DNA of 64,000 nt, from contig JAENYZ010000004.1 of assembly GCA_016841525.1 (NCBI GenBank), forward strand, positions 124,001 to 188,000, written 5' to 3'. The translations under genes were made by a program, and so were the position numbers. The notes below the pieces were generated by a model. That model made no database searches. It was given only the letters and a program-made list of their open reading frames with translations, and had not been told where the DNA came from. This stretch comes from Anaerolineaceae bacterium (lineage in GTDB: Bacteria; Chloroflexota; Anaerolineae; Anaerolineales; Anaerolineaceae). Every line of letters starts with the position of its first letter. Within the stretch, counting starts at the first letter, position 1. Shown here in pieces: positions 1 through 64,000 of this stretch.

Positions 1-2
1 CA

Positions 3-560
3 GGCGAAGAATGGGAGCCTGAACAGCTCATTAAGGAAGAACACACCCAGAAAGTGAATTATGCCGGACTTGCTTTCGAAATCACATTAACCCTGGTGTT
101 CATCGCTGTGTTAAATTTTTTCCTTGATCGAATCGGGATTTATTACTTTGATGAGTCAGGATGGGTTTCAACCCCAATTCTAAACCAGAATTTTAACAGA
201 TATGTCCCCTGGATCACAGCCTATGCCCTTCTCGATATAGGATTAAACTTTTATCTCCTTCGGACAGGTGTTTGGGATAAATTTGCAATTATTGGCAGGC
301 TTCTGATCAATGTCATCAAAATGGCCGTAAACATCGCCATCATCGTTGGTCCTGCCATTATCACTGTCAGCGAGAGCGCCTGGCGCAATCTGAACTTTGA
401 CATTGATATCAAAGCGCAGCAATTAACCCAGGGTTTGAACATTGGCATAGATATCGTACTTGGGTTGGCAATTTTCGGACTGGTTGTTGAATCCATCAAA
501 CTCCTTTACACAAATTTCATCAAAGGTAAACATGCTTATATAGAAATCTCAAACAAATAA
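3..560 (+). CDS. Multi-pass membrane protein, 5' end outside the window
   Basis: The reading frame is open to the left edge of the window, so the gene is truncated and its start is not visible. A GTG at 54 is available but the acidic in-frame sequence before it (EEWEPEQLIKEEH) looks coding. Four hydrophobic segments follow, at roughly residues 22-45, 55-77, 95-118 and 145-168 of the visible part, ending in a short basic tail. I do not recognise a family. A perfect hairpin with a T-rich tail follows 20 bases after the stop, so the transcript probably ends here. The role is unknown; it is an integral membrane protein. Confidence 0.6.
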   Translation, partial: GEEWEPEQLIKEEHTQKVNYAGLAFEITLTLVFIAVLNFFLDRIGIYYFDESGWVSTPILNQNFNRYVPWITAYALLDIGLNFYLLRTGVWDKFAIIGRLLINVIKMAVNIAIIVGPAIITVSESAWRNLNFDIDIKAQQLTQGLNIGIDIVLGLAIFGLVVESIKLLYTNFIKGKHAYIEISNK

Positions 561-579
561 TTCTTGCCAGAGAATACCT

Positions 580-613
580 AATAATCCCGAAGACATCTTC
601 GGGATTATTTTAT
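580..613 (+). terminator. Rho-independent terminator
   Basis: A perfect 14-bp stem (580-593 with 596-609) with a two-base loop is followed by TTATTTTATAT. It lies directly downstream of the membrane protein gene. Confidence 0.8.
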
Positions 614-835
614 ATAAAGACTTTTAATTGCAATTCCCCAAGTTGCTATTTGTGGTGTAAGCCTGGAAACACAACCCAAAAAACACCCAAAAATGATTTA
701 TCTCCTGCTTTAGATTTTTTATGATTTGCTGCATTAACGAATCGAAATTATGTGCACTTTTGGAAATTTTTTGTAACCCTATAGTATAATTAGACAATAT
801 AGATAATATTTATATTAATATAAGGAATCGTACAA

Positions 836-1732
836 ATAAAAAACTAAATCTTTCTACTGCTAATAATAACCGGCTCTTTGCTGCTATATTCTTGCGGAAC
901 AAAAAATCTATCAGAGCAGGACAATAATCCACCAGCCGCCCTACTCGAAGAAGAGAACATCGAGATTGCAATTGAAACGACATCAGTACCTCAAGAAGCA
1001 ATCACCAAAGAAGCAACCCCATCAGCATCACCAACAAACATGCCTGACACATCTCAAATCAACCCCCCATTAGATTCCAAAAGTCTGTGCTACCATCCTT
1101 ATTTTCCAATTATCGATGGAGCTTCATGGACCTTTAATGCCATGGATGATGAAGATTACACATTGAGAATTGAAGAGACTGGTGAAAATTCTTTTACGAT
1201 GATCCAGGAAATGACTCAGAGCGATGCCATATATTCGGCAGAATGGTATTGCTCAGAAGAGGGAATCTTGAGAGGAACATTTGGACAATTAGATCTCCTG
1301 AACCAGGCTGCGGGTGGGGAAGAAACACCTGAATTTGAGTTCGAAGCCATTGAATGGGAAGGAGAAACCTTACCATCACCTGAATTATTCGAGCTGAGTT
1401 ACGCTTGGACGTCGAACTACTAACTCTCTGCCAATCTCGAGATTGAAGGGATTTCACAAACCTAAGAGGTCAGGGTAAGTATAAACCATAAAATTAGTGC
1501 CATTGAATCAGTGACCGTCCCTGCTGGCACCTTTCCTGAAGCAGTGCGTGTTGATAGTCATGGTGAAATTGAAATGATCCTGGTTATAGGTGAGAGCACC
1601 ATACCATTCAGCGGCTTAGATTTTGATTACAGCACCTGGTACGTGGAGGGTTTGGGCATGGTCAAAAGCAGTAACATTTTTTCTGGTTACGCAAATGATG
1701 TTGTCCTGACCGAATCCTCTTTGATCGATTGA
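836..1732 (+). pseudogene. Decayed lipoprotein gene
   Basis: A single frame reads through as a plausible lipoprotein: a hydrophobic signal segment (FLLLIITGSLLLYSC, with the lipobox cysteine), a Ser/Thr/Pro-rich linker, then a globular part starting near CYHPYFPIIDGASWTF and ending in NDVVLTESSLID at 1732. The expected start, 10 bases after an AAGGA site at 822-826, is ATA at 836 rather than ATG. In-frame TAA codons occur at 845-847, 1421-1423 and 1463-1465. Sequence on both sides of each stop stays in frame and protein-like, so these are nonsense changes and not gene boundaries. The GASWTF-type start of the globular region resembles secreted lipoproteins I associate with Anaerolineae, but I cannot name a function. 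Confidence 0.7.
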
Positions 1733-1841
1733 CAAGGAAATCAAACAAAAAAAGTCAATTTCCTTTATAATAGAATTCTCAAAGAAATTAAAATCGTTTT
1801 TATCTTGAAATTAAAGATATACAAGAACAATGGAGAACACT

Positions 1842-2195
1842 ATGGGACATATCCCTGAAGACGAGAATTTTGAAGAATTTATGGATGCCTCAGCTGAGGA
1901 ATGGAGCGAACCCGAGGAAACTGCGCCTGTACCAGAAAGCGAACCAGAACCAAGTAATCGATGGGGTTCACCGATCCCTGATCCTGGTGAAGCAGTGGAA
2001 GAAAAACGCTGGGGTTCAGAGCCAGCAGAACCGGAGATTTCAACGCCATTGACACCAGCCAAGAAAAACGGTTCAAAATGGTGGATTATCGCCATTATTG
2101 CAGTTGTTGTGCTGTGCTTATGCCTCTGTCTTGTCCTGGTTGGCTTGCCCCTACTTGGGATCAGTATCTTTGAGAGCAATCTCATTACATATTAG
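1842..2195 (+). CDS. Small acidic protein with C-terminal membrane anchor
   Basis: The product is about 117 residues. The first ~75 are strongly acidic and Pro/Glu-rich, with two short related units (NRWGSP and KRWGSE) that look like a degenerate repeat. A basic stretch (KKNGSK) then precedes one long hydrophobic helix with several cysteines (ALCLCLCLVL-like) and a short tail. This suggests a tail-anchored membrane protein with a cytoplasmic acidic domain. ATG 1842 is preferred over ATG 1830 because GGAG at 1832-1835 is well spaced for it. A strong terminator follows. No family is recognised and no function is proposed. Confidence 0.6.
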   Translation: MGHIPEDENFEEFMDASAEEWSEPEETAPVPESEPEPSNRWGSPIPDPGEAVEEKRWGSEPAEPEISTPLTPAKKNGSKWWIIAIIAVVVLCLCLCLVLVGLPLLGISIFESNLITY

Positions 2196-2211
2196 TTTTC
2201 ATGCATAATAC

Positions 2212-2242
2212 AAAACCGCACCTGGGTCCAGGTGCGGTTTTT
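2212..2242 (+). terminator. Rho-independent terminator
   Basis: A 12-bp perfect GC-rich stem (2214-2225 with 2228-2239) is flanked by AAAA on the left and TTTTT on the right. It follows the acidic membrane protein and could act in both directions. Confidence 0.85.
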
Positions 2243-2356
2243 GCGCGTACAATTTTAGAATCACCTATCGGCATTCAAATTGAGATTTATCGTGCTTACG
2301 TTCCATCCATATTATAGTTTCTTACGAGTAAATTCACCAATTATAAATAATCTCCT

Positions 2357-2488
2357 TTAAACTTTCCTGCCAAAAATTCTCAAAAGATCATCTTCATATT
2401 TTTGAATTTTTCTCTGTTTTGCTGCATCAATTTTCGATGCCAATAATTTCCAATAAAGCAGCATAAAAGAAATAACGTAGCCAAACAT
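2357..2488 (-). CDS. Possible small single-pass membrane protein (43 aa)
   Basis: On the minus strand an ATG at 2488 opens a 43-codon frame: a hydrophobic N-terminal helix (MFGYVISFMLLYWKLL) followed by a long charged, helix-prone tail rich in Lys, Gln, Glu and Asp. The topology resembles small CcmD-like proteins, but no cytochrome maturation genes are nearby, so I make no functional call. A weak GAGAGG lies about 13 bases upstream. It occupies the otherwise empty 386-bp gap before the surface-modification cluster. It could be a chance frame. Confidence 0.35.
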   Translation of the reverse strand: MFGYVISFMLLYWKLLASKIDAAKQRKIQKYEDDLLRIFGRKV

Positions 2489-2581
2489 AATAAACCGGAA
2501 GACCTCTCATGGTAGTATTATTAATGAAGCCAGTAAAAAAGTTTTAACATAAGCATTGTTTACCAATTACACATTTGATAA

Positions 2582-3160
2582 ATGATAAAAATACTAAAAC
2601 CTCACAAAACTTATTTAGCACCAATTATCGCTTGGATACTACTGATAATCTATTTATTTGCGCCAAGAATACATGCCTATAATATTGAGAAGGAAGGTAG
2701 ACCGCTTTCAAAAAATATTGATATCTCAGAAACCATGGAGAAAAATCATTGGTTTTTTATTGATGATTTTTCAAACATCGATAAAAAAAATAATTTGTAC
2801 CGTTTGTCTGGATGGGCATTTTCAACAGCAACCCCTGATGAGCCAACCAACGAATACAAAACCGAGATTGTCCTTTTTTCCAAGACCAAAAATTATGTTT
2901 TCGAATCACAACCGCACAAAAGAAATGATGTTGTTGACACTTTCAGCTATCTTGAGATTGAGATCATAAAACCCGGATTCTCCGGCGTGATAAACAAGTT
3001 TGCTATCAATTACGGTAATTTCTGTGTAGGATTACAGTTAACACACACAGAAAAAAACATCCGACAATTTTTTGTTACAAATAAAGTCCTTACCTATACA
3101 CCCTTCACCTTCGAATTGTCTGATGACACAAATTCATTATGTGAGGTTTATTTAAATTAA
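2582..3160 (+). CDS. Membrane-anchored protein of the surface-modification cluster
   Basis: The product is 192 residues with one N-terminal transmembrane helix (about 10-28) and an extracytoplasmic domain of about 160 residues. That domain contains the phrase YRLSGWAFS, which I associate with accessory domains of cell-surface glycan proteins, and two cysteines near the C-terminus. There is no clear ribosome site before ATG 2582. It lies about 170 bases upstream of the adenylation gene, in the same orientation and with the same AT-rich composition, so it probably belongs to the same surface pathway, perhaps as an assembly or substrate-presenting subunit. This role is inferred from context only. 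Confidence 0.5.
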   Translation: MIKILKPHKTYLAPIIAWILLIIYLFAPRIHAYNIEKEGRPLSKNIDISETMEKNHWFFIDDFSNIDKKNNLYRLSGWAFSTATPDEPTNEYKTEIVLFSKTKNYVFESQPHKRNDVVDTFSYLEIEIIKPGFSGVINKFAINYGNFCVGLQLTHTEKNIRQFFVTNKVLTYTPFTFELSDDTNSLCEVYLN

Positions 3161-3331
3161 AGGCCCATCATGCATAAAATAAGTTGTTTCGTATTTTCAC
3201 TCAAGGAATGAGACACTAAATCTTCTAATGATATATTTATAAAATCAACTTATTCATCAAAAACACTTCTCTTAATAATTTGTTCGATCCGAAAACTAAT
3301 AAATTAATTGATCAAAAACTCAGGTGAATCC

Positions 3332-4858
3332 ATGATTACAAATGTAGTAGACTTCTTAGAAAAATCTGCAGATAAATTTCCAGACAAAATTGCATTCACA
3401 GACAAAGACTCCCAAATTAGTTTTGGGGAATTAAGAGAACGAGCAAAAGCAATAGGGACTTGCCTATCAGAAACAATCAATCAACAAATAAGGCAACCCG
3501 TGGTGGTCGTTGCACAACGGAAAATATCCACAATAATCTCTTTCATGAGCATCCTCTATTCTGGGAATTTTTATGTGCCTGTCGACCCGAAAATGCCTTC
3601 AGAAAGAAAAAACTTAATAATTAAATCAGTAAACCCAGCCGCTATTATCACCACCGATCCTGGCGAGGAATTTTTAGTTGATGCCAATTTTTCTATCCCC
3701 ACCATATTATTAGAAGATTGCCTGGCACACCCTATTGCGGAAACCTTATTAGCATCAATTAAGGAGAAAATCTTAAGCCAGGACCCTCTATTTGCAATTT
3801 TCACCTCTGGCTCTACAGGGATCCCGAAATGTGTAGTTATTAAACACCAATCTGTGATAACTTTCGTAGAAAACTTTACACAGCTTTTCAACCTATCGGA
3901 TAATGTCACCTTGGGAAACCAGGCACCATTGGACTACGATGGATCTGTTAAAGAAGTATGCCTGACATTAAAGAATGCTTCTACAATGCATATTATTCCC
4001 AAGATGTTGTTTGGCTTTCCCATAAGACTCTTTGAATACCTGGATTTAAAGCATGTAAATACCATTAATTGGGCAACATCGGCTTTACGAATAATCGCTT
4101 CACATAAAGCCCTGGATTCTGCGAAACCATCCTACATCAATAAAGTTTTCTTCTCAGGTGAAGTAATGCCGGTAAAAGTTCTCAATTATTTTCTTAAACA
4201 TCTTCCCGAAACTTTATTTGTAAATCTTTATGGCCCAACTGAAACCACATTTAACTGCTCATATCATGTTGTTAATCAGGCTTACAATGAAGATGAGGTC
4301 TTGCCCATTGGCAGGAGTTTTCCAAACACTGAGATCATCATCCTTGATCAAGAAAACCTCCCTGTAAAATATGGGGAAAAGGGCGAAATTTGTGTAAGAG
4401 GAACATCGCTTGCGTTGGGATATTACAATAATCCGGATGCAACAAAAAAAGCCTTTGTTCAAAATCCTTTGCATAATAATTTTCCGGACCTTATTTACCG
4501 CACCGGAGATTTAGGAAAATATAACGATTTAGGAGAGCTGATTTTTATTTCCCGTATGGACCACCAGATCAAACACATGGGATACCGGATTGAACTTGGC
4601 GAGATTGAAACTGCCGTCAACGCACTACCTTTTGTTGACATTGGGGTCTGCATTTATGATGACATAAACGAAAAAATCGTATTATTTTATCAAGCCAATG
4701 AAACAAATGACAGAAGAATCATAACTCATCTAAAAGACAGGCTGCCAAAACATATGATCCCCAATTATCTTATTCATTTTGACAAATTGCCCTTAAAGTC
4801 AAACCTGAAGATTGATCGCGTAAAATTGAGGGAGAAATATTTCAATGAGATTGGTTAA
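3332..4858 (+). CDS. Amino-acid adenylation enzyme, DltA-like
   Basis: This is a stand-alone ANL-superfamily adenylation enzyme (508 residues, the size of DltA) that would activate an amino acid with ATP and load it on the carrier protein encoded at 5711. Core motifs are present: the phosphate loop TSGSTGIPK at 158-166, NLYGPTETTF from 298, YRTGDLG and the hinge region GYRIELGEIE near the C-terminal subdomain, and the catalytic lysine K493 in NLKID. Asp203 in LDYDGSV sits where amino-acid-activating domains place the residue that binds the substrate amine, so an amino acid rather than a fatty acid is likely. ATG 3332, with AGGTG just upstream, is preferred to TTG 3308. The substrate (D-Ala or another amino acid) cannot be read with confidence. 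Confidence 0.8.
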   Translation: MITNVVDFLEKSADKFPDKIAFTDKDSQISFGELRERAKAIGTCLSETINQQIRQPVVVVAQRKISTIISFMSILYSGNFYVPVDPKMPSERKNLIIKSVNPAAIITTDPGEEFLVDANFSIPTILLEDCLAHPIAETLLASIKEKILSQDPLFAIFTSGSTGIPKCVVIKHQSVITFVENFTQLFNLSDNVTLGNQAPLDYDGSVKEVCLTLKNASTMHIIPKMLFGFPIRLFEYLDLKHVNTINWATSALRIIASHKALDSAKPSYINKVFFSGEVMPVKVLNYFLKHLPETLFVNLYGPTETTFNCSYHVVNQAYNEDEVLPIGRSFPNTEIIILDQENLPVKYGEKGEICVRGTSLALGYYNNPDATKKAFVQNPLHNNFPDLIYRTGDLGKYNDLGELIFISRMDHQIKHMGYRIELGEIETAVNALPFVDIGVCIYDDINEKIVLFYQANETNDRRIITHLKDRLPKHMIPNYLIHFDKLPLKSNLKIDRVKLREKYFNEIG

Positions 4859-5684
4859 GGATATTCATCATTTAAACAAATTAATTAATGAGGTAAAAGA
4901 AAAATCACAAATCGTAACAACAAATTTCTTCCTTTTACCTAATAGGATCAATGATTATATTTATGAAAGGCGATTGTATTTCAATGACGATCCCAATAGC
5001 TTGATATTCTTCTGCGAAGAAGCTGATTTTTTTTATTTGTATTTCTTTTTAGTTGACTCTGAAAATCAAGAGAATTTTTCATGGCTTAATCATTTACAAA
5101 AACCAGTAATAATCGATTTGATTTCTAATGAAAAATCAAAGTCCCCAATTTTAGATTCTGTCGAGAATTATTGGATCTCAAATGGATTTAAACATTTCCG
5201 ATTAAACCGCCGCATGGCAGCTGATAGAACCTCAATAAAAACCGATGCCAACAGAGATAATAAACACAGTGGTGATCCTTATCATGTCCATTACGCAAAA
5301 AAAATTGACGCCCCTGAAGTACTGAAACTTTGGTGTAATAATTTAGATAGATACACAGCCCCCTTTCCGAACCTTGATGATCTTGCCATTCTAATTCAGA
5401 ATTCTCAAGTAATTGGTGGATATAACATGGACAATCAATTAGCAGCTGCACTTCAATTCAGTCAAATTCATCATTTATCCACCATTGAATATTTGGCAGT
5501 GAATCCTGATTATAGAAGAAAAGGATTTGCTCAGTTGTTATTGAATTTTTATTTTTCAAAATCAGACAACATAAAAAAATTTTACTTGTGGGTGAATGAA
5601 ATCAATGTGCCAGCGATAAGATTGTACAAAAGCAATGGCTATTATTTTGATGGTAAAATAAACCGCCAATTGAGATACCCTTAG
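4845..5684 (+). CDS. GNAT-family N-acetyltransferase inside the Dlt-like operon
   Basis: The product has 279 residues. The C-terminal ~100 form a GNAT fold: acetyl-CoA-binding motif A reads EYLAVNPDYRRKGFAQLLL, followed by the NVPAIRLYKSNGY element typical of motif B. The N-terminal ~150 residues are unassigned and may be a degenerate second GNAT half. The start overlaps the end of the adenylation gene by 14 bases and has a GAGGGAG site inside that gene, so the two are translationally coupled. A GNAT is not part of the canonical dlt operon. It may acylate the carrier-bound amino acid or an amino sugar of the acceptor; that role is inference. Confidence 0.7.
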   Translation: MRLVKDIHHLNKLINEVKEKSQIVTTNFFLLPNRINDYIYERRLYFNDDPNSLIFFCEEADFFYLYFFLVDSENQENFSWLNHLQKPVIIDLISNEKSKSPILDSVENYWISNGFKHFRLNRRMAADRTSIKTDANRDNKHSGDPYHVHYAKKIDAPEVLKLWCNNLDRYTAPFPNLDDLAILIQNSQVIGGYNMDNQLAAALQFSQIHHLSTIEYLAVNPDYRRKGFAQLLLNFYFSKSDNIKKFYLWVNEINVPAIRLYKSNGYYFDGKINRQLRYP

Positions 5685-5710
5685 TTATTTTCATAGATTG
5701 GAGAATTTAT

Positions 5711-5938
5711 ATGAATAAATTGCTTGAAATTTTATCTGATGTACGCCCTGATATAGATTTTTCACAAACTAACCTTCTCGTTGAAGACGGAATTCTTGAT
5801 TCGTTTGACATTGTCATGTTGGTTGGCGAGTTAAACGAGGCATATGAAATAAAAATTGGCGTTGAAGATTTAGTGCCAGAAAACTTTAATTCTGTTGATT
5901 CAATTATGAACTTGATTAATCGATTAAAAGACGAGTAA
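5711..5938 (+). CDS. Acyl/aminoacyl carrier protein, DltC-like
   Basis: This 75-residue carrier protein has the phosphopantetheine attachment site GILDSFD with Ser31 as the modified residue, in the LDSF/LDSM context seen in DltC rather than the DSL of fatty acid ACP. GGAG precedes ATG 5711. It lies between the acetyltransferase and MBOAT genes, so it should receive the aminoacyl group from the upstream adenylation enzyme as a thioester and present it to the membrane transfer step. Confidence 0.8.
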   Translation: MNKLLEILSDVRPDIDFSQTNLLVEDGILDSFDIVMLVGELNEAYEIKIGVEDLVPENFNSVDSIMNLINRLKDE

Positions 5939-5971
5939 TCGCTTGTACGATATTCAGAAACTTTAACGAGT

Positions 5972-7567
5972 ATGATCTTTACTTCCTCAATTTTTTGGAT
6001 TTTCTTATTTATTGTCTTACTTTTGTATTTTTTAATTCCGAAAAATAGCCAATGGATTGTGCTGCTAATTGCCAGTTATGTTTTCTATTTGTTTTCAGGC
6101 TATGGAATGGTTACATTTCTTCTGTTTACCACGACCATTAGTTTTTTTGCTGGCATTTTATTAGAAAAAATAAATAACAATTCAAAAGATTATCTAAACA
6201 ACAATAAATCTCTGACCAGAGAACAACGAAAAGAATTTAAACGCATTATTGAAAGAAAAAAGAGGATTATTATTTTTATCTCAATAATGCTAATTTTTAG
6301 CATCCTTGGCTTTTTGAAATACTACAATTTTTTCTCGCTGAACCTCACCACACTGTCAAACAAACTATCTGTCAATTTGGATTTACCAAGTCTCCAAATC
6401 CTGTTACCTTTGGGGATTTCATTCTATACATTTCAATCCGTGGGCTATATTATTGATATCAATCGAGGAAAAATCAAAGCCGACAAGAATTTTCCGAAAT
6501 TTGCCCTCTTTTTGTCTTATTTCCCACAAATTGTTCAAGGTCCGATTAGTCGCTATGACCAGCTGGCAAAACAACTCTACGAATCACATCCATTCAATTA
6601 CGATCGTGTAAAATTTGGCTTCCAGCTCGTATTGTGGGGTTTATTTAAGAAAATGGTCATCGCGGACAGATTAGCAATACCTGTAAATAATATTTTCAAC
6701 AATTATTTAGAATATGAAGGATTTAGTATATTTGTTGGAGTTTTATTTTTCTCCTTTCAAATGTATTGCGATTTTTCTGGAGGAATTGACATTGCAAGGG
6801 GTATCTCAGAGGTAATGGGAATAAATTTAGTTGAGAACTTTCAACGCCCTTTTTTTTCATCCTCAATTGATGAATATTGGCGACGTTGGCATATCACGCT
6901 TGGTTCCTGGATGAGAGAATATGTATTTTATCCACTCAGTTTATCAAAAGCTTTTACTAAATTAGGGAGATCTCTAAGAAAGACATTTGGAAATTATTTG
7001 GGTAAGATATTACCAACATTAATCGCGACAATCATTACGTTTCTAGCTGTTGGCATTTGGCATGGACCAAATTGGAAATATGTTGCATTTGGACTTTATT
7101 ATGGAATCCTAATTTCAGCTGGCATCTTTCTGGCACCAGTAAGAAAATCTACATTAAATAAACTAAAGATAAAAACCGATGGTTTCAGTTGGCGCCTATT
7201 AAATATACTCTTTGTCTTTTTTGCCACAACTATTGGCCGTTACTTTGCCCGTGCAGATGGCATAATGCAAGCAGGCAGCATGTTAAAACGAACCTTTTCT
7301 GTCTATAATCCCTGGGTATTTTTCGATGGCTCACTTTTAAAACTAGGATTAAGTCGACATGAGTATTCCATCGTTTTCATTTCAATCCTTGTTTTATTAC
7401 TTATTGAAATATTTCAAGAAAATGGCGTCCACATCCGAACAACCATTGCAAAGCAAAATTTGCTCTTTCGATGGTCACTATATCTTGCAGCAATTTTCAC
7501 GGTATTAATTTTTGGCATTTACGGCCCTGAATACGTTGCGACTGATTTTATTTATCAAGGCTTTTAA
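5972..7567 (+). CDS. MBOAT-family membrane O-acyltransferase, DltB/AlgI-like
   Basis: The product has 531 residues with about ten hydrophobic segments. Family hallmarks include FPQIVQGPISRY, the YWRRWHITLGSWMREYVFYPL region and the catalytic histidine H364 in VGIWHGPNW. MBOAT proteins of this class move an acyl group from a carrier or coenzyme A across the membrane to a surface polymer. Here the carrier gene ends 34 bases upstream and the SGNH-like partner starts 4 bases downstream, which is the dltB-C-D type of arrangement. It is longer than DltB (~400 residues) and nearer AlgI-type enzymes in size. Confidence 0.85.
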   Translation: MIFTSSIFWIFLFIVLLLYFLIPKNSQWIVLLIASYVFYLFSGYGMVTFLLFTTTISFFAGILLEKINNNSKDYLNNNKSLTREQRKEFKRIIERKKRIIIFISIMLIFSILGFLKYYNFFSLNLTTLSNKLSVNLDLPSLQILLPLGISFYTFQSVGYIIDINRGKIKADKNFPKFALFLSYFPQIVQGPISRYDQLAKQLYESHPFNYDRVKFGFQLVLWGLFKKMVIADRLAIPVNNIFNNYLEYEGFSIFVGVLFFSFQMYCDFSGGIDIARGISEVMGINLVENFQRPFFSSSIDEYWRRWHITLGSWMREYVFYPLSLSKAFTKLGRSLRKTFGNYLGKILPTLIATIITFLAVGIWHGPNWKYVAFGLYYGILISAGIFLAPVRKSTLNKLKIKTDGFSWRLLNILFVFFATTIGRYFARADGIMQAGSMLKRTFSVYNPWVFFDGSLLKLGLSRHEYSIVFISILVLLLIEIFQENGVHIRTTIAKQNLLFRWSLYLAAIFTVLIFGIYGPEYVATDFIYQGF

Positions 7568-7570
7568 GAC

Positions 7571-8602
7571 ATGAAGTTCAACCGCCCCCTTTTTAGAATT
7601 ATCGGATTCTTTATTATTTTCAGCATTTTCTTCGCCTATACAACACAGGTATTTACAAGGAAATGGGGCTACCAAGCCCAAACAACGATATTCTATCAAC
7701 AGCCTGAAGATTCTATCGATGTCTTGTTTTTAGGAGCAAGTGGTTTTGATTGGGGGGTTTCCCCACTGATATTATGGGAAGAAACTGGTGTAACCAGCTA
7801 TGTTCGTGCAATCGGGGCGACCACCTCAAGTATGATCTATTATTACTTTCTCGAATCTTTGAAATACCAGAACCCTGACATTGTTGTTCTTGATGCTTAT
7901 CATCTTGTTCGCTATTGGAATATTGATGATAATGAGCCTTCATACAGGCGTTCTTTTGAACCCTTAGATTTTTCGTTAATAAAACTCAAAGCTTTATTCG
8001 ATATCTCTAAAAATAGTGATTTTGACACGTTTATCAGTCTGCTATTCCCATTTTTTCGTTATCACAGCCGCTGGTCCGAATTGAGTAAAAATGATTTTGT
8101 GAAAACTGACAATCCAGAAGATTTAATTTTTAAGGGACAATTTATCGGTTTTGAAAAGTATGAAATTGATTATTCGGATGAATTTATGGCAGAAACTAAC
8201 GAGGCGAAAGGGATTAGTGAAGAATCACGTGATTATTATGAGAAAATAATTGAGATATGTAACGAAAAAGGGATCCATGTTGTTCTTATGTCAATGCCGA
8301 GGTTAGCAACAGCTGACTATGCGGAATACAATGCTGTTAAAACATACGCGGAAGAAAACAAAATAATTTTTGTTGATTATAATCTGCCAGAATTAATGAA
8401 TACTGTTGGTTTCGAGCCGGAAAAAGATATGATAGATAGTGGGCACATCAACACGTGCGGTGCTCAAAAGTTTTCATCCCATTTTGCACAAATCTTAGCT
8501 GAGAATTATTCTCTCGATGACAAAAGAAATGATCCAAAATTTGAAATTTGGGATCGCGATGCAGCACACCTCAGAGCTCTTTTAGACGAAAACTGTAATT
8601 GA
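7571..8602 (+). CDS. DltD/AlgX-like SGNH-fold surface acyl-transfer protein
   Basis: The product has 343 residues with an N-terminal signal anchor (about 7-24) and an extracytoplasmic SGNH-like domain. The nucleophile motif reads FLGASGFDWG, with Ser57 as the candidate nucleophile. Asp289 and His292 in DSGHINTCGAQKF match the C-terminal D..H block of DltD and AlgX-type proteins. It begins 4 bases after the MBOAT stop, so it is the last gene of the operon. By analogy with DltD it would transfer or proofread the aminoacyl group on the outer face of the membrane. Confidence 0.75.
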   Translation: MKFNRPLFRIIGFFIIFSIFFAYTTQVFTRKWGYQAQTTIFYQQPEDSIDVLFLGASGFDWGVSPLILWEETGVTSYVRAIGATTSSMIYYYFLESLKYQNPDIVVLDAYHLVRYWNIDDNEPSYRRSFEPLDFSLIKLKALFDISKNSDFDTFISLLFPFFRYHSRWSELSKNDFVKTDNPEDLIFKGQFIGFEKYEIDYSDEFMAETNEAKGISEESRDYYEKIIEICNEKGIHVVLMSMPRLATADYAEYNAVKTYAEENKIIFVDYNLPELMNTVGFEPEKDMIDSGHINTCGAQKFSSHFAQILAENYSLDDKRNDPKFEIWDRDAAHLRALLDENCN

Positions 8603-8734
8603 TTACAGGTCATTCAAAAGAGTGAATAATTATCAAAATTCAAAAATCTTTTAGAAATTATATGCAGCAAATAAGAATTATTTATTTGTCCCCATGTAAA
8701 TTTTCGTAACACAGCAGAAAATAAATATCTTCGC

Positions 8735-10861
8735 TTACCTGTTAATTAAAAAATAACGATGGACATCAACCAGGTCCTGCCCATCTGGCGCTGAAGAAAA
8801 TTCATAGCTGCCGTCAGGCTGCATGCGCCATCCCTTCAAATCCTCGCGTAAATACACTTCCAGCACATCGTCACGCAAATTTCGAATCATATCCTGGTTT
8901 TCGACCGGGAACAAGACTTCCACACGTTGATTTAAATTCCGGGGCATCAGGTCTGCACTGCCCAGATAGATAATTTCTTCACCATGATTATAGAAATAAT
9001 AAATGCGGCTGTGCTCTAAAAATCGCCCAATAACGCTCAAAACCTGGATATTTTCGCTTAGTCCTTCCACTCCCGGGCGCAAACAACAAATGCCACGAAC
9101 TATCAAATTGATTTTTACACCAATTTGCGATGCCTTATAAAGAAGCCTTATCATCTCCCCATCGACTAAAGCATTCATCTTCAGAATAATCCTGCCGTCG
9201 CCATGTTTTTTATGTTGGGCGATTTCCTGGTGGATCAATTCTACAATCTTGTCCCTGAGCTGCACCGGCGCCACCATTAGCTTGCGATAATTCTCCTTCG
9301 CAGAATACCCGGTCAGGTAATTAAACAGGTCTGTGGCATCCGCACCAATCGCATCATCGCTGGTGAACATGCCAATATCTTCATACAATTTTGCTGTTGT
9401 ATGGTTATAGTTCCCGGTCGCCATGTGGACATACCTGCGTATGTGCTCCCCCTCTTTGCGAACAACCAGAGCAATTTTTGAATGAGTCTTCAAGCCTAAC
9501 AACCCATAAGTTACGTGGACACCTTCCTGTTCAAGCAGTTTTGCCCATTCAATATTGCTTTCCTCATCAAAACGCGCCTTCAACTCCACCAAAACAGCAA
9601 CCTGTTTGCCGTAGTCGCGCCGTGCTTGCAAGAGCATTTTAACAACTGGAGAATTATGTCCAACCCTGTAAAGGGTCTGTTTGATCGCCATAACATTTGG
9701 ATCAATGGCAGCGTTATGTAAAAACTCAATAACAGGGTCAAATGACTCATAAGGGTGATGAAGCATAACATCATTCTCACGGATGACACTGAAAAATTGT
9801 TCTGGTGAGGCGTCCCGGTCAAACTGAAATGCTTCCGGCAAAACAGGGTTGAACTGCCTGTATTTCAAATCCTGACGGTCGATTTGAGAAAGCTGCGAAA
9901 GACTCCGGAATAACACCGGGTTGTCATAGGTATAAATAAACTGTGATTCAACATTGAGGTTATCCACCAGAATCTTAAGAACAGAATCCGGCATTTCTGA
10001 ACTTACCACCAGGCGAACAACAGACCCAAACCGCCGTCTGCGTACACTTTCTTCCATTACCTCAAGCAAATCCATCACTTCCAAACCTTGCAATTCGATC
10101 TCGGCATTGCGTACTACCTGGAAAGGATGTGCTTCAATAATCGACATGCCAGGGAACAAATCCGCAAGATTCGCCATGATCACTTCGCTGATCCACACAA
10201 AATCATGCTTTCTGTAATTCTTTACCCTGGGTGAAGGGTCATAAGCGGCTTTTTTGCAAGGAAGAAAATGAGGTAAGGATCCCGGCACCTTTAACCGTGC
10301 AAAATGTCGCTCGCCCTCCTGGTCTTCGACTACAACTGCGAGATTGTAACTTAAGTTTGATATGTATGGAAATGGGTGCCCCGGGTCGAAAGCCAAAGGC
10401 GTCAGCACCGGAAATATTACTTCTTTATAATATCCATCCACCCTGGATTTCTGTGCATTATTTAATTCATCATAATGATGAATCCTGATGCCAGCCTCAT
10501 CAAGTTGAGGTTTGATCATCTCGTAAAAACATTCGTGGGCTTCTGCAATGATTTTGCCTGCTTCCTTACGAATTTCACGCAATTGTTTTTGAGGTGTCAT
10601 ACCTTCAAAATAAAATCGCTCCTTATCATTATCAATGCCCATCGAAAGGCCGCCAACACGAACCATAAAAAACTCGTCAAGACCCGACCCCAATATGCTC
10701 AGGAAGCGAACGCGCTCAAGCAAAGGTGTCTCCGGGTTAGTCGCTTCAAAAAGCACACGCCGGAAGAACTTAAGCATGGACATTTCTCGACTGAGATAAT
10801 TCATCGGATCATCAATCAAGGCTGCCGGAGATTTAGTTCCCTCTGATTTTTCGTTTCCCAT
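8735..10861 (-). CDS. ppk1: Polyphosphate kinase 1
   Basis: This 708-residue enzyme polymerises the gamma phosphate of ATP into inorganic polyphosphate and can run in reverse. It has the normal length and order of the family: the N-terminal domain with the LGSGLDEFFMVRV block, then two phospholipase D-like halves. The two active-site histidines are H460 in GLKTHSK and H617 in LEHSRIYYF, followed by the LGSADLMPRNLNQRVE block. ATG 10861 is the first in-frame start. The gene is convergent with the DltD-like gene and divergent from the pyrophosphatase gene, so two phosphate enzymes flank one 284-bp control region. Confidence 0.95.
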   Translation of the reverse strand: MGNEKSEGTKSPAALIDDPMNYLSREMSMLKFFRRVLFEATNPETPLLERVRFLSILGSGLDEFFMVRVGGLSMGIDNDKERFYFEGMTPQKQLREIRKEAGKIIAEAHECFYEMIKPQLDEAGIRIHHYDELNNAQKSRVDGYYKEVIFPVLTPLAFDPGHPFPYISNLSYNLAVVVEDQEGERHFARLKVPGSLPHFLPCKKAAYDPSPRVKNYRKHDFVWISEVIMANLADLFPGMSIIEAHPFQVVRNAEIELQGLEVMDLLEVMEESVRRRRFGSVVRLVVSSEMPDSVLKILVDNLNVESQFIYTYDNPVLFRSLSQLSQIDRQDLKYRQFNPVLPEAFQFDRDASPEQFFSVIRENDVMLHHPYESFDPVIEFLHNAAIDPNVMAIKQTLYRVGHNSPVVKMLLQARRDYGKQVAVLVELKARFDEESNIEWAKLLEQEGVHVTYGLLGLKTHSKIALVVRKEGEHIRRYVHMATGNYNHTTAKLYEDIGMFTSDDAIGADATDLFNYLTGYSAKENYRKLMVAPVQLRDKIVELIHQEIAQHKKHGDGRIILKMNALVDGEMIRLLYKASQIGVKINLIVRGICCLRPGVEGLSENIQVLSVIGRFLEHSRIYYFYNHGEEIIYLGSADLMPRNLNQRVEVLFPVENQDMIRNLRDDVLEVYLREDLKGWRMQPDGSYEFSSAPDGQDLVDVHRYFLINR

Positions 10862-11006
10862 AATAAAACCTTAAGGCTCGTTAGCGGAATAATGTGAGTC
10901 AAGTATACATCAAATTTTCATAAGCTCTTAATAAAAACAGGACTATAATATGATTTGTAAAACATGCAAATAAATCAAAAATTTACAGCCTTGACCGAAA
11001 TAAGGA

Positions 11007-11035
11007 TTGACAAAGATCATTTTGTCGTTAACAAT
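11007..11035 (+). promoter_or_regulatory. Probable promoter of the pyrophosphatase gene
   Basis: TTGACA at 11007-11012 is followed after 16-17 bases by TAACAAT, about 110 bases upstream of the start codon. The -35 is consensus and the -10 is weak. Confidence 0.4.
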
Positions 11036-11099
11036 AGAACTTAACAATAACCATAAGATCAGTTGTTATTTAAAAAATTAACCTGCAATATTTTTGTAG

Positions 11100-11119
11100 G
11101 GTGCGATGAAAAACGCACC
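11100..11119 (+). repeat. Short hairpin in the pyrophosphatase leader
   Basis: GGTGCG (11100-11105) pairs with CGCACC (11114-11119) around an eight-base A-rich loop. It lies about 15 bases upstream of the ribosome site. It may affect translation or may simply be a dispersed repeat. Confidence 0.4.
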
Positions 11120-11145
11120 GCACCACCATTAAGGAGAGAAAAAGA

Positions 11146-11772
11146 ATGGAAGCCCACACAAATTTCCCCGCTCCCTTTTACCGCTGGCGGCCGCATCCAT
11201 GGCATGGTCTGGAAATTGGGCCTGAACCACCGGACCGCGTCCTTGCTTATATAGAGATGACGCCTTTTGACTACATCAAATACGAGGTCGATAAGGTCAC
11301 AGGCTATTTGCACGTTGACCGACCGCAGCGCACATCCTCTCTTCCGCCAACCTTGTACGGCTTCATTCCCCGCACTTTCTGCGACAAGCGGGTGAAGGCA
11401 CTTTCACAAAATGCAATTCGCGGCGATGGCGACCCCCTGGACATTTGTGTTGTCAGCGAGAGGCCAATCAACCGGTCTGAAATCTTCTTAAATGCCGTCG
11501 TGGTTGGTGTGATACAGCTTCTCGACCATGATGAAGCCGATGATAAAATTATTGCCATCCTCGAAAATGATCTTGTTTACGGGCATATCCGGGATATTGA
11601 GGAACTGCCAAAGGTGCTTGTGGAGCGAATGCAGCATTATTTTAAGACTTATAAGATGATCCCCGGTGAAAAACCTGGAATAGAACTGATCAATGTTTCA
11701 GGACCTGAAAAAGCCAAGAAAATTGTCAATGCTGCCATCCAGGATTATGAAGATGCCTTTGGGAGCGTATAG
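11146..11772 (+). CDS. ppa: Inorganic pyrophosphatase (family I)
   Basis: The product hydrolyses pyrophosphate to phosphate in the cytoplasm. The family I signature [11 protein letters not shown] supplies metal-binding aspartates, and [13 protein letters not shown] matches the substrate-binding segment. At 208 residues it is slightly longer than E. coli Ppa (about 176), with extra sequence at the N-terminus ([15 protein letters not shown]). A strong AAGGAGAG site precedes ATG 11146. It is divergent from ppk1 and followed 86 bases later by trmD in the same direction. Confidence 0.93.
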
Positions 11773-11858
11773 AGCCAGCATTTATTTTGAATTAAAAATT
11801 AGTGTGGTAAACGATCAAAACGCTTGTCAGGAATCAAGCTTCACGCTAGAATTCAGAC

Positions 11859-12602
11859 ATGCGTTTTGATATTTTTTCCCTGTTTCCAGAAATATTTCCC
11901 CCTTATCTTAATGCAAGCATCCTGAAAAAAGCCCAGGATGCCGGCCACCTCGAAGTTCACACTCATAACATTCGAGATTATACGACCGACAAACACCATA
12001 CAACCGATGACACCCCTTATGGCGGGGGCGGCGGCATGGTGATGAAACCCGAACCTATTTTTTCAGCAGTAGAGGATGTTTTAGGAATACCGGCAAAGTG
12101 CCCGGTTATTTTAATGTCCCCCCAGGGGCGCTTATTCAACCAGGAGATCGCTTTTGAATTGGCGCAATACGACCATCTGGCTTTGTTATGCGGACGTTAC
12201 GAAAGCCTCGACGAACGTATTCGCCAGCACCTTGTGACTGATTCGATTTCCATTGGTGATTACGTCCTGACGGGTGGTGAACTGCCGGCATTAATCATTA
12301 TCGATGCTGTCACCCGTTTGCTCCCAGGCGTTCTTGGTGACCCACAAGCAACCGTAGATGATTCACATGCAACCGGGATCCTTGAATACCCACATTACAC
12401 CCGACCGCCTGAATTTCGCGGCTGGGGTATACCCGATGTCCTGCTTTCCGGCAACCATGCTGAAATTGATCGCTGGCGTCGGCATGAAGCCTTACGGCGC
12501 ACCCTCGAACAAAGACCTGATCTGCTCATCAAAGCTGATTTAAGCCAGGAAGATCTGGCTTTTTTAGAAAGTTTGGGCTATCACCCTCAACAACAAGGCT
12601 AA
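11859..12602 (+). CDS. trmD: tRNA (guanine37-N1)-methyltransferase
   Basis: This SAM-dependent SPOUT methyltransferase makes m1G37 in tRNA to prevent frameshifting. At 247 residues it has normal length. Diagnostic segments are [13 protein letters not shown] at the start, [46 protein letters not shown] in the trefoil-knot SAM site, and the C-terminal [19 protein letters not shown]. It is not linked to rpsP, rimM or rplS as in many bacteria. A sugar-type MFS gene follows after 19 bases. Confidence 0.96.
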
Positions 12603-12621
12603 TCAACAAAATGGAGACTTC

Positions 12622-13920
12622 ATGGAAACAAAAAAAATGAGCTATCTGAAAACTTTTTTACTTGGGTTTGGATTTTTCGGTGTCAGCGTCATTTGGTCCG
12701 TCTATAACGCCTTCGTTCCGTTATTTCTGGATGAGCGTTTTGGGCTGCAAGCAGGATTTATTTCATTTATCATGGTCTTAGACAACATTGCAGCATTAAT
12801 CATCCAACCCCCTTTAGGAGTGTTTTCTGATCGACTGCGGTCACCCATCGGGAGACGTCTACCCTTTGTGGTTGTGGGTGCACCTGTGGCAGCAGCCATG
12901 TTTGGGCTAATCCCCTACGCACAGGTCTTGCCATTATTTATCTTCAGCTGTATCACATTGCTGCTGGCGATGGCGTTCTGGAGAACGCCCGTTATCGCCC
13001 TCATGCCCGATATCACCCCTTCCAACAAACGCTCCGAGGCAAATGGCGTGATTAACCTGATGGGCGGGCTGGGAACCGTACTGGCAACATTAATCGGCGG
13101 TCCATTATATCGCATCGACCCCAGCTATCCTTTTTTCTTCGCAGCGGGGCTGGTATTTTTCGCTGGTATTCTCCTATTAATCTTTGTGCGCGAACCAAAA
13201 GAATACATCTCTTCCAAGCTGCACCTTGCAGACAAAGGCGAAGGCACACAAATGGAGAACAAGGTGTTTAAGAACCTTGGAAACGTCTTTACACAAAAAG
13301 ATAAAAGCCCAATGTTCATTCTTCTGGCAATTTTGTTCTGGTTTATTGCCTACAATTCACTGACTACCTTCTTCACCTTGTTTGGCGTGAACCATCTTGG
13401 TCTGGACGGTGGCGACAGCGCCTTCCAAATTTCCTATATCGGTTTGATCTTCATGCTCATGGCTATACCTGCTGGGTTCCTGGCCAGTAAATTTAAAAGG
13501 AAAAACGTGATCATGACAGGCATCTGGATTATGATTGCCTGTGTGCTGCTGATGTATGTCATCCCAACTGAAGTGCTGACCATAAAGTTTGCCTCATTAA
13601 TGGGGTCAGGGTTTTACGTGCTTTCAATCATATTAATGTTTGCCGGAATTGGTTGGGCGATGATCAATGTGAACTCTCTTCCAATGGTAGTGGATATGAC
13701 TGATGACGATCATATTGGCACCTACACAGGTCTTTATTATTTCTTCTCGCAGCTGGCAGCAACCTTCGGACCGGTATTTTTCGGTTGGACAATTCAACTT
13801 TCAAACAATGATTACCGCCTGATGATGGTCATTGCTCCCTTCTTCTTTTTGCTGGCATTTTTTATGATGATGGGTGTGCGTCGCGGCGAAGTGCAATCAT
13901 TACCAGTAGAAAAAGGATGA
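12622..13920 (+). CDS. MFS transporter, SLC45/GPH-like
   Basis: The product has 432 residues and about twelve transmembrane helices. The first loop reads GVFSDRLRSPIGRRLPFVVVG, the RS.GRR.P form of loop 2-3 seen in SLC45 and glycoside-cation symporters rather than drug exporters. The second half has its own SKFKRK loop. Late in the protein PMVVDMTDDDHIGTYTGLYY resembles the conserved acidic segment of that group. A sugar or sugar-like substrate is therefore likely but unproven. ATG 12622 has GGAG upstream. Confidence 0.75.
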   Translation: METKKMSYLKTFLLGFGFFGVSVIWSVYNAFVPLFLDERFGLQAGFISFIMVLDNIAALIIQPPLGVFSDRLRSPIGRRLPFVVVGAPVAAAMFGLIPYAQVLPLFIFSCITLLLAMAFWRTPVIALMPDITPSNKRSEANGVINLMGGLGTVLATLIGGPLYRIDPSYPFFFAAGLVFFAGILLLIFVREPKEYISSKLHLADKGEGTQMENKVFKNLGNVFTQKDKSPMFILLAILFWFIAYNSLTTFFTLFGVNHLGLDGGDSAFQISYIGLIFMLMAIPAGFLASKFKRKNVIMTGIWIMIACVLLMYVIPTEVLTIKFASLMGSGFYVLSIILMFAGIGWAMINVNSLPMVVDMTDDDHIGTYTGLYYFFSQLAATFGPVFFGWTIQLSNNDYRLMMVIAPFFFLLAFFMMMGVRRGEVQSLPVEKG

Positions 13921-13950
13921 TGAGGTTTTGTGAAAATAGAATTTACTACC

Positions 13951-13979
13951 TTGTCCACAAACGAAAAGACCAATATAAT
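13951..13979 (+). promoter_or_regulatory. Promoter of the nucleoside importer operon
   Basis: TTGTCC (13951-13956) and TATAAT (13974-13979) are separated by 17 bases, about 60 bases upstream of the lipoprotein start. It is a near-consensus sigma-70 type promoter. Confidence 0.65.
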
Positions 13980-14038
13980 ATACATGATGGCTTAACTAAA
14001 GCCACACTAAAAACAATCCTGATTTAGGAGGAGAAAAT

Positions 14039-15070
14039 ATGTCGAAAAAATTTTTACTCATTTTGTCAATGGTTGTGATCGGCAGCATGCTGTTTGTTGC
14101 CTGTGGTCCAACCGCAGAAGAAGAAGGCGTTTATGTTTGTCAGATCACCGACACAGGTGGTATTGACGACAAATCGTTCAACCAGACTGCCTGGAAAGGC
14201 ATCCAGGATGCTGAAGAAGCATTAGGCATTCGAAGCAACTACCTGGAATCCCAGGAAGTAGCCGACTACGAGAAAAACCTGAATGCATTCCAGGAAGAAG
14301 GATGCGACCTGATCATCACTGTTGGTTTCCTTATCGGTGATGCAACAGCAGCCGCAGCCGTAGCAAACCCGGATACCTATTACTCCATCGTTGACTACGC
14401 CTACGAAGAGACCATCCCCAATGTCGTTGGACAGGTCTTCGAGACTGATGAAGCTGCATTCCTCGCTGGTTACGCAGCTGCAGGCGTGACACAAACGGGC
14501 AAGGTCGGTACATTCGGCGGTCTGCCGATCCCCACAGTCACCATCTTCATGGATGGCTTTGCCAAGGGTGTCGCAAAATACAACGAAGTTAAAGGCACCA
14601 ACGTTGAAGTCCTCGGTTGGGATTTAGACAACCCGGATGCCGGCTTATTCAGCATGGACTTTGATGACCAGCAAAAAGGTCGTGAGTTAGCTGTATCCCT
14701 GATGGACGAAGGCGCAGACATCATCATGCCCGTTGCCGGCCCTGTCGGCCTCGGTGCAGCTGCTGCTATCCAGGAACGTGGCAATGCCTATGTGATCGGT
14801 GTAGACTCAGACTGGTTCTTAACCAGCCCTGAATATGCTGACATCGTCCTCACATCCGTCATGAAATTGATGGATGCAACCACATTCCAGGTCATTGAAA
14901 ATGTCATCAACGACAGCTTCGAACCAGGTGTAATTGTCGGCACCCTTGAAAATGAAGGTGTCGCACTTGCACCATTCCATGACAATGCAAATCTCATTTC
15001 AGCTGAATTACAGGCTGAACTTGATCAGCTACAAGCAGACATCATTGCCGGTACCATTGTTTTAGACTGA
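14039..15070 (+). CDS. BMP/PnrA-family nucleoside-binding lipoprotein
   Basis: This is the substrate-binding subunit of a purine-nucleoside type ABC importer, anchored to the outer face of the membrane. The signal ends in the lipobox LFVAC with Cys22. The BMP family signature is clear: QITDTGGIDDKSFNQTAWKG near the N-terminus, IITVGFLIGDAT, and the FGGLPIPTVTIFMDGF segment. The gene has a strong AGGAGG site and is followed by a perfect palindromic terminator before the ATPase gene, which would allow higher expression than the membrane components. Substrate assignment rests on family and operon, not on residues. Confidence 0.88.
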   Translation: MSKKFLLILSMVVIGSMLFVACGPTAEEEGVYVCQITDTGGIDDKSFNQTAWKGIQDAEEALGIRSNYLESQEVADYEKNLNAFQEEGCDLIITVGFLIGDATAAAAVANPDTYYSIVDYAYEETIPNVVGQVFETDEAAFLAGYAAAGVTQTGKVGTFGGLPIPTVTIFMDGFAKGVAKYNEVKGTNVEVLGWDLDNPDAGLFSMDFDDQQKGRELAVSLMDEGADIIMPVAGPVGLGAAAAIQERGNAYVIGVDSDWFLTSPEYADIVLTSVMKLMDATTFQVIENVINDSFEPGVIVGTLENEGVALAPFHDNANLISAELQAELDQLQADIIAGTIVLD

Positions 15071-15084
15071 CGATGACAAATCTA

Positions 15085-15124
15085 AAATTCGGGTTGGAGA
15101 TATCTCCAACCCGAATTTTTTATA
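15085..15124 (+). terminator. Perfect palindromic terminator or attenuator
   Basis: A 34-base perfect palindrome (15085-15118) is followed by a T-run. It lies between the binding-protein gene and the ATPase gene of one operon, so it probably attenuates read-through rather than ending the operon. Confidence 0.8.
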
Positions 15125-15167
15125 AATGTACTTATACCCATCATATTAATTCAGAAACGGGGATAAA

Positions 15168-16727
15168 ATGACTCCTATTCTCCAATTAAAAGGAATCACA
15201 AAAAGATTTCCCGGTGTTCTTGCGAATGACCACATTGATCTCGACCTTCGTAAAGGGGAGATCCTGGCATTGCTTGGTGAAAATGGCGCTGGCAAGACAA
15301 CCTTGATGAATATTTTATACGGCCTTTATCAACCTGATGAAGGTGAAATTTTAATTGAGGGCGAAAAGGTCACCATCGATTCCCCCACGGATGCAATAAA
15401 AACTGGCATCGGCATGGTCCACCAGCACTTTATGCTCATTCCAGTTTTCACTGTTACTGAAAACGTCATGCTCGGTGAGGAAACCATAAAGTATGGGGAT
15501 TTCCTGGATCGAAAAAAAGCAGCTAAGAGAATTATGGACATTTCCGAAAAATATAATCTCCAGGTTGCACCAAATGACTACATCCGGGACCTGCCAGTAG
15601 GTGTCCAACAACGCGTAGAAATTATCAAACTTCTTTATCGAGATGCAGAAATCCTCATTTTTGATGAACCTACTGCCGTCCTCACACCGCAAGAGGCGGA
15701 TGAACTTTTCTCAATCATGCGCTCTCTCTCCGATCAAGGCAATTCGATCATTTTCATTACCCATAAACTGCGGGAGGTTTTAGACATTTCAGACCGTATC
15801 ATGGTCATTCGACGGGGTGCTGTTGTTGGCGAAACCACACCCGACCAGGCTGATAAAAACTCTCTGGCAGCAATGATGGTCGGGCGAGATGTCAACCTGG
15901 AAGTTGAAAAAACCGACAAAGAACCCGGCGATCTTGTTTTCTCAGTAAAAAACCTGATTGTTGCGGATAAATTTCAGAATATTGTTGTTGACAATGCCTC
16001 GTTGGATGTACATGCTGGGGAAATCGTGGGAATTGCTGGTGTCCAGGGTAACGGGCAGACGGAACTAGTCGAGGCAATTACCGGTCTGAGGAAGTCAGCA
16101 GAAGGTAAAATTACCTTGCTAAGCCAGGACATAACAAAGGCTTCCCCACGACAAATTACAGAACTTGGTTCAGCGCACGTCCCGGAAGATCGACAGGCTG
16201 ACGGCCTGGTGCTGCCCTTCCCTGTTGCTGAAAACCTGGTGCTCTGCACATATTACAAAGAGCCTTTTTCAAAAGGCGTGATTTTACAATACAAAACGAT
16301 TTTAGACCACGCTGAGAAGCTCATTGAGGATTTTGATATTCGCACGCCCAGTGCAATGACACCGGTCAGCTCCCTTTCTGGCGGCAACCAGCAAAAGGTG
16401 ATCATTGCGCGGGAATTGTCCCGCCCTATTGATTTTTTAGTTGCATCTCAACCGACACGCGGGCTTGATGTCGGCTCCATCGAATACATCCACAAACGTA
16501 TTGTCCAAAAACGAGATGAAGGCTGTGCGGTACTGCTCGTATCACCTGAACTTGATGAAATTATGGAGCTCTCCGACCGTATCGTCGTTATGTACCGGGG
16601 ACAAATCATCGCTGACTTGCCAAATAAAGAAATCACTAAAGAGCAAGTGGGTTTGATGATGGCAGGTGTCTTACCGGAGGAAGCATTAGCCGAAGGCGAT
16701 CAGCACGCTGTGGAACCAGCGCTTTAA
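15168..16727 (+). CDS. Nucleoside ABC importer ATPase (two ATPase domains)
   Basis: The product has 519 residues in two fused ABC domains, as in RbsA, YufO and NupO. Domain 1 has Walker A LGENGAGKT, a divergent signature LPVGVQQRVEI and Walker B LIFDEPTAVL. Domain 2 has a degenerate Walker A (AGVQGNGQT), a proper signature LSGGNQQKV and a Walker B region DFLVASQPTRGLDVG. This asymmetry is typical of the family, where only one site hydrolyses well. The next gene starts 12 bases later. Confidence 0.9.
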   Translation: MTPILQLKGITKRFPGVLANDHIDLDLRKGEILALLGENGAGKTTLMNILYGLYQPDEGEILIEGEKVTIDSPTDAIKTGIGMVHQHFMLIPVFTVTENVMLGEETIKYGDFLDRKKAAKRIMDISEKYNLQVAPNDYIRDLPVGVQQRVEIIKLLYRDAEILIFDEPTAVLTPQEADELFSIMRSLSDQGNSIIFITHKLREVLDISDRIMVIRRGAVVGETTPDQADKNSLAAMMVGRDVNLEVEKTDKEPGDLVFSVKNLIVADKFQNIVVDNASLDVHAGEIVGIAGVQGNGQTELVEAITGLRKSAEGKITLLSQDITKASPRQITELGSAHVPEDRQADGLVLPFPVAENLVLCTYYKEPFSKGVILQYKTILDHAEKLIEDFDIRTPSAMTPVSSLSGGNQQKVIIARELSRPIDFLVASQPTRGLDVGSIEYIHKRIVQKRDEGCAVLLVSPELDEIMELSDRIVVMYRGQIIADLPNKEITKEQVGLMMAGVLPEEALAEGDQHAVEPAL

Positions 16728-16739
16728 GGAGGTGCATCT

Positions 16740-18023
16740 TTGGATAAAAAACAAGAAAAACAAAAAGACGCAGGAAAGATATTAATAGAAGAACTGAACC
16801 AGGATGAAAAGGAATCAGCAACGCATAAGCGTTCCTTTTGGAATGTTATAACCATCCCCTTATTAGCGATTCTCTCCGGCATAATAATCGGCGCAATATT
16901 AATTGCTGCAACCAGCACAAGCGTCTATGCTGCCTTTGGACAATCCTTTGGCAAGGGTATCACAACTGCTTTCTCTGAAATCGGCAGCGCATACGCATCG
17001 CTCTTCACCGGTTCCATCGGTGATCCCGTCCGTATTTTCAGCGCATTGTTTTCAGGCGATAAAGAACAAATTTACAAAGCCATCAACCCCTTTCTTGAAA
17101 GCCTTGTGCAGGCGACGCCCTACATCTTTGCAGGGCTTGCTGTGGCACTGGCCTTCAGAGCAGGTTTGTTCAATATCGGTGTTGAAGGACAGCTTTTCAT
17201 TGGGGCAGCTTGTGCGACCTTTGTTGGCTATGCTGTGAAAGGTCTGCCTGTTTACATACATATGCCGTTGGCATTTATTGCCGGCGGATTGGGCGGGGCT
17301 CTGTGGGGTTTTATCCCTGGTTTTCTGAAAGCAACCACAGGCGGTCATGAAGTGATCAACACTATCATGATGAATTACATTGCTTTCCGCCTGACAGAAT
17401 GGCTGCTTTCTGGCCCAATGACACGCCCAGGGTCAGGGGGTATGCCGATCAGCCCACTCATTGAAGAAAGCGCACAAATTCCGCAATTTTTCCCATCGCC
17501 AATTCGATTTCACCTCGGCTTCTTTTTTGCACTGGGTTTTGCCTGGCTTATCTGGTGGCTGCTCTTCAAAACAAAATGGGGGTTGAATATGCGCACCGTT
17601 GGCACCAACCCTCGAGCTGCCAAATACGCCGGCTTGAGCGTAGCAAAAACGACCATGATAGGAATGGCAATTTCAGGTGGATTGGCTGGGTTGGCTGGTG
17701 CTATTCAAATTTTAGCAGTCAACCGCAGTATGGCCCTTGGGCTTTCTTCAGGATACGGTTTTGACAGCATTGCCCTTGCATTAATTGGCAATAACCATCC
17801 GGTCGGTGTCGTTCTCGCGTCAATTCTGTTTGGAACCTTGCGAAATGGTGCAACACGGATGATGGTTGTTTCCAGAATCCCCATTGATATCGTTGACGTA
17901 TTACAGGCAATCATTTTGATGCTGGTAGCTGCACCGGCAATCATCCGAACAATTTATCGCCTTAAAGAACCCAAAGAGGAAGAAACCACAGTCTTTGTAA
18001 GCGGCTGGGGAGGAGGTCAATAA
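16740..18023 (+). CDS. Nucleoside ABC importer permease 1
   Basis: The product is a 427-residue integral membrane permease of the YufP/NupP (branched-chain amino-acid-like) family. It has a charged cytoplasmic N-terminus, then about ten helices, with LALAFRAGLFNIGVEGQLFIGA and TTGGHEVINTIMMNYIA as family landmarks. The start is TTG at 16740: no ATG is near, and a full AAGGAGGTG site sits six bases upstream. Its stop overlaps the next start by one base (TAATG). Confidence 0.88.
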   Translation: MDKKQEKQKDAGKILIEELNQDEKESATHKRSFWNVITIPLLAILSGIIIGAILIAATSTSVYAAFGQSFGKGITTAFSEIGSAYASLFTGSIGDPVRIFSALFSGDKEQIYKAINPFLESLVQATPYIFAGLAVALAFRAGLFNIGVEGQLFIGAACATFVGYAVKGLPVYIHMPLAFIAGGLGGALWGFIPGFLKATTGGHEVINTIMMNYIAFRLTEWLLSGPMTRPGSGGMPISPLIEESAQIPQFFPSPIRFHLGFFFALGFAWLIWWLLFKTKWGLNMRTVGTNPRAAKYAGLSVAKTTMIGMAISGGLAGLAGAIQILAVNRSMALGLSSGYGFDSIALALIGNNHPVGVVLASILFGTLRNGATRMMVVSRIPIDIVDVLQAIILMLVAAPAIIRTIYRLKEPKEEETTVFVSGWGGGQ

Positions 18024-19300
18024 TGTCTACCTCAACGCAAGCAATCAAACACGAACGAATTTATGAGATTTCCCCAACCAGGAAACTGGTGATGGGTATC
18101 ATTGAAATAATCATCGGTGCCTTCATTTTCTTTGTCTTTGTTCAAACGGTATCAGGGGCTGCAAAGACAACTTTTGTAATGACCCCCGGCGGCATTGACA
18201 TTGGGAAAGTCGGCAACTGGGTTCTCCCCACAAGAATCACATTGATCCTGTTAGCTGTATTGGCACTGATCATTGGTGCTTATCAATTGATAAAAGGTTT
18301 TGGACGGTCAACAAACGCACTGGTTGGGCTTTGCGGTCTATTCCTGGTCTTCAGCTTCCTGACCTGGCAGACCGCTGACCAGTCGCTAAACCTGGCAGGG
18401 ATGCTGACAAGCGCTGTGCTTCTAGCTGTACCAATCACACTGGGTGCTTTTTCCGGGCTTTTATCCGAACGTGCAGGCGTCATCAACATTGCAATTGAGG
18501 GTTTGATGTTAATGGCAAGCATGGTAGGTGCACTAATCGGCAGCATCACACAAAATGCCTGGATCGGGTTATTGGGGGGCATCCTTGCTTCTGTCCTATT
18601 AGCAGGGATTCACGCAGTTCTTTCCATCAAATATCGGATTAACCAGGTCATTTCTGGCACTGTGATAAACATCTTCGCCGCAGGTATGACCGCATTTTTA
18701 TCACAAAAATTTTTACAGACAAATCAGGCATTGAACTCCCCACCATTATTTCCCAGAATACCCATACCTGGTTTAGCACATATCCCCGTCATCGGCCCAA
18801 TCTTCTTCAATACCAACATCTTCGTGTACATCATGTTCATCTTGCTGATCATCATCCAGGTCGCCCTTTTCTCCACACGCTGGGGACTGCGTTTGCGATC
18901 CGTTGGGGAGCACCCCAAGGCAGCAGACACACTGGGTATAAAAGTAAAACCGACACGTTATATGGCGGTTTTGCTAAGCGGTGTCGTTGCAGGAATTGGG
19001 GGAACCTTTTTCACCCTTGGATCTGTTGGTCGATTCGAGGAAGGGATTTCAGCCGGCAAAGGGTTTATTGGATTAGCGGCGATGATCTTTGGCAACTGGA
19101 CCCCCATTGGGTCCCTCGGTGCGGGTCTCTTATTTGGTTTTGCGGACGCAATCGGCTCCAAATTATCGCTTCTTGGCAGCAACATCCCTGCTCAGTTTAT
19201 GGGTATGACACCTTATCTGATCACGATGATTGTGCTGGCTGGCTTTATCGGCAAAGGACACGCACCTGCAGCCGATGGCGAACCTTACGAAAAAGAATAA
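18023..19300 (+). CDS. Nucleoside ABC importer permease 2
   Basis: The product is the second permease, YufQ/NupQ-like, 425 residues, which pairs with the preceding permease. Landmarks are LGAFSGLLSERAGVINIAIEG and the late GFIGLAAMIFGNWTP. It carries about 130 extra N-terminal residues with several hydrophobic helices before the conserved core, which the family often shows in shorter form. AGGAGG lies inside the end of the upstream gene, so translation is coupled. A strong terminator follows. Confidence 0.88.
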   Translation: MSTSTQAIKHERIYEISPTRKLVMGIIEIIIGAFIFFVFVQTVSGAAKTTFVMTPGGIDIGKVGNWVLPTRITLILLAVLALIIGAYQLIKGFGRSTNALVGLCGLFLVFSFLTWQTADQSLNLAGMLTSAVLLAVPITLGAFSGLLSERAGVINIAIEGLMLMASMVGALIGSITQNAWIGLLGGILASVLLAGIHAVLSIKYRINQVISGTVINIFAAGMTAFLSQKFLQTNQALNSPPLFPRIPIPGLAHIPVIGPIFFNTNIFVYIMFILLIIIQVALFSTRWGLRLRSVGEHPKAADTLGIKVKPTRYMAVLLSGVVAGIGGTFFTLGSVGRFEEGISAGKGFIGLAAMIFGNWTPIGSLGAGLLFGFADAIGSKLSLLGSNIPAQFMGMTPYLITMIVLAGFIGKGHAPAADGEPYEKE

Positions 19301-19326
19301 TCAAACAACCAATTCAAAATAATTAG

Positions 19327-19361
19327 AAACCCATTCGGTAATATTCGACCGAATGGGTTTT
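19327..19361 (+). terminator. Rho-independent terminator
   Basis: A 13-bp perfect stem (19327-19339 with 19348-19360) with an eight-base loop and a short T-tail ends the nucleoside importer operon. TATAAT at 19375-19380 just downstream may be the -10 of the next gene. Confidence 0.8.
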
Positions 19362-19412
19362 GGATTCTGATGAGTATAATAAAAATTGTCCTTTGAGAAA
19401 ATGAGGAAAAAT

Positions 19413-21635
19413 ATGAAAGAAGTCAAACCAATTTATCTCGACTACAACGCAACAACACCCATCGCTAAAGAAGTCGCTGACGAAATGGTGCCTTATCTTT
19501 ACAGTAATTTCGGAAACCCGTCCAGCAGCCATACCTATGGCGTCCAGGCAAAATCAGCGGTTGAAAAAGCGCGCTGGCAAACCGCTGTGGCGATTAACTG
19601 TCAGCCCAATGAGATCGTCTTCTCCAGCGGCGGCACCGAAAGCAACAACTACGCTATTCGAGGGTATGCCCTTGCAAACCGTGAACAAGGAAATCACATT
19701 ATCACCAGCCAAATTGAACACCCGGCGGTCCTGGAAGTATGCCGGCATCTTGAGACCCAGGGCTTTACGGTCACCTATTTACCTGTCGATCAATATGGTT
19801 TGGTAGATCCCCAAAGCCTGGAAGATGCAATATCACCCATTACCATTCTTGTAAGCATTATGCATGCCAATAACGAAGTTGGCTCGATCCAACCGATTCA
19901 AGAATTGGCTGAGATTGCTCATAAACACGGTGCTGCCTTTCACACCGATGCTGCGCAATCCCTGGGAAAAATCCCGGTTGATGTTAACGAATTAGACGTA
20001 GATTTGCTTTCCATAGCCGGGCATAAGCTGTATGCCCCCAAGGGAATTGGAGCCTTGTTTATCCGTGAAGGAACAGTTCTTAAAAAATTGATGTTCGGCG
20101 CAGATCATGAATCTAATCGCCGCCCCGGGACCGAAAACGTCCTTGAAATTGTTGGCCTGGGAAAAGCCTGCAAAATTGCAGCACGTGACCTGGAAAGCAA
20201 CATGAGCCGCTTTCAGGAGATGCGAGACCAATTGCATGAAGGGCTTAAAGAAAAGCTGCCCAAAAACAGCTTTATGCTCAATGGGCACCCAGATCTGCGC
20301 CTGCCCAATACCCTCAGCCTGGGGTTTTACATGGTTGAAGCCAATACCCTGCTCTCAGAAATCGGTGAGGAACTTGCGGCATCGGCGGGTGCCGCCTGCC
20401 ATTCGGATGACATTGACCTGTCCCACGTCCTTGAAGCCATGGATGTACCCATCGATTATGCTATGGGCACAGTGCGCTTCTCCGTTGGCAGGGGCACAAC
20501 CAGAGATGAGATTGACCGGGCAATTGAGATATTGACAAAGTCACTCAAAGCCTTGCTCCCCGACAGCACACCGGGCCAGACCGGTTTAGACAAAGACATC
20601 AAAGATATCAAGTTAACCCACTATACCCACGGCCTTGGCTGTGCCTGCAAATTACGTCCCCAGGCACTTGAGAAGGTGCTGGCAAACCTGCCGCCATCCT
20701 TCGATCCCAATGCCCTGGTCGACGCATCCACCAACGACGACGCAGCCGTATATAAATTAACAGATGACCTGGCGGTGGTCCAAACCGTGGATTTCTTTAC
20801 CCCCATTGTTGATGAACCCTACTGGTTTGGCGCCATTTCTGCTGCCAATTCCATTTCTGATATTTATGCAATGGGCGCTGAACCGATATTTGGGTTGAGT
20901 ATTGTCGGCTTCCCTTCCAACCGGTTGCCCCTGCGGGTTCTGGAAGAGATCTTGAAAGGTGCTCAAGAAAAAGCAAAAGAGGCTGGCATCAGCATCCTTG
21001 GTGGGCATACGGTGGATGATAACGAACCAAAATACGGCATGGCGGTCACTGGTCTTGTGCATCCTGAGAAAATCCTGCGCAATAGCACTGCAAAACCCGG
21101 TGATGCGCTCATACTTACAAAACCGCTGGGTTTAGGTATCATGGCAACTGCACTCAAACAAGGTTTTGTTGAACCAAAAGTTGAGAATAAAATCATTAAT
21201 ATCATGGCAACACTCAACAAAAAAGCTGCTGAAATCATGCGTGATTTTCCTGTTAATGCCTGTACTGACATCACTGGCTTCGGCTTGCTTGGGCATCTAC
21301 ACGAAATGACAACGGGGTCAAATGTTATTGCAGAAATCCAAATGAGCAGTATACCAATTCTTACTGAAGCTAGAAGGCTCGCAGAAATGGGTATTGTCCC
21401 AGGAGGAACAATCAATAATCTTGAATATGTTCGCCCACATATAAGTTTTGACAGAAATATTTCAAATGTTGACCAGCTCTTGCTTGCAGATGCGCAAACC
21501 TCTGGGGGCTTGTTAATTTGCTTGCCCGAAAGTGTTGCAGACAATTTCCTCAATCGTTTGTCTTCAATGGGTGTTAATGCTGCCAGGATCGGAATTGTTG
21601 AAAAAAAAGGCGATGGCCGAATTTTTGTAGATTAA
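19413..21635 (+). CDS. selD: Cysteine desulfurase-selenophosphate synthetase fusion
   Basis: The product has about 740 residues in two complete enzymes. Residues ~1-385 form a NifS/IscS-like PLP enzyme, with the PLP lysine K205 in AGHKLYAPKG and the mobile-loop cysteine C329 in SAGAACHSD. It would release selenium (or sulfur) from selenocysteine or cysteine. Residues ~400-740 form SelD, which makes selenophosphate from selenide and ATP. Its essential Cys/Lys site is GLGCACK (C410, C412, K413), so this is a cysteine and not a selenocysteine form. Further SelD blocks are DDAAVYKL, DFFTPIVDEPYWFG and CTDITGFGLLGHL. ATG 19413 with GAGG upstream is preferred over TTG 19386. The fusion would pass selenide directly between active sites. 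No selA, selB or Sec-tRNA gene is in the window. Confidence 0.93.
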   Translation: MKEVKPIYLDYNATTPIAKEVADEMVPYLYSNFGNPSSSHTYGVQAKSAVEKARWQTAVAINCQPNEIVFSSGGTESNNYAIRGYALANREQGNHIITSQIEHPAVLEVCRHLETQGFTVTYLPVDQYGLVDPQSLEDAISPITILVSIMHANNEVGSIQPIQELAEIAHKHGAAFHTDAAQSLGKIPVDVNELDVDLLSIAGHKLYAPKGIGALFIREGTVLKKLMFGADHESNRRPGTENVLEIVGLGKACKIAARDLESNMSRFQEMRDQLHEGLKEKLPKNSFMLNGHPDLRLPNTLSLGFYMVEANTLLSEIGEELAASAGAACHSDDIDLSHVLEAMDVPIDYAMGTVRFSVGRGTTRDEIDRAIEILTKSLKALLPDSTPGQTGLDKDIKDIKLTHYTHGLGCACKLRPQALEKVLANLPPSFDPNALVDASTNDDAAVYKLTDDLAVVQTVDFFTPIVDEPYWFGAISAANSISDIYAMGAEPIFGLSIVGFPSNRLPLRVLEEILKGAQEKAKEAGISILGGHTVDDNEPKYGMAVTGLVHPEKILRNSTAKPGDALILTKPLGLGIMATALKQGFVEPKVENKIINIMATLNKKAAEIMRDFPVNACTDITGFGLLGHLHEMTTGSNVIAEIQMSSIPILTEARRLAEMGIVPGGTINNLEYVRPHISFDRNISNVDQLLLADAQTSGGLLICLPESVADNFLNRLSSMGVNAARIGIVEKKGDGRIFVD

Positions 21636-21670
21636 CGAAAACTAATCATCACCCTGACATTAAACAAACC

Positions 21671-21709
21671 AAAAAAACATCAACTTCCTTGCAGGGGTTG
21701 ATGTTTTTT
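21671..21709. terminator. Bidirectional terminator
   Basis: AACATCAAC pairs with GTTGATGTT, flanked by a run of A on the left and a run of T on the right. It separates the convergent selD fusion and ABC permease genes and can serve both. Confidence 0.8.
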
Positions 21710-21748
21710 CGTTAATCTAGCAGGCCATTCAAAAGACAATAACAGAGA

Positions 21749-23407
21749 TTACATCGCCAAATCTTCATCTCTTGATAATCGATTGAAGACCAGCAAGGAT
21801 ATTACAGTCAAAACTGTTAAGATCGTTGCCAATGCTGCTGCAATGCCATAATTTCCACGGATGATCTGGGTGTAAATTTCGACGGTCAATGTCCTCGTAC
21901 GGGCGGTATACAGCAGAATTGCCGTCGACAGCTCACTGATCATTGTGATCCAGCTCAGGATAGCGCCAGAAATAATCCCAGCTGCCATCATGGGGATCGT
22001 AATCTTGTAGAAAGTGTTCAGTTTTGAGCTTCCTAAGCTCAGGGCAGCCTCTTCAATGCTCATTGGGATTTGCTGAAGTATGGCTGCTGTTGATCTGATT
22101 GTGTATGGCATTCTTCGGATAACCAAGCCAATCACCATGATTGCCAAGGTGCCGCTCAATATCAAAGGTGGCTTATTAAAGGCAATCAACAGTGTAATAC
22201 CAATGACCGATCCAGGAATAATATAGGGCACCATAGAAACAGAATCCAGGATTTTTGAGATCGGTCCCGAACGCCTCACGGAAATATAAGCCAGAAGAAC
22301 AGCCAGGAAAACAACAATAACCAGCGATATCGCAGGGATCACAACCGTGTTAGAAATGGCATTGCCAACCTTATCAAAAGCGTCTATGTAGCTCTGGAAA
22401 GAGTAACCCGGGGCAAAGGTTAAGCCTTGGACATTCTTAAAAGAGGTGTAGAAAATATATACCTGGGGCATGAAGGATGTACCTACCAACAGATAGGAGT
22501 AAACATGAATCAATATTCGTTTTATGCCCTGCGCCTCTTTGGGGCGAATCCTATTGATTGAGCTCATGGTGAAGGTCTTACGCATTGTAATATATTGCTG
22601 AGCCAGAAACACAATCGTCGTGATGATAATCGCGATAATTGAAATGGCAGCTGCAAAGCCGTCATCACCCCCGATTTCACTGATGAACTCATTAAATATG
22701 GTCACCGGGAAAGTCCGATACCCCTCGCCAATCAGCATGGGGGTACCAAAATCAGCCAATGCTCGCATAAAAACAAGGAGTCCTGCAGCAAATATTGTGG
22801 GAGAGATGAGCGGAATGATAATCTTAAAAAATCGCTTGATGCCTGAACAACCTAAATTTTCGCTTGCTTCCAACAGAGAATTGTCAACATTATTCAGTGC
22901 ACCTGTTACATACAGGAAGATCAGCGGGTAAAGCTGCAGTGATAATACAATCAGGATACCGTAAAATCCATAAATATCCGGGATGGTGATGCCCAGCGAA
23001 TTTTTGAAAAATAAGGTAATCACACCACTGCGACCTAAAAGCAAAATCCAGGAATAAGCACCGATAAATGGCGCTGACATGGAAGAGAGAATGATCAACA
23101 CTCTTAAAGTTGATTTACCTTTGATTTCATACCGGGTAAATATATACGCCAATGGTACACCAACAATCATGGTTAAGATGGTAACCGCTGTTGTGACTTT
23201 AAAGCTATTCCAAAGCGTATTGAAATAATAGGGTGTGCTGAAGAATTCAACAAAATAGTCAAGTGTGAACTTGCCCGTTTCCTTGTCCCGCACAGCTTGC
23301 GAAATTAAATTGGTCATAGGGAAAATTAGAAAAATCACGTAAAGAGCTAACACGCCTATGCTTATGAACGTCCAAAGATCAATTTTTTTCTTTCTATTCA
23401 TTGTCAT
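21749..23407 (-). CDS. Iron/phosphonate-type ABC importer permease (two fused domains)
   Basis: The product is a 552-residue permease with about twelve helices in two homologous halves, as in FbpB, AfuB and PhnV/ThiP-type systems. Each half carries an EAA loop: NSLLEASENLGCSGIKRFFKI in the first and SIEEAALSLGSSKLNTFYKI in the second. It overlaps the ATPase gene by one base (TAATG), so the two are coupled. ATG 23401 is an alternative start. The substrate cannot be read from the permease. Confidence 0.85.
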   Translation of the reverse strand: MTMNRKKKIDLWTFISIGVLALYVIFLIFPMTNLISQAVRDKETGKFTLDYFVEFFSTPYYFNTLWNSFKVTTAVTILTMIVGVPLAYIFTRYEIKGKSTLRVLIILSSMSAPFIGAYSWILLLGRSGVITLFFKNSLGITIPDIYGFYGILIVLSLQLYPLIFLYVTGALNNVDNSLLEASENLGCSGIKRFFKIIIPLISPTIFAAGLLVFMRALADFGTPMLIGEGYRTFPVTIFNEFISEIGGDDGFAAAISIIAIIITTIVFLAQQYITMRKTFTMSSINRIRPKEAQGIKRILIHVYSYLLVGTSFMPQVYIFYTSFKNVQGLTFAPGYSFQSYIDAFDKVGNAISNTVVIPAISLVIVVFLAVLLAYISVRRSGPISKILDSVSMVPYIIPGSVIGITLLIAFNKPPLILSGTLAIMVIGLVIRRMPYTIRSTAAILQQIPMSIEEAALSLGSSKLNTFYKITIPMMAAGIISGAILSWITMISELSTAILLYTARTRTLTVEIYTQIIRGNYGIAAALATILTVLTVISLLVFNRLSRDEDLAM

Positions 23408-24492
23408 TAGCCCTTCAATAAGAGGTTTCTAGCGCCATCAATTGAAAATACATTGATCTTGTGGGTTTTAATAGATAATGAGACCTCCTGCCCCACCTGT
23501 AAATTTTCTTCCAGCGAAGACTCCTGGATGATCTCAACCACTTGCTGGTTATGCTTCAGCTCAACAATTTGATGGGTATTCAACCCCAGGAAGTAATTGT
23601 CTCTTACAATACCTTTCAGGTCGGATGCGTTATCCTCATTATGCAGGACAAAATCCTCGGGTCTGACGGATAAAAGCACATCTGAGTCTTCATTTAGCTG
23701 AAGATTTTCGATTTGAAAGCTGTAATCCCCCAACTTGATCTGATGATCTCGCAAAGTATACTTTGCAATGATGAAGTTTGTCCGCCCAATAAAAGTCGAA
23801 ACAAACTGGTTGATGGGTCTGTGATAAATTTCCTGGGGTGTTCCAATCTGCTGAATGATCCCTGCATTCATAACTGCAATCCGATCTGAGATTGCCATGG
23901 CCTCTTCCTGGTCATGGGTTACGTAAACCGTTGTGATGCCGACTTCTTTTTGAATATCACGGATCACCTGGCGCATTTCCAACCTCAGTTTCGCATCGAG
24001 GTTAGATAAAGGTTCGTCCATTAATAAAACATCCGGCTTGATCACCAGCGCCCTGGCAAGCGCAACCCGCTGCTGCTGTCCACCAGAGAGGTGTTCTGGT
24101 TTTCTATCCCGATAATCATAGATTTGCATCAATTTGAGGAATTTGTCGGTTTCCATTTTAATCGCTGCTTTGTCATAATCTCGGTTTTTCAAACCAAATT
24201 CAACATTTTGTCGAACGGAATAATGCGGGAAAATCGCATAATTTTGAAAGACCATGCCAATATTGCGTTTGCTGACTTCCATATCATTTATTTTCTTATC
24301 ATTAAAGAAAAATGTCCCGCCTTCAATGGTGTTGAAGCCTGCGATCATTCTGAGAAGCGTTGTTTTACCACAACCAGAAGGTCCCAGGAGCGTAAACAAC
24401 TCTTTATCTTGGATATCCAGCGAAACATCCGAAATGACAGTAATATCGCCAAATTTTTTTATGGCATTATTAATTTTGATATTAACACTCAT
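23407..24492 (-). CDS. Iron/phosphonate-type ABC importer ATPase
   Basis: The product is a 361-residue single ABC domain with a C-terminal TOBE-like regulatory domain (from ~240), the plan of FbpC and PotA. Walker A is LGPSGCGKTTLL, the Q-loop is MVFQNYAIFPH, the signature is LSGGQQQRVALARAL, Walker B is VLLMDEPLSNLD and the switch histidine is in VYVTHDQEEA. It sits between the binding protein and the permease genes. A 264-bp gap to the binding protein holds no clear terminator. Confidence 0.9.
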   Translation of the reverse strand: MSVNIKINNAIKKFGDITVISDVSLDIQDKELFTLLGPSGCGKTTLLRMIAGFNTIEGGTFFFNDKKINDMEVSKRNIGMVFQNYAIFPHYSVRQNVEFGLKNRDYDKAAIKMETDKFLKLMQIYDYRDRKPEHLSGGQQQRVALARALVIKPDVLLMDEPLSNLDAKLRLEMRQVIRDIQKEVGITTVYVTHDQEEAMAISDRIAVMNAGIIQQIGTPQEIYHRPINQFVSTFIGRTNFIIAKYTLRDHQIKLGDYSFQIENLQLNEDSDVLLSVRPEDFVLHNEDNASDLKGIVRDNYFLGLNTHQIVELKHNQQVVEIIQESSLEENLQVGQEVSLSIKTHKINVFSIDGARNLLLKG

Positions 24493-24756
24493 GTGCTAAT
24501 CCCTCCAATTAAATATTTCAATCATTAATTTCATCTGCAAAATTGGAATTGAATGAAGTCTTAATGAACACGGCTTTGGAATATGGTGTCAGCCAAAACG
24601 TTGGCGTGAAAATTTTCCTCAAAAATTCAGTATTAATTTAGCTGAATCAAGCAAAAATTCTTAATGACAAAGCACAATCTTGCATGATAAAAACATCGGG
24701 AAGATGAATCTAACCAAAATAAAACAAGACTCACCTTCCCTTGAGTTCTACTAAAA

Positions 24757-25797
24757 CTACTGATTAGAAACCCAGATCTCCTTAAATCGATCTTGAATAG
24801 CCTCTTTATTTTGGTAAACATATTCCATATCTTCCTGAATCACGTTGATTTCAGAAAATGGAACCATATAAGCCGGTGTTTCAACATCTGCCATCACCGG
24901 CCTGTTGGTCAGTGTGGTACCAAATACATTTTGGATTTCTTCAGAGATAATAAGGTCGATGAACCGCTGTGCATTGAGCATGTTCTTTGCACCCTTAACA
25001 ATCCCGGAACCAGCGGGCAAATAAACAACGCCCTCTTCCATGTAAATCACTTCAACATCCGCGCCATCTCGCACCAGGGTTACACTGGGATCCTCGTAGG
25101 ACAGACCAACCGTATATTCCCCATCTCGAACACCTTTCCACACCGAGCTGGAGCTGTCGATGACAACAGTGTTAGCGAACAAATCTGCTACAAAAGCCCA
25201 GGCTTCTTCACTTTCGTAATCACCATCACCAATTGCAGCTAACATGTTTGTGAGGTGGGCATAGGCACTGGAAGATGCTGTTGGATTGGCGGAGACAATT
25301 TTGCCTGAGAGTTCAGGATTCAAAAGATCTTTATAACCATTAATCTCCATATCGCCAATCAAGCTCTTGTTGATCAGGATGATGCTTCCATCCAAAACAT
25401 AAGGTGTAATGAAGCCAGTCGTATTTCGATAGGCTTCCATAACTTTGCTGTCATTGGGCGAAACATATTTCTCAAACAGGTCTTCGTTGATCATGTATGT
25501 TGCGTAGGCGCCGCCGTAGACAACATCGGCATATGGGTTATTCACTTCGCCTTGCAAGCGCTTAAAAACCTCACCGGTGCCGGCTGAAATGACTTCAACT
25601 TCTACGCCGTACATTTCTTCAAAAACGGGAATTGTTGCATCAAGCAGGTTCTCGCTGTTTGGTGAGTAAATTACAAGTTTATCGGTTTCTTCAAGCGTCT
25701 CTTCCTCAGGCACTTCTTCAGAAACGGGGGGTTCTGTTGTGCAAGCTGTTACCAGGCTGATCAGTAAAATCATTAAAATCACTAACTTTTTGAACAT
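24757..25797 (-). CDS. Iron/phosphonate-type substrate-binding lipoprotein
   Basis: The product is a 346-residue extracytoplasmic binding protein with lipobox LVTAC and an acidic linker, of the AfuA/FutA/FbpA superfamily. Typical phrases are LVIYSPNSENLLDATIPVFE near the start, AGTGEVFKRLQGE, and GSGIVKGAKNMLNAQRFID late in the protein. The adjacent tyrosine pair that binds ferric iron in FbpA is not evident (the region reads GLSYEDPSVTLV), so an organic or phosphonate substrate is as likely as iron. It is the first gene of the minus-strand operon. Confidence 0.8.
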   Translation of the reverse strand: MFKKLVILMILLISLVTACTTEPPVSEEVPEEETLEETDKLVIYSPNSENLLDATIPVFEEMYGVEVEVISAGTGEVFKRLQGEVNNPYADVVYGGAYATYMINEDLFEKYVSPNDSKVMEAYRNTTGFITPYVLDGSIILINKSLIGDMEINGYKDLLNPELSGKIVSANPTASSSAYAHLTNMLAAIGDGDYESEEAWAFVADLFANTVVIDSSSSVWKGVRDGEYTVGLSYEDPSVTLVRDGADVEVIYMEEGVVYLPAGSGIVKGAKNMLNAQRFIDLIISEEIQNVFGTTLTNRPVMADVETPAYMVPFSEINVIQEDMEYVYQNKEAIQDRFKEIWVSNQ

Positions 25798-25889
25798 TTT
25801 CTACTCCTTTTAAACGATGGGGGATTTGTTGTGGGGGGGAATTAAAACTTCTCTCTTAAGCAACCTCCTACTCTTATATACTTTTTCTA

Positions 25890-25911
25890 CATTCAAGCGA
25901 ACGGTTGAATG
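25890..25911. promoter_or_regulatory. Candidate operator between divergent transporter genes
   Basis: CATTCAA (25890-25896) and TTGAATG (25905-25911) form a 7-bp inverted repeat with an eight-base spacer, about 93 bases upstream of the binding-protein start. It resembles a dimeric repressor site, but there is no direct evidence for a regulator. Confidence 0.2.
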
Positions 25912-26061
25912 CGAACAATTATATCATGAACTTACAAGGGCACTAATCAGTTCATCATGGATAAAAATGATATAACCCTGAGAAAATCTAGCTTGATACG
26001 ACTTTCATTACCCTATAATATAATTGAGTGTTGTCTACAAATCGATAAAAAGAGGTGCACA

Positions 26062-26973
26062 ATGTCTATTATAAAAACTTTGAATATTTCCAAAAGGTTT
26101 GGCGAAGTCCAGGCTGTTGATAATTTGAGTTTTGAAGTCCAGCCAGGAGAGATCTTTGGATTGTTAGGTCCAAACGGCGCCGGCAAAACCACCTCCATTC
26201 GGATGATTCTGGATATTTTTAAGCCCGATGAAGGTGAGATCAGAATATTAGGCGGTCCTATGACGGACGAGAAAAAGAATCGGATTGGTTACCTGCCAGA
26301 AGAACGCGGCCTTTACCAGGAAATCCCCCTGGAGCGCTGTTTAATCTTTCTGGCAGCACTCAAGGGATTGGATGAAGATCTGGCCGCCTCAAAGTTGAAG
26401 GATTACATGGAACATTTTGATCTCTACCAGTATCGCGATAAAAAGGTTAAAGAACTCAGCAAGGGTATGCAGCAAAAAGCACAGTTAATCACGACCCTTG
26501 TGCACGACCCGGAACTGATCATCATTGACGAACCCTTCACTTCATTGGACCCGGTCAATACTGAAATGGTCAAAGAATTGCTTCAATCCAAACGGGATGA
26601 AGGCAAAGCGATCATCATGTCCACGCATCAGATGAACCAGGTAGAAGAATTATGCGACCGCATCCTGTTAATTGATCATGGTCATCGAGTGCTGTATGGG
26701 ACTCTGCAAGAAATCCAGGGGAAATTTGCATCCAGGGACATCCTGGTAACGCCGCTCAACGAATTACCTCAAACCATTGAGGGCGTGCAAGAAATCAAGA
26801 AATTAAACGGCCGCTTCCGACTGACTCTTGAAGAGCATACCAAACCCAACTTGATATTACGAAACCTGATCAATTCAGGCGTTGAATTGACTGAATTCGA
26901 AGTTGCTGTTCCGCCATTGAATGAAATCTTTATCAAGGTTGTCAAAGAAAAAGCAGGAGGGGTAAATGACTAA
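26062..26973 (+). CDS. ABC exporter ATPase, NatA-like
   Basis: The product is a 303-residue ABC ATPase of the ABC-2 exporter class. It has Walker A LGPNGAGKTTSIRMI, an early PEERGLYQEIPL block, signature LSKGMQQKAQL and Walker B LIIIDEPFTSLDP, and a C-terminal ~80-residue extension typical of NatA. ATG 26062 with AGAGGTG upstream is chosen over ATG 25957, whose extra 35 residues are not conserved-looking. It overlaps the next gene by 8 bases. It energises the two membrane proteins that follow. Confidence 0.9.
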   Translation: MSIIKTLNISKRFGEVQAVDNLSFEVQPGEIFGLLGPNGAGKTTSIRMILDIFKPDEGEIRILGGPMTDEKKNRIGYLPEERGLYQEIPLERCLIFLAALKGLDEDLAASKLKDYMEHFDLYQYRDKKVKELSKGMQQKAQLITTLVHDPELIIIDEPFTSLDPVNTEMVKELLQSKRDEGKAIIMSTHQMNQVEELCDRILLIDHGHRVLYGTLQEIQGKFASRDILVTPLNELPQTIEGVQEIKKLNGRFRLTLEEHTKPNLILRNLINSGVELTEFEVAVPPLNEIFIKVVKEKAGGVND

Positions 26974-28174
26974 GATATGGAAAATCATCAAGTATGAGTA
27001 CACAAAACACGTTTTTCAGAAAAGGTTTCTATTTAGCTTACTCAGCCTTCCTTTAGTTGTGGTGCTGATGGTTGGTGTCTCCCTGCTGATGGGTGTTCTT
27101 ACAATCGACACATCGCCAGTGGGATACATCGATCATTCAGGTACGATGAAAGATCCGCAGCCTTTAGAAAGGGAATCCAGCATATTCGAACCAGCCATTG
27201 ATTTCCTCCCCTATCAAGACGAAGAGCAAGCCCAAAAAGACCTTGATGCAGAAAATATCCAGGCATACTATATCCTCCCGGAGGGTTATCCTCAGGATTA
27301 TCGTGTAGACCTGGTTTTCCTGGAAGAGCCAGCATCTGAGGTACAGGAGCAATTTGAACAATTTATCAAACAAAATCTTGACATGTATCAGAATCTGGAA
27401 CCTCAGATCAAGGAAAGGCTTGAGAATGAGAGCCTGATCACAATTTCGACCCTTGATGGTGAACGTGAAATGCGCCAGGATCAATGGTACAACATCTTTG
27501 TTCCCATGATCTCGGGCATCATGTTCTTCATTGTCGTCATGACAAGCGGTGGGTATTTGCTCCAGGCTGTGGTTGAAGAAAAAGAAAACCGAACGATGGA
27601 AATTCTGATCACATCAGTTACACCCAAACAGTTAATGACAGGTAAGATCATCGGAAATATTGGTGTGGGACTGACTCAATTGGTTGTTTGGCTGATCTTT
27701 GCCTGGGTTGGCTTAAACATTGCCGGGCAATTCTTCCCCGTTGTTCAGGACATCTCAATCTCCACAGACTACATCGCTGTCTTGATGCTTGTGTTCTTAC
27801 CATCCTTTGTGATGGTTGCAGCGACCATGGCAGCCATTGGTGCAACAATGACAGAAGCCAAGGAAGCGCAGCAGATCTCCAGTTTGTTTTCACTGCCGAT
27901 GATGATCCCCTATTACTTATCATCCACTATCATGATGAATCCAAACGGGACTTTGGCGACCTTCCTAAGTTACTTCCCCATCACTGCACCCATTACCCTG
28001 ATCATGCGAATGGGGTTCACCGTTGTACCCGCATGGCAAATTGCTATCAACATTGCCATCCTCGTGTTATTTGCCATTCTTGCTATTTGGTTTGCAGGTA
28101 AAGCTTTTCGAATGGGGATGCTGCGTTATGGCAAAAAGCTTTCCTTAAAAGACGTTTTAAGAAAACAGGAGTAA
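26966..28174 (+). CDS. ABC-2 type exporter permease 1, NatB-like
   Basis: The product has 402 residues: one N-terminal helix (~20-43), a large extracytoplasmic domain of about 130 residues, then five or six C-terminal helices. The cytoplasmic motif VVEEKENRTMEILITSVTPKQL is the hallmark of NatB/YhaP-type permeases. It overlaps the ATPase gene by 8 bases and is followed after two bases by a paralogue, suggesting a heterodimeric membrane part. Substrate (sodium, drug or peptide) is unknown. Confidence 0.85.
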   Translation: MTKIWKIIKYEYTKHVFQKRFLFSLLSLPLVVVLMVGVSLLMGVLTIDTSPVGYIDHSGTMKDPQPLERESSIFEPAIDFLPYQDEEQAQKDLDAENIQAYYILPEGYPQDYRVDLVFLEEPASEVQEQFEQFIKQNLDMYQNLEPQIKERLENESLITISTLDGEREMRQDQWYNIFVPMISGIMFFIVVMTSGGYLLQAVVEEKENRTMEILITSVTPKQLMTGKIIGNIGVGLTQLVVWLIFAWVGLNIAGQFFPVVQDISISTDYIAVLMLVFLPSFVMVAATMAAIGATMTEAKEAQQISSLFSLPMMIPYYLSSTIMMNPNGTLATFLSYFPITAPITLIMRMGFTVVPAWQIAINIAILVLFAILAIWFAGKAFRMGMLRYGKKLSLKDVLRKQE

Positions 28175-28176
28175 TT

Positions 28177-29421
28177 ATGAAAAAAACCTGGATTGTACTG
28201 AAAACAGAATTTATCAATACTGTCACCCGACGCTCATTTTTGCTGACCCTGATCCTAGTGCCGCTGGTACCTGCTCTTATCCTGGGCGGCATTTCCCTGT
28301 TCGGTGGTGATGAGGGGGATAGCAGCAGCGGCACACTTTTCCAACCTTCACAAGGAGAGACTCTCCCTGATGGCTATGTCGATCTTTCGGGGGTCATTAA
28401 CCAACTGCCCCCCGGATTGGATTCGGATTCACTAGTTGAATTTGAGAACCCGGACGCAGCCAGGGATGCCATTCAGGCAGATGAAATCAAAGGCTACTTC
28501 CTGATCGAAAAGGATTTTCTAAAATCAGGCGAGATGAAATATTTCCGAGAGGATTTCAACCCCCTTACTGCGATGGAGACCACCGGCATTATTGATGCGG
28601 TCGTCCGATACAACTTATTAGAAGGAGACCTGGATCAACTTGAAACTTTATCACAGCCCATCGAGGTTAATCGAGTTGATTTAGCACCTGAAGTGGAAGA
28701 ACGTGACAACACACATCCTCTGGCATTTTACCTGCCTTATGGTGTCAGTATGCTGTTTTATGTGGTCATCATGACATCAGCCAGCCTGATGCTCGGAAGT
28801 ATTACCAAGGAAAAAGAAAATCGCGTCATGGAAATCCTGATGAGCTCGATTAAGCCTGTGGAACTCTTCACAGGGAAAATCCTTGGATTGGGTTTAATCG
28901 GCCTGCTGCAAATGGTTCTCTGGATGGGTTCTGGAATGTTGCTCCTCAAACTCGGCGGAACCACGCTGAATATCCCACCCAATCTACAACTACCGCCGCA
29001 AATCTTGATTTGGGGGATCGCATTCTTCATATTGGGTTACTTGCTTTATGCAACAATTATGGCGGGGATCGGTGTCCTTGTTCCCAATTTAAAAGAGGCG
29101 TCCCAGGCAACTTATGTAGTCATCATCCCATTCTTGATACCATTGATGCTGGTCGGTGCAATTATTGAAAATCCAAACGGAATATTATCAACCGTTTTAA
29201 GCCTGATCCCATTTACTGCCCCCAACACCATCATGACCCGCATGGCAGCCACAACCGTGCCCTTATGGCAATTGCTCGTCGCTATAGGCTTGTTAATTGC
29301 TTCAATCCTTTTACTCCTGCGCGGCGTCGCCGGGATGTTCAGGGCACAAACATTGTTAACCGGCAGTAAATTCAGCCTGGGTTTATTCATTAAGACATTG
29401 TTCCGCCCTGAAAGGACTTAA
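28177..29421 (+). CDS. ABC-2 type exporter permease 2, NatB-like
   Basis: The product has 414 residues with the same architecture as the preceding protein: an N-terminal helix, an extracytoplasmic domain of ~160 residues, then a multi-helix C-terminal half. The motif reads SITKEKENRVMEILMSSIKPVEL. Sequence is clearly related to but distinct from permease 1, as expected of two subunits working with one ATPase. A hairpin follows the gene. Confidence 0.85.
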   Translation: MKKTWIVLKTEFINTVTRRSFLLTLILVPLVPALILGGISLFGGDEGDSSSGTLFQPSQGETLPDGYVDLSGVINQLPPGLDSDSLVEFENPDAARDAIQADEIKGYFLIEKDFLKSGEMKYFREDFNPLTAMETTGIIDAVVRYNLLEGDLDQLETLSQPIEVNRVDLAPEVEERDNTHPLAFYLPYGVSMLFYVVIMTSASLMLGSITKEKENRVMEILMSSIKPVELFTGKILGLGLIGLLQMVLWMGSGMLLLKLGGTTLNIPPNLQLPPQILIWGIAFFILGYLLYATIMAGIGVLVPNLKEASQATYVVIIPFLIPLMLVGAIIENPNGILSTVLSLIPFTAPNTIMTRMAATTVPLWQLLVAIGLLIASILLLLRGVAGMFRAQTLLTGSKFSLGLFIKTLFRPERT

Positions 29422-29466
29422 TCTTCAAATTCATCCTTGAAATTCAATCGAGATTAAGATTTAATG

Positions 29467-29498
29467 GATGTGGAGGCTAATATAAGAGCTTCCACATC
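29467..29498 (+). terminator. Hairpin after the NatAB-like operon
   Basis: A 12-bp stem with one wobble pair (29467-29478 with 29487-29498) and an eight-base loop. The T-tail is poor, so termination may be weak. Confidence 0.5.
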
Positions 29499-29639
29499 TT
29501 AGTCATAAATGGAGACTTGGCAAAATTATTGCAACCAATCATTTAAGCGAAAAACAACACGCCCCTTTTTGAATTGTGGAAGTAACAAACTCACCAGTTT
29601 AAAAAGCTAAAAATATCTTCAAAATAGCTAGGAGAAAGC

Positions 29640-30785
29640 ATGAAAAAGCTAAGGATCACACTCATTATTGGAATAATTTTCAGCATTATCCTTTCTGGAT
29701 GTAATTTTCCTGGGCAGGAAACCCCAACATCCCAGGTAGATGCCCTCAATACTGCAGCTGCTCAAACAATACAGGCGCAGCAAACAAGCATTGCCCAAAC
29801 AGCCCTGGCGACAAAGCAAGAACAACCAGGCCCGACACAGACATTATCGCCAGAACCGTCTGAAGAACCTGGCTCACCCTCAGCAACATTATCACCAAGT
29901 GATACACCAACGACAGCCCCGACCCAAACGCCTGAAATTGAATGTAACCAGGCTGGTTTTGTCGCTGAGACCATCCCTGATGGAACAGATTATGATCCTG
30001 GTGAGGAATTCACAAAGACCTGGACACTTGAGAACACCGGAAGCTGTACTTGGGATGCAAATTATGACATCGTCTTTGTTGAGGGGGATGCCATGGGTGC
30101 GCCAGCATCAAGCTCCCTTACCAGCGGAACAGTTAAACCCGGAGAGACAGTCAAGATCAGTATGGACTTGAAAGCACCGATTGCTGCCGGCACCCATCGA
30201 GGTAATTTCAAGCTGCGCGATCAAAACGGCGTCTTATTCGGGATTGGCGATAAAGATGGCAACTTCTGGGTCAAAATTGATGTCCAGGGCACTGTTTATG
30301 ATTTTACAAAGAATTACTGCGCATCAGGTGTCGTTTGGTCAAGCGGCGTTGGCACCTTACCCTGCCCCGGTTCCTCAGGTGATAGTGCAGGTTACGTCAG
30401 AAAAATTGATGAGCCTACCCTTGAAAACGGCATGAAAGATGATGAACCAGGCTTACAGGTTCATCCGCAGATGGTCAATGACGGGTGGATCAGGGGCATC
30501 TTCCCTGAAGTTTCAGTTACAGAAAATGTGTACTTCTATGCAATCGTCGGCTGCTACAGCGATTCAAACTGTGATGTCAAGTTCAAGCTAAATTACAGAA
30601 TTGACGGGGGTGCAGAACGTACACTGGCAACGTGGCATGAAGTGCAGGATGATGATTTCAATCGCATTAAATTGGACCTGGATGATTTAGCAGGTGAAGA
30701 TGTTCAATTTATCCTGCTGGTTGAAGCTAACGGCAGCGCTTCAAACGACCTGGCGATGTGGTTTGGCCCCCGCATTGAGCCATAA
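29640..30785 (+). CDS. Lipoprotein with NBR1-like Ig domain and unknown C-terminal domain
   Basis: The product has 381 residues. The signal ends in ILSGC (Cys21). A Gln/Thr/Ser/Pro-rich linker follows to about residue 100. Residues ~100-215 form an NBR1-type Ig-like domain: FTKTWTLENTGSCTWDANYD and later GNFKLRDQNGVLFGIGD are characteristic. Residues ~220-381 are a further domain with spaced cysteines, ending NDLAMWFGPRIEP, which I do not recognise but which looks like a beta-rich binding module. It is exported, membrane-anchored and probably involved in surface binding. The next gene is a close paralogue. Confidence 0.8.
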   Translation: MKKLRITLIIGIIFSIILSGCNFPGQETPTSQVDALNTAAAQTIQAQQTSIAQTALATKQEQPGPTQTLSPEPSEEPGSPSATLSPSDTPTTAPTQTPEIECNQAGFVAETIPDGTDYDPGEEFTKTWTLENTGSCTWDANYDIVFVEGDAMGAPASSSLTSGTVKPGETVKISMDLKAPIAAGTHRGNFKLRDQNGVLFGIGDKDGNFWVKIDVQGTVYDFTKNYCASGVVWSSGVGTLPCPGSSGDSAGYVRKIDEPTLENGMKDDEPGLQVHPQMVNDGWIRGIFPEVSVTENVYFYAIVGCYSDSNCDVKFKLNYRIDGGAERTLATWHEVQDDDFNRIKLDLDDLAGEDVQFILLVEANGSASNDLAMWFGPRIEP

Positions 30786-30814
30786 TTTCACATAAAATTG
30801 CACATTAGGCCTTC

Positions 30815-30848
30815 TGACCCCGGGAGATTATTCTTCCGGGGTCAAATT
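30815..30848 (+). terminator. Rho-independent terminator
   Basis: TGACCCCGG pairs with CCGGGGTCA and is followed by AATTATTATT. The rest of the 352-bp gap up to 31137 holds no feature I can support apart from the ribosome site of the next gene. Confidence 0.7.
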
Positions 30849-31137
30849 ATTATTGCTTAGATAATCCCATCAGACGCATTAAGATATCCTGAAAGAGGGG
30901 ATTTTCAGAAATATTCAGTCCCATCAGAACACCCATCCGAAAATTTCAAAAAAAAAGTCAATAGATTTCCCAAAATTCCTTGAAAATTAAATTGGAACAA
31001 GTATCTTTTTGAATACGTCTATAGTGTGATAGACAAAAAAATGATTTAGGTACGCTTCTGTCTGGCAATCGATTCGCAAGTGTAAGCACCCTAAATCAAA
31101 TATTAAAGAAAGATCACTTGTTGTGATGGAGGTAAGA

Positions 31138-32280
31138 ATGAAAAAGTTAGTTTTATTTTTTAGTTTAGGATTAGTTGTTAGTATCGCCCTTTCAAGCTGT
31201 AATTTGTTCGATAATCAAACGCCCACATCCCAGGTGGATGATTTAAGTACATTGGTTGTTCAAACCATCAATGCACAGCAAACAAACGTTGCTCAAACAG
31301 CACAACCAACAAATCAGGGGGCTCAAGCCACGCCTACACCCACATCGGAACCAACAGAGGAGCCAGTTGTACCATCAGCAACGCCTGTGCCCACCAACAC
31401 CCCGATAATTGAACCTACCCAAACGTCAAACCTTGCGTGTAACCAGGCAATTTTAATCTCAGAAACAATATCTGACGGCACTGATTTCGGTCCCAATGAA
31501 AAATTCACCAAAACCTGGACCGTGAAAAACACCGGCACTTGTACCTGGGATGCTGATTACGATGTGGTTTTTGTTAAAGGCGATACTTTGAGCGCACCAG
31601 CATCAATATCCTTAACCAAAGGTACCGTCAAACCAGGCGAGACGATCAAAATCGCACTGGAGTTGACAGCCCCAATCACTCCTGGAAGGCACAGAGGTGA
31701 TTTCAAGCTGCGAGACCAAAATGGCAATCTATATGGGATCGGCGAAGGTAATTCTAATTTCTGGGTCGAGATTGATGTTAAAAGCACGGTATATGATTTC
31801 ACAGAGAATTATTGCAGCTCTGGCGTCGTTTGGAGGCATGCTTCGGGCACCCTGCCCTGCCCTGGCAAATCCGGAGACAGTGATGGCTGGGTGAAGAAAA
31901 TCAATAATCCCATCCTTGAAAATGGATCTGTGGACAACGAGCCTGGCCTTCAGGTACATCCACAAATGGTTGAAAAGGGTTGGATCAGGGGTACTTTCCC
32001 TAAAATGACTATTTCAAAAGGTGTGAATTTTTACGCCATCATTGGCTGCTACGATGCTTCAAAATGTGATGTCCGATTCCGATTGAACTATAAAATTGAT
32101 GGTGGTGAAGAACAGACATTAGCGAAATGGTATGAAGTCCAGGATGGAAAGTTTACTCGAGTAAAGATCAATCTTGATGAACTTGCCGGAAAAAACGTGA
32201 GCTTTATTTTAGTTACAAATGCTAACGGCAGCCCTGAGAATGACCTGGCGATGTGGTTTGGTCCCCGAATTGAACCATAA
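31138..32280 (+). CDS. Lipoprotein with NBR1-like Ig domain, paralogue of the preceding gene
   Basis: The product has about 380 residues and the same three parts as the gene at 29640: lipobox ALSSC (Cys21), a low-complexity linker starting with the same TPTSQVDDLS-type phrase, an NBR1-like Ig domain (FTKTWTVKNTGTCTWDADYD) and the unassigned C-terminal domain ending NDLAMWFGPRIEP. Similarity runs the full length, so this is a tandem duplication that has diverged. ATG 31138 is preferred over TTG 31123 because GGAGG lies just before it. A terminator follows. Confidence 0.8.
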   Translation: MKKLVLFFSLGLVVSIALSSCNLFDNQTPTSQVDDLSTLVVQTINAQQTNVAQTAQPTNQGAQATPTPTSEPTEEPVVPSATPVPTNTPIIEPTQTSNLACNQAILISETISDGTDFGPNEKFTKTWTVKNTGTCTWDADYDVVFVKGDTLSAPASISLTKGTVKPGETIKIALELTAPITPGRHRGDFKLRDQNGNLYGIGEGNSNFWVEIDVKSTVYDFTENYCSSGVVWRHASGTLPCPGKSGDSDGWVKKINNPILENGSVDNEPGLQVHPQMVEKGWIRGTFPKMTISKGVNFYAIIGCYDASKCDVRFRLNYKIDGGEEQTLAKWYEVQDGKFTRVKINLDELAGKNVSFILVTNANGSPENDLAMWFGPRIEP

Positions 32281-32304
32281 AAGATATTTTTTTCGATGCA
32301 CGTA

Positions 32305-32342
32305 TGCCCCGGGAAGTTTTCTCCCGGGGTATTTGGTTTTTT
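32305..32342 (+). terminator. Rho-independent terminator
   Basis: CCCCGGGA pairs with TCCCGGGG (32307-32314 with 32322-32329), and a T-rich stretch to 32342 follows. Confidence 0.75.
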
Positions 32343-32479
32343 TCACACTAAGCAAGTGCTCAACTATAATTTTTCCCCTCCACAGGGCTTAATCTTGACT
32401 TTTTACGCCGTTAATCTACAATTGAAAAGGTGACCAACCCTAAAAACAATCGTTGGTCAGGAGGCAAACGATAAATATT

Positions 32480-33136
32480 ATGATGAAAACAAACAGAATT
32501 TTTTTACTTTTGACCATTATTGCACTGTCTGCGTTGATTTTAACAGCTTGCAATTCGGGAGAACCGGAAATTGACATTGACGCCCAGCGCACAGGCTTTG
32601 CACAAACTGCGGATGTTCAGGCAACAATGACAGCTCAGGCACAACCCACAGCGACAAACACACCCGAGCCCTCTCCGACCCCCAGCTTCACGGATACCCC
32701 AGAAGTGACAGAAACCCCAGAAGGGACTGAGACTTCTGAAGAAACAACCACAGAGACCCCCGAAGCAACAGCTACACAACAGGCCAGCACCGGAACTGAC
32801 AGCGCAGCGTGGATCGCACAGGATCCACCCGACAATACCGAGTTTACGCCTGGTGAGGAATTCACCATCACCTGGTCACTGGAAAACACCGGTTCATCAA
32901 CCTGGGGAACAAATTATTACATTCAATTTGCATCCGGTGAAGAGATGGGTGCAACAGATGAAATGGTGTATCTCCCTTACCCTGTGCCGCCAGGCACCAG
33001 CGTTCAAATAAGCGTTGACCTGGTTGCTCCTGGATCAACCGGCGAGAAACAATCCAATTGGCGGCTTTACAACAACAGCAACACCTCATTCTATGAATTT
33101 TATATCATCATCGACGTCGTTGAAAACAAGGATTAA
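32480..33136 (+). CDS. Short lipoprotein with NBR1-like Ig domain
   Basis: The product has about 218 residues: signal with lipobox LILTAC, a long Thr/Glu/Pro linker, and one NBR1-like Ig domain (FTITWSLENTGSSTWGTNYY) that runs to the C-terminus. It lacks the extra C-terminal domain of its two upstream relatives. The start is one of the paired ATG codons at 32480 and 32483; the AGGAGG at 32459 is rather far upstream, so an earlier non-ATG start is possible. queG follows after 35 bases. Confidence 0.75.
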   Translation: MMKTNRIFLLLTIIALSALILTACNSGEPEIDIDAQRTGFAQTADVQATMTAQAQPTATNTPEPSPTPSFTDTPEVTETPEGTETSEETTTETPEATATQQASTGTDSAAWIAQDPPDNTEFTPGEEFTITWSLENTGSSTWGTNYYIQFASGEEMGATDEMVYLPYPVPPGTSVQISVDLVAPGSTGEKQSNWRLYNNSNTSFYEFYIIIDVVENKD

Positions 33137-33171
33137 TCACTGGTCATAAGATTGTAAGAACGAAATACTTG

Positions 33172-34227
33172 ATGTTGAATTTAGACGAACTGACCATGGC
33201 AATCAAAACCGAGGCAAACCGCCTCGGTTTTAACCATACGGGTATTGCACCCGCCTTACCTTCCCCGCATTATGATGCTTTCCTGCAATGGGTAGAGGAG
33301 GGAAATCATGCTGAAATGGGTTACCTGGCTCGTGAGGATACCCTGGCAAAACGCGGTGATCCCAGCCTGATCCTTGAGGGTTGTCAGCGGCTGATTTGTT
33401 TAGCAATGCCTTATGCAAGGCCAAATATATCAACCCAGGACTGCCCCCCGGGCAAGGGAAAAATATCTGCTTATGCTGTGACCCGTGATTACCACGAGGT
33501 CATTTGGGACAGGCTGTATCAGCTTGAGGAGTTCATCCATGCCCACGCTGATGACAAAGTAAAAACCAAATCCTATATTGATACAGGTCCCATCCTTGAG
33601 CGATCTTATGCATCAAAAGCAGGCTTAGGTATTGCTGGCAAGAATTCTTGCCTGATCATCAAGGGTTTTGGCTCTTATTTTTTCCTGGCTGAAATCCTGA
33701 TCGATCTACCACTGCCCATTGACCAGGTGTTCACGAGAGACCTTTGCGGCACCTGCCAGCGCTGCATTGAAGCCTGCCCCACCAGATGCATTCGGGAGGA
33801 TTACACCATTGATGCCGGGAGCTGCATCAGCTACCTGACCATCGAAAACAAAGGCATCATCCCTGATCACCTGAAACCGCTGGTTGGGAATAGGGTCTTT
33901 GGCTGCGACGTCTGCCAGACTGTGTGTCCTCACAATGCCTGGACACCCGAACAGAACCTGGTGTTAGGCGAACCACGCCTTCCCGAATGCTTTGATTTGA
34001 TCGAATTATTCAACCTTGACGCGGATCAATTTAAATCAAAGTTTCATGAGACACCCCTTCTGCGTACCAAGCGCGCTGGCATGCTGCGCACTGCAGCCGT
34101 TGTTTTTGGCAACCAGAAATTTCAACTCGCCCTGCCCATCCTGCAAAAAGCTCTGGAAAAAGAAGAGGATCCTGCGCTGAAAGATGCCTGCGGCTGGGCA
34201 ATCCGGCAAATAACGGGGACCCAATAA
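33172..34227 (+). CDS. queG: Epoxyqueuosine reductase
   Basis: The product reduces epoxyqueuosine to queuosine in tRNA, using cobalamin and two [4Fe-4S] clusters. At about 351 residues it has family length. The cluster motifs are LCGTCQRCIEACPT and GCDVCQTVCPHN, with an extra cysteine in GSCISY. IDTGPILERSYASKAGLG is the conserved substrate-pocket segment, and the C-terminal ~60 residues look like a HEAT repeat. ATG 33172 is chosen over TTG 33169. The next gene, another tRNA-modification enzyme, begins one base after the stop. Confidence 0.93.
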   Translation: MLNLDELTMAIKTEANRLGFNHTGIAPALPSPHYDAFLQWVEEGNHAEMGYLAREDTLAKRGDPSLILEGCQRLICLAMPYARPNISTQDCPPGKGKISAYAVTRDYHEVIWDRLYQLEEFIHAHADDKVKTKSYIDTGPILERSYASKAGLGIAGKNSCLIIKGFGSYFFLAEILIDLPLPIDQVFTRDLCGTCQRCIEACPTRCIREDYTIDAGSCISYLTIENKGIIPDHLKPLVGNRVFGCDVCQTVCPHNAWTPEQNLVLGEPRLPECFDLIELFNLDADQFKSKFHETPLLRTKRAGMLRTAAVVFGNQKFQLALPILQKALEKEEDPALKDACGWAIRQITGTQ

Positions 34228-34228
34228 A

Positions 34229-35215
34229 ATGAGCCAGGCATCCAATCGCGATTTGATAACCGGTAAAAAGCCGCACTTGATGATTGGGGACGTTCCCATT
34301 TATGGCGACCTGATCCTGGCGCCAATGGATGGGGTTACCGATATGCCCTTTCGATCCCTTTGCAGACGACTGGGATCCGCACTGACGGTGACAGAGTTCA
34401 TCAACGCCATTGATGTGATTGAAAAACACCCCCGATACCACAAGCGGCTGGCTTTTGAACCCGATCAACGCCCGCTGTCCTTGCAAATACTGGGAGAGCA
34501 GCCTGAACGGATGCTGACAGCAACCATGCGTCTTGTCAATAAAATACACCCTGATATCATCGATATCAACATCGGCTGCCAGTCAAAAAATGTCACCGCC
34601 CGAGGAGCTGGTGCGGCATTGATGAAATCGCCAAAAACCGTCGCACGGATTTTCCAATTGATGACCCACACCTTCAAACTCCCAATTACGGGAAAAATCC
34701 GGTTGGGATGGGATCAGGATCAGATGAATTACCTTGAGGTTGCAAAGATCATCGAGGACAACGGCGGCGCGATGGTTGCAGTACACGGCCGTACCCGCAA
34801 GCAAGCCTACAGGGGCCAAGCGCAGTGGGACCCCATCCGCGAGGTTAAACAAGCCCTGCGTATCCCGGTCATTGGAAACGGCGATGTTAAAACCGTCTCT
34901 GATATTCATGCGATCAAAGAAAGCACCGGCTGTGATGCGGTGATGATCGGACGTGCTGCCGTCAGCAATCCATGGATTTTTAGCAGAAGGGATCGAGAAG
35001 ATGTCCCATGGGGTGAGGTGAAAAGGACCATTTTTGAACACCTGGATGCCATGATCGATTTTTACGGTGAACGGGGCCTGATCACCTTTCGGAAATTCTT
35101 AAAAGCCTATGTCAAACCTTATGATTTGCCATCCGAACTGCTGTTGTCGCTCTTAAAAAGCAAAGATCCAGATTTTATCAAGAGCAATCTTGAAGATTTA
35201 TCCGTCAATGAATAA
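34229..35215 (+). CDS. dus: tRNA-dihydrouridine synthase (DusB-like)
   Basis: This FMN enzyme reduces uridine to dihydrouridine in tRNA. At 328 residues it has family length. The N-terminal flavin site is LAPMDGVTDMPFRSLCRRLG. The catalytic cysteine lies in INIGCQSKNVTARGAGAAL; the residue after it is Gln rather than the usual Pro of NMGCP. VHGRTRKQAYRG, GNGDVKT and MIGRAAVSNPWIF complete the flavin barrel. It forms a tRNA-modification pair with queG. Confidence 0.92.
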   Translation: MSQASNRDLITGKKPHLMIGDVPIYGDLILAPMDGVTDMPFRSLCRRLGSALTVTEFINAIDVIEKHPRYHKRLAFEPDQRPLSLQILGEQPERMLTATMRLVNKIHPDIIDINIGCQSKNVTARGAGAALMKSPKTVARIFQLMTHTFKLPITGKIRLGWDQDQMNYLEVAKIIEDNGGAMVAVHGRTRKQAYRGQAQWDPIREVKQALRIPVIGNGDVKTVSDIHAIKESTGCDAVMIGRAAVSNPWIFSRRDREDVPWGEVKRTIFEHLDAMIDFYGERGLITFRKFLKAYVKPYDLPSELLLSLLKSKDPDFIKSNLEDLSVNE

Positions 35216-35235
35216 ATTAAAAAATCAAATTACAA

Positions 35236-35269
35236 CCTACCCCCTGACCCCCTCCCTGAAGGGAAGGGG
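35236..35269. repeat. Dispersed repeat R1, copy 1
   Basis: Reverse-oriented copy of a ~35-base element whose core is CCCTTCCCTTCAGGGAGGGG followed by AGGGGGGTAGGT. Other copies are at 45913, 56089 and 62678. Confidence 0.7.
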
Positions 35270-35408
35270 AAAAACCGGGCACTATTGGCAACAACCGTTC
35301 GGGGATATGGTTTACACATCTCTCCTGTCAATTTAGGATTATAAAAGATCAGGTTCCCAAGAATTTCAAATAATTCGTTTGATATAAACAATCTGATAAT
35401 TGCTTTGT

Positions 35409-35556
35409 TTACACCCTCACCTCAATCCTCTCCCTCAGAGAGGGCGAGGAGGCTGTATAAATGACAACCATTATGTTCTTTATACACAGATGTGTGAAGT
35501 ATGAAATTATGTTTAAAACCCTCTCCCTTGACCAAAGGGAGAGGACAGGGTGAGGG
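35409..35556. repeat. Inverted pair of G/C-run repeats
   Basis: A repeat beginning ACCCTCACCTCAATCCTCTC (35409-35450) is mirrored by a related reverse copy at 35517-35556. The two could fold into a large hairpin. They fill most of the 543-bp gap between the dihydrouridine synthase and rpsO genes; no gene is visible there. Confidence 0.6.
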
Positions 35557-35642
35557 TTCCCATGAAATTTCAAACAATTCGCATGGTATCGATTGATGTT
35601 AAGAACTCTCTCATTTGGTCCACCCCCCTGACACCCGCCTGG

Positions 35643-35670
35643 TTGCATATTTATTTACGGCTGGTATAAT
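35643..35670 (+). promoter_or_regulatory. rpsO promoter
   Basis: TTGCAT (35643-35648) and TATAAT (35665-35670) are 16 bases apart, with an extended -10 (TGG before TATAAT). This leaves a leader of about 80 bases before rpsO, in which S15 could bind its own message. Confidence 0.6.
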
Positions 35671-35758
35671 TTAATCCAATGACTGGTCCTGTACCTGGTC
35701 GATTGAGGCTGGGTGCTCGGAGACCTGCAAATAAAAATTTATAAGGAGACGCAGTGTC

Positions 35759-36031
35759 ATGGCATTAGAAAAAGAACGTAAAGAAGAAATCATTGAAGAA
35801 TATAAACGGCATGAGGATGACACGGGTTCACCCGAGGTTCAAATTGCAATCCTCACAAAACGAATCCTGGAATTGACAGATCACTTGCGCATAAACAAGC
35901 ACGACGAAAGTTCACGTCGTGGATTGCTCAAGATGGTTGGTCGCCGTCGTCGTTTACTATCCTACTTGCGCCGCAAAGACTACAAGAGTTACCTGGCGCT
36001 CACTGAAAAGCTCAAGATCCGCAAAAAGTAA
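35759..36031 (+). CDS. rpsO: 30S ribosomal protein S15
   Basis: The 90-residue protein binds the central domain of 16S rRNA early in assembly. It has normal length and the full family pattern: [38 protein letters not shown] and [24 protein letters not shown] lies upstream of ATG 35759. It is followed by pnp, the common bacterial arrangement. Confidence 0.98.
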
Positions 36032-36060
36032 GTTATTGTTTTTGAAGCAATTCGTAAACA

Positions 36061-36220
36061 GACCGCAGAATAAGCAGATTGCAGGGCAAGAAGAAAACCT
36101 CTTCAATGACTCTGAAATTAACTTGTCTGCGGTCGGCTAATTTAAGGTATTATATTCATCCGCAAGTCGGGTATTGAAAATTGCTGAGGAAAGGTCCTCA
36201 CCGGTTTTCAGTTCCTGACT
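36061..36220 (+). promoter_or_regulatory. Structured rpsO-pnp intergenic RNA
   Basis: Two foldable regions fill the space. The first closes with GACCGCAGA (36061-36069) against TCTGCGGTC (36126-36134). The second is a nested hairpin: AGTCGGG (36165-36171) with CCTGACT (36214-36220), GAAAA (36176-36180) with TTTTC (36205-36209), and TGAGG (36185-36189) with CCTCA (36196-36200). The position, just upstream of pnp, matches the RNase III-processed leader through which PNPase represses itself in E. coli; that function here is inference. Confidence 0.55.
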
Positions 36221-36254
36221 GGGCGGGCAATCAGAAAAAAGGAAAATTAAGGAA

Positions 36255-38447
36255 ATGAAACCTGAAGCAAAAATTTATCGTACAAAACTCGGAGATAAAG
36301 ATATTATCTTCGAGACTGGCAAGCTGGCCGGACAGGCTGGCGGTGCCGTAACAATCCGACAGGGAGACAGCCTTGTTTTTTGCGCCTCCACCATGGGTGG
36401 CGTGCGTGAAGGGCTGGACTTCTTCCCCCTGACCGTAGATTATGAAGAACGAATGTATGCCGGCGGACGCATCCCCGGTTCCTTCTTCCGACGTGAAGGC
36501 AGACCACGCGGCGAAGCAGTATTGATCGCCCGCATGACTGACCGCCCCATTCGCCCATTATTCCCTGATGGCATGCGCAACGAGGTACAGGTCTTATTGA
36601 TGTCCTTCTCAGCCGATACAGAAAACCCCCTGGATATCCTCGGCATCAATGCCGCTTCCGCTTCATTGATGATCTCAGATATCCCCTGGGCGGGACCAAT
36701 TGGCGCAGTTCGCATTGGGTATATTGACAACGAATTAGTTGTGAATCCCTCTTTTAGCGAACTTGAGGAATCAAAATTAGACCTGATCGTTGCAGGTACC
36801 AAAGAAGCCATTGCAATGGTTGAATGCGGTGCTGATGAGGTCTCAGAACAAGTGATGGTTGAAGCCCTTGAACTGGCACACAGATCCATCCAACCCATCG
36901 TTGAATTACAAGAGCAAATGGCTCGTGAGATTGGCAAAGAAAAACGTGATGTCGAAACCGTCACAACGGAAGAAAGCCTGATCAACCAGGTCAAAGATGC
37001 CATCAAAAACCGACTGCTCGAGATCCTCAATAAACCTTACAGCAAAGAAAACCTGTATGGCGGCATCAGCGAATTGAAAGATGCTGTTGTTGAAGAAATG
37101 AGCAGCGGCAAAGCTGATGAACTCACTGAATCTGAGTTAAAGGAATGGAAAAAGTCCATCGGTCGTGCTTATGGAGAAGCCGAAAAAGCCATTGTGCGAG
37201 ACCGCATTTTGCATGAGCAAAAACGCCCTGATGGTCGTAACCCGAAGGAAATCCGGGACATTTGGTGTGAAGTCAATGTTAGCCCCAGGGCGCATGGCTC
37301 AGGCCTTTTCACCCGTGGTGAAACCCAGGTGCTGACAATGGCAACCCTCGGAACGCCGCGCGACGCCCAGGAATTAGACAACCTGATTCCATCGGATGAT
37401 ACCAAACGCTATATGCACCATTACAACTTCCCGCCATTCTCTGTTGGCGAAACTGGTCGATTATTTACCGGACGCCGCGAAATCGGTCACGGTATGCTGG
37501 CTGAACGCGCCCTCCGACCAATGATCCCTGACGAGAGTGAATTCCCCTACACCCTGCGCCTCGTTTCCGAGGTCTTAGCCTCCAACGGTTCATCCTCCAT
37601 GGCATCCGCTTGCGGTTCAACCCTGGCATTGATGGACACCGGCGTGCCAATCAAACGACCCGTTTCCGGCGTGGCAATGGGATTGATCAAACAGGATGAA
37701 AATTACGTCATTCTCACCGATATCCTCGGTATGGAAGATCACCTCGGCGACATGGACTTCAAGGTCACCGGCACCACAGAGGGCATCACCGCCCTGCAAA
37801 TGGATATCAAGATCAGCGGCCTCACAACTGAAGTTATGTCTGAAGCACTTGAGCAGGCACGTGTTGCTCGCTTGAGCATTCTTGACACCATGCTTCAGAC
37901 CATCGATAAACCCCGCACTGAAATGAAAGACCATGCTCCCCGCATTGAAACCATTAAGGTGCCCGTTGACAAAATTGGTGCTGTGATTGGTAAAGGCGGC
38001 GAGACCATCCGAAATCTCCAGGAAGAGACCAATACCCGCATCGATATCGAAGATGACGGCACGATCTTTATTGCCTCTACTGATGGTGTAGGTTACAAAC
38101 TTGCACGCGAACGCATTGAACGCCTGACCGAAGAGGTCGAGGTCGGCCGAATTTACACCGGCAAGGTTGTTCGTGTTGTAGATTTTGGTGCCTTTGTTGA
38201 AATCCTGCCAGGGCAAGACGGCCTGGTTCACATTTCACAGCTGGATACCAGCCACGTGAACAAAGTCACTGATATTGTGAAAGAGGGTGATGAAATCACC
38301 GTCATGGTCACAAATGTCGACAACCAGGGCAAAATCCGACTTTCACGTCAGGCACTCCTCGAAGGCTGGACACTTGAAGAAGCCCAGGCACAGGACAGCG
38401 GCGGAAAGAAGAGCAGCAATCGCCGTGGCGGCAATCGCCGAAGGTAA
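36255..38447 (+). CDS. pnp: Polyribonucleotide nucleotidyltransferase (PNPase)
   Basis: This 730-residue phosphorolytic 3'-5' exoribonuclease functions as a trimer and takes part in mRNA decay. Order of domains: RNase PH-like 1 ([21 protein letters not shown]), the helical linker, RNase PH-like 2 ([19 protein letters not shown], containing the phosphate site), a KH domain ([17 protein letters not shown] near 575) and an S1 domain ([20 protein letters not shown] near 640), ending in a basic RRGGNRRR tail. It lies 223 bases after rpsO behind a structured leader. Confidence 0.98.
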
Positions 38448-38469
38448 TTGAAAATCATTAGAAATACCG

Positions 38470-38498
38470 ACTGCCCCAGATTATCGGGGCAGTTGTTG
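38470..38498 (+). terminator. Probable terminator after pnp
   Basis: ACTGCCCC pairs with GGGGCAGT around an eight-base loop, followed by TGTTGTTT. Confidence 0.6.
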
Positions 38499-38601
38499 TT
38501 TAAGGGAATGGTGAGTGGGGAGTGGTGATTAGAAATTTGTTATTAGGTAATAGTTTTCAGGCAATTAGGATTTTAGTGGATCTTGAGCAGCTTTTCGGAG
38601 C

Positions 38602-38622
38602 GCGGACTTCAGTCCGCAAAAA
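38602..38622. repeat. Short perfect hairpin in the pnp-murE gap
   Basis: GCGGACT and AGTCCGC form a 7-bp stem with a two-base loop, followed by A6. Read on the minus strand it is a T6-tailed hairpin downstream of murE and may terminate it. The remaining sequence of this 351-bp gap shows nothing else I can support. Confidence 0.5.
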
Positions 38623-38798
38623 ATCATTACAGGGACGGCGTTCTTAGGTAACACGTGATTGTGTCATCTCCCGCCATTACATTTTGGGGGACAGGTCAAC
38701 TTACGTGACAACAACAATCTTATGGAATGTAATTTGCTTATGTGCAATACCAAATTCCAGATTTTCATTCCATGGTGCGCAGGCAACCACTGCACACC

Positions 38799-40370
38799 CT
38801 ACAAAGATCGCTTACTCGTCGGTAACTCTGGCATTTCCGGTCCCGGCACCCCTAAATGCTCCGCCAGGGCGGCGCGCAATGCGGTTCGGTCATCCCAAGG
38901 ATACTCAATATGCCCAAAACACATCGACTGCTCATGCCCCTTGCCGCATGTGACCACCAGGTCACCCGCCTTCGCCCGCGCAACAGCCTTACGAATCGCA
39001 TCCGGCCTGTCTGGTTCGAGCCAGAAATCCAAACCCTCTTTCCCCCCGCCCTTTTCAGCCCCTTCCTTCATATCCGCCAATATCGCATCCAATGATTCCG
39101 TCCGCGGGTCCTCAGCCGTCAGGATAACCTCATCCGCAATCTGCACAGCGATCTCTGGCATCAACTTGCGCTTCTCCACATCACGCAAACCGGCAGAGCC
39201 AAACACAGCAATCACCTTGCCCTCTGTCAATTCTCGAGCGGTCATCAAGGCTTGCTTGATGGCATTCGGTGTGTGCGCAAAATCAACAATGGCTAAAAAG
39301 TCCTGACCTAAATCGATGCGCTCCATCCTGCCTGGCACCGTCGGAATGGTTTCAAAAGCCTTCTGGGCTGCGGACACAGGAATATCCAAGCCAAAGACCG
39401 TAACCCCCAAAGCTGCCAGGCTGTTATGGACGTTATACCTGCCGATCAGGGGCGTCTTGATGGCAAAGTCCTTGCCCTGTCCATGAACCACAAAAGAAAG
39501 GTATTGCGCTGTGTTCTCAATTTGATCCGCCCAAATATCGGCATCACTGTTCATACTATACGAAACCACTTGTGCTGGCGAAATCTCAGCAAGATAAGGG
39601 TAGGATTGGTCGTCCATATTCAGCACAGCCAGTTTCCTGACGCCTTTTTTAGATGCATCTACCCCGGATAAAGCTTCAACCAGCTTACCTTTGGCACCCA
39701 AATAACCCTGATAGTTACGGTGATAATCCAGATGCTCATGGGTGACATTAGTCACCGCTGCCAGGTCATAATCCACCTCTGCAACACGCTTTTGCGCCAG
39801 GCCGTGGGACGTGGTCTCCAGGACAACATGGGTCAACCCGGCATCCCGCATACGTGCCAGATAACGCTGAATATCCGGCGCTTCCGGCGTAGTTACGTGG
39901 AAACCTGTGTCCAGCGTTTCCTCTCCAACCACTGCGTTGACCGTGGAGATCATCCCCACAGATATGCCGGCTGTTCGCAGGATGTGATAAATCAGGTTAG
40001 TGGTGGTGGTTTTGCCATCTGTGCCTGTCACACCAATAACCACCATGTCACGTGACGGGTGGTCATAAAAAGCGGCTGCGACCTTTGCTAGTGCGAGCCT
40101 GTCATCCCCCTGCAGCTGCACGTAGGGCACTTCTAAGGGCATGGGCGACCTCGTGCCTACCACTGCCGCAGCCCCCTGCTTTACGGCGCTTGTGATGAAT
40201 TGATGACCATCAAAGTTCTCACCGACCAGGACAAAAAAAAGATCGCCGGGCTGGACCTTGCGTGAGTCCCAGGCAATGCCAGAGATTATAGCGTCTTCAA
40301 AGGTATTGCAAACCCAATCGGCCATTTCAGCAAGGCAGGATTTCAGGTGTTTCACGCGCTTTTCGGTCAA
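38799..40370 (-). CDS. murE: UDP-MurNAc-tripeptide synthetase (MurE-type Mur ligase)
   Basis: The product has 523 residues and adds the third amino acid of the peptidoglycan stem peptide in the cytoplasm. It has an N-terminal uridine-binding domain (AWDSRKVQPGDLFFVLVG), the P-loop GVTGTDGKTTTTN, the central LETTSHGLAQKRV segment and a C-terminal ligase domain. The specificity loop reads EDPRTES, near the DNPR/DDPR forms, so a diamino acid is expected, but which one (DAP, ornithine or lysine) is open. The start is TTG 40370 with GAAAGGA about 14 bases away. The gene is isolated from other cell-wall genes. Confidence 0.88.
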   Translation of the reverse strand: MTEKRVKHLKSCLAEMADWVCNTFEDAIISGIAWDSRKVQPGDLFFVLVGENFDGHQFITSAVKQGAAAVVGTRSPMPLEVPYVQLQGDDRLALAKVAAAFYDHPSRDMVVIGVTGTDGKTTTTNLIYHILRTAGISVGMISTVNAVVGEETLDTGFHVTTPEAPDIQRYLARMRDAGLTHVVLETTSHGLAQKRVAEVDYDLAAVTNVTHEHLDYHRNYQGYLGAKGKLVEALSGVDASKKGVRKLAVLNMDDQSYPYLAEISPAQVVSYSMNSDADIWADQIENTAQYLSFVVHGQGKDFAIKTPLIGRYNVHNSLAALGVTVFGLDIPVSAAQKAFETIPTVPGRMERIDLGQDFLAIVDFAHTPNAIKQALMTARELTEGKVIAVFGSAGLRDVEKRKLMPEIAVQIADEVILTAEDPRTESLDAILADMKEGAEKGGGKEGLDFWLEPDRPDAIRKAVARAKAGDLVVTCGKGHEQSMCFGHIEYPWDDRTALRAALAEHLGVPGPEMPELPTSKRSL

Positions 40371-40445
40371 AATTCGCAGATCCTTTCAGTTGGATTCCTG
40401 TTGATTAATATAACCCGAATGAGGATTATGAACAAGGGTTATTCT

Positions 40446-40490
40446 CGTCATTGCGTGCGGAGAGAAGCAATCTCTAAGGATATCAAATAT
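40446..40490. repeat. CGTCATTGCG-type dispersed repeat
   Basis: CGTCATTGCGTGCGGAGAGA followed by AGCAATCTC belongs to a repeat type scattered in many bacterial genomes; shorter related pieces occur at 40799-40830 and 48742-48755. Translated, it gives spurious RHCVRREAI peptides. Confidence 0.6.
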
Positions 40491-40583
40491 GAAGCAAGCA
40501 GAAGTAAGATGGGTTGGCGAGAATTATTTCAATCATTTGAGCTTACTACACCATATCAATGAGATCACACAAAGCCATTCCAT

Positions 40584-40629
40584 ACCAACCCACCATCATT
40601 TGCGAAGACAGGATTTTCGGTGGGTTGGT
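40584..40629. repeat. 11-bp inverted repeat
   Basis: ACCAACCCACC (40584-40594) and GGTGGGTTGGT (40619-40629) form a perfect stem. The same GGTGGGTTGGT recurs near 45892. Confidence 0.6.
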
Positions 40630-40730
40630 GAAAAAATGCTGTTTTAATTAATAATTTTGGGATGATCCACATATTTGTTGATGGAATGTCTCTCCCCAAC
40701 CCACCCTATAAAAATTAAAATTCGGCGGAA

Positions 40731-40896
40731 TGATTCTTACGCCCTGCGGGCTCTGGACAGGAAATCGCATCCCGTCCTACAAAGAAATTTGTCATTACAG
40801 AGATTGCTTCATTTTATTCGCAATGACAAAAGGTATTGTGGGATGATCCCTATGCCCAATGGGCTTTGGACAGGCACCCGCATCCCGCCCTACAAA
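40731..40896. repeat. Direct repeat pair
   Basis: Units at 40731-40783 and 40844-40896 share the pattern TGAT..CTYTGGACAGG..CGCATCCCGYCCTACAAA. The second overlaps the stop codon of the AtpZ-like gene at 40890. Together with the two repeats before it, this accounts for the 519-bp gap; no gene is seen. Confidence 0.6.
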
Positions 40897-41183
40897 ACCT
40901 CTTCACCTTCATCATCCTCCGACGGAGCCTGTTCCTGCTGTGCTTGGCGAAGCACGCGCCTCACGATCAAATAAACACCCCCAAAAGTAAATGGTGCACT
41001 GGCGATCACCAAAATCAATGTCCATTTTGGCGCTGTTCCCAAACGAGCATCGATTAACAAGCCCACCAACAAAGCCGCACCTGCCATAAACATTGTCAGG
41101 CAGCCGGCAGATAAGGAAACCAGTGCACTGCGTTTCATACTCTTGACTGCAGAAGATTTTAACTCAGGATTTTGTTTATCCAT
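40890..41183 (-). CDS. AtpZ/AtpI-like small membrane protein
   Basis: The product has 97 residues with two hydrophobic helices (about 24-46 and 54-76). The segment LLVGLLIDARLGTAPKWTLI matches the AtpZ pattern, in which a glycine-rich helix, an acidic RLGT loop and a second helix precede a basic and acidic tail. AtpZ proteins assist ATP synthase assembly and Mg2+/Ca2+ handling. No other atp gene is in the window, so the role is uncertain. It is the last gene of a minus-strand run starting at the GH3 gene. Confidence 0.6.
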   Translation of the reverse strand: MDKQNPELKSSAVKSMKRSALVSLSAGCLTMFMAGAALLVGLLIDARLGTAPKWTLILVIASAPFTFGGVYLIVRRVLRQAQQEQAPSEDDEGEEVL

Positions 41184-41202
41184 CTTTATCCCTCAATTCT
41201 GA

Positions 41203-41826
41203 TCAATGCTGCACTGCCCGACCGATAACAAACAAGACACCCCATATAACCAGGCTCACAAAACCCAACCACAAGACTAAATTTCGTTCCATACCAAATA
41301 AACTGAAGACATTAATATCATAATCCACCACAGCCACCGGAACCGTGATCATCCCGGGCGACTCCTCCTCAAAAAAGCCAAAGGAGAGAATAACCTCACC
41401 AGAAAAATCCCCGGTGTCAATGCCGGGGACAGCCCACCACAATTCCAGGTCCTGCCCTGCCCCCAGGTTGGTCTGGATTTGCCCGGTTGGCTCAATGGGC
41501 AGCCCGGCAAGGTTGGCTTCCCCGATCACAAGCTGTACTGGCCGATCAAGCTCATCCTGTGGTGCAGCCTCGACTTCGCTAAAAAACAGCTTGATATTCC
41601 CACTTTCTTTTAAGCGCATCCGACGGGGCCAGCCAACTTCGAGAACATAATCCGCATGGCTGGCATAGGTCTTCCCGGGGGGTGCGCCGGGAAGAATCCC
41701 GGCAGGGATGGTCATTGTTACACCGTCCAGAGGTGCGGGCCAGGCAGCCCAGCCAATGCCAAACAAGCCAAAGGCTAAAAACAACAAACTAAGGATGAAC
41801 AATCCCTGACCCAATCGTCGGTTCAT
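41203..41826 (-). CDS. Unknown bitopic membrane protein
   Basis: The product has about 207 residues with one helix at the N-terminus (~8-30), an extracytoplasmic beta-rich domain of about 140 residues, and a second helix near the C-terminus (~180-203). The middle has phrases such as LEVGWPRRMRLKESGNIKL and GDFSGEVILSFGF that suggest an immunoglobulin-like fold. No family is recognised. ATG 41826 is preferred, but TTG 41841, which overlaps the upstream stop, would give coupled translation. Confidence 0.6.
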   Translation of the reverse strand: MNRRLGQGLFILSLLFLAFGLFGIGWAAWPAPLDGVTMTIPAGILPGAPPGKTYASHADYVLEVGWPRRMRLKESGNIKLFFSEVEAAPQDELDRPVQLVIGEANLAGLPIEPTGQIQTNLGAGQDLELWWAVPGIDTGDFSGEVILSFGFFEEESPGMITVPVAVVDYDINVFSLFGMERNLVLWLGFVSLVIWGVLFVIGRAVQH

Positions 41827-41837
41827 AAACCGTCCAT

Positions 41838-41981
41838 TCAACCCAACAGGATCAAAACCAGCATGCTCAAAGCCAACAGAACGCCGATCGTCAATCCCAA
41901 AGCTTCGCTGCCAGCTTTCATCGCGCCATACAGAACAAAAGGCAGGGCAATTTGCAAAACCAAAAGGATGATCTTCTCCAT
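41838..41981 (-). CDS. Small hydrophobic membrane protein (47 aa)
   Basis: A 47-codon frame on the minus strand encodes two closely spaced hydrophobic stretches around a short AMKAGSEALG turn, ending in LVLILLG. Almost the whole protein is membrane-compatible. Its stop abuts or overlaps the start of the next gene (41841 or 41826) and it lies 77 bases after the lactate permease, so it fits an operon. No family is recognised. Confidence 0.6.
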   Translation of the reverse strand: MEKIILLVLQIALPFVLYGAMKAGSEALGLTIGVLLALSMLVLILLG

Positions 41982-42058
41982 CAACCCAATTTTAAGAATT
42001 TTCGACTTTTCCACTAATTTCCCTGACTTCCTGATACCTAATACCTGCTACCTGCTTC

Positions 42059-43642
42059 CTAATATCCTATACCAGTCAATAATAGCGCCGCCACCGCCAC
42101 CGTCAGAAGCGTGATCATGCCGTAGCCCAATAGCTTCCGCATGACCTCCCCTTCCTTCCCGGACAGCCCAACTGTAGAACAGCCAACGATGACCTTGGCA
42201 GGCGCCAGCACACTCCCCAATGATCCCCCTGCAGTTTGCGCCGCCAATATTAGCGGCACGCTCAGGTTCAACAGCTGGGCGGTGCTCTGCTGCAAAACGC
42301 CAAACAAAACGTTTGAATTTGTGTTGCTGCCCGTGATGAAGGCACCCAGGGCACCAATAAAAGGCGCCACTGCCGGGTAGATCTCACGGCTGAAGCTGAC
42401 GCTCAAACCCTCCGCCAGCAGGAATGTCATGCCGGCGTGCATCATGATCGACGCCACCCCAACCATCGCCAGGATGCCCAGGCTGGAATTGACGCCGCTT
42501 TTGAGGACGTTTTCAGAGATTCGCTTCAAAGCCCCCTTCTCAATGTAACCGAGTTTTCGGTAGATGAAAAATGAGATGATGCAACTGTAGAGAAGGATTG
42601 CACCGGGATGGGCAAACACATTGATCTCACGCCCAGCGCCGGCAGGCGTCAGCCAGCCAAAAAGAGTTGAAACCTCTGGAAAATCCAGGGATAAAACTAC
42701 CGGGCTCAAAAAGGACTTCACCACCGGGACCAGGTTCACAACAAAGGCAAGCACGACCAAAATTTCATAACCCAACAAAGAAAGCCACAAGGATTTGCCA
42801 TTATCCCTTGGGTCACCTGACGAATCAAGGTTCTCGCCTTCTCCAACATTATTACGAAAAGCTGGCAAGCGCACCAGTAAAAATCCAAATAAAAGGCCGA
42901 TAACACTGGCGCCCGTCGTCCCCAGAGTCCATAAACCGTTGACGACCAGGAAATACTGAGTGATCCCCATCACCAGGCTCAAAAAAAGCGTTGGCAGCAG
43001 AGCACGCTTCAAGCTCCGCCACCCATTGCCGATCACCGCCACCAGCAAGCCGCTGGGGAAGCCTGAAATGCCGATCAAAATGGCAGACAGAGGTCCCAGT
43101 TCTTCATAAGATAAACCTGTCACCGCCATCAAGGACTGAAAGGAGGAGCCCAGAGACCCAAATGTGACCGCCCACCCATCTCCCAGGGACGCCATGGCAA
43201 CCGCCTGGACGGGGTTGTATCCCAATCCAACCAGCATCGGTGCACACACCGCTACCGGGATCCCAAAGCCGCCCAAACCCTGCAAAAAGGTCACCATAAG
43301 CCAGCCGATCAATAACGACTGCATCACACGATCGCCGGTCAGCCTTGGCAGGGTTTGGCCGATCATGCGGATAGCACCTGCCTCGCGTGCAATATTGAAC
43401 AGCAGTAAAGCCGCCCAAATGATGTAGAGCACATCCAGGCTGAGGAGGATCGCCTTCACCTGGGCAACGGCTAAAAGCTCAAAGCCGGCCCCAAAGAAAA
43501 ACAAAGCAACCAGCACCGCCGTCAACCAACCAAGGGCGCCTGCACGGCTGCCGCCCCAGCGGAATGCCAGCATCATTACCACAACTATCAGTACAGGCAA
43601 AAATGCCAGCAGCCAGTTCCAAATCGTTAAAGATAATTCCAT
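42059..43642 (-). CDS. lctP: L-lactate permease family transporter
   Basis: The product has 527 residues and about twelve to thirteen helices. Landmarks of the LctP family are GGFGIPVAVCAPMLVGLGYNP, SLGDGWAVTFGSLGSSFQSL and, near the end, GSNTNSNVLFGVLQQSTAQ and AAQTAGGSLGSVLAPAKVIVG. It imports lactate or glycolate with protons. It begins 14 bases after the GH3 stop, so the two are co-transcribed. Confidence 0.9.
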   Translation of the reverse strand: MELSLTIWNWLLAFLPVLIVVVMMLAFRWGGSRAGALGWLTAVLVALFFFGAGFELLAVAQVKAILLSLDVLYIIWAALLLFNIAREAGAIRMIGQTLPRLTGDRVMQSLLIGWLMVTFLQGLGGFGIPVAVCAPMLVGLGYNPVQAVAMASLGDGWAVTFGSLGSSFQSLMAVTGLSYEELGPLSAILIGISGFPSGLLVAVIGNGWRSLKRALLPTLFLSLVMGITQYFLVVNGLWTLGTTGASVIGLLFGFLLVRLPAFRNNVGEGENLDSSGDPRDNGKSLWLSLLGYEILVVLAFVVNLVPVVKSFLSPVVLSLDFPEVSTLFGWLTPAGAGREINVFAHPGAILLYSCIISFFIYRKLGYIEKGALKRISENVLKSGVNSSLGILAMVGVASIMMHAGMTFLLAEGLSVSFSREIYPAVAPFIGALGAFITGSNTNSNVLFGVLQQSTAQLLNLSVPLILAAQTAGGSLGSVLAPAKVIVGCSTVGLSGKEGEVMRKLLGYGMITLLTVAVAALLLTGIGY

Positions 43643-43656
43643 GAATAAATTCCTAG

Positions 43657-45801
43657 CTATCTTAATCTAAATGTTTCACCAATCATCTCAAGCCGAGCAG
43701 ACAACACACCCTGTGTCCCCGGCTGCCCACCGCCCACAAAGATTGTAAAACCACCCTTCTCAAGGATCCAGTTCCCATTTTCATCGGCAAAGGCCAATTG
43801 TTTCAGGCTGATCGAAAAAGTCAAATGTTCCTCTGCTCCCGGCGCCAGGTGAACGCGCTTGAAACCCACCAGTTGATGCCGGGGTACCGGTACAGAAGAC
43901 TCTTCATCACGCAAATATACCTGGACGACCTCATCCCCGGAGTGCTCTCCCACATTCTTCACCGTACAGTAGACCTGCACCTTTTCGTGACCCCAAATCT
44001 GCCAGTGACTCAAAGCGAGATCACGGTATTCAAATTGGGTGTAACTCAGCCCATAGCCAAAGGGGTAGAGCACATCGCCGTCAAAATAGCGATATGTTCT
44101 ACCAGCCATGCTGTAATCGTCAAAGGGCGGCAGCTGTTCAACCGAGCGGTAGAAGGTCACGGGCAACTTGCCGCCGGGGACCGAATCCCCAAACAATGTC
44201 TCCGACACCGCACGCCCGCCTGCCTGCCCGGGATACCAGGCTTCCAGAATTGCCGACACATGTTCATCCGCCCAGTTGATCGCCAGCGCACTCCCATTGA
44301 GTAAAACCAGCACAACCGGCGTTCCGGTTTCAACAACGGCTTTGAGCAGCGCTTCCTGTTGGCCCGGAAGCTGGACATCCTCACGATCGCCCTGGCTGAC
44401 CAACCCATCCCGCAAACCCTCACTTTGACCCTCTTCCCCTTCGACCTGCTGCGAAAGCCCCATCACCATGATGGCAATCTCTGCTTCTTGAGCGATGCGG
44501 ACAGCTTCATCAAAGCCCGCCTGTCCCGGGTCAAGAATATCACAGCCTTTGGCATATTGGATGGACGTGCTGTTTGAGAGCACCTCCCGGATGCCCTGCA
44601 GAATGGTAACGGATTCCGAGGGGGTGCCGTAATAATTCCCGCGCAAAACCAGCGCATCATCCGCATTGGGTCCGATTACGGCAATGCGCTCAAGGTTTTT
44701 ATCCAGGGGCAGCAGTTGGTCCTGGTTCTTCAATAAAACCAGGGACTGCCTGGCGACCTCCAGCGCTAAAGCCTGGTTGGCAGGCGAATCCACCGCCGCC
44801 ATCGGGATCTGAGCATAAGGAACTGCTTCGATAGGGTCAAACATCCCCAAGCGGAATCGAAGGTTAAAAAGATGGATCAATGCCTGGTCAATGTCGGATT
44901 CTGCCAGCAGTCCCTTGCCAACAGCCTCCAGCAAGTGCTGGTAGGTGTCCCCGCAGTTGAGGTCGCAGCCGGCTCGCACCGCCATCGCTGCCGCCCCTCG
45001 AGGGCTGTCCACAATCTCATGATGCTGATAGATATCCGCAACAGCGCCGCAGTCGGAGACCACGTAGCCCTGGAACCCCCAATCTTCCCGCAAAAGGTCG
45101 GTCAACAAATTGGGGTCCGCGCAGCAAGCCTTTCCGTTAACGCGGTTATAGGCACCCATCACTGCGGCCGCACCTGCTTCCCGCACCAGCGCTTCAAAGG
45201 CAGACAGGTATGTCATCTGCAAATCCTGTTCGGTAACACGTGCATCAAAGGAATGCCGATCCGCCTCCGGACCGCTGTGTGCAACAAAATGCTTGGCGCA
45301 GGCAGCCGTCTTCAGGTAGTAAGGATCGTCCCCCTGCAAGCCGCGCACGAACTGCACCCCGATCCTTGAAGTGAGGTAGGGGTCTTCACCGTAGGTCTCC
45401 TGCCCTCTGCCCCAGCGTGGATCACGGAAGATGTTGATGTTTGGCGACCATAAGGTCAGGCCCTGGTACCACCCGTGCTGACCCTGCCGCAATGCCTGGT
45501 GATGCTTTGCCCGGGCTTCATCGGAGATGGCATTCGCCATGCGAAAAACCAGGTCTTCGTTCCATGTGGCAGCAATGCCGATGGCTTGCGGAAATACGGT
45601 GGCTGTGCCAGCCCTTGCCAGGCCGTGCAGGGCTTCATTCCACCAGTGATAGGGGGGGATGCCCAGCCTTTCAACAGCGGGAGCATCCGCCATCATTTGC
45701 GACACTTTTTCAGCCAGGGTCATCCGATCGATCAGGTCCCGTGATCGGGTTTCAGGCGGCAGATTGGGATTGAGATAGTCCGGCGATGCTTGTTGACTCA
45801 A
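43657..45801 (-). CDS. Glycoside hydrolase family 3 (beta-xylosidase/glucosidase type)
   Basis: The product has 714 residues, with no obvious signal peptide, so it probably acts in the cytoplasm on short oligosaccharides. The N-terminal TIM-barrel domain has TLWSPNINIFRDPRWGRGQE, KHFVAHSGPE and the nucleophile Asp250 in VVSDCGAV. The second domain has the LLKNQDQLLPL block, and the C-terminal ~70 residues form a fibronectin III-like domain (GDEVVQVYLRD). Similarity to the xylosidase branch is suggested by the PPYHWWNEALHG motif. The start is TTG 45801 with AGGAG upstream. It leads a minus-strand operon with lctP. Confidence 0.9.
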   Translation of the reverse strand: MSQQASPDYLNPNLPPETRSRDLIDRMTLAEKVSQMMADAPAVERLGIPPYHWWNEALHGLARAGTATVFPQAIGIAATWNEDLVFRMANAISDEARAKHHQALRQGQHGWYQGLTLWSPNINIFRDPRWGRGQETYGEDPYLTSRIGVQFVRGLQGDDPYYLKTAACAKHFVAHSGPEADRHSFDARVTEQDLQMTYLSAFEALVREAGAAAVMGAYNRVNGKACCADPNLLTDLLREDWGFQGYVVSDCGAVADIYQHHEIVDSPRGAAAMAVRAGCDLNCGDTYQHLLEAVGKGLLAESDIDQALIHLFNLRFRLGMFDPIEAVPYAQIPMAAVDSPANQALALEVARQSLVLLKNQDQLLPLDKNLERIAVIGPNADDALVLRGNYYGTPSESVTILQGIREVLSNSTSIQYAKGCDILDPGQAGFDEAVRIAQEAEIAIMVMGLSQQVEGEEGQSEGLRDGLVSQGDREDVQLPGQQEALLKAVVETGTPVVLVLLNGSALAINWADEHVSAILEAWYPGQAGGRAVSETLFGDSVPGGKLPVTFYRSVEQLPPFDDYSMAGRTYRYFDGDVLYPFGYGLSYTQFEYRDLALSHWQIWGHEKVQVYCTVKNVGEHSGDEVVQVYLRDEESSVPVPRHQLVGFKRVHLAPGAEEHLTFSISLKQLAFADENGNWILEKGGFTIFVGGGQPGTQGVLSARLEMIGETFRLR

Positions 45802-45912
45802 AATTCGGCTCCTGTATTGAACAATAGTCCAATTATAAACGACAATTCTTTAAGGAAGCAGCTCAAAGTCCCTTCCATCCAGGGAGTCGTAAGGTGGGTT
45901 GGTCTTTTTAAA

Positions 45913-45948
45913 TTCCCTTCCCTTCAGGGAGGGGAATTAGGGGTAGGT
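45913..45948. repeat. Dispersed repeat R1, copy 2
   Basis: Forward copy with the core CCCTTCCCTTCAGGGAGGGG, followed by AATTAGGGGTAGGT. Confidence 0.7.
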
Positions 45949-45970
45949 AAAACCTGATCAAACTCACACC

Positions 45971-45998
45971 TTCACAACGGGCGATAAAATGGTAAAAT
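45971..45998 (+). promoter_or_regulatory. tRNA-Leu promoter
   Basis: TTCACA (45971-45976) and TAAAAT (45993-45998) are 16 bases apart; the tRNA begins 14 bases after the -10. Confidence 0.6.
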
Positions 45999-46011
45999 TA
46001 TGAGGAAATTT

Positions 46012-46094
46012 GGGGCAGTGGCGGAATGGCAGACGCAACGGACTTAAAATCCGTCGGTAGTAGTACCGTGTGGGTTCGACTCCCACCTGCCCTA
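46012..46094 (+). tRNA. tRNA-Leu (anticodon UAA)
   Basis: The 83-base class II tRNA has acceptor GGGGCAG/CTGCCCT with a G-U first pair, anticodon stem ACGGA/TCCGT with loop CTTAAAA (anticodon TAA), a long variable arm, T-arm GTGGG-TTCGACT-CCCAC and discriminator A. CCA is not encoded. A terminator follows at 46104. The last 18 bases plus one are duplicated at 48561. Confidence 0.95.
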
Positions 46095-46095
46095 T
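46077..46095. repeat. Direct repeat at tRNA-Leu 3' end (left copy, possible att site)
   Basis: CGACTCCCACCTGCCCTAT is identical to 48561-48579. It spans the T-loop to the 3' end of the tRNA, the usual target of site-specific integrases. Confidence 0.6.
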
Positions 46096-46103
46096 AGATA
46101 TAA

Positions 46104-46130
46104 AGAGCAGCATTTGTGCTGCTTTTTTGT
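46104..46130 (+). terminator. Terminator of tRNA-Leu
   Basis: AGCAGCA pairs with TGCTGCT (46106-46112 with 46117-46123), followed by TTTTTG. Confidence 0.8.
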
Positions 46131-46329
46131 TTAATATGAGTGATGAATGATGTGTTGTAGAAGGTGAGTAGTGAATGGTGAATAGTGAATGGTAAAAAAA
46201 TCATATCTTTGCGAGTGGAGCATCTGCAAAGCCTCCTGTCTACGAAGTGTCCTGTAAAGAAAGGAGTGCAAAGCCTTCTGGAAGAATGCAATCTCTGGAG
46301 GGTTCTGGTCAGGGGACCATGCTTCACCA

Positions 46330-46405
46330 AGCCTTCCCTAGCACCTAAATGTGTTCCGCTGCGCTCCAGGGGAAGGTGGCACGCCTTAGGCGTGACGGAT
46401 GAGGA
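46330..46405. repeat. Dispersed repeat R2, copy 1
   Basis: AAGCCTTCCC and GGGGAAGGTGGCACGCCTTA with AGGCGTGACGGATGAGG. The second copy (48801-48851) lacks about 30 bases in the middle. Apart from the terminator, this repeat and a relative of repeat R4 at 46301-46318, the stretch 46131-46900 shows no supported gene. Confidence 0.65.
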
Positions 46406-46900
46406 ATATACTGGGCTTTCTATGATTAGAAACTCTTGCATCATACCAGGTTGTAAGAAATAGGGGTTGATTAATTGTTGCAAAAAGTACATGAAGTTCG
46501 CTAGTCCAACAGTGATTCGCTGCAGTAATAGACTCCCTCACCCTACGAGGTTGTACAAAAAGTCAATTTTTCCCTTTTTGGATAGGAAGAAGTGGAGGAA
46601 AGCCTTGTAGTGTAGGCTTGATTGAAGGCTTCTGTCCCAATTTATTATGTAAAAATACCCTTACAGTGGGGGATGGGATTTGCCTTCATGCTTTTTGGAC
46701 AGCCTCGAACTTGGGGTGACTCATTGAACCAGGTCTCTTAACCGAATCAGAAAACATATCAAACGGTAGGCCTAATCCACACTGATAAAGCCATCAAACG
46801 CATTTGATTAAAAAATCGTGGCATTGCCAGGAGACCATCCATGAAAAAAGTCTTTCGTTTTTATTTTGAGGTTGCGCTGTTCTAGACCGTAGAATTTTGT

Positions 46901-47893
46901 TCAAATTACCTGCTGATAGCCTTCAGTTAATTGCGCCATCAACCTTTCTCTTTCATCCTCCGAGATGAACGCAGCGTCCAGAGCATTCCTATTACAATTG
47001 TAAAATTCCTCAGAACCCCATCCAAAGGTCCTGTGCAACTTTTCATACTCCTCACTCATAGTGACATTTGAAATAGTACGTGAATCAGTGTTCACCCCCA
47101 CAGAGACACCCAACCGATAGAGCTCATCAATAGGATGATCTGCATAGGTATCAAAGGTGTTCGTTTGTATATTCGAAGTCGGGCACACCTCGAGATGAAT
47201 CCGTTTCTTCCGAATAAGTTCAACCAGTTCAGGACGGTCGAGACACGGTACACCGTGTCCCATGCGTGATGGAGCAAATAAATGTACGGTATCCCATACA
47301 TTACCTGACCCACGTGCTTCTCCAGAGTGTGCAGTACAGGGAATGCCCTTATTGTGTGCATATTGAAATGCAGGCAGGTGGTCATCAAAAACATTTCCAG
47401 GTCTATCAGCCGCAATATCAAAACCAGCCACATATGTACCACGGAAATCCTCCACCAAACGCACAGTTACTAAGCTTTGTGCTGTTGAAAAGTAACGCAA
47501 TGTACACAAAATGAGACGCGCCTCAACCCCAGTGTCCTGCACAGCCTGAGCGGTTGCAGCCTCCACACATTCAACGACCTGCTGGGGTGTAAGCCCCTTG
47601 CTGGTGTGTAATAGAGGAGCAAATCGAATCTCGGCATAAAGAAGGTTGTCCTTTTGGAGTTGTTCAAACAGGTCCATTGTCACCAGGCGAAGATGTTCTT
47701 CTGTCTGCATAAGAGGAAAATTACTCGGCGCTCGCTTGAGATACTCAACCAAACTTGATTTAGCCGGAGAAATAAAATCTGCAAGGTACTGCTTATGCGT
47801 GATCGATGGATCAATTTGTGAGACAACCTTATAACTGAGCGAGCAGTCTAGATGAAGGTGCAATTCAACTTTTGGGAATTTTGTCCAATCCAT
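46901..47893 (-). CDS. Adenosine deaminase family protein
   Basis: The product is a 330-residue amidohydrolase that would deaminate adenosine or a related aminopurine nucleoside. The first metal site reads VELHLHLDCS, where most adenosine deaminases have LDG. The rest of the site is present: HSGEARG, MGHGV and NTDSRT, where the second Asp of the usual NTDD is Ser. GFDIAADRPG is the family's mid-protein block. Length is normal. It is the only intact gene between the two tRNA-Leu 3' ends. Purine salvage with the nucleoside importer at 14 kb is possible. Confidence 0.85.
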   Translation of the reverse strand: MDWTKFPKVELHLHLDCSLSYKVVSQIDPSITHKQYLADFISPAKSSLVEYLKRAPSNFPLMQTEEHLRLVTMDLFEQLQKDNLLYAEIRFAPLLHTSKGLTPQQVVECVEAATAQAVQDTGVEARLILCTLRYFSTAQSLVTVRLVEDFRGTYVAGFDIAADRPGNVFDDHLPAFQYAHNKGIPCTAHSGEARGSGNVWDTVHLFAPSRMGHGVPCLDRPELVELIRKKRIHLEVCPTSNIQTNTFDTYADHPIDELYRLGVSVGVNTDSRTISNVTMSEEYEKLHRTFGWGSEEFYNCNRNALDAAFISEDERERLMAQLTEGYQQVI

Positions 47894-47998
47894 CTTCCTA
47901 CCTCCTTAATTTAGGAATAGCGGAACCATTTCATTTTGATAAGTTTCTAAATAATCGACCTCAATCATAATTCGTGTGCATCTCTAACGAAGTAATTT

Positions 47999-48360
47999 TT
48001 AGAGCGAAGAACCAAATTTTATAAACTCTTCCCATGCACTGATGATTTCATCAGGTAGTAAGCCAAAACTAACTTCTTCCACCTTCACTTCTATAAGCAT
48101 TTTCAACGTACGCTTTTCGTTATTTTCAACCAATGGCTTTCTCTCCAACGTGAATTAAATCTTCTCACGAACCGCTCCTCGTCTACTTTGTTTTGCCGCA
48201 GGTCATTCCACCCGAAGCGTATAGCCTCTTCCACTGAGTCACCATAACTAGGATTTTACTTACTGATGTGCTTGTCGTAGAAAATAATCCAGATTTCATT
48301 CTTAACCTTAGGGTGGAAAGCGAGCCAGTCATGGAATTAATCTCGTGAAGTCAACTTCAT
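47999..48360 (-). pseudogene. Broken YdeI/OmpD-associated family gene
   Basis: Reading from ATG 48360 on the minus strand gives MKLTSRD, stop, FHDWLAFHPKVKNEIWIIFY, DKHISK, stop, NPSYGDSVEEAIRFGW and VDEERFVRRFNSRWRESHWL. After a frameshift near 48140 it continues as ENNEKRTLKMLIEVKVEE and ends at 47999. The order (R-D-F..WL, E-W-F-Y-K, YGDSVEEA..FGW, DEERF..F..R, NW/HW, then a KRTLKMLIE segment) matches YdeI-family proteins. In-frame TAA codons lie at 48337-48339 and 48256-48258. The gene is dead by at least three lesions. Confidence 0.65.
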
Positions 48361-48560
48361 CCATTCACCAGTTTCATAAAATATTAATAATATAATTGTG
48401 CAATGGAATCTGTGGTGTGGATAGGTTGGCAGCGTTATGCCTTACTTGAGCAGATAATGCAACGCTCAAAACTGCTCACCGTTATACAAGATTAAAAATA
48501 TTATATATTATGCAGAATTGAAAAACAAGCGAATACAATGCCTATATGGTATTATTGTTC

Positions 48561-48579
48561 CGACTCCCACCTGCCCTAT
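48561..48579. repeat. Direct repeat of tRNA-Leu 3' end (right copy, possible att site)
   Basis: A 19-base exact copy of 46077-46095 with no tRNA body before it. Like the real gene it is followed by a GC-rich terminator hairpin and TTTTTTGTTTAAT. Confidence 0.6.
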
Positions 48580-48596
48580 GAAAATTTCAAAAAGAG

Positions 48597-48620
48597 AGCG
48601 GCGTTACTGCCGCTTTTTTG
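48597..48620 (+). terminator. Terminator after the tRNA-Leu remnant
   Basis: AGCGGC pairs with GCCGCT (48597-48602 with 48609-48614), followed by TTTTTG. It parallels the terminator of the intact tRNA. Confidence 0.65.
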
Positions 48621-48800
48621 TTTAATGGGGTGAGTGGGGATTGGTGAGTGGTAACCTATGCCCGCCAGGAAATTGCGACAAGCTGAGTGCCACCAAGGCA
48701 CATTAACGAAGTGCCAGGCGGCAAGTGCCGCCGGCTAACAAAGCGAAGCAATCTCCTGATGGTTCAGGTCACATGAATTCAACCACGCCTCAAAATCAGT

Positions 48801-48851
48801 AAGCCTTCCCTTGGGGGAAGGTGGCACGCCAAAGGCGTGACGGATGAGGGA
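48801..48851. repeat. Dispersed repeat R2, copy 2
   Basis: AAGCCTTCCCTTGGGGGAAG continuing to GGTGGCACGCCAAAGGCGTG and ACGGATGAGG. It lies about 220 bases after the right tRNA remnant, as copy 1 lies about 235 bases after the intact tRNA. Confidence 0.65.
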
Positions 48852-48898
48852 TAATGTAGATCCTTTATGTTGTATTCACATATCTCTGATGGTAAAGC

Positions 48899-49462
48899 TC
48901 AGATTCGGATTAATTCTCCATGTTTTACTGCTCCCCTGTAACCTGACCCCTCATTTGCTTGTAAAATATCTTCACATGTTTTATCGCGCTTTTGAAGAAA
49001 ATGAATTAACAGCCAGAGGAAAACACAACCACCTAGTAAATAGGAGGCTAAAATAACAGATTGGAGATAATGTCCACTTTCTATCAAAGGAACAAGGTTA
49101 GCACCCATAACTGCAAAGCCAATTGATAAGCCATTTCCAATTAGGAAAATATTATATATCACTCTTCCAGAAATCTCTTTATATCCAGCCACCTCAAAAC
49201 CTTTCTCCCAATTTCTCAATTGCGGAGCAGCCTTAAGCGCCAACCAAATCGCGATAAATTCTTCATAGCCTAAATTGAACGAAAAGAAATAAATACATCG
49301 TTCAACAATTCCCATCAGCACTGCCATGTACCCAAAAGGTCTGATCAGCGGGGTTTCTTTTCTTAATGGTTTCCAGAGTTTCTTCATTATTATTTCAATC
49401 ACTTGCCCACCGATTAAAATTGAATAAACTAGGCCCAGGCTAATAGCGACTATCGACCGCAT
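48899..49462 (-). CDS. Unknown multi-pass membrane protein
   Basis: The product has about 187 residues with four hydrophobic segments and a basic loop (KKLWKPLRKETPLIRPFG) after the first. The C-terminus is hydrophilic (KRDKTCEDILQANEGSGYRG). ATG 49462 is preferred to the longer frame because AAGGAGG lies seven bases upstream. No family is recognised. The 370 bases between it and the next gene hold nothing I can support. Confidence 0.6.
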   Translation of the reverse strand: MRSIVAISLGLVYSILIGGQVIEIIMKKLWKPLRKETPLIRPFGYMAVLMGIVERCIYFFSFNLGYEEFIAIWLALKAAPQLRNWEKGFEVAGYKEISGRVIYNIFLIGNGLSIGFAVMGANLVPLIESGHYLQSVILASYLLGGCVFLWLLIHFLQKRDKTCEDILQANEGSGYRGAVKHGELIRI

Positions 49463-49832
49463 TTCATTTCCTCCTTGAAAAAATATTTCGATTTCTGAAG
49501 TTACAAGTTGTTTAGTGATCATTGATAATTCAGTATTATTACACAATTCTTAAAAACAGTCCCCAGCATCATAAACCCTGATTCACATCGCTTTTCAAAA
49601 TCAAGCTTTTTTATCAAATCCCCCCCTTTGCAAAGGACGCTCGAGGGCATGTCGACCGTCCAGCAAATGGACACATTTTCAGTTACCAGTTAATTCATCC
49701 AAAGGACTAAGCCAAGAATAATGCGCATCATACTTCATCACTGTCAACCAAGGATGCTGCCCATCAGTTGGTTATTGTGGCATAATTAATCCCAAACCAG
49801 AATAAAATTATGATCTCTGAAAAGATAAAGCC

Positions 49833-50951
49833 ATGACAGATACCAATCTCGCCCTTCAAGTCTGGAATCACAAATTCCGAAACCCGGTAATCCCTGCCGC
49901 AGGCCCAAATGTGGGTTCGGGCAGGATGGTGCGGCGTGCAGCTGAAGGCGGCGCAGGGGGCTTGTTGACCAAAACCATATCGAGCGTGGCCGCCCCTGTT
50001 CCCCATCCCAACATGGTGCGCTTCGCAAAAGATAATCTGCTCAACACAGAACTTTGGAGTGAGCGCTCACCTGAAGATTGGTTTGACCGCGAATATGACA
50101 TCGCCCTCGCCGCAGCACGGGAATTTGACCTGCCGTTGATCGGCAGCCTGGGATATAGCCCTGAAGAACTGGCTGCATTAGGTCCACGACTGGAGCAAAA
50201 GGGGGTTGAAATACTGGAATTTTCCATCCACTACCTTGACGAGAAGCGCCTGACGGAAACTGCCCAAGCCTTACGCAGCGCGGTCTCATTACCAATCATT
50301 GCCAAACTCAGCCCACATGCCGGTGACCTGGGCGAAATCGCGCGACTGCTGGACCCATTTGTGGATGGATTTAGCTGTATCAACAGTTTTGGACCAGGGT
50401 TAATGATCGACATTGAACATGGAACATCACCGCTTGGCTCTCAGTATGGGTTTGGTTGGCTGTCAGGTCCGGCATTAAAACCGCTTGCCGTCCGATGTGT
50501 ATTTGAAGTTGCCCGGGTCACGGATAAACCCGTGATTGGCGTGGGAGGTGTAACCCGTGGGGAAGACGTTATCGAGTTCATGATGGCTGGGGCATCGCTG
50601 GTAGGCGTTTGCACCGCCGCAATCCTCAAGGGATGGCATGTGTATGGAAAGATCGCTGCAGAAGCCGCCCGCTGGCTTGAGGCACACGGTTATCAGGATA
50701 TTGAAGAAATCAAAGGCTTGTATCTCAACAGGTATCGGCAGGGACAGGAGGTGGTCACCACCATTGAGAAAACAGCATGGGTGAACGAAACAGTATGCAA
50801 AGCATGTTCACAATGTGAGAAAGTATGCCAGTTTGATGCGATCTCGGCGCCTTTAAAACAAATCGCCAAAATCAATAGCGATCAATGCACGGCCTGCGGA
50901 TTGTGCGTCTCGGTCTGTCCCTTCGATGCGATCGAAATGATCTCTCGATGA
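49833..50951 (+). CDS. Dihydroorotate dehydrogenase-like flavoprotein with C-terminal ferredoxin domain
   Basis: The product has 372 residues. An FMN barrel (1-300) resembles dihydroorotate and dihydropyrimidine dehydrogenases: NPVIPAAGPNVGSG at the start, GWLSGPALKPLAVRCVFEV and IGVGGVTRGEDVIEFMMAGA as the FMN phosphate site. Residues 322-332 (CKACSQCEKVC) and 352-362 (CTACGLCVSVC) are two [4Fe-4S] motifs. The segment that normally carries the catalytic Cys or Ser (NLSCPN) reads EFSIHYLDEKRL, so neither the active base nor the pattern is conserved. It is an oxidoreductase of unknown substrate. Confidence 0.7.
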   Translation: MTDTNLALQVWNHKFRNPVIPAAGPNVGSGRMVRRAAEGGAGGLLTKTISSVAAPVPHPNMVRFAKDNLLNTELWSERSPEDWFDREYDIALAAAREFDLPLIGSLGYSPEELAALGPRLEQKGVEILEFSIHYLDEKRLTETAQALRSAVSLPIIAKLSPHAGDLGEIARLLDPFVDGFSCINSFGPGLMIDIEHGTSPLGSQYGFGWLSGPALKPLAVRCVFEVARVTDKPVIGVGGVTRGEDVIEFMMAGASLVGVCTAAILKGWHVYGKIAAEAARWLEAHGYQDIEEIKGLYLNRYRQGQEVVTTIEKTAWVNETVCKACSQCEKVCQFDAISAPLKQIAKINSDQCTACGLCVSVCPFDAIEMISR

Positions 50952-51053
50952 GCTGTGCCTTATGCAAGGTTAAACAGCCTTTGGGGAAAATTATGCCAAA
51001 AGGCCGATTACTCTTTACAAGAAACGCGTAGAGGGACCAAGCCACCTCTCATT

Positions 51054-51077
51054 GGATCAGGACTCCTAACCTGAACC
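51054..51077. repeat. Palindromic repeat R4
   Basis: GGATCAGGACTCCTAACCTG with AACC is an imperfect palindrome. Related copies lie at 48761, 52135, 55976, 56153 and 62775. The surrounding gap (50952-51343) otherwise shows only G/C-run repeats near 51130-51200. Confidence 0.55.
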
Positions 51078-51343
51078 AGCGCACCTACAGAAATCAACAA
51101 GCCTTCACTGAACACTGCCCATCACCCAGCCTTTCACCCGCGGAGAGAGGGGCAAGCCTTTGTAATCCCATTACCCTAGCAGGTCAGGTTGGGGGTGAGG
51201 GTGTGAGGCATAACCTTGTTGGAGAGTCATTTCGTTGTGCATTTAAGTACTTCGATCCTTTAGGTTACTTCTTTGCTGCAGTTCAAGGTTTCACGGAAAG
51301 GAGATTACCCTAACTTAATCATCTAAACGAAGCTCTCTAATGA

Positions 51344-52066
51344 TTAATCCTTCTCTATCAGCGGGAGATAAGAAAACGTTGAAGGCGTTTGATAATAAAT
51401 TCGAAAGCCGCATACCTGCTGAGCAGAACCCAAGGAGTTCGAACTCCATTGAACAACATAGGCGTAATAATCGTAATCTACAACATGTTCGAATTCAGCA
51501 GTTGTCGCATAAGATTTACCAGTACCGCTGGAAGAAACACCGAATTCTTCGACGATTTCCCCAAATAGATCATATATTGTAAGATATGCTGCCGAATTGG
51601 ATGAGTCGTTTTGGTCATTATAATACATGCGAAAGTACTTTATTGTAGAACCTTGTTCTAAATAAAGGGGTGTCGTAAACCAGGTATATTGATCACCACT
51701 CAAAGCATACAGGCATCCTCCTTGACCACCTACGCTCCATTCAACATTGGATTCACGTGGCGTCAGGACTGAGCCTGCCACTCGCAGGGATGCGTTATAA
51801 CTCACTCTTTCTTCCGAGTCTACCGGATCAAGCCTGAACGGAAGATCAGGTGGGCTTTGAATTTGAATGCCTTCAGGGATCGGTGCGCTCGTATTCCATG
51901 GAATGGCTTCACTATTGTCTTCCTGGACTGGTTCATTGCTGGACCGAGCAGGTACTTGTGGCTCATTATCAATATTCTGAGCCCAGCTATAACCATTAAC
52001 CAAGATCAAAGACATACAAACAAAACCAAATATCAAAGCTGCCAATTGAGATAGTTTTTTCTTCAC
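51344..52066 (-). CDS. Exported protein with LPLI-type C-terminal tail
   Basis: The product has 240 residues. A signal peptide (about 1-30, hydrophobic LAALIFGFVCMSLILV, cleavage likely after SWA) is followed by an acidic linker and a beta-rich domain of about 150 residues with two cysteines (GGCLYALSG and QQVCGFRI). It ends TFSYLPLIEKD, the same kind of tail as three larger exported proteins downstream. The start is GTG 52066 with AAAGGAG upstream. Function is unknown; the fold may be a beta-sandwich. Confidence 0.65.
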   Translation of the reverse strand: MKKKLSQLAALIFGFVCMSLILVNGYSWAQNIDNEPQVPARSSNEPVQEDNSEAIPWNTSAPIPEGIQIQSPPDLPFRLDPVDSEERVSYNASLRVAGSVLTPRESNVEWSVGGQGGCLYALSGDQYTWFTTPLYLEQGSTIKYFRMYYNDQNDSSNSAAYLTIYDLFGEIVEEFGVSSSGTGKSYATTAEFEHVVDYDYYAYVVQWSSNSLGSAQQVCGFRIYYQTPSTFSYLPLIEKD

Positions 52067-52134
52067 CTTTATGCTCCTTTCTTACTTCACTAAACAATTT
52101 TTTTAGAAAACAAATTCATTTGTATTACTGATAA

Positions 52135-52154
52135 TTCAGGTCAGGTGACCTGAA
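52135..52154. repeat. Palindromic repeat R4
   Basis: TTCAGGTC and GACCTGAA form an 8-bp stem around AGGT, in the leader region of the exported protein on the minus strand. Confidence 0.55.
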
Positions 52155-52274
52155 GCAAAAACAGACAAATTTTGAGGTTTAGATATTTGAACAAGACTGA
52201 CAAATTCAGAAAAGTAATACTTGCAGTTTGATTAAAAGACATAAAAAGAGCAAAGTCTGGCTATTGTTTCAGGG

Positions 52275-52425
52275 TTAATCGGAAGCACAACGAATCCTAT
52301 AGAATGTGCTATCATCGTTGTTTGGGGGTTGAAATTGCACTGATTTGAGCAGAAACTACAGGGAAACGAGATATCAGACTGAAACCCACAATACAAGGAA
52401 TGATAAACAAGACAAACCTTTTCAT
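52275..52425 (-). pseudogene. Remnant of a small exported protein
   Basis: A strong GAAAGGAG site precedes ATG 52425, which opens a clean signal peptide (MKRFVLFIIPCIVGFSLISR, then FPVVSAQ). The frame stops at 52312 after 37 residues, but a shift of one frame continues as PPNNDDSTFYRIRCASD and stops at 52275. It may be a frameshifted ~50-residue exported peptide gene. The rest of the gap 52067-52875 has no feature I can support. Confidence 0.35.
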
Positions 52426-52875
52426 TTGAACTCCTTTCAACTCCTAAAAACCCCCATATCTAGTTAAATTATATATGAATTTAATTCATTGTGTAAATAT
52501 CCTGGTGAGATTGTCTAATATAAAATTTTTTGTAATCACAATGGTTTGATTTAGATTTCTCCTTTCTTGCATGGTTTGGGGTTTGTACTTCAACAATGGT
52601 TGGGCTAAAAATATTCTGAAAGAATTACTTCTTTCTATGTATTTTCACTGCGGGGGAAATACCATTAGGAAAACCTTGCCAGTAACCAAGAACGGATCAT
52701 ATTTGAAATAATGAGCCCAAATTGTATATAATATTCATAATTATTAGCCTTATCTCTAACCGCGTCTCCCCCTGGCTGCAATAAGTAGAAATCCACTTTT
52801 ACTAAACCCCTGTCAACAATTTCGTTTTTAACAACAAAATTAATTAACAAAAACACGACAAAATTTGGAGGGCTT

Positions 52876-53193
52876 ATGCCAAAAACAAATTTAGGCAAAT
52901 GGTCGGTAGGGTTAATTCTCATCATGTTTGTGTTATTCTTCATCGGCACATCACTCACAGATACATTATATGAATCGGTGCCTGCTGGCGGCACAATATT
53001 GGCGGATATCTCCAGCAGACCAGCTTTAGCACTTTCAATGCTCCTAGGAATGGCTGCTGGCTTTTCAGCCTTAGTAACGGGACTCATCAGCATCCTCAAA
53101 CAAAAAGAGCGCTCACTTCTGGTTTTTGCATCCACATTGATTGGCGCAGGACTCACGCTGTTTCTCATTGCTGAAGTCTTATTTCCCCACTAA
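52876..53193 (+). CDS. Small multi-pass membrane protein
   Basis: The product has 105 residues with three hydrophobic helices (about 9-28, 52-75 and 81-101) separated by a short extracytoplasmic loop and a basic KQKER cytoplasmic turn. TTTGGAGGG lies before ATG 52876. I recognise no family; topology resembles small DUF-type membrane proteins. The following 298 bases are featureless. Confidence 0.6.
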   Translation: MPKTNLGKWSVGLILIMFVLFFIGTSLTDTLYESVPAGGTILADISSRPALALSMLLGMAAGFSALVTGLISILKQKERSLLVFASTLIGAGLTLFLIAEVLFPH

Positions 53194-53491
53194 TGGTTTA
53201 CAGGTCAATTGTGAAGATTAAACCTCTAAACTGACACATTGATACTTTGGGAGTTTTCACAGGTCCTTCCACGGTAATCGAAGTGAAAGTCAATAAAACC
53301 GGCTTCCAGTGATTAGAACACCAAACCCTTGGGCAACCCAGCATCTTAACCTGCAGATATTTCCACCACAGATCAATTGTAAGTAAGCCTATTTATAATA
53401 AAAAGTTTTTTACGTCAAGTCATCTACATTCAATAAGGTGCTGAAACCTATCATGTATCTGATCAAATAAATCAAAAACGAGGAAAATAAA

Positions 53492-54244
53492 ATGACCTCA
53501 AACAGGAATGTTTATCCAAATCCAGGACCAACCGACACCACCGGTCCTTACACTATCTATTCTGCAGGAGCGCTGTTTACACAGGATGAGTTAGCCACGA
53601 ATGTCATGATCAAGGAAGCTGTTTGGCGATTATCCAAGGGAAAATTTCAAATCTTTCTACCGCAATCAAGAGAAGTACAGGAATTGACCATGCCTAACAT
53701 TGAAGTCCATATTAGAAACACTGATCTATTGGAGGTAATCAAGGCTGACATCATTCTGGGACGATTTGATGGTCCCGAATTGGATTCGGGGACAGTGCTA
53801 GAATTTGCAACTGCAAAATTCCTTGGCAAGCCAACAGTTATCCTGCGCTGCGACTTTCGACGGATGGTATTCGTAGGCGAAAATGGGCCATATAATTCGA
53901 TGGTCAAGAATTGGCCTCGAACTGTAGAAATACATTTACACTCTTTTGAAATTTGGGGTAATTTGTTAGCCGGAGAAAGGAAAAGCCGCACAGGCAGCGA
54001 TACATTGCATGGTATTATCGAGGCGGAATTAGGCACTTTGCAGAAGAGCGTGGAGGAAATTGCAAAACAGGTTATCGCTGCTTTGGAAACAGTTATTGAA
54101 ATGGAATCGCCCTATCCACCAGAGTATCAAGAGGTGGTATATCACGCTTTCAGGTACAGTCTTGGAAGTGGGTTCGACCAATTGCTGAGCGAAAAAGCGC
54201 TGGATAAGATTATTCAAAGACTCACAGATAACGGCACGCTGTAA
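53492..54244 (+). CDS. Nucleoside 2-deoxyribosyltransferase-like protein
   Basis: The product has 250 residues. The N-terminal ~130 match the NDT-like Rossmann fold: YSAGALFTQDELATN opens the fold and DIILGRFDGPELDSGTVLEF with AKFLGKPTV carries the D..D.GT.E...A...GKP signature of the family. The C-terminal ~110 residues are helical and unassigned. Such enzymes cleave or transfer deoxyribose between bases; some relatives act in nucleotide-signal defence, but there is no partner here to support that. Confidence 0.7.
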   Translation: MTSNRNVYPNPGPTDTTGPYTIYSAGALFTQDELATNVMIKEAVWRLSKGKFQIFLPQSREVQELTMPNIEVHIRNTDLLEVIKADIILGRFDGPELDSGTVLEFATAKFLGKPTVILRCDFRRMVFVGENGPYNSMVKNWPRTVEIHLHSFEIWGNLLAGERKSRTGSDTLHGIIEAELGTLQKSVEEIAKQVIAALETVIEMESPYPPEYQEVVYHAFRYSLGSGFDQLLSEKALDKIIQRLTDNGTL

Positions 54245-54480
54245 AATCTACATAAAATCCGACCTGCTCCAGAAAATTAAGATAATCATAGTGGTGATTG
54301 TTATTGGTAATTTCATCAATGATCAACTGTTACGATATTGATTAACTGAGCGCTGAAATTTTAGCAAATAATCTTAAAATTTGTATCGACCTATCTCTAA
54401 GTCTGCTAATACCTGACAAGACGCAAGTATTTTCCTTGTGTGGTATTGCCCATAGACCAAGCCATACGATGAAATGAGCT

Positions 54481-55794
54481 TTATCGCAATATCAGCGGCA
54501 AAAAGCTATAAGTGAAAGGTTCCCGCTCAAAAGCGCCAATATCGCATCCCTCACCCTGGGGGCGAGTAACCCCGCGCTGATCAGTTTCAGGGCATGCCGC
54601 TAAATTCCCATTATCAATGGCTATGGAATCAGATTGGAGGGCATGGGTCTGCGTAAGGCCGCCATTGTCTCCCAAAGGACCTAAGTTGGGATCTCCATAA
54701 TAGCTGGAATCACAACTTCCATCCTCAACCAGGTTTTCGGTGTTTGTACCAATGGTGCCTTCATTGTTGCACTCAAAGGCTTCCTCTCCAATTGTGGAAT
54801 CGGCAATAATGGTATTTGTATAATTTAGCGTTCCGGCAGGTGAAATCTCGATAGCCGCGCCGCCAAACCCAGAGACATTCCCAGAAAAAGTGGCATTTGT
54901 AATTGTAAGGCTGTTGTTGTTGTAAATTGAACCACCTCGAATTGATGCGGCGTTACCCGAGAAAGTACTGTTAGTCATTTCCAATGTGCCATAATTGGAA
55001 ATCGCACCACCAAAGCGTCCCTCATTACCTGAAAATGTGCTTTTTTCAATGATAACGGTACCCGTGTTCGAATTATAGATAACACCTGCATCTCCAAAAC
55101 CACCCTCATCTTGAGCCTTATTTTCTGAGAAGGTGCTGTTGATGATCATAATGGCCCCATCATTATTAATTGCACCCGCCCGGTAATCTGCAACATTTCC
55201 CGAGAAGGTGCTGTCGGTGATAGTTATCGTGCCGCCTAAATTTTGAATGGCACCGCCATTGAATCCCCTATTTTCATTCAAATAACAATTTGAAATATTT
55301 AAAGCTCCAGCATTAAATATTGCTCCGCCATTACCATTATCAATATTCTTTGCATATCGCAGCGTTAAATAATTAAGGGTCAAATTGCCTGATGTATACA
55401 CCCAAAATATCTGGTGGTCATTAGTACAAGTGTCTTGTATGGGATCGCAATCGCTGGCTTGAATAATCGTTGTTTCCGTACCTGCGCCGTCAATAGTTAT
55501 TGTTGTATTCACAGACAATTGGGAATTGACAGTATAAATTCCAGATGGAAGCGTAATCACTGAACTGACATCGCCGCCAATACATCCATAATAATCTCCA
55601 TCGAGATTCTTAATAGCTGATATTGCCTCACGGAGGGAACAATAAGAATCCTCAACGTTATCATCATCATTGGTGGTATTAACAACAACGGTGACTGCAT
55701 AGCCAGGTGTAGCATCCGCAAAACATAAGCATGCTATTACCAATAGAATAGCAAAAACATTACCAAAACGAAAAATCCGCCGTTGATAAGACAT
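54481..55794 (-). CDS. Exported CSLREA / polymorphic-repeat protein with choice-of-anchor Q domain
   Basis: The product has 437 residues. Signal peptide to about residue 33 (GYA), then CSLREAI at 52-58, the CSLREA domain. The middle is a right-handed beta-helix built from about eight imperfect repeats of the form NSTFSGN..GGAIYN. The region DNGGLTQTHALQSDSIAIDN with TDQRGVTRPQ and CDIGAFE is the choice-of-anchor Q domain. It ends directly in FTYSFLPLILR. It is exported, probably surface-held. Neighbouring genes are of the same class. Confidence 0.8.
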   Translation of the reverse strand: MSYQRRIFRFGNVFAILLVIACLCFADATPGYAVTVVVNTTNDDDNVEDSYCSLREAISAIKNLDGDYYGCIGGDVSSVITLPSGIYTVNSQLSVNTTITIDGAGTETTIIQASDCDPIQDTCTNDHQIFWVYTSGNLTLNYLTLRYAKNIDNGNGGAIFNAGALNISNCYLNENRGFNGGAIQNLGGTITITDSTFSGNVADYRAGAINNDGAIMIINSTFSENKAQDEGGFGDAGVIYNSNTGTVIIEKSTFSGNEGRFGGAISNYGTLEMTNSTFSGNAASIRGGSIYNNNSLTITNATFSGNVSGFGGAAIEISPAGTLNYTNTIIADSTIGEEAFECNNEGTIGTNTENLVEDGSCDSSYYGDPNLGPLGDNGGLTQTHALQSDSIAIDNGNLAACPETDQRGVTRPQGEGCDIGAFEREPFTYSFLPLILR

Positions 55795-55975
55795 GAGTCA
55801 CTCCCTTCACGAATTTAGAGCACTATTAGAATTTATTTGTCGATGAAAGTTTGTTGGGTGTGTTTTTATTATAAATTAATTAATTTTTACTGTCTATAAC
55901 AATATCCTACAACCTTAAGCCAAGTCCGCCCACGATTACTGAATATTACGAATGAGAAGTCTAACAATCTCAATG

Positions 55976-56182
55976 GATCAGGACCCCTGATCTAAGTCAA
56001 ACAATCGCAGAGGCTTCTTGAAAACATAGTAGGTGTACAAAAGCGACTGAGCGCCTTCAAGTGCAGAGGTATATCCGCGCTTTTAATGTCCCTTCCCTTC
56101 AGGGAGGGGATTTAGGGGGGGTAGGTCATCCGGAGGGATTGTTAATACCGGTGATATTTCAGGTCAGGACACCTGAAATATC
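55976..56182. repeat. Composite repeat block (R4, R1, R4)
   Basis: GATCAGG/CCTGATC hairpin at 55976-55992; repeat R1 at 56089-56128 (core CCCTTCCCTTCAGGGAGGGG); and a perfect 12-bp stem GATATTTCAGGT/ACCTGAAATATC at 56153-56164 and 56171-56182. These account for most of the 405-bp gap. Confidence 0.65.
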
Positions 56183-56199
56183 AAAGCATGAAATTAACT

Positions 56200-57894
56200 T
56201 CATCGCAATATCAACGGCAAGAAGATATCTTTCAATTCATCAGGGAACTCATATTCATAGGCACCCATGTCACACAATACGCCTTGGGGACGGGTGACGC
56301 CGCGCTGGTCCGTATCCAGGCATGCCGCCGGGTCGCCAGCATCGACAGCCGGACTGCCTTCCAGCAAGGCATGGGTCATTGTGAAGCCGCCGTTATCCGC
56401 CAGGAGGCCTAACAGCGGGTCAGCGTCAATATTATAACCGCCGTCCAGGCCGCAGTTAGTGTTCCAACTGCTCGAGCCGCCGCAGTCCTGGATATCGCTA
56501 TAGGAAATTTGCGGGGTACCACCATCGGTATTGTATAATCCGGCACCAGTTGGTGCATTGTTGCCCCAAAGGATGACATTGATCAAAGTGGGGTTGACGG
56601 GGGATGAGGGACTCAGGGGAATGTTGGCTATCCCACCACCTGAGGTGCCAGCAGCGTTGCCCCAAAAAGTGACATTGGTCAGAAGAGGTTTGCTTATATC
56701 AGTATTATACATCCCACCGCCATAGACGCTGGCAGTGTTTTCCGAAAAAGTAACATTGGTTAATGCAGGATCGCTTCGCTGGTTGTACATCCCGCCGCCA
56801 TCTCCTATAAAGCTCGGTATTTCAGGATAAACTGTTACAGTGTTTCCGGAAAAAGTAACATTGATCAATATGGGGCTGCTCAGCTGGTTATACATCCCAC
56901 CGCCCCGTGATCCACTGTTCCCATTGAAGATAACTTCTGACAATGTGGGGCTGCTTTCCCTGTTAAACATCCCACCGCCTATCATGGATGAATTCCCCGA
57001 AAAGATTACATTGGTTAAGGTGGGATTACTTCCGCCATCATTCATCATCCCCCCACCCAGGTTATTCGTGAAGCTCACATTTCTCAGTGTGGGGCTGCTA
57101 TGTGTTTGATTCACCATCGCGCCGCCGCCTTCATAAGAACCGACGTTTGATGAAAAAGTGACTTCGGTCAATTTGGGGCTGCTTTGATTTAAATTGTACA
57201 TGCCAGCACCTTCACCGCCAACAATGAGTACATTGCCGCTGAAGGTCACATTGGTCAGCTCAGGGCTGCTTTGATTATTGTACATCCCGGCACCCCATTT
57301 GGCAGTGTTCTCGACAAAGTTAAGATTGACCAGCGTAGGGCTGCTGTCCAGATTGTACATGCCTCCGCCTGAACTGTTTGGGTCATCAGTGACAATATAT
57401 TCATCAGCGTTTCCCCCGGTGATGGTGAAGCCATCCAGAACAGCAAGCTGGTTGACCCTATCAGCGCTGACCACGTGAAAGCTGTTGTCTGAGGGATCCC
57501 CCTTCGTTCCTATATCGCCGCTCAGTGTCGTGAGGTTAAGCTCCCAATCCCGGGTTTCCCATCCGCCGCCATCAGGTGGAAAGCCGCCAAAAATCTTCAC
57601 CCCTGATTCCAGCTCAAAACTTACTTCCCGGTCTCCTGTACTTGTCGGTTTATAAACGCCTGCAGCCGCCCAAATCTGATCGGGAACCTTTGACAACGCG
57701 GTTTGCAGGTCACATGCCGTCTCCCAAGAAAGGCAGTTGCCATCCCCACCTGGCTTTACATAATGGATAAGGTAATCAAATCCGCTAGTTGTTTCACACA
57801 TGGGGGTATTGGCTGAGACGGTGTGCCCTCCCAGGGGCAATATTAACATGGATGTGATCAAAAAAAAAGTGAGAGTTTGACTGATTTTTTTCAT
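56200..57894 (-). CDS. Exported polymorphic-repeat protein with choice-of-anchor Q domain
   Basis: The product has 564 residues. Signal peptide of about 29 residues, then a short DUF-like lead (YVKPGGDGNCLSWETACDLQ) and about ten beta-helix repeats of the form SSPTLTNVTFSGNS..GGGMYN. The choice-of-anchor Q domain is DNGGFTMTHALLEGSPAVDA with TDQRGVTRPQ and CDMGAYE. The protein ends LKDIFLPLILR. AAGGAG precedes ATG 57894. The next gene upstream has the same layout, so the two are duplicates in tandem. Confidence 0.8.
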   Translation of the reverse strand: MKKISQTLTFFLITSMLILPLGGHTVSANTPMCETTSGFDYLIHYVKPGGDGNCLSWETACDLQTALSKVPDQIWAAAGVYKPTSTGDREVSFELESGVKIFGGFPPDGGGWETRDWELNLTTLSGDIGTKGDPSDNSFHVVSADRVNQLAVLDGFTITGGNADEYIVTDDPNSSGGGMYNLDSSPTLVNLNFVENTAKWGAGMYNNQSSPELTNVTFSGNVLIVGGEGAGMYNLNQSSPKLTEVTFSSNVGSYEGGGAMVNQTHSSPTLRNVSFTNNLGGGMMNDGGSNPTLTNVIFSGNSSMIGGGMFNRESSPTLSEVIFNGNSGSRGGGMYNQLSSPILINVTFSGNTVTVYPEIPSFIGDGGGMYNQRSDPALTNVTFSENTASVYGGGMYNTDISKPLLTNVTFWGNAAGTSGGGIANIPLSPSSPVNPTLINVILWGNNAPTGAGLYNTDGGTPQISYSDIQDCGGSSSWNTNCGLDGGYNIDADPLLGLLADNGGFTMTHALLEGSPAVDAGDPAACLDTDQRGVTRPQGVLCDMGAYEYEFPDELKDIFLPLILR

Positions 57895-57977
57895 TGATGC
57901 TCCTTAAGCCAAAATAAGAATTGGCATGCCTGATCAACACGCTGATTAGATATTATAAATAATTTTCATCGCTTCCC

Positions 57978-60124
57978 CTAATTCCTCAATATGAACGGCA
58001 GGTAGATTTTGAAGTATTCCAAAAAATTAGCGGTGATGCTGGTGTCCTCGTTAATTGTGATGGTAAGTGGGTTGTCTGCCCCTGAGGCATCCCCATTCCA
58101 ATTATCAAAGGACCAGCCAGGAATGGCGGTTGGGGTCAGGGTGATTTCGTCACCATAATGATAGGTGTCTTGTAACGGGTCAATGATGACAGAGCCTTTT
58201 CCAAATGGTTCGACAATAACACTCAAGGTGTATTCATCCTGGATGAAATTAGCCATGATGCTGGTATTCCCAGTAATTGTGAACAACAGGGGGTTTTGTT
58301 CGCCTGATGCGTCTCCGCTCCAACTGGAGAAACTCCAGCCAGGATCAGCAGAAGCAGTCAGAGTGACCACATCTCCATAGTGATAGGTATCCTCATCTGG
58401 GTTAATGGGTACAGAGCCTTCGCCCTCTACATCCACAGTCAATGAAAAATCAACCTCGTAAGACCCATATTCATAGGCACCCATATCGCAGACAGCACTT
58501 CCGCTTTCATCACCATCGATTGGGCGAAAATAATAGCGCTGGTCGAAAGCCGGGCAAGAGGTTGGGTCAGCGGTGTCAATGGCTGAGCTTTCTGCCTCAA
58601 GTGCGAGAGTCTGAGTGAAGCCGCCGTTATCTGCCAGGCTGCCCAGGAGTGGGTCAGTTGTGATGATATTGGTGCCACCAGTAAAGCCACCCTCGATGAC
58701 GCTGTAACTAATTATAGGGAAGGGTACAAGGACAAAATCTAATTGATCAGGTGTATTTCCCCAAAAAATTGAATTTGTTATTGTGGGATTGCTTCTTTCG
58801 CCCTTCATCCCGCCGCCGTTAATTCCTGCGGTATTACCAGAAAAAGTCACGTGCGTCATTGTGCCGCTGTAATAATAGTTGCCCATCCCGCCGCCGTAAT
58901 TGGTTGCCGAATTACCAAAAAAGGTCACGTTGGTCAATGTGGCGCTGCTTTCACTGTTAGCCATCCCGCCGCTATAATCCGCAGAGTTGCAGCTGAAGGT
59001 GACATTCGTCAATGTGGGGTGACTTTGAACGTTAAGCATTCCACCTCCCGACTCACCTGCCGAATTACAGGAAAACGTCACGTTGGTAAGGTTTGGGTTG
59101 GAATTTGACTGATTATTAATGCCACCACCCCAATAGGTTGCCGAATTACCAGAAAAGGATACGTTAGTCAGCGTAGGGTTGCTGTTGATGTTGTTAAACA
59201 ACCCGCCGCCATCATGCGCCGAGTTGCTGGAAAAGGTGACATTGGTCAGGGTGGGGCTGCTTTCAAAGTTATGCATTCCGCCACCTCTACCCCCTGAAAT
59301 ATCAGCGCTGTTGCTGGAAAAGGTCACATTTATCAGCATGGGGCTGCTAGTATTGTTATACACCCCGCCGCCGTCGTTAGTTGCCGTGTTGCCCGAAAAG
59401 GTGACTCTGTCAGGGTGGGACTGCTGCTGCCGTAGTTGTACATCCCGCCGCCATAAGATGCAGTGTTAGTAGTAAAAGTGACATTGGTCAGGGTGGGGCT
59501 ACTTTGGTTGTTATATATCCCACCCCCAACTATGGCCGAATTTGGCGTAAAGATGACATTGTTTATGGTGGGGCTGCCGATAGAATTGTACATCCCGCCA
59601 CCTATGTTTTTGTTTTCCCAAGAGTTACCATTCGCATTACCGCCAGTAATGGTGAAGCCATCCAGAATTGCGGTAGCGTCTACATCACTGCCAGTGACCA
59701 CGTGGTAACTGTTGTCTGCGCTATCGTCGTCGGTCCCAATATCCCCGCTCAGGGTGGTGAGGTTTGTCTCCCAGTCTAGTTCTTCCCATGTTCCGCCATT
59801 TTCCGGAAATCCGCCGTAGATGGCGACACCTGTTTCCAGATGAAATGTGGCGGTTCGATCAGTGTCTGTGGTGGGTTTATAGATACCCTCAGCCACCCAA
59901 ACCTGGTCCCCTGTAACAGCTGCTGCCAAAGCATCTTGAAGATCGGTATAGGCATCCATCCAGGATGAGCCATTATTTATCCCTGCTGCAGCCCAATCAA
60001 CATAAATGATGTTGCCATCTGCACGAACAACACTGGTCGTCAGCAAGGTACTGCCGAGGAATAAAGTAATTATTAATAAGATTATTCTTTAATGCTTCCG
60101 GAAACTTTTTATCGACTTTTTCAT
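57978..60124 (-). pseudogene. Broken polymorphic-repeat protein gene with Q domain and InlB-type repeats
   Basis: A GGGAG site precedes ATG 60124 (MKKSIKSFRKH), but codon 12 is TAA (60089-60091), in the middle of the signal peptide, which resumes as RIILLIITLFLGSTLLTTSV. A one-base loss near 59409 then shifts the frame: SSPTLTE should run on as VTFSGNTATNDGGGVYNNTS in the other frame. Downstream lie more repeats, a Q domain (DNGGFTQTLALEAESSAIDT), two InlB B-repeat-like units (YHYGDVVTLTASADPGWSFS and a second) and the tail YFKIYLPFILRN. About 700 residues in total. Repeated lesions suggest a true pseudogene, though an assembly error could explain the frameshift. Confidence 0.7.
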
Positions 60125-60364
60125 TTTCTCCCTCTCCCTTGCTGCATTGATTCAATAAAATTAAAATTAAAACTTCCAAAATTATACACTTCATTTTTTA
60201 AGTTATGTAACCAATTTTTTACTCAGAAATGTCCAACACTTCCATATTTTTTTTAATGGATTTTGACTCTTTTTTGAATCACGGATTGTGAATAAAGCAC
60301 AATTAAGCCTTTTTCTAAAGCTCAGCAGAACGCATTAAGATGCATAAAGAGGTAAAAAAGTAAT

Positions 60365-60379
60365 GAGAGCATCGCTCTC
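60365..60379. repeat. Short hairpin in an empty region
   Basis: GAGAGC and GCTCTC form a small stem. The stretch 60125-60533 otherwise holds only the ribosome site of the next gene. Confidence 0.35.
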
Positions 60380-60533
60380 GCATGGTCGGGAGACAACGCG
60401 AGATCTTAATTCACACTTGGATTTTTCAATACCTTTCGAAAATAATCAATTAAATCCTTTATAATAGTTCTATCAATAAATCATCCAAGCATTTTCTATT
60501 ACCAAGAGTATATTAACCGCAAAGGAGTTGGCT

Positions 60534-60944
60534 ATGGAAAGTAAGATAATTGTAACTACAGGGGATTTACACCAGGACTATGAGATCATCGGCCCGGTTT
60601 ATTTTCAGATAAATAACCGGCCAGAGGGGTTCAGGTCAAGCACTTTTTCAGACTTCCAGGAAATCTACGCTGATAAAATCAATCTGTTAAAGGAAAAAAT
60701 TGGTACGGGTCAAACACTCGATAAAAGTTCCAATTGGACCTGCATTTTCGGTGAATACTGCCTTGGCAAAAGTAATTTTGAAATTGCGTTTTTCATCGCT
60801 GTAGAAGAATTGAAGAAACGCGCAGCCATGCTCGGTGCAGATGGAATCGTTTTTATGCGGCAGGATGTTGACCTGGATCGAGAAGCTTACCAATTCTTCT
60901 ACCTCCAGATGTACGGTACTGCAGTGAAATTCAAATATAGCTGA
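60534..60944 (+). CDS. YbjQ-like protein
   Basis: The product has about 136 residues. TTGDLHQDYEIIGPVYF near the start and AFFIAVEELKKRAAMLGADG with YLQMYGTAVKF at the end follow the YbjQ (UPF0145, heavy-metal-binding-like) pattern of a beta-strand, a long helix with ALGA and a final strand. A ~45-residue insertion separates the two halves. ATG 60534 is preferred over TTG 60528, as AAAGGAG is spaced for it. Function in this family is unknown. Confidence 0.6.
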   Translation: MESKIIVTTGDLHQDYEIIGPVYFQINNRPEGFRSSTFSDFQEIYADKINLLKEKIGTGQTLDKSSNWTCIFGEYCLGKSNFEIAFFIAVEELKKRAAMLGADGIVFMRQDVDLDREAYQFFYLQMYGTAVKFKYS

Positions 60945-61042
60945 TCCACAAATCACAATTCCATCGCTGCATGACCATCATGGCAGACTAATAACTCCAG
61001 GGGAATAACAGGTTCTGAACAAACCGATTCCGCATCAATTTC

Positions 61043-61081
61043 CCCCCCTCACCTAAGTCTCCCCCCGCTGGGGGCAAGGGA
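61043..61081. repeat. G/C-run hairpin repeat
   Basis: CCCCCTCACCTAAGTCTCCC and CCCGCTGGGGGCAAGGG resemble the repeats at 35409 and 51130. Confidence 0.5.
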
Positions 61082-61166
61082 TTTGACTGCATTACAGTAA
61101 TGCCATCACCATGTAGCGTATCTACGAAAACAGAAGAAGTTTTTTTAATTCCCATCCTTAAAAAAA

Positions 61167-61742
61167 TTACGCCGCGCCCTGGTAGGCTTTGCAAATCCAA
61201 TCTATCACTTCGGGAGTGACCTCATCGACTGAGCGAATTTCAATGGTGTGGGTACACATCCCGCTCCATTTATCGCCCTTGATCAAACGCCCACTGGATG
61301 GCTGTTCACCGTCCAGGTTTAAACCCAAATCCATGCGTGTTTTTGTACTTGGCTGGATAATGGCAAATTGCTTTCCCCGTCGCAAGCTGACATAGGATTT
61401 CTTTGGTGCAATTTCAATGTCATCCCCAAAAGTTTTCGCTTCCTCAAGGAGATGCTCATAGATCGGGCGAAGGTCCTGTTTCTTTTCATACTGGGCTTCA
61501 ACCAATTCCTCATGGGTGGGCGGCCCACCCTGTGCCTTCAGCCTGTAGAGGAGTGAGATTGTGTTGGCGTAGCCGTGAGTCATGCCGTGCTCATCCTTGA
61601 GAAAACTCATAATTGCTTTGTGCGAGCTAAGCTTGTTTTCCTTGAGCTTTGTAAACCAACCTTCCAGAGAATCACCTGTCTTTTCGGGCATATTGGAAAT
61701 CATCGTTTGGACATAAGGGTCAGCAAAATAATCCGTTTTCAT
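61167..61742 (-). CDS. DUF4287/DUF5655-type protein
   Basis: The product has 191 residues. The N-terminal ~70 (DSLEGWFTKLKENKLSSHKA and LKDEHGMTHGYANTISLLY) fit DUF4287, a helical domain; the C-terminal ~120 (IYEHLLEEAKTFGDDIEIAP, KKSYVSLRRGKQFAIIQPST) fit DUF5655. The family is often found as a stand-alone gene in soil and sediment bacteria and has no established function. AAGGAAG precedes ATG 61742. Confidence 0.8.
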   Translation of the reverse strand: MKTDYFADPYVQTMISNMPEKTGDSLEGWFTKLKENKLSSHKAIMSFLKDEHGMTHGYANTISLLYRLKAQGGPPTHEELVEAQYEKKQDLRPIYEHLLEEAKTFGDDIEIAPKKSYVSLRRGKQFAIIQPSTKTRMDLGLNLDGEQPSSGRLIKGDKWSGMCTHTIEIRSVDEVTPEVIDWICKAYQGAA

Positions 61743-61953
61743 TTTTATTTCTTCCTTTATTGATAATCTTTATCTTATTATTAGAATATCACATTCAACA
61801 ATTAAGAGTCAAGAAATATGTCGGTATCTTTCAAACATCCTGGAAATCAGTCACAAGAAAATATGAATAGCATAATTTCTAATTCTCATGCCGGCTCAAG
61901 CTGATTAACGCCAGTTATAATTAACAGTCTATTCTTTCAAACACGGAGTTTTT

Positions 61954-62649
61954 GTGGATACTTACATCAATGAACTAAAGAAACGTTTCCAAACCCATGC
62001 GGATCCCACAGCCGCGGAATCAATGCATGCCTACATGCGGAACCAGTTCCCCTTCCTGGGGATCAAGTCTTCTTTGAGACGACAGCTGCAGCGAGAATTT
62101 TATGCCGACCACAGCCTTCCTGAGCTGGAGGACTTGTCCTCGACCTTACTCGACCTCTGGTCCCTACCAGAGCGGGAATATCAATATACTGCCTGCGATC
62201 TCCTTGGTAGATTTGAGAAAAAATTGCCGGCCGAATTTATTGACACCGTTGAAACCCTGCTGACGACCAAATCCTGGTGGGATACGGTTGACACCCTGGC
62301 AAGCGATGCCGTGGGGACACACTTCAAACATTATCCGTCAGTACGCAAGGTCACACTGGAAAGATGGCGCAAATCGGAAGACTTTTGGCTGCGAAGAACA
62401 TGCATCCTGTTCCAGCTCAAGTACAAGTCCGAGACTGATTTCAAGCTGTTAAAAACGATTATCTGTGAAAATCTTGGGTCACAAGAATTTTTCATCAATA
62501 AAGCCATTGGCTGGGCGCTGCGGCAGTATACCCGGGTGGATCCTGATGGTGTTCGGGACTTTGTCGCCGAAACGCCGCTCTCACCCCTCAGCGCCAGGGA
62601 AGCCCTCAAATGGCTGAACCGACAAACAAATAGCAAGAAGGCCGCATAA
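61954..62649 (+). CDS. AlkD-like DNA alkylation repair protein
   Basis: The product is a 231-residue HEAT-repeat protein of the AlkC/AlkD DNA glycosylase superfamily, which removes N3- and N7-alkylated bases. Typical segments are PFLGIKSSLRRQLQREFY, SWWDTVDTLASDAVG (the Trp/Asp that faces the lesion in AlkD), WLRRTCILFQL and FFINKAIGWALRQYTRVDP. It starts at GTG 61954, with GGAG nine bases upstream. Catalytic Asp in WWDTVD is present. Confidence 0.85.
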   Translation: MDTYINELKKRFQTHADPTAAESMHAYMRNQFPFLGIKSSLRRQLQREFYADHSLPELEDLSSTLLDLWSLPEREYQYTACDLLGRFEKKLPAEFIDTVETLLTTKSWWDTVDTLASDAVGTHFKHYPSVRKVTLERWRKSEDFWLRRTCILFQLKYKSETDFKLLKTIICENLGSQEFFINKAIGWALRQYTRVDPDGVRDFVAETPLSPLSAREALKWLNRQTNSKKAA

Positions 62650-62677
62650 TAACCCCCTCACGCAGTCCTACTTAGAG

Positions 62678-62715
62678 TCCCTTCCCTTCAGGGAGGGGAC
62701 TCAGGGGGGTAGGTC
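62678..62715. repeat. Dispersed repeat R1, copy 4
   Basis: Core CCCTTCCCTTCAGGGAGGGG followed by ACTCAGGGGGGTAGGTCA. An R4-type palindrome (GGTTCAGG/CCTGACC) lies at 62775-62792, the same order as at 56089-56182. Confidence 0.7.
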
Positions 62716-62893
62716 AAATATCTGAATTACGAAATCTTATTCTGACATGATGGCTGAAATCTGGAGAATCAGATGGTTCAGGTCTCCTGACCGTATAAGA
62801 ACAAAGTAGGGGCACAGCTGTCTTCGATTTCTCGACACTTCGTGCTGTGCCCCTACCCAATCTTGTTGTCGAACTTATCCTAAAAATGCAACA

Positions 62894-63628
62894 TCAGATC
62901 GTCCACTCGTCATGCACAATCCCCACCAACCACCAGGCACCATCCTCCTGCACGAACACCAGGCGCAGGCTCTCCCAGTCCATACCCTCATACTGCTCAT
63001 CAAAGCCGCTGAAGTGGTATTCAACAAAGGACGTACCTGGGTAAAACTCCCCGATGTTATTGATGCTGTTGCCCTGTCCAAGGCGCTCATTGACAGCCAT
63101 CTGCTCAGGGTTGGTAAAATTGGAGGAATACACAAATTCCTGGTAATAATCGTCAAAGGTCAATTCAATCGGGTCCCCTGTCCCGTCATAAGCACCCCAG
63201 GTGTAAACCTGGTCAGAGCCAACCAGTGAAGCCAATTCGCCGGGCATAAAAACCTGGTGCTCTTCACGGACAAAGCCATAGGGAGAAAAACGAAGGCCCA
63301 TTTCAGGATGGACGATCTCAACTAAGGCAGCCATGTCTTTAACAGCCAGGGCATTGATCACCTGTGCGGCAGCAGTTTCCAAATCCACTGCTCCAGATTC
63401 TGTTTCAACAGGGTAAGCTGTGGCAGGGGACTGGGTTTCAGTTATTACGGGATAGCCTGTTTCGGGTACCGCCTCAGTTTCGGTAGCGATGGGGTATCCT
63501 GTTTCAGGCTCAGTTGTATCATTTGCCACGGTAGCTTCAAGTGTGGGTTCTTCTACAACTTCAGCTTTTGAACAGGCTGATAGTAAAACGAGAATCATGA
63601 ACACTACTAATTGGGATTTGCGATTCAT
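62894..63628 (-). CDS. Lipoprotein with TGYP repeats
   Basis: The product has 244 residues. Lipobox LLSAC (Cys19), then a linker containing three imperfect copies of a TGYP(I/V)xTET unit (residues ~42-76), then a domain of about 160 residues that begins DLETAAAQVINALAVKDMAA and contains RFSPYGFV, TWGAYDGTGDPIEL and WLVGIVHDEWTI. The layout resembles NTF2-like domains in secreted proteins. GGAGG precedes ATG 63628. Function unknown. The bases after 63629 to the window end hold no gene I can support. Confidence 0.7.
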   Translation of the reverse strand: MNRKSQLVVFMILVLLSACSKAEVVEEPTLEATVANDTTEPETGYPIATETEAVPETGYPVITETQSPATAYPVETESGAVDLETAAAQVINALAVKDMAALVEIVHPEMGLRFSPYGFVREEHQVFMPGELASLVGSDQVYTWGAYDGTGDPIELTFDDYYQEFVYSSNFTNPEQMAVNERLGQGNSINNIGEFYPGTSFVEYHFSGFDEQYEGMDWESLRLVFVQEDGAWWLVGIVHDEWTI

Positions 63629-64000
63629 TATAAACCTCCAATTGATTATTTATTTTCTTTCTATCATCAATTTTACCAAAGGCTAAACACATCTCAAAAT
63701 GCAATAAAATTCTCATCCTGGTAAATTTATTCCCAAATCTAATATGATGTTGTTATCTAACAATAACAGGTTATTCGCCTTCCTTGACATTTTTCACTGC
63801 GATAGTAGAATTCAACCCTTGGATATTGGCTGAAATAATGAATGATGCATCTAAATTCAACATGAAGATAATCCCTTAAACACATTTTTGGACCTGTTTC
63901 AAAGGGTTTTTTTGATGAAAATTTCAGAAAAATTCAACAAAATGAATGAATTTCTGGTAATATCAAAGGTGTAATTAACAATTAAATGTTTTAATGATTA

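Follow-up and report, generated by a model that had tools for sequence, protein, structure and literature searches.

Bacterial surfaces are made less anionic by the D-alanylation of teichoic acids, which is carried out by the products of the dlt operon (DltA, DltC, DltB and DltD). A second relevant logic, in which a ligase, a modifying enzyme and a free-standing carrier act together, is that of BtrI, BtrJ and BtrK in butirosin biosynthesis, and a third is that of the linear gramicidin synthetase LgrA (formylation-adenylation-carrier), where an N-acyl group caps the carrier-bound amino acid. The locus described here lies in a 64,000-nucleotide stretch of an Anaerolineaceae genome (the window) and has four of its five functions in common with the dlt operon, from which it differs in carrying a GNAT between its adenylation enzyme (A) and its carrier. 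It differs from the butirosin enzymes in having a GNAT rather than a decarboxylase and an AMP-binding A ligase, followed by an MBOAT and an SGNH protein, and from LgrA in that its proteins stand alone, with a GNAT in place of the formyltransferase.

Layout of the locus and its proteins

The five genes occupy positions 3332-8602, all on the + strand, and their reading frames, strands and tight spacing are as given in a preliminary description of this DNA, which had proposed a single operon. The gene for A (508 aa, 3332..4858, starting at ATG 3332 in a frame that opens at TTG 3308) overlaps by 14 bases that for a tandem GNAT (279 aa, 4845..5684), which is followed after 26 bases by the carrier protein (75 aa, 5711..5938), after a further 33 by an MBOAT O-acyltransferase (531 aa, 5972..7567) and after 3 more by a DltD-like SGNH protein (7571..8602). 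The preliminary description had begun the block at 2582, which is the start of a separate 192-aa ORF on the + strand (2582..3160), 171 bases upstream of A and with an N-terminal hydrophobic stretch when judged by eye. At E 0.1 this ORF matched nothing in Pfam or NCBIfam, and phmmer gave no match among 4197 ORFs of related loci; a resemblance, also seen by eye, to a protein at 9588-10103 of locus L070 was dropped because phmmer gave no match. We found no support for its membership of the operon, and of the block first described only 3332-8602 is retained. The AT-richness of the genes relative to their neighbours holds, with a GC content of 0.32-0.38 against 0.407 in the left flank, 0.460 at 8735-20000 and 0.447 for the whole window. 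Promoter-like sites (33 observed, 27.3 expected) and terminator-like sites (4 observed, 4.0 expected) were counted, and the operon was not found in nine sampled genus or family relatives.

A matched Pfam AMP-binding at 202.7 bits and TIGR01733 (AA-adenyl-dom) at 318.9 bits, barely above the cut-off of 317.4, and fell below both DltA models (PRK04813, 305.8 bits, cut-off 476; TIGR01734, 293.5 bits, cut-off 559.85); its closest solved relatives are NRPS modules. The carrier matched PP-binding at 21.2 bits (cut-off 20.8), and its best NCBIfam family was DltC, under the cut-off for both models (PRK05087, 33.2 bits against 68; TIGR01688, 24.4 bits against 52.35). Its phosphopantetheine serine, Ser31 in DGILDSFDIV, was invariant in 77 aligned sequences. 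A search of plasmids for the carrier returned 4 records, 3 of them partial. The MBOAT matched PF03062 at 62.2 bits, LTA_dltB below its cut-off and DltB TIGR04091 at 148.5 bits, under the cut-off of 375; it aligned with two solved DltB sequences through the WHG motif, and His307 and His364 (WHG) were invariant in 74 aligned sequences. The LDSF site and the WHG histidine of the preliminary description are both present, and their residues are invariant in these alignments. A, the GNAT and the carrier are all small and have no predicted membrane parts.

The last protein had no Pfam or NCBIfam family above cut-off, and its relation to DltD rests on fold. Its model (pLDDT 87.2) has an N-terminal helix at residues 5-28, DltD 6pfx ranked second in Foldseek, and superposition on DltD 3bma gave Z 12.3 (rmsd 5.1, 246 aligned), which other SGNH proteins equalled (best Z 12.8). 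In the candidate triad Ser57-Asp289-His292, the histidine was kept in 68/68 and the aspartate in 65/68 homologues, and the serine in 20/68, the other 48 having Cys. Judged by its sequence, the machinery is Dlt-like, as first described, in its carrier and MBOAT active-site residues and its SGNH/DltD fold, yet the operon does not appear to be a D-alanine dlt operon.

The adenylation pocket and the acceptor

Pocket residues were assigned by alignment, with solved DltA chains as the DltA reference and for comparison of the register; window residues were placed on GrsA positions, for which the list is given in PMC12283262. The resulting code, DGKNFSLFNK, comprises D203, G204, K207, N246, F273, S275, L299, F307, N308 and K493, in which D203 and K493, both singled out in the preliminary description, align with code positions 235 and 517. 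In the accessible part of PMC8972799, the D-alanine cavity of DltA is built of Leu, Met and Cys. Across the four solved DltA chains compared (motifs FDLSVM and FCGE), these three residues correspond to Gly204, Lys207 and Ser275 of window A. In the comparison with DltA that had been proposed for this pocket, the amine-binding Asp (D203) is kept and the D-alanine cavity replaced. The replaced cavity residues and the lysine in the pocket indicate that the amino acid used by window A is probably not alanine. No DltA was found above cut-off in 11 donor genomes, nor in 40 genomes around one of those.

The accessible part of PMC12283262 gives DAQDLGVVDK as a Glu/Gln code and DLTKVGHVGK as an Asp/Asn code, and the window code matches neither of these. 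The code of the Anaerotignum type, DSKDMVIVDK, has 5/10 positions in common with DAQDLGVVDK. The code DAKDLGVVDK, which we take to specify Glu, was not found in the literature searched, where DAQDLGVVDK alone was found of six further codes. We regard an acidic amino acid of the Asp or Glu type, held by Lys207, as the most likely substrate of window A; the argument comes from the pocket lysine, from the racemase genes of related operons and from the relation of other slot enzymes to BtrK (see below), and not from a matched published code. The window code differs at four positions from its nearest neighbours (L031 and L070, with one common code, DVKIMSLCNK), so that window A may activate an amino acid other than theirs.

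The preliminary description had also placed the target outside the teichoic acids, and the genome is in keeping with this: PF04464, the polymerase family, had no match in the 97.3%-complete assembly, and the one match to PF00884 was a 520-aa protein with its sulfatase domain starting at residue 6, too near the N-terminus for an LtaS-like membrane part to precede it. Going by these two families, the acceptor is probably a surface polymer other than teichoic acid.

The place between adenylation enzyme and carrier

The five-gene order, for which a search had been suggested, was found again in 11 further non-duplicate loci (three from Anaerolineae, seven of the Anaerotignum type and one from other Clostridia), so that the arrangement is not due to chance and the GNAT is a stable part of it. 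A and GNAT genes overlap in 11/15 operons, are apart in two and unclear in two, and the distances of the two proteins co-vary (r 0.86 over 10 thinned operons, with 0/2000 permutations as high). The same slot holds a GNAT in Chloroflexota, Bacillota and Bacteroidota.

Relatives of the carrier are encoded at 243 places in the genome collection, of which the best 80, mostly from gut Clostridia, were fetched. Our counts leave out 14 loci from repeat genomes (L032, L050, L111-L113, L115-L122 and L135), A fragments shorter than 350 aa, hence L080 (A split over two frames) and L147 (next to a fragment of a formyltransferase), and 2 unrelated AMP-ligases; the two A genes of L146 are those of L149 and were removed, leaving 93 and the window. 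Slot enzymes were labelled with profiles grown from the window, L020, L105, L042, L051 and L070, and racemases with one grown from L092; for L019, L140 and L123, with overlapping gene calls or a differing order, the slot was set by hand. Among these 94 A genes, the enzyme between A and carrier is a GNAT in 17 (including the near-copies L034, L038 and L039, at least 98.6% identical in A), a BtrK-like fold-III PLP decarboxylase in 11 and a formyltransferase in 2, while a twelfth decarboxylase operon has the order A-carrier-decarboxylase. A further 29 adjoin a gene of the aspartate-racemase family, on the same strand and ending between 300 bases inside and 700 bases before the start of A; 23 of them lead straight to the carrier, three are at a locus edge (L056, L090, L110), two are followed by an ORF that received no label (L077, L143) and one (L072) has no carrier call. 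In the other 34 no slot enzyme was seen, a class that includes three in which a DltD-like gene separates A from the carrier, as well as cut loci. The place between A and carrier is therefore swappable, and the GNAT is one of several alternative enzymes.

Lysine or arginine occupies the position of DltA's cavity Met in all 58 A genes with a GNAT (17/17), decarboxylase (12/12) or racemase (29/29), and lysine does so in 19/34 of those with neither slot enzyme nor adjoining racemase, so the pocket lysine does not predict a GNAT; of the two A genes followed by a formyltransferase, one has Leu there. On a tree of 56 A sequences, in which operons without a slot enzyme were thinned, slot state needs 7 changes against a shuffled mean of 25.9. 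Window A groups with L031 (GNAT) and L070 (formyltransferase), the forks being supported at 88 and 86, and is not inside any starred fork. The clostridial operons with an upstream racemase have the same A, carrier, MBOAT and DltD-like families as the window, from which they differ in having no slot enzyme seen, the code DAKCAGLGMK or close variants, and Cys (GDCE) rather than Ser at the nucleophile place of the DltD-like protein. The L092 racemase, the sole one compared with solved chains, has its best match there in aspartate racemase 1jfl (154.4 bits).

The GNAT itself matched Acetyltransf_1 (44.1 bits) in its C-terminal half, which carries the acetyl-CoA motif RRKGFA. Its model (pLDDT 90.3) is predicted to comprise two GNAT domains, of which the one with this motif would be active, and matches tandem GNATs across residues 1-279: mycothiol synthase 2c27 (MshD; Z 18.4, rmsd 4.7, 261 aligned) and MAB_4324 7q3a (Z 18.4). 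MshD acetylates a cysteinyl amine; the window GNAT has the same full-length fold and differs in sequence (14% identity) and in its proposed carrier-bound substrate. Homologues in related operons are 16-31% identical to it, and no relative was found in viral contigs.

It would be unlikely, but deserves the most weight among the alternatives, that the GNAT acetylates something other than the tethered residue, either the amino acid while it is still free or an amino sugar in the polymer or in a precursor of it, with both modifications arising from one operon. The best sequence matches of the GNAT are diamine, spermidine and ribosomal-protein GNATs, a glucosamine N-acetyltransferase (5kga, Z 15.7) is among its tandem-GNAT fold matches, and the slot formyltransferase of L070 has sugar N-formyltransferases as its best solved relatives (73.9 bits), closer than the LgrA F domain (42.9 bits). 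The latter is nevertheless among its relatives, and A, whose pocket keeps the amine-binding Asp, would be expected to use an N-acetyl amino acid poorly. The slot decarboxylases have as their best solved relative BtrK, the L-glutamyl-[BtrI ACP] decarboxylase (192.1 bits, the next enzyme scoring 172.5 and BtrK being ahead of diaminopimelate decarboxylases by only 20 bits); in the three tested, the best NCBIfam family was lysA, at 170.6-187.5 bits and under its cut-off of 297.9. The BtrK substrate is joined through its side-chain carboxylate, a point against our main reading, since it fits poorly with an A pocket that keeps the alpha-amine Asp. As far as the accessible part of PMC7857480 goes, BtrK acts on a carrier-bound amino acid, which argues against a target elsewhere.

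We also think it improbable that the GNAT is an aminoacyl-transferase that hands the carrier's aminoacyl group on to a soluble acceptor, or that supplies a second product. Its fold list does include MprF and lysyl/alanyl-PG synthase domains (Foldseek ranks 19, 20 and 38) and aminoacyl-tRNA-dependent peptide synthases (Z 13.3), but its closest whole-length matches are the acetyl-CoA-dependent MshD and MAB_4324, the motif RxxGx[GA] is strict in 9/13 homologues (L036 has Lys in place of Arg, and L109, L067 and L073 depart from it), and a formyltransferase, likewise an N-acyl transferase, occupies the same slot. The exchange of the GNAT for a formyltransferase or a BtrK relative gives indirect support to the original suggestion that it may act on the tethered amino acid; the GNAT is not peculiar to this genome.

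Proposed pathway and wider family

The chemistry that we infer from the observed anatomy, conservation, altered pocket and replacement of the GNAT by other modifying enzymes would run as follows. A would adenylate a non-alanine amino acid, most likely an acidic one bound by Lys207, and load it onto Ser31 of the carrier. The tandem GNAT would then acylate the amine of the carrier-bound residue from acetyl-CoA, a step placed after loading because Asp203 of the A pocket binds a free amine. The MBOAT (His364) would accept the N-acyl-aminoacyl group from the carrier and deliver it to the outer face, where the membrane-anchored SGNH protein (Ser57/Asp289/His292) would transfer it to polymer hydroxyls. 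The product would be an ester with a blocked amine and net anionic, as opposed to the cationic D-alanyl ester. We give an even chance to this reading of the sequences, in which a Dlt-type, carrier-dependent system O-aminoacylates a probably non-teichoic surface polymer and caps the amino acid before export.

The cluster might instead make a small secreted lipo- or acyl-peptide with no modification of a polymer. The best solved relatives of A would suit such a product, as would two Bacteroidales loci (L067, L073) that have an A-GNAT-carrier triad and whose fetched sequence contains neither an MBOAT nor a DltD-like gene; L067 is adjoined by ketoacyl synthase III and short-chain dehydrogenase genes. 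We consider it quite improbable, as a DltB-like MBOAT and a DltD-like protein come next in the window and at the 11 other loci, and none of the five window genes matched a condensation or thioesterase family. A plain D-alanine dlt operon with a passenger GNAT doing an unrelated job, suggested by the Dlt families that count among the top matches for A, carrier and MBOAT and by DltD among the fold matches of the last protein, is very improbable given that the first three fall under the DltA, DltC and DltB cut-offs, that the cavity described in the accessible part of PMC8972799 is replaced, and that the GNAT keeps its slot across three phyla and co-diverges with A.

Returning to Dlt-type aminoacylation with a capped residue, the operon may belong to a large family of Dlt systems for amino acids other than alanine, apparently not described before and found throughout gut Clostridia and scattered elsewhere, that would esterify surface polymers with acidic amino acids; we hold this wider reading tentatively, at somewhat less than an even chance. 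Exchange of the on-carrier enzyme would set the charge of the decoration: D-aspartate with the racemase, an N-acetylated acidic residue with the GNAT, as in the window, an N-formyl residue with the formyltransferase, and GABA or beta-alanine with the BtrK-like decarboxylase. If this is true, a relative of Dlt with an acidic-amino-acid pocket and a capping enzyme would do the reverse of D-alanylation, or tune surface charge through one gene, and as the family is well represented in the genome collection, with its best places mostly in gut Clostridia, it may bear on resistance to host peptides and on surface chemistry in these bacteria. We found no paper on these operons, which is weak evidence of novelty as subscription papers were mostly outside the coverage of our search. 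Among curated families, the exosortase A-associated models are also matched, far below their cut-offs, by window A (TIGR03098, 169.7 bits against 592.35) and by the three slot decarboxylases tested (TIGR03099, 163.7-171.0 bits against 478.45).

The five-gene operon and its variable enzyme slot

The operon at 3332-8602 on the forward strand of the window, which encodes an adenylation enzyme (A), a GNAT, a carrier, an MBOAT and a DltD-like SGNH protein, belongs to a Dlt-like system that probably handles an amino acid other than alanine and whose tailoring enzyme can be swapped; our literature searches found no published description of such a variant. The preliminary description was right about the five ORFs and their order, about the overlap of 14 bases and the close spacing of the genes, and about the AT-richness of the block (GC of 0.32-0.38 across the five genes vs 0.447 for the whole window). 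It began the block at 2582, which is the start of a separate ORF (2582-3160) on the forward strand; family searches and comparison with related loci gave this ORF no assignment. Within the operon, family searches matched AMP-binding, GNAT, PP-binding and MBOAT, with no family above its cut-off for the last gene; the model of its product shows an SGNH fold and an N-terminal helix, and DltD is among its fold matches.

A single enzyme place lies between the A and carrier genes. The 80 fetched loci and further loci, with duplicates and fragments dropped, gave 94 A genes including that of the window: 17 have a GNAT in this slot, 12 a decarboxylase and two a formyltransferase, 29 adjoin a racemase gene with no slot enzyme seen, and 34 fall into none of these states. 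The decarboxylase gene is directly next to A in 11 of 12 cases, the order in locus L123 being A-carrier-decarboxylase. Both slot formyltransferases match Formyl_trans_N, and that of L070 also has a match to the LgrA F domain (42.9 bits). On an A tree of 56 rows, slot state needs 7 changes vs 25.9 by shuffling, and from these changes and the slot counts it follows that the modifying gene swaps while A remains related. The window A clusters with L031 (GNAT) and L070 (formyltransferase), at support values of 88 and 86 that are not starred. In three loci (L046, L047 and L063) a DltD-like gene of 495-507 aa sits between A and carrier.

A proposed acidic substrate for the adenylation enzymes

In B. 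cereus DltA, the D-Ala methyl group sits in a Leu/Met/Cys cavity, as described in an excerpt of PMC8972799, and four solved DltA chains carry FDLSVM and FCGE at the cavity places. In the window enzyme, Gly204, Lys207 and Ser275 replace the three residues. Lys or Arg occupies the Met place in all GNAT-type (17/17), decarboxylase-type (12/12) and racemase-type (29/29) A genes, in one of two formyltransferase-type genes and in 19 of the 34 others. The 11 donor genomes contained no A that passes the DltA cut-off.

The slot decarboxylases match Orn_Arg_deC_N and Orn_DAP_Arg_deC in the three tested, with lysA as best NCBIfam model, under its cut-off. When a profile built from nine of them was compared with solved chains, BtrK came top with 192.1 bits, ahead of the next enzyme at 172.5; BtrK converts carrier-bound glutamate to carrier-bound GABA according to an excerpt of PMC7857480. 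The L092 racemase has a match of 154.4 bits to aspartate racemase and lies just over the cut-off for the cysteate racemase CuyB (191.2 vs 190). Taken together, the aspartate-type racemase, the glutamyl-carrier-type decarboxylase of related operons and the basic residue in the pocket suggest that the substrates are acidic amino acids. The window code, DGKNFSLFNK, matches neither acidic code given in an excerpt of PMC12283262.

In L123, where A, carrier and decarboxylase span 86-3039, the A has Ile at the amine-binding Asp position and Arg at that of Lys207. In a further class (L114, L124, L126-L130 and L145) the code is SMSYLALDIK, or SMTYMALDIK in L127, and the Asp that binds the amine is missing. 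In six of these eight loci A has a neighbouring gene of 425-449 aa on its own strand, and in L127 one of 428 aa lies on the opposite strand; the one tested (L114) is a seryl-tRNA synthetase homologue.

A putative role for the GNAT

The GNAT model (pLDDT 90.3) comprises two GNAT-like halves, with the acetyl-CoA motif in the second. It aligns best with mycothiol synthase over 261 residues (Z 18.4, rmsd 4.7) and with MAB_4324 over 254 residues (Z 18.4, rmsd 3.8), and the Legionella tandem GNAT VipF ranks first by Foldseek E-value; such fold likeness says nothing about substrate identity. A and GNAT distances co-vary, which fits partners and equally any two genes travelling together.

We infer a scheme in which each of the five genes, and the exchange of enzymes in the slot, has a place: A would load an amino acid onto the carrier, the GNAT would N-acylate it there, the MBOAT would move the group across the membrane and the SGNH protein would pass it to a polymer. 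The earlier interpretation, an N-acylated amino acid on a surface polymer other than teichoic acid, is partly supported and sharpened to a probable non-alanine variant; the underlying observation stands. Several findings count against this mechanism. The BtrK substrate is attached through its side chain. The slot formyltransferase of L070 has its closest relatives among sugar N-formyltransferases (73.9 bits). The acetyl-CoA motif is altered in 3 of 13 GNAT homologues. Finally, two Bacteroidales loci (L067 and L073) have an A-GNAT-carrier triad with no MBOAT or DltD-like genes within the fetched stretch; ketoacyl synthase III and short-chain dehydrogenase genes adjoin the L067 triad.

Distribution and acceptor polymer

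Among 396 genomes of the class, own genome counted, the GNAT was found in two (E 1e-8), and A (E 1e-90) and carrier (E 1e-20) in three each; the GNAT of the third operon (G036, L019), at 16% identity, is too divergent for E 1e-8. Nine relatives were sampled, two from the same genus and seven from the same family, and none had a GNAT hit at E 1e-8, a carrier hit at E 1e-6 or an A hit at E 1e-90; the same-family genome G202 has a distant A (7.8e-63). This absence from sampled relatives, together with the low GC, suggests that the window genome acquired the operon.

A carrier-alignment scan gave 243 carrier relatives in named genomes, of which the best 80, those fetched, are mostly from Lachnospiraceae, Oscillospiraceae, Anaerotignum and other Clostridia. 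Apart from the window, 11 non-duplicate loci have the full A-GNAT-carrier-MBOAT-DltD order (L019, L020, L031, L033-L039 and L041), seven of them of Anaerotignum type; the A gene of L019 has a frameshift.

Of the teichoic acid polymerase families, two were searched for in the own genome: PF04464, with no match, and PF00884, with one that is not LtaS-like. Among loci of the best 80 of 243, 48 of 68 aligned DltD-like proteins, chiefly from DAKC-type A operons, have Cys (GDCE) at the SGNH nucleophile place (for example L092, 9958-11166), and the window and slot-type operons have Ser. A second MBOAT operon lies on contig C5 of the own genome (L021, 7313-13222), with a DHHW-like protein under the cut-off, a similar one by eye, an AMP ligase and a 78-aa protein, carrier-like in appearance and with no Pfam match.
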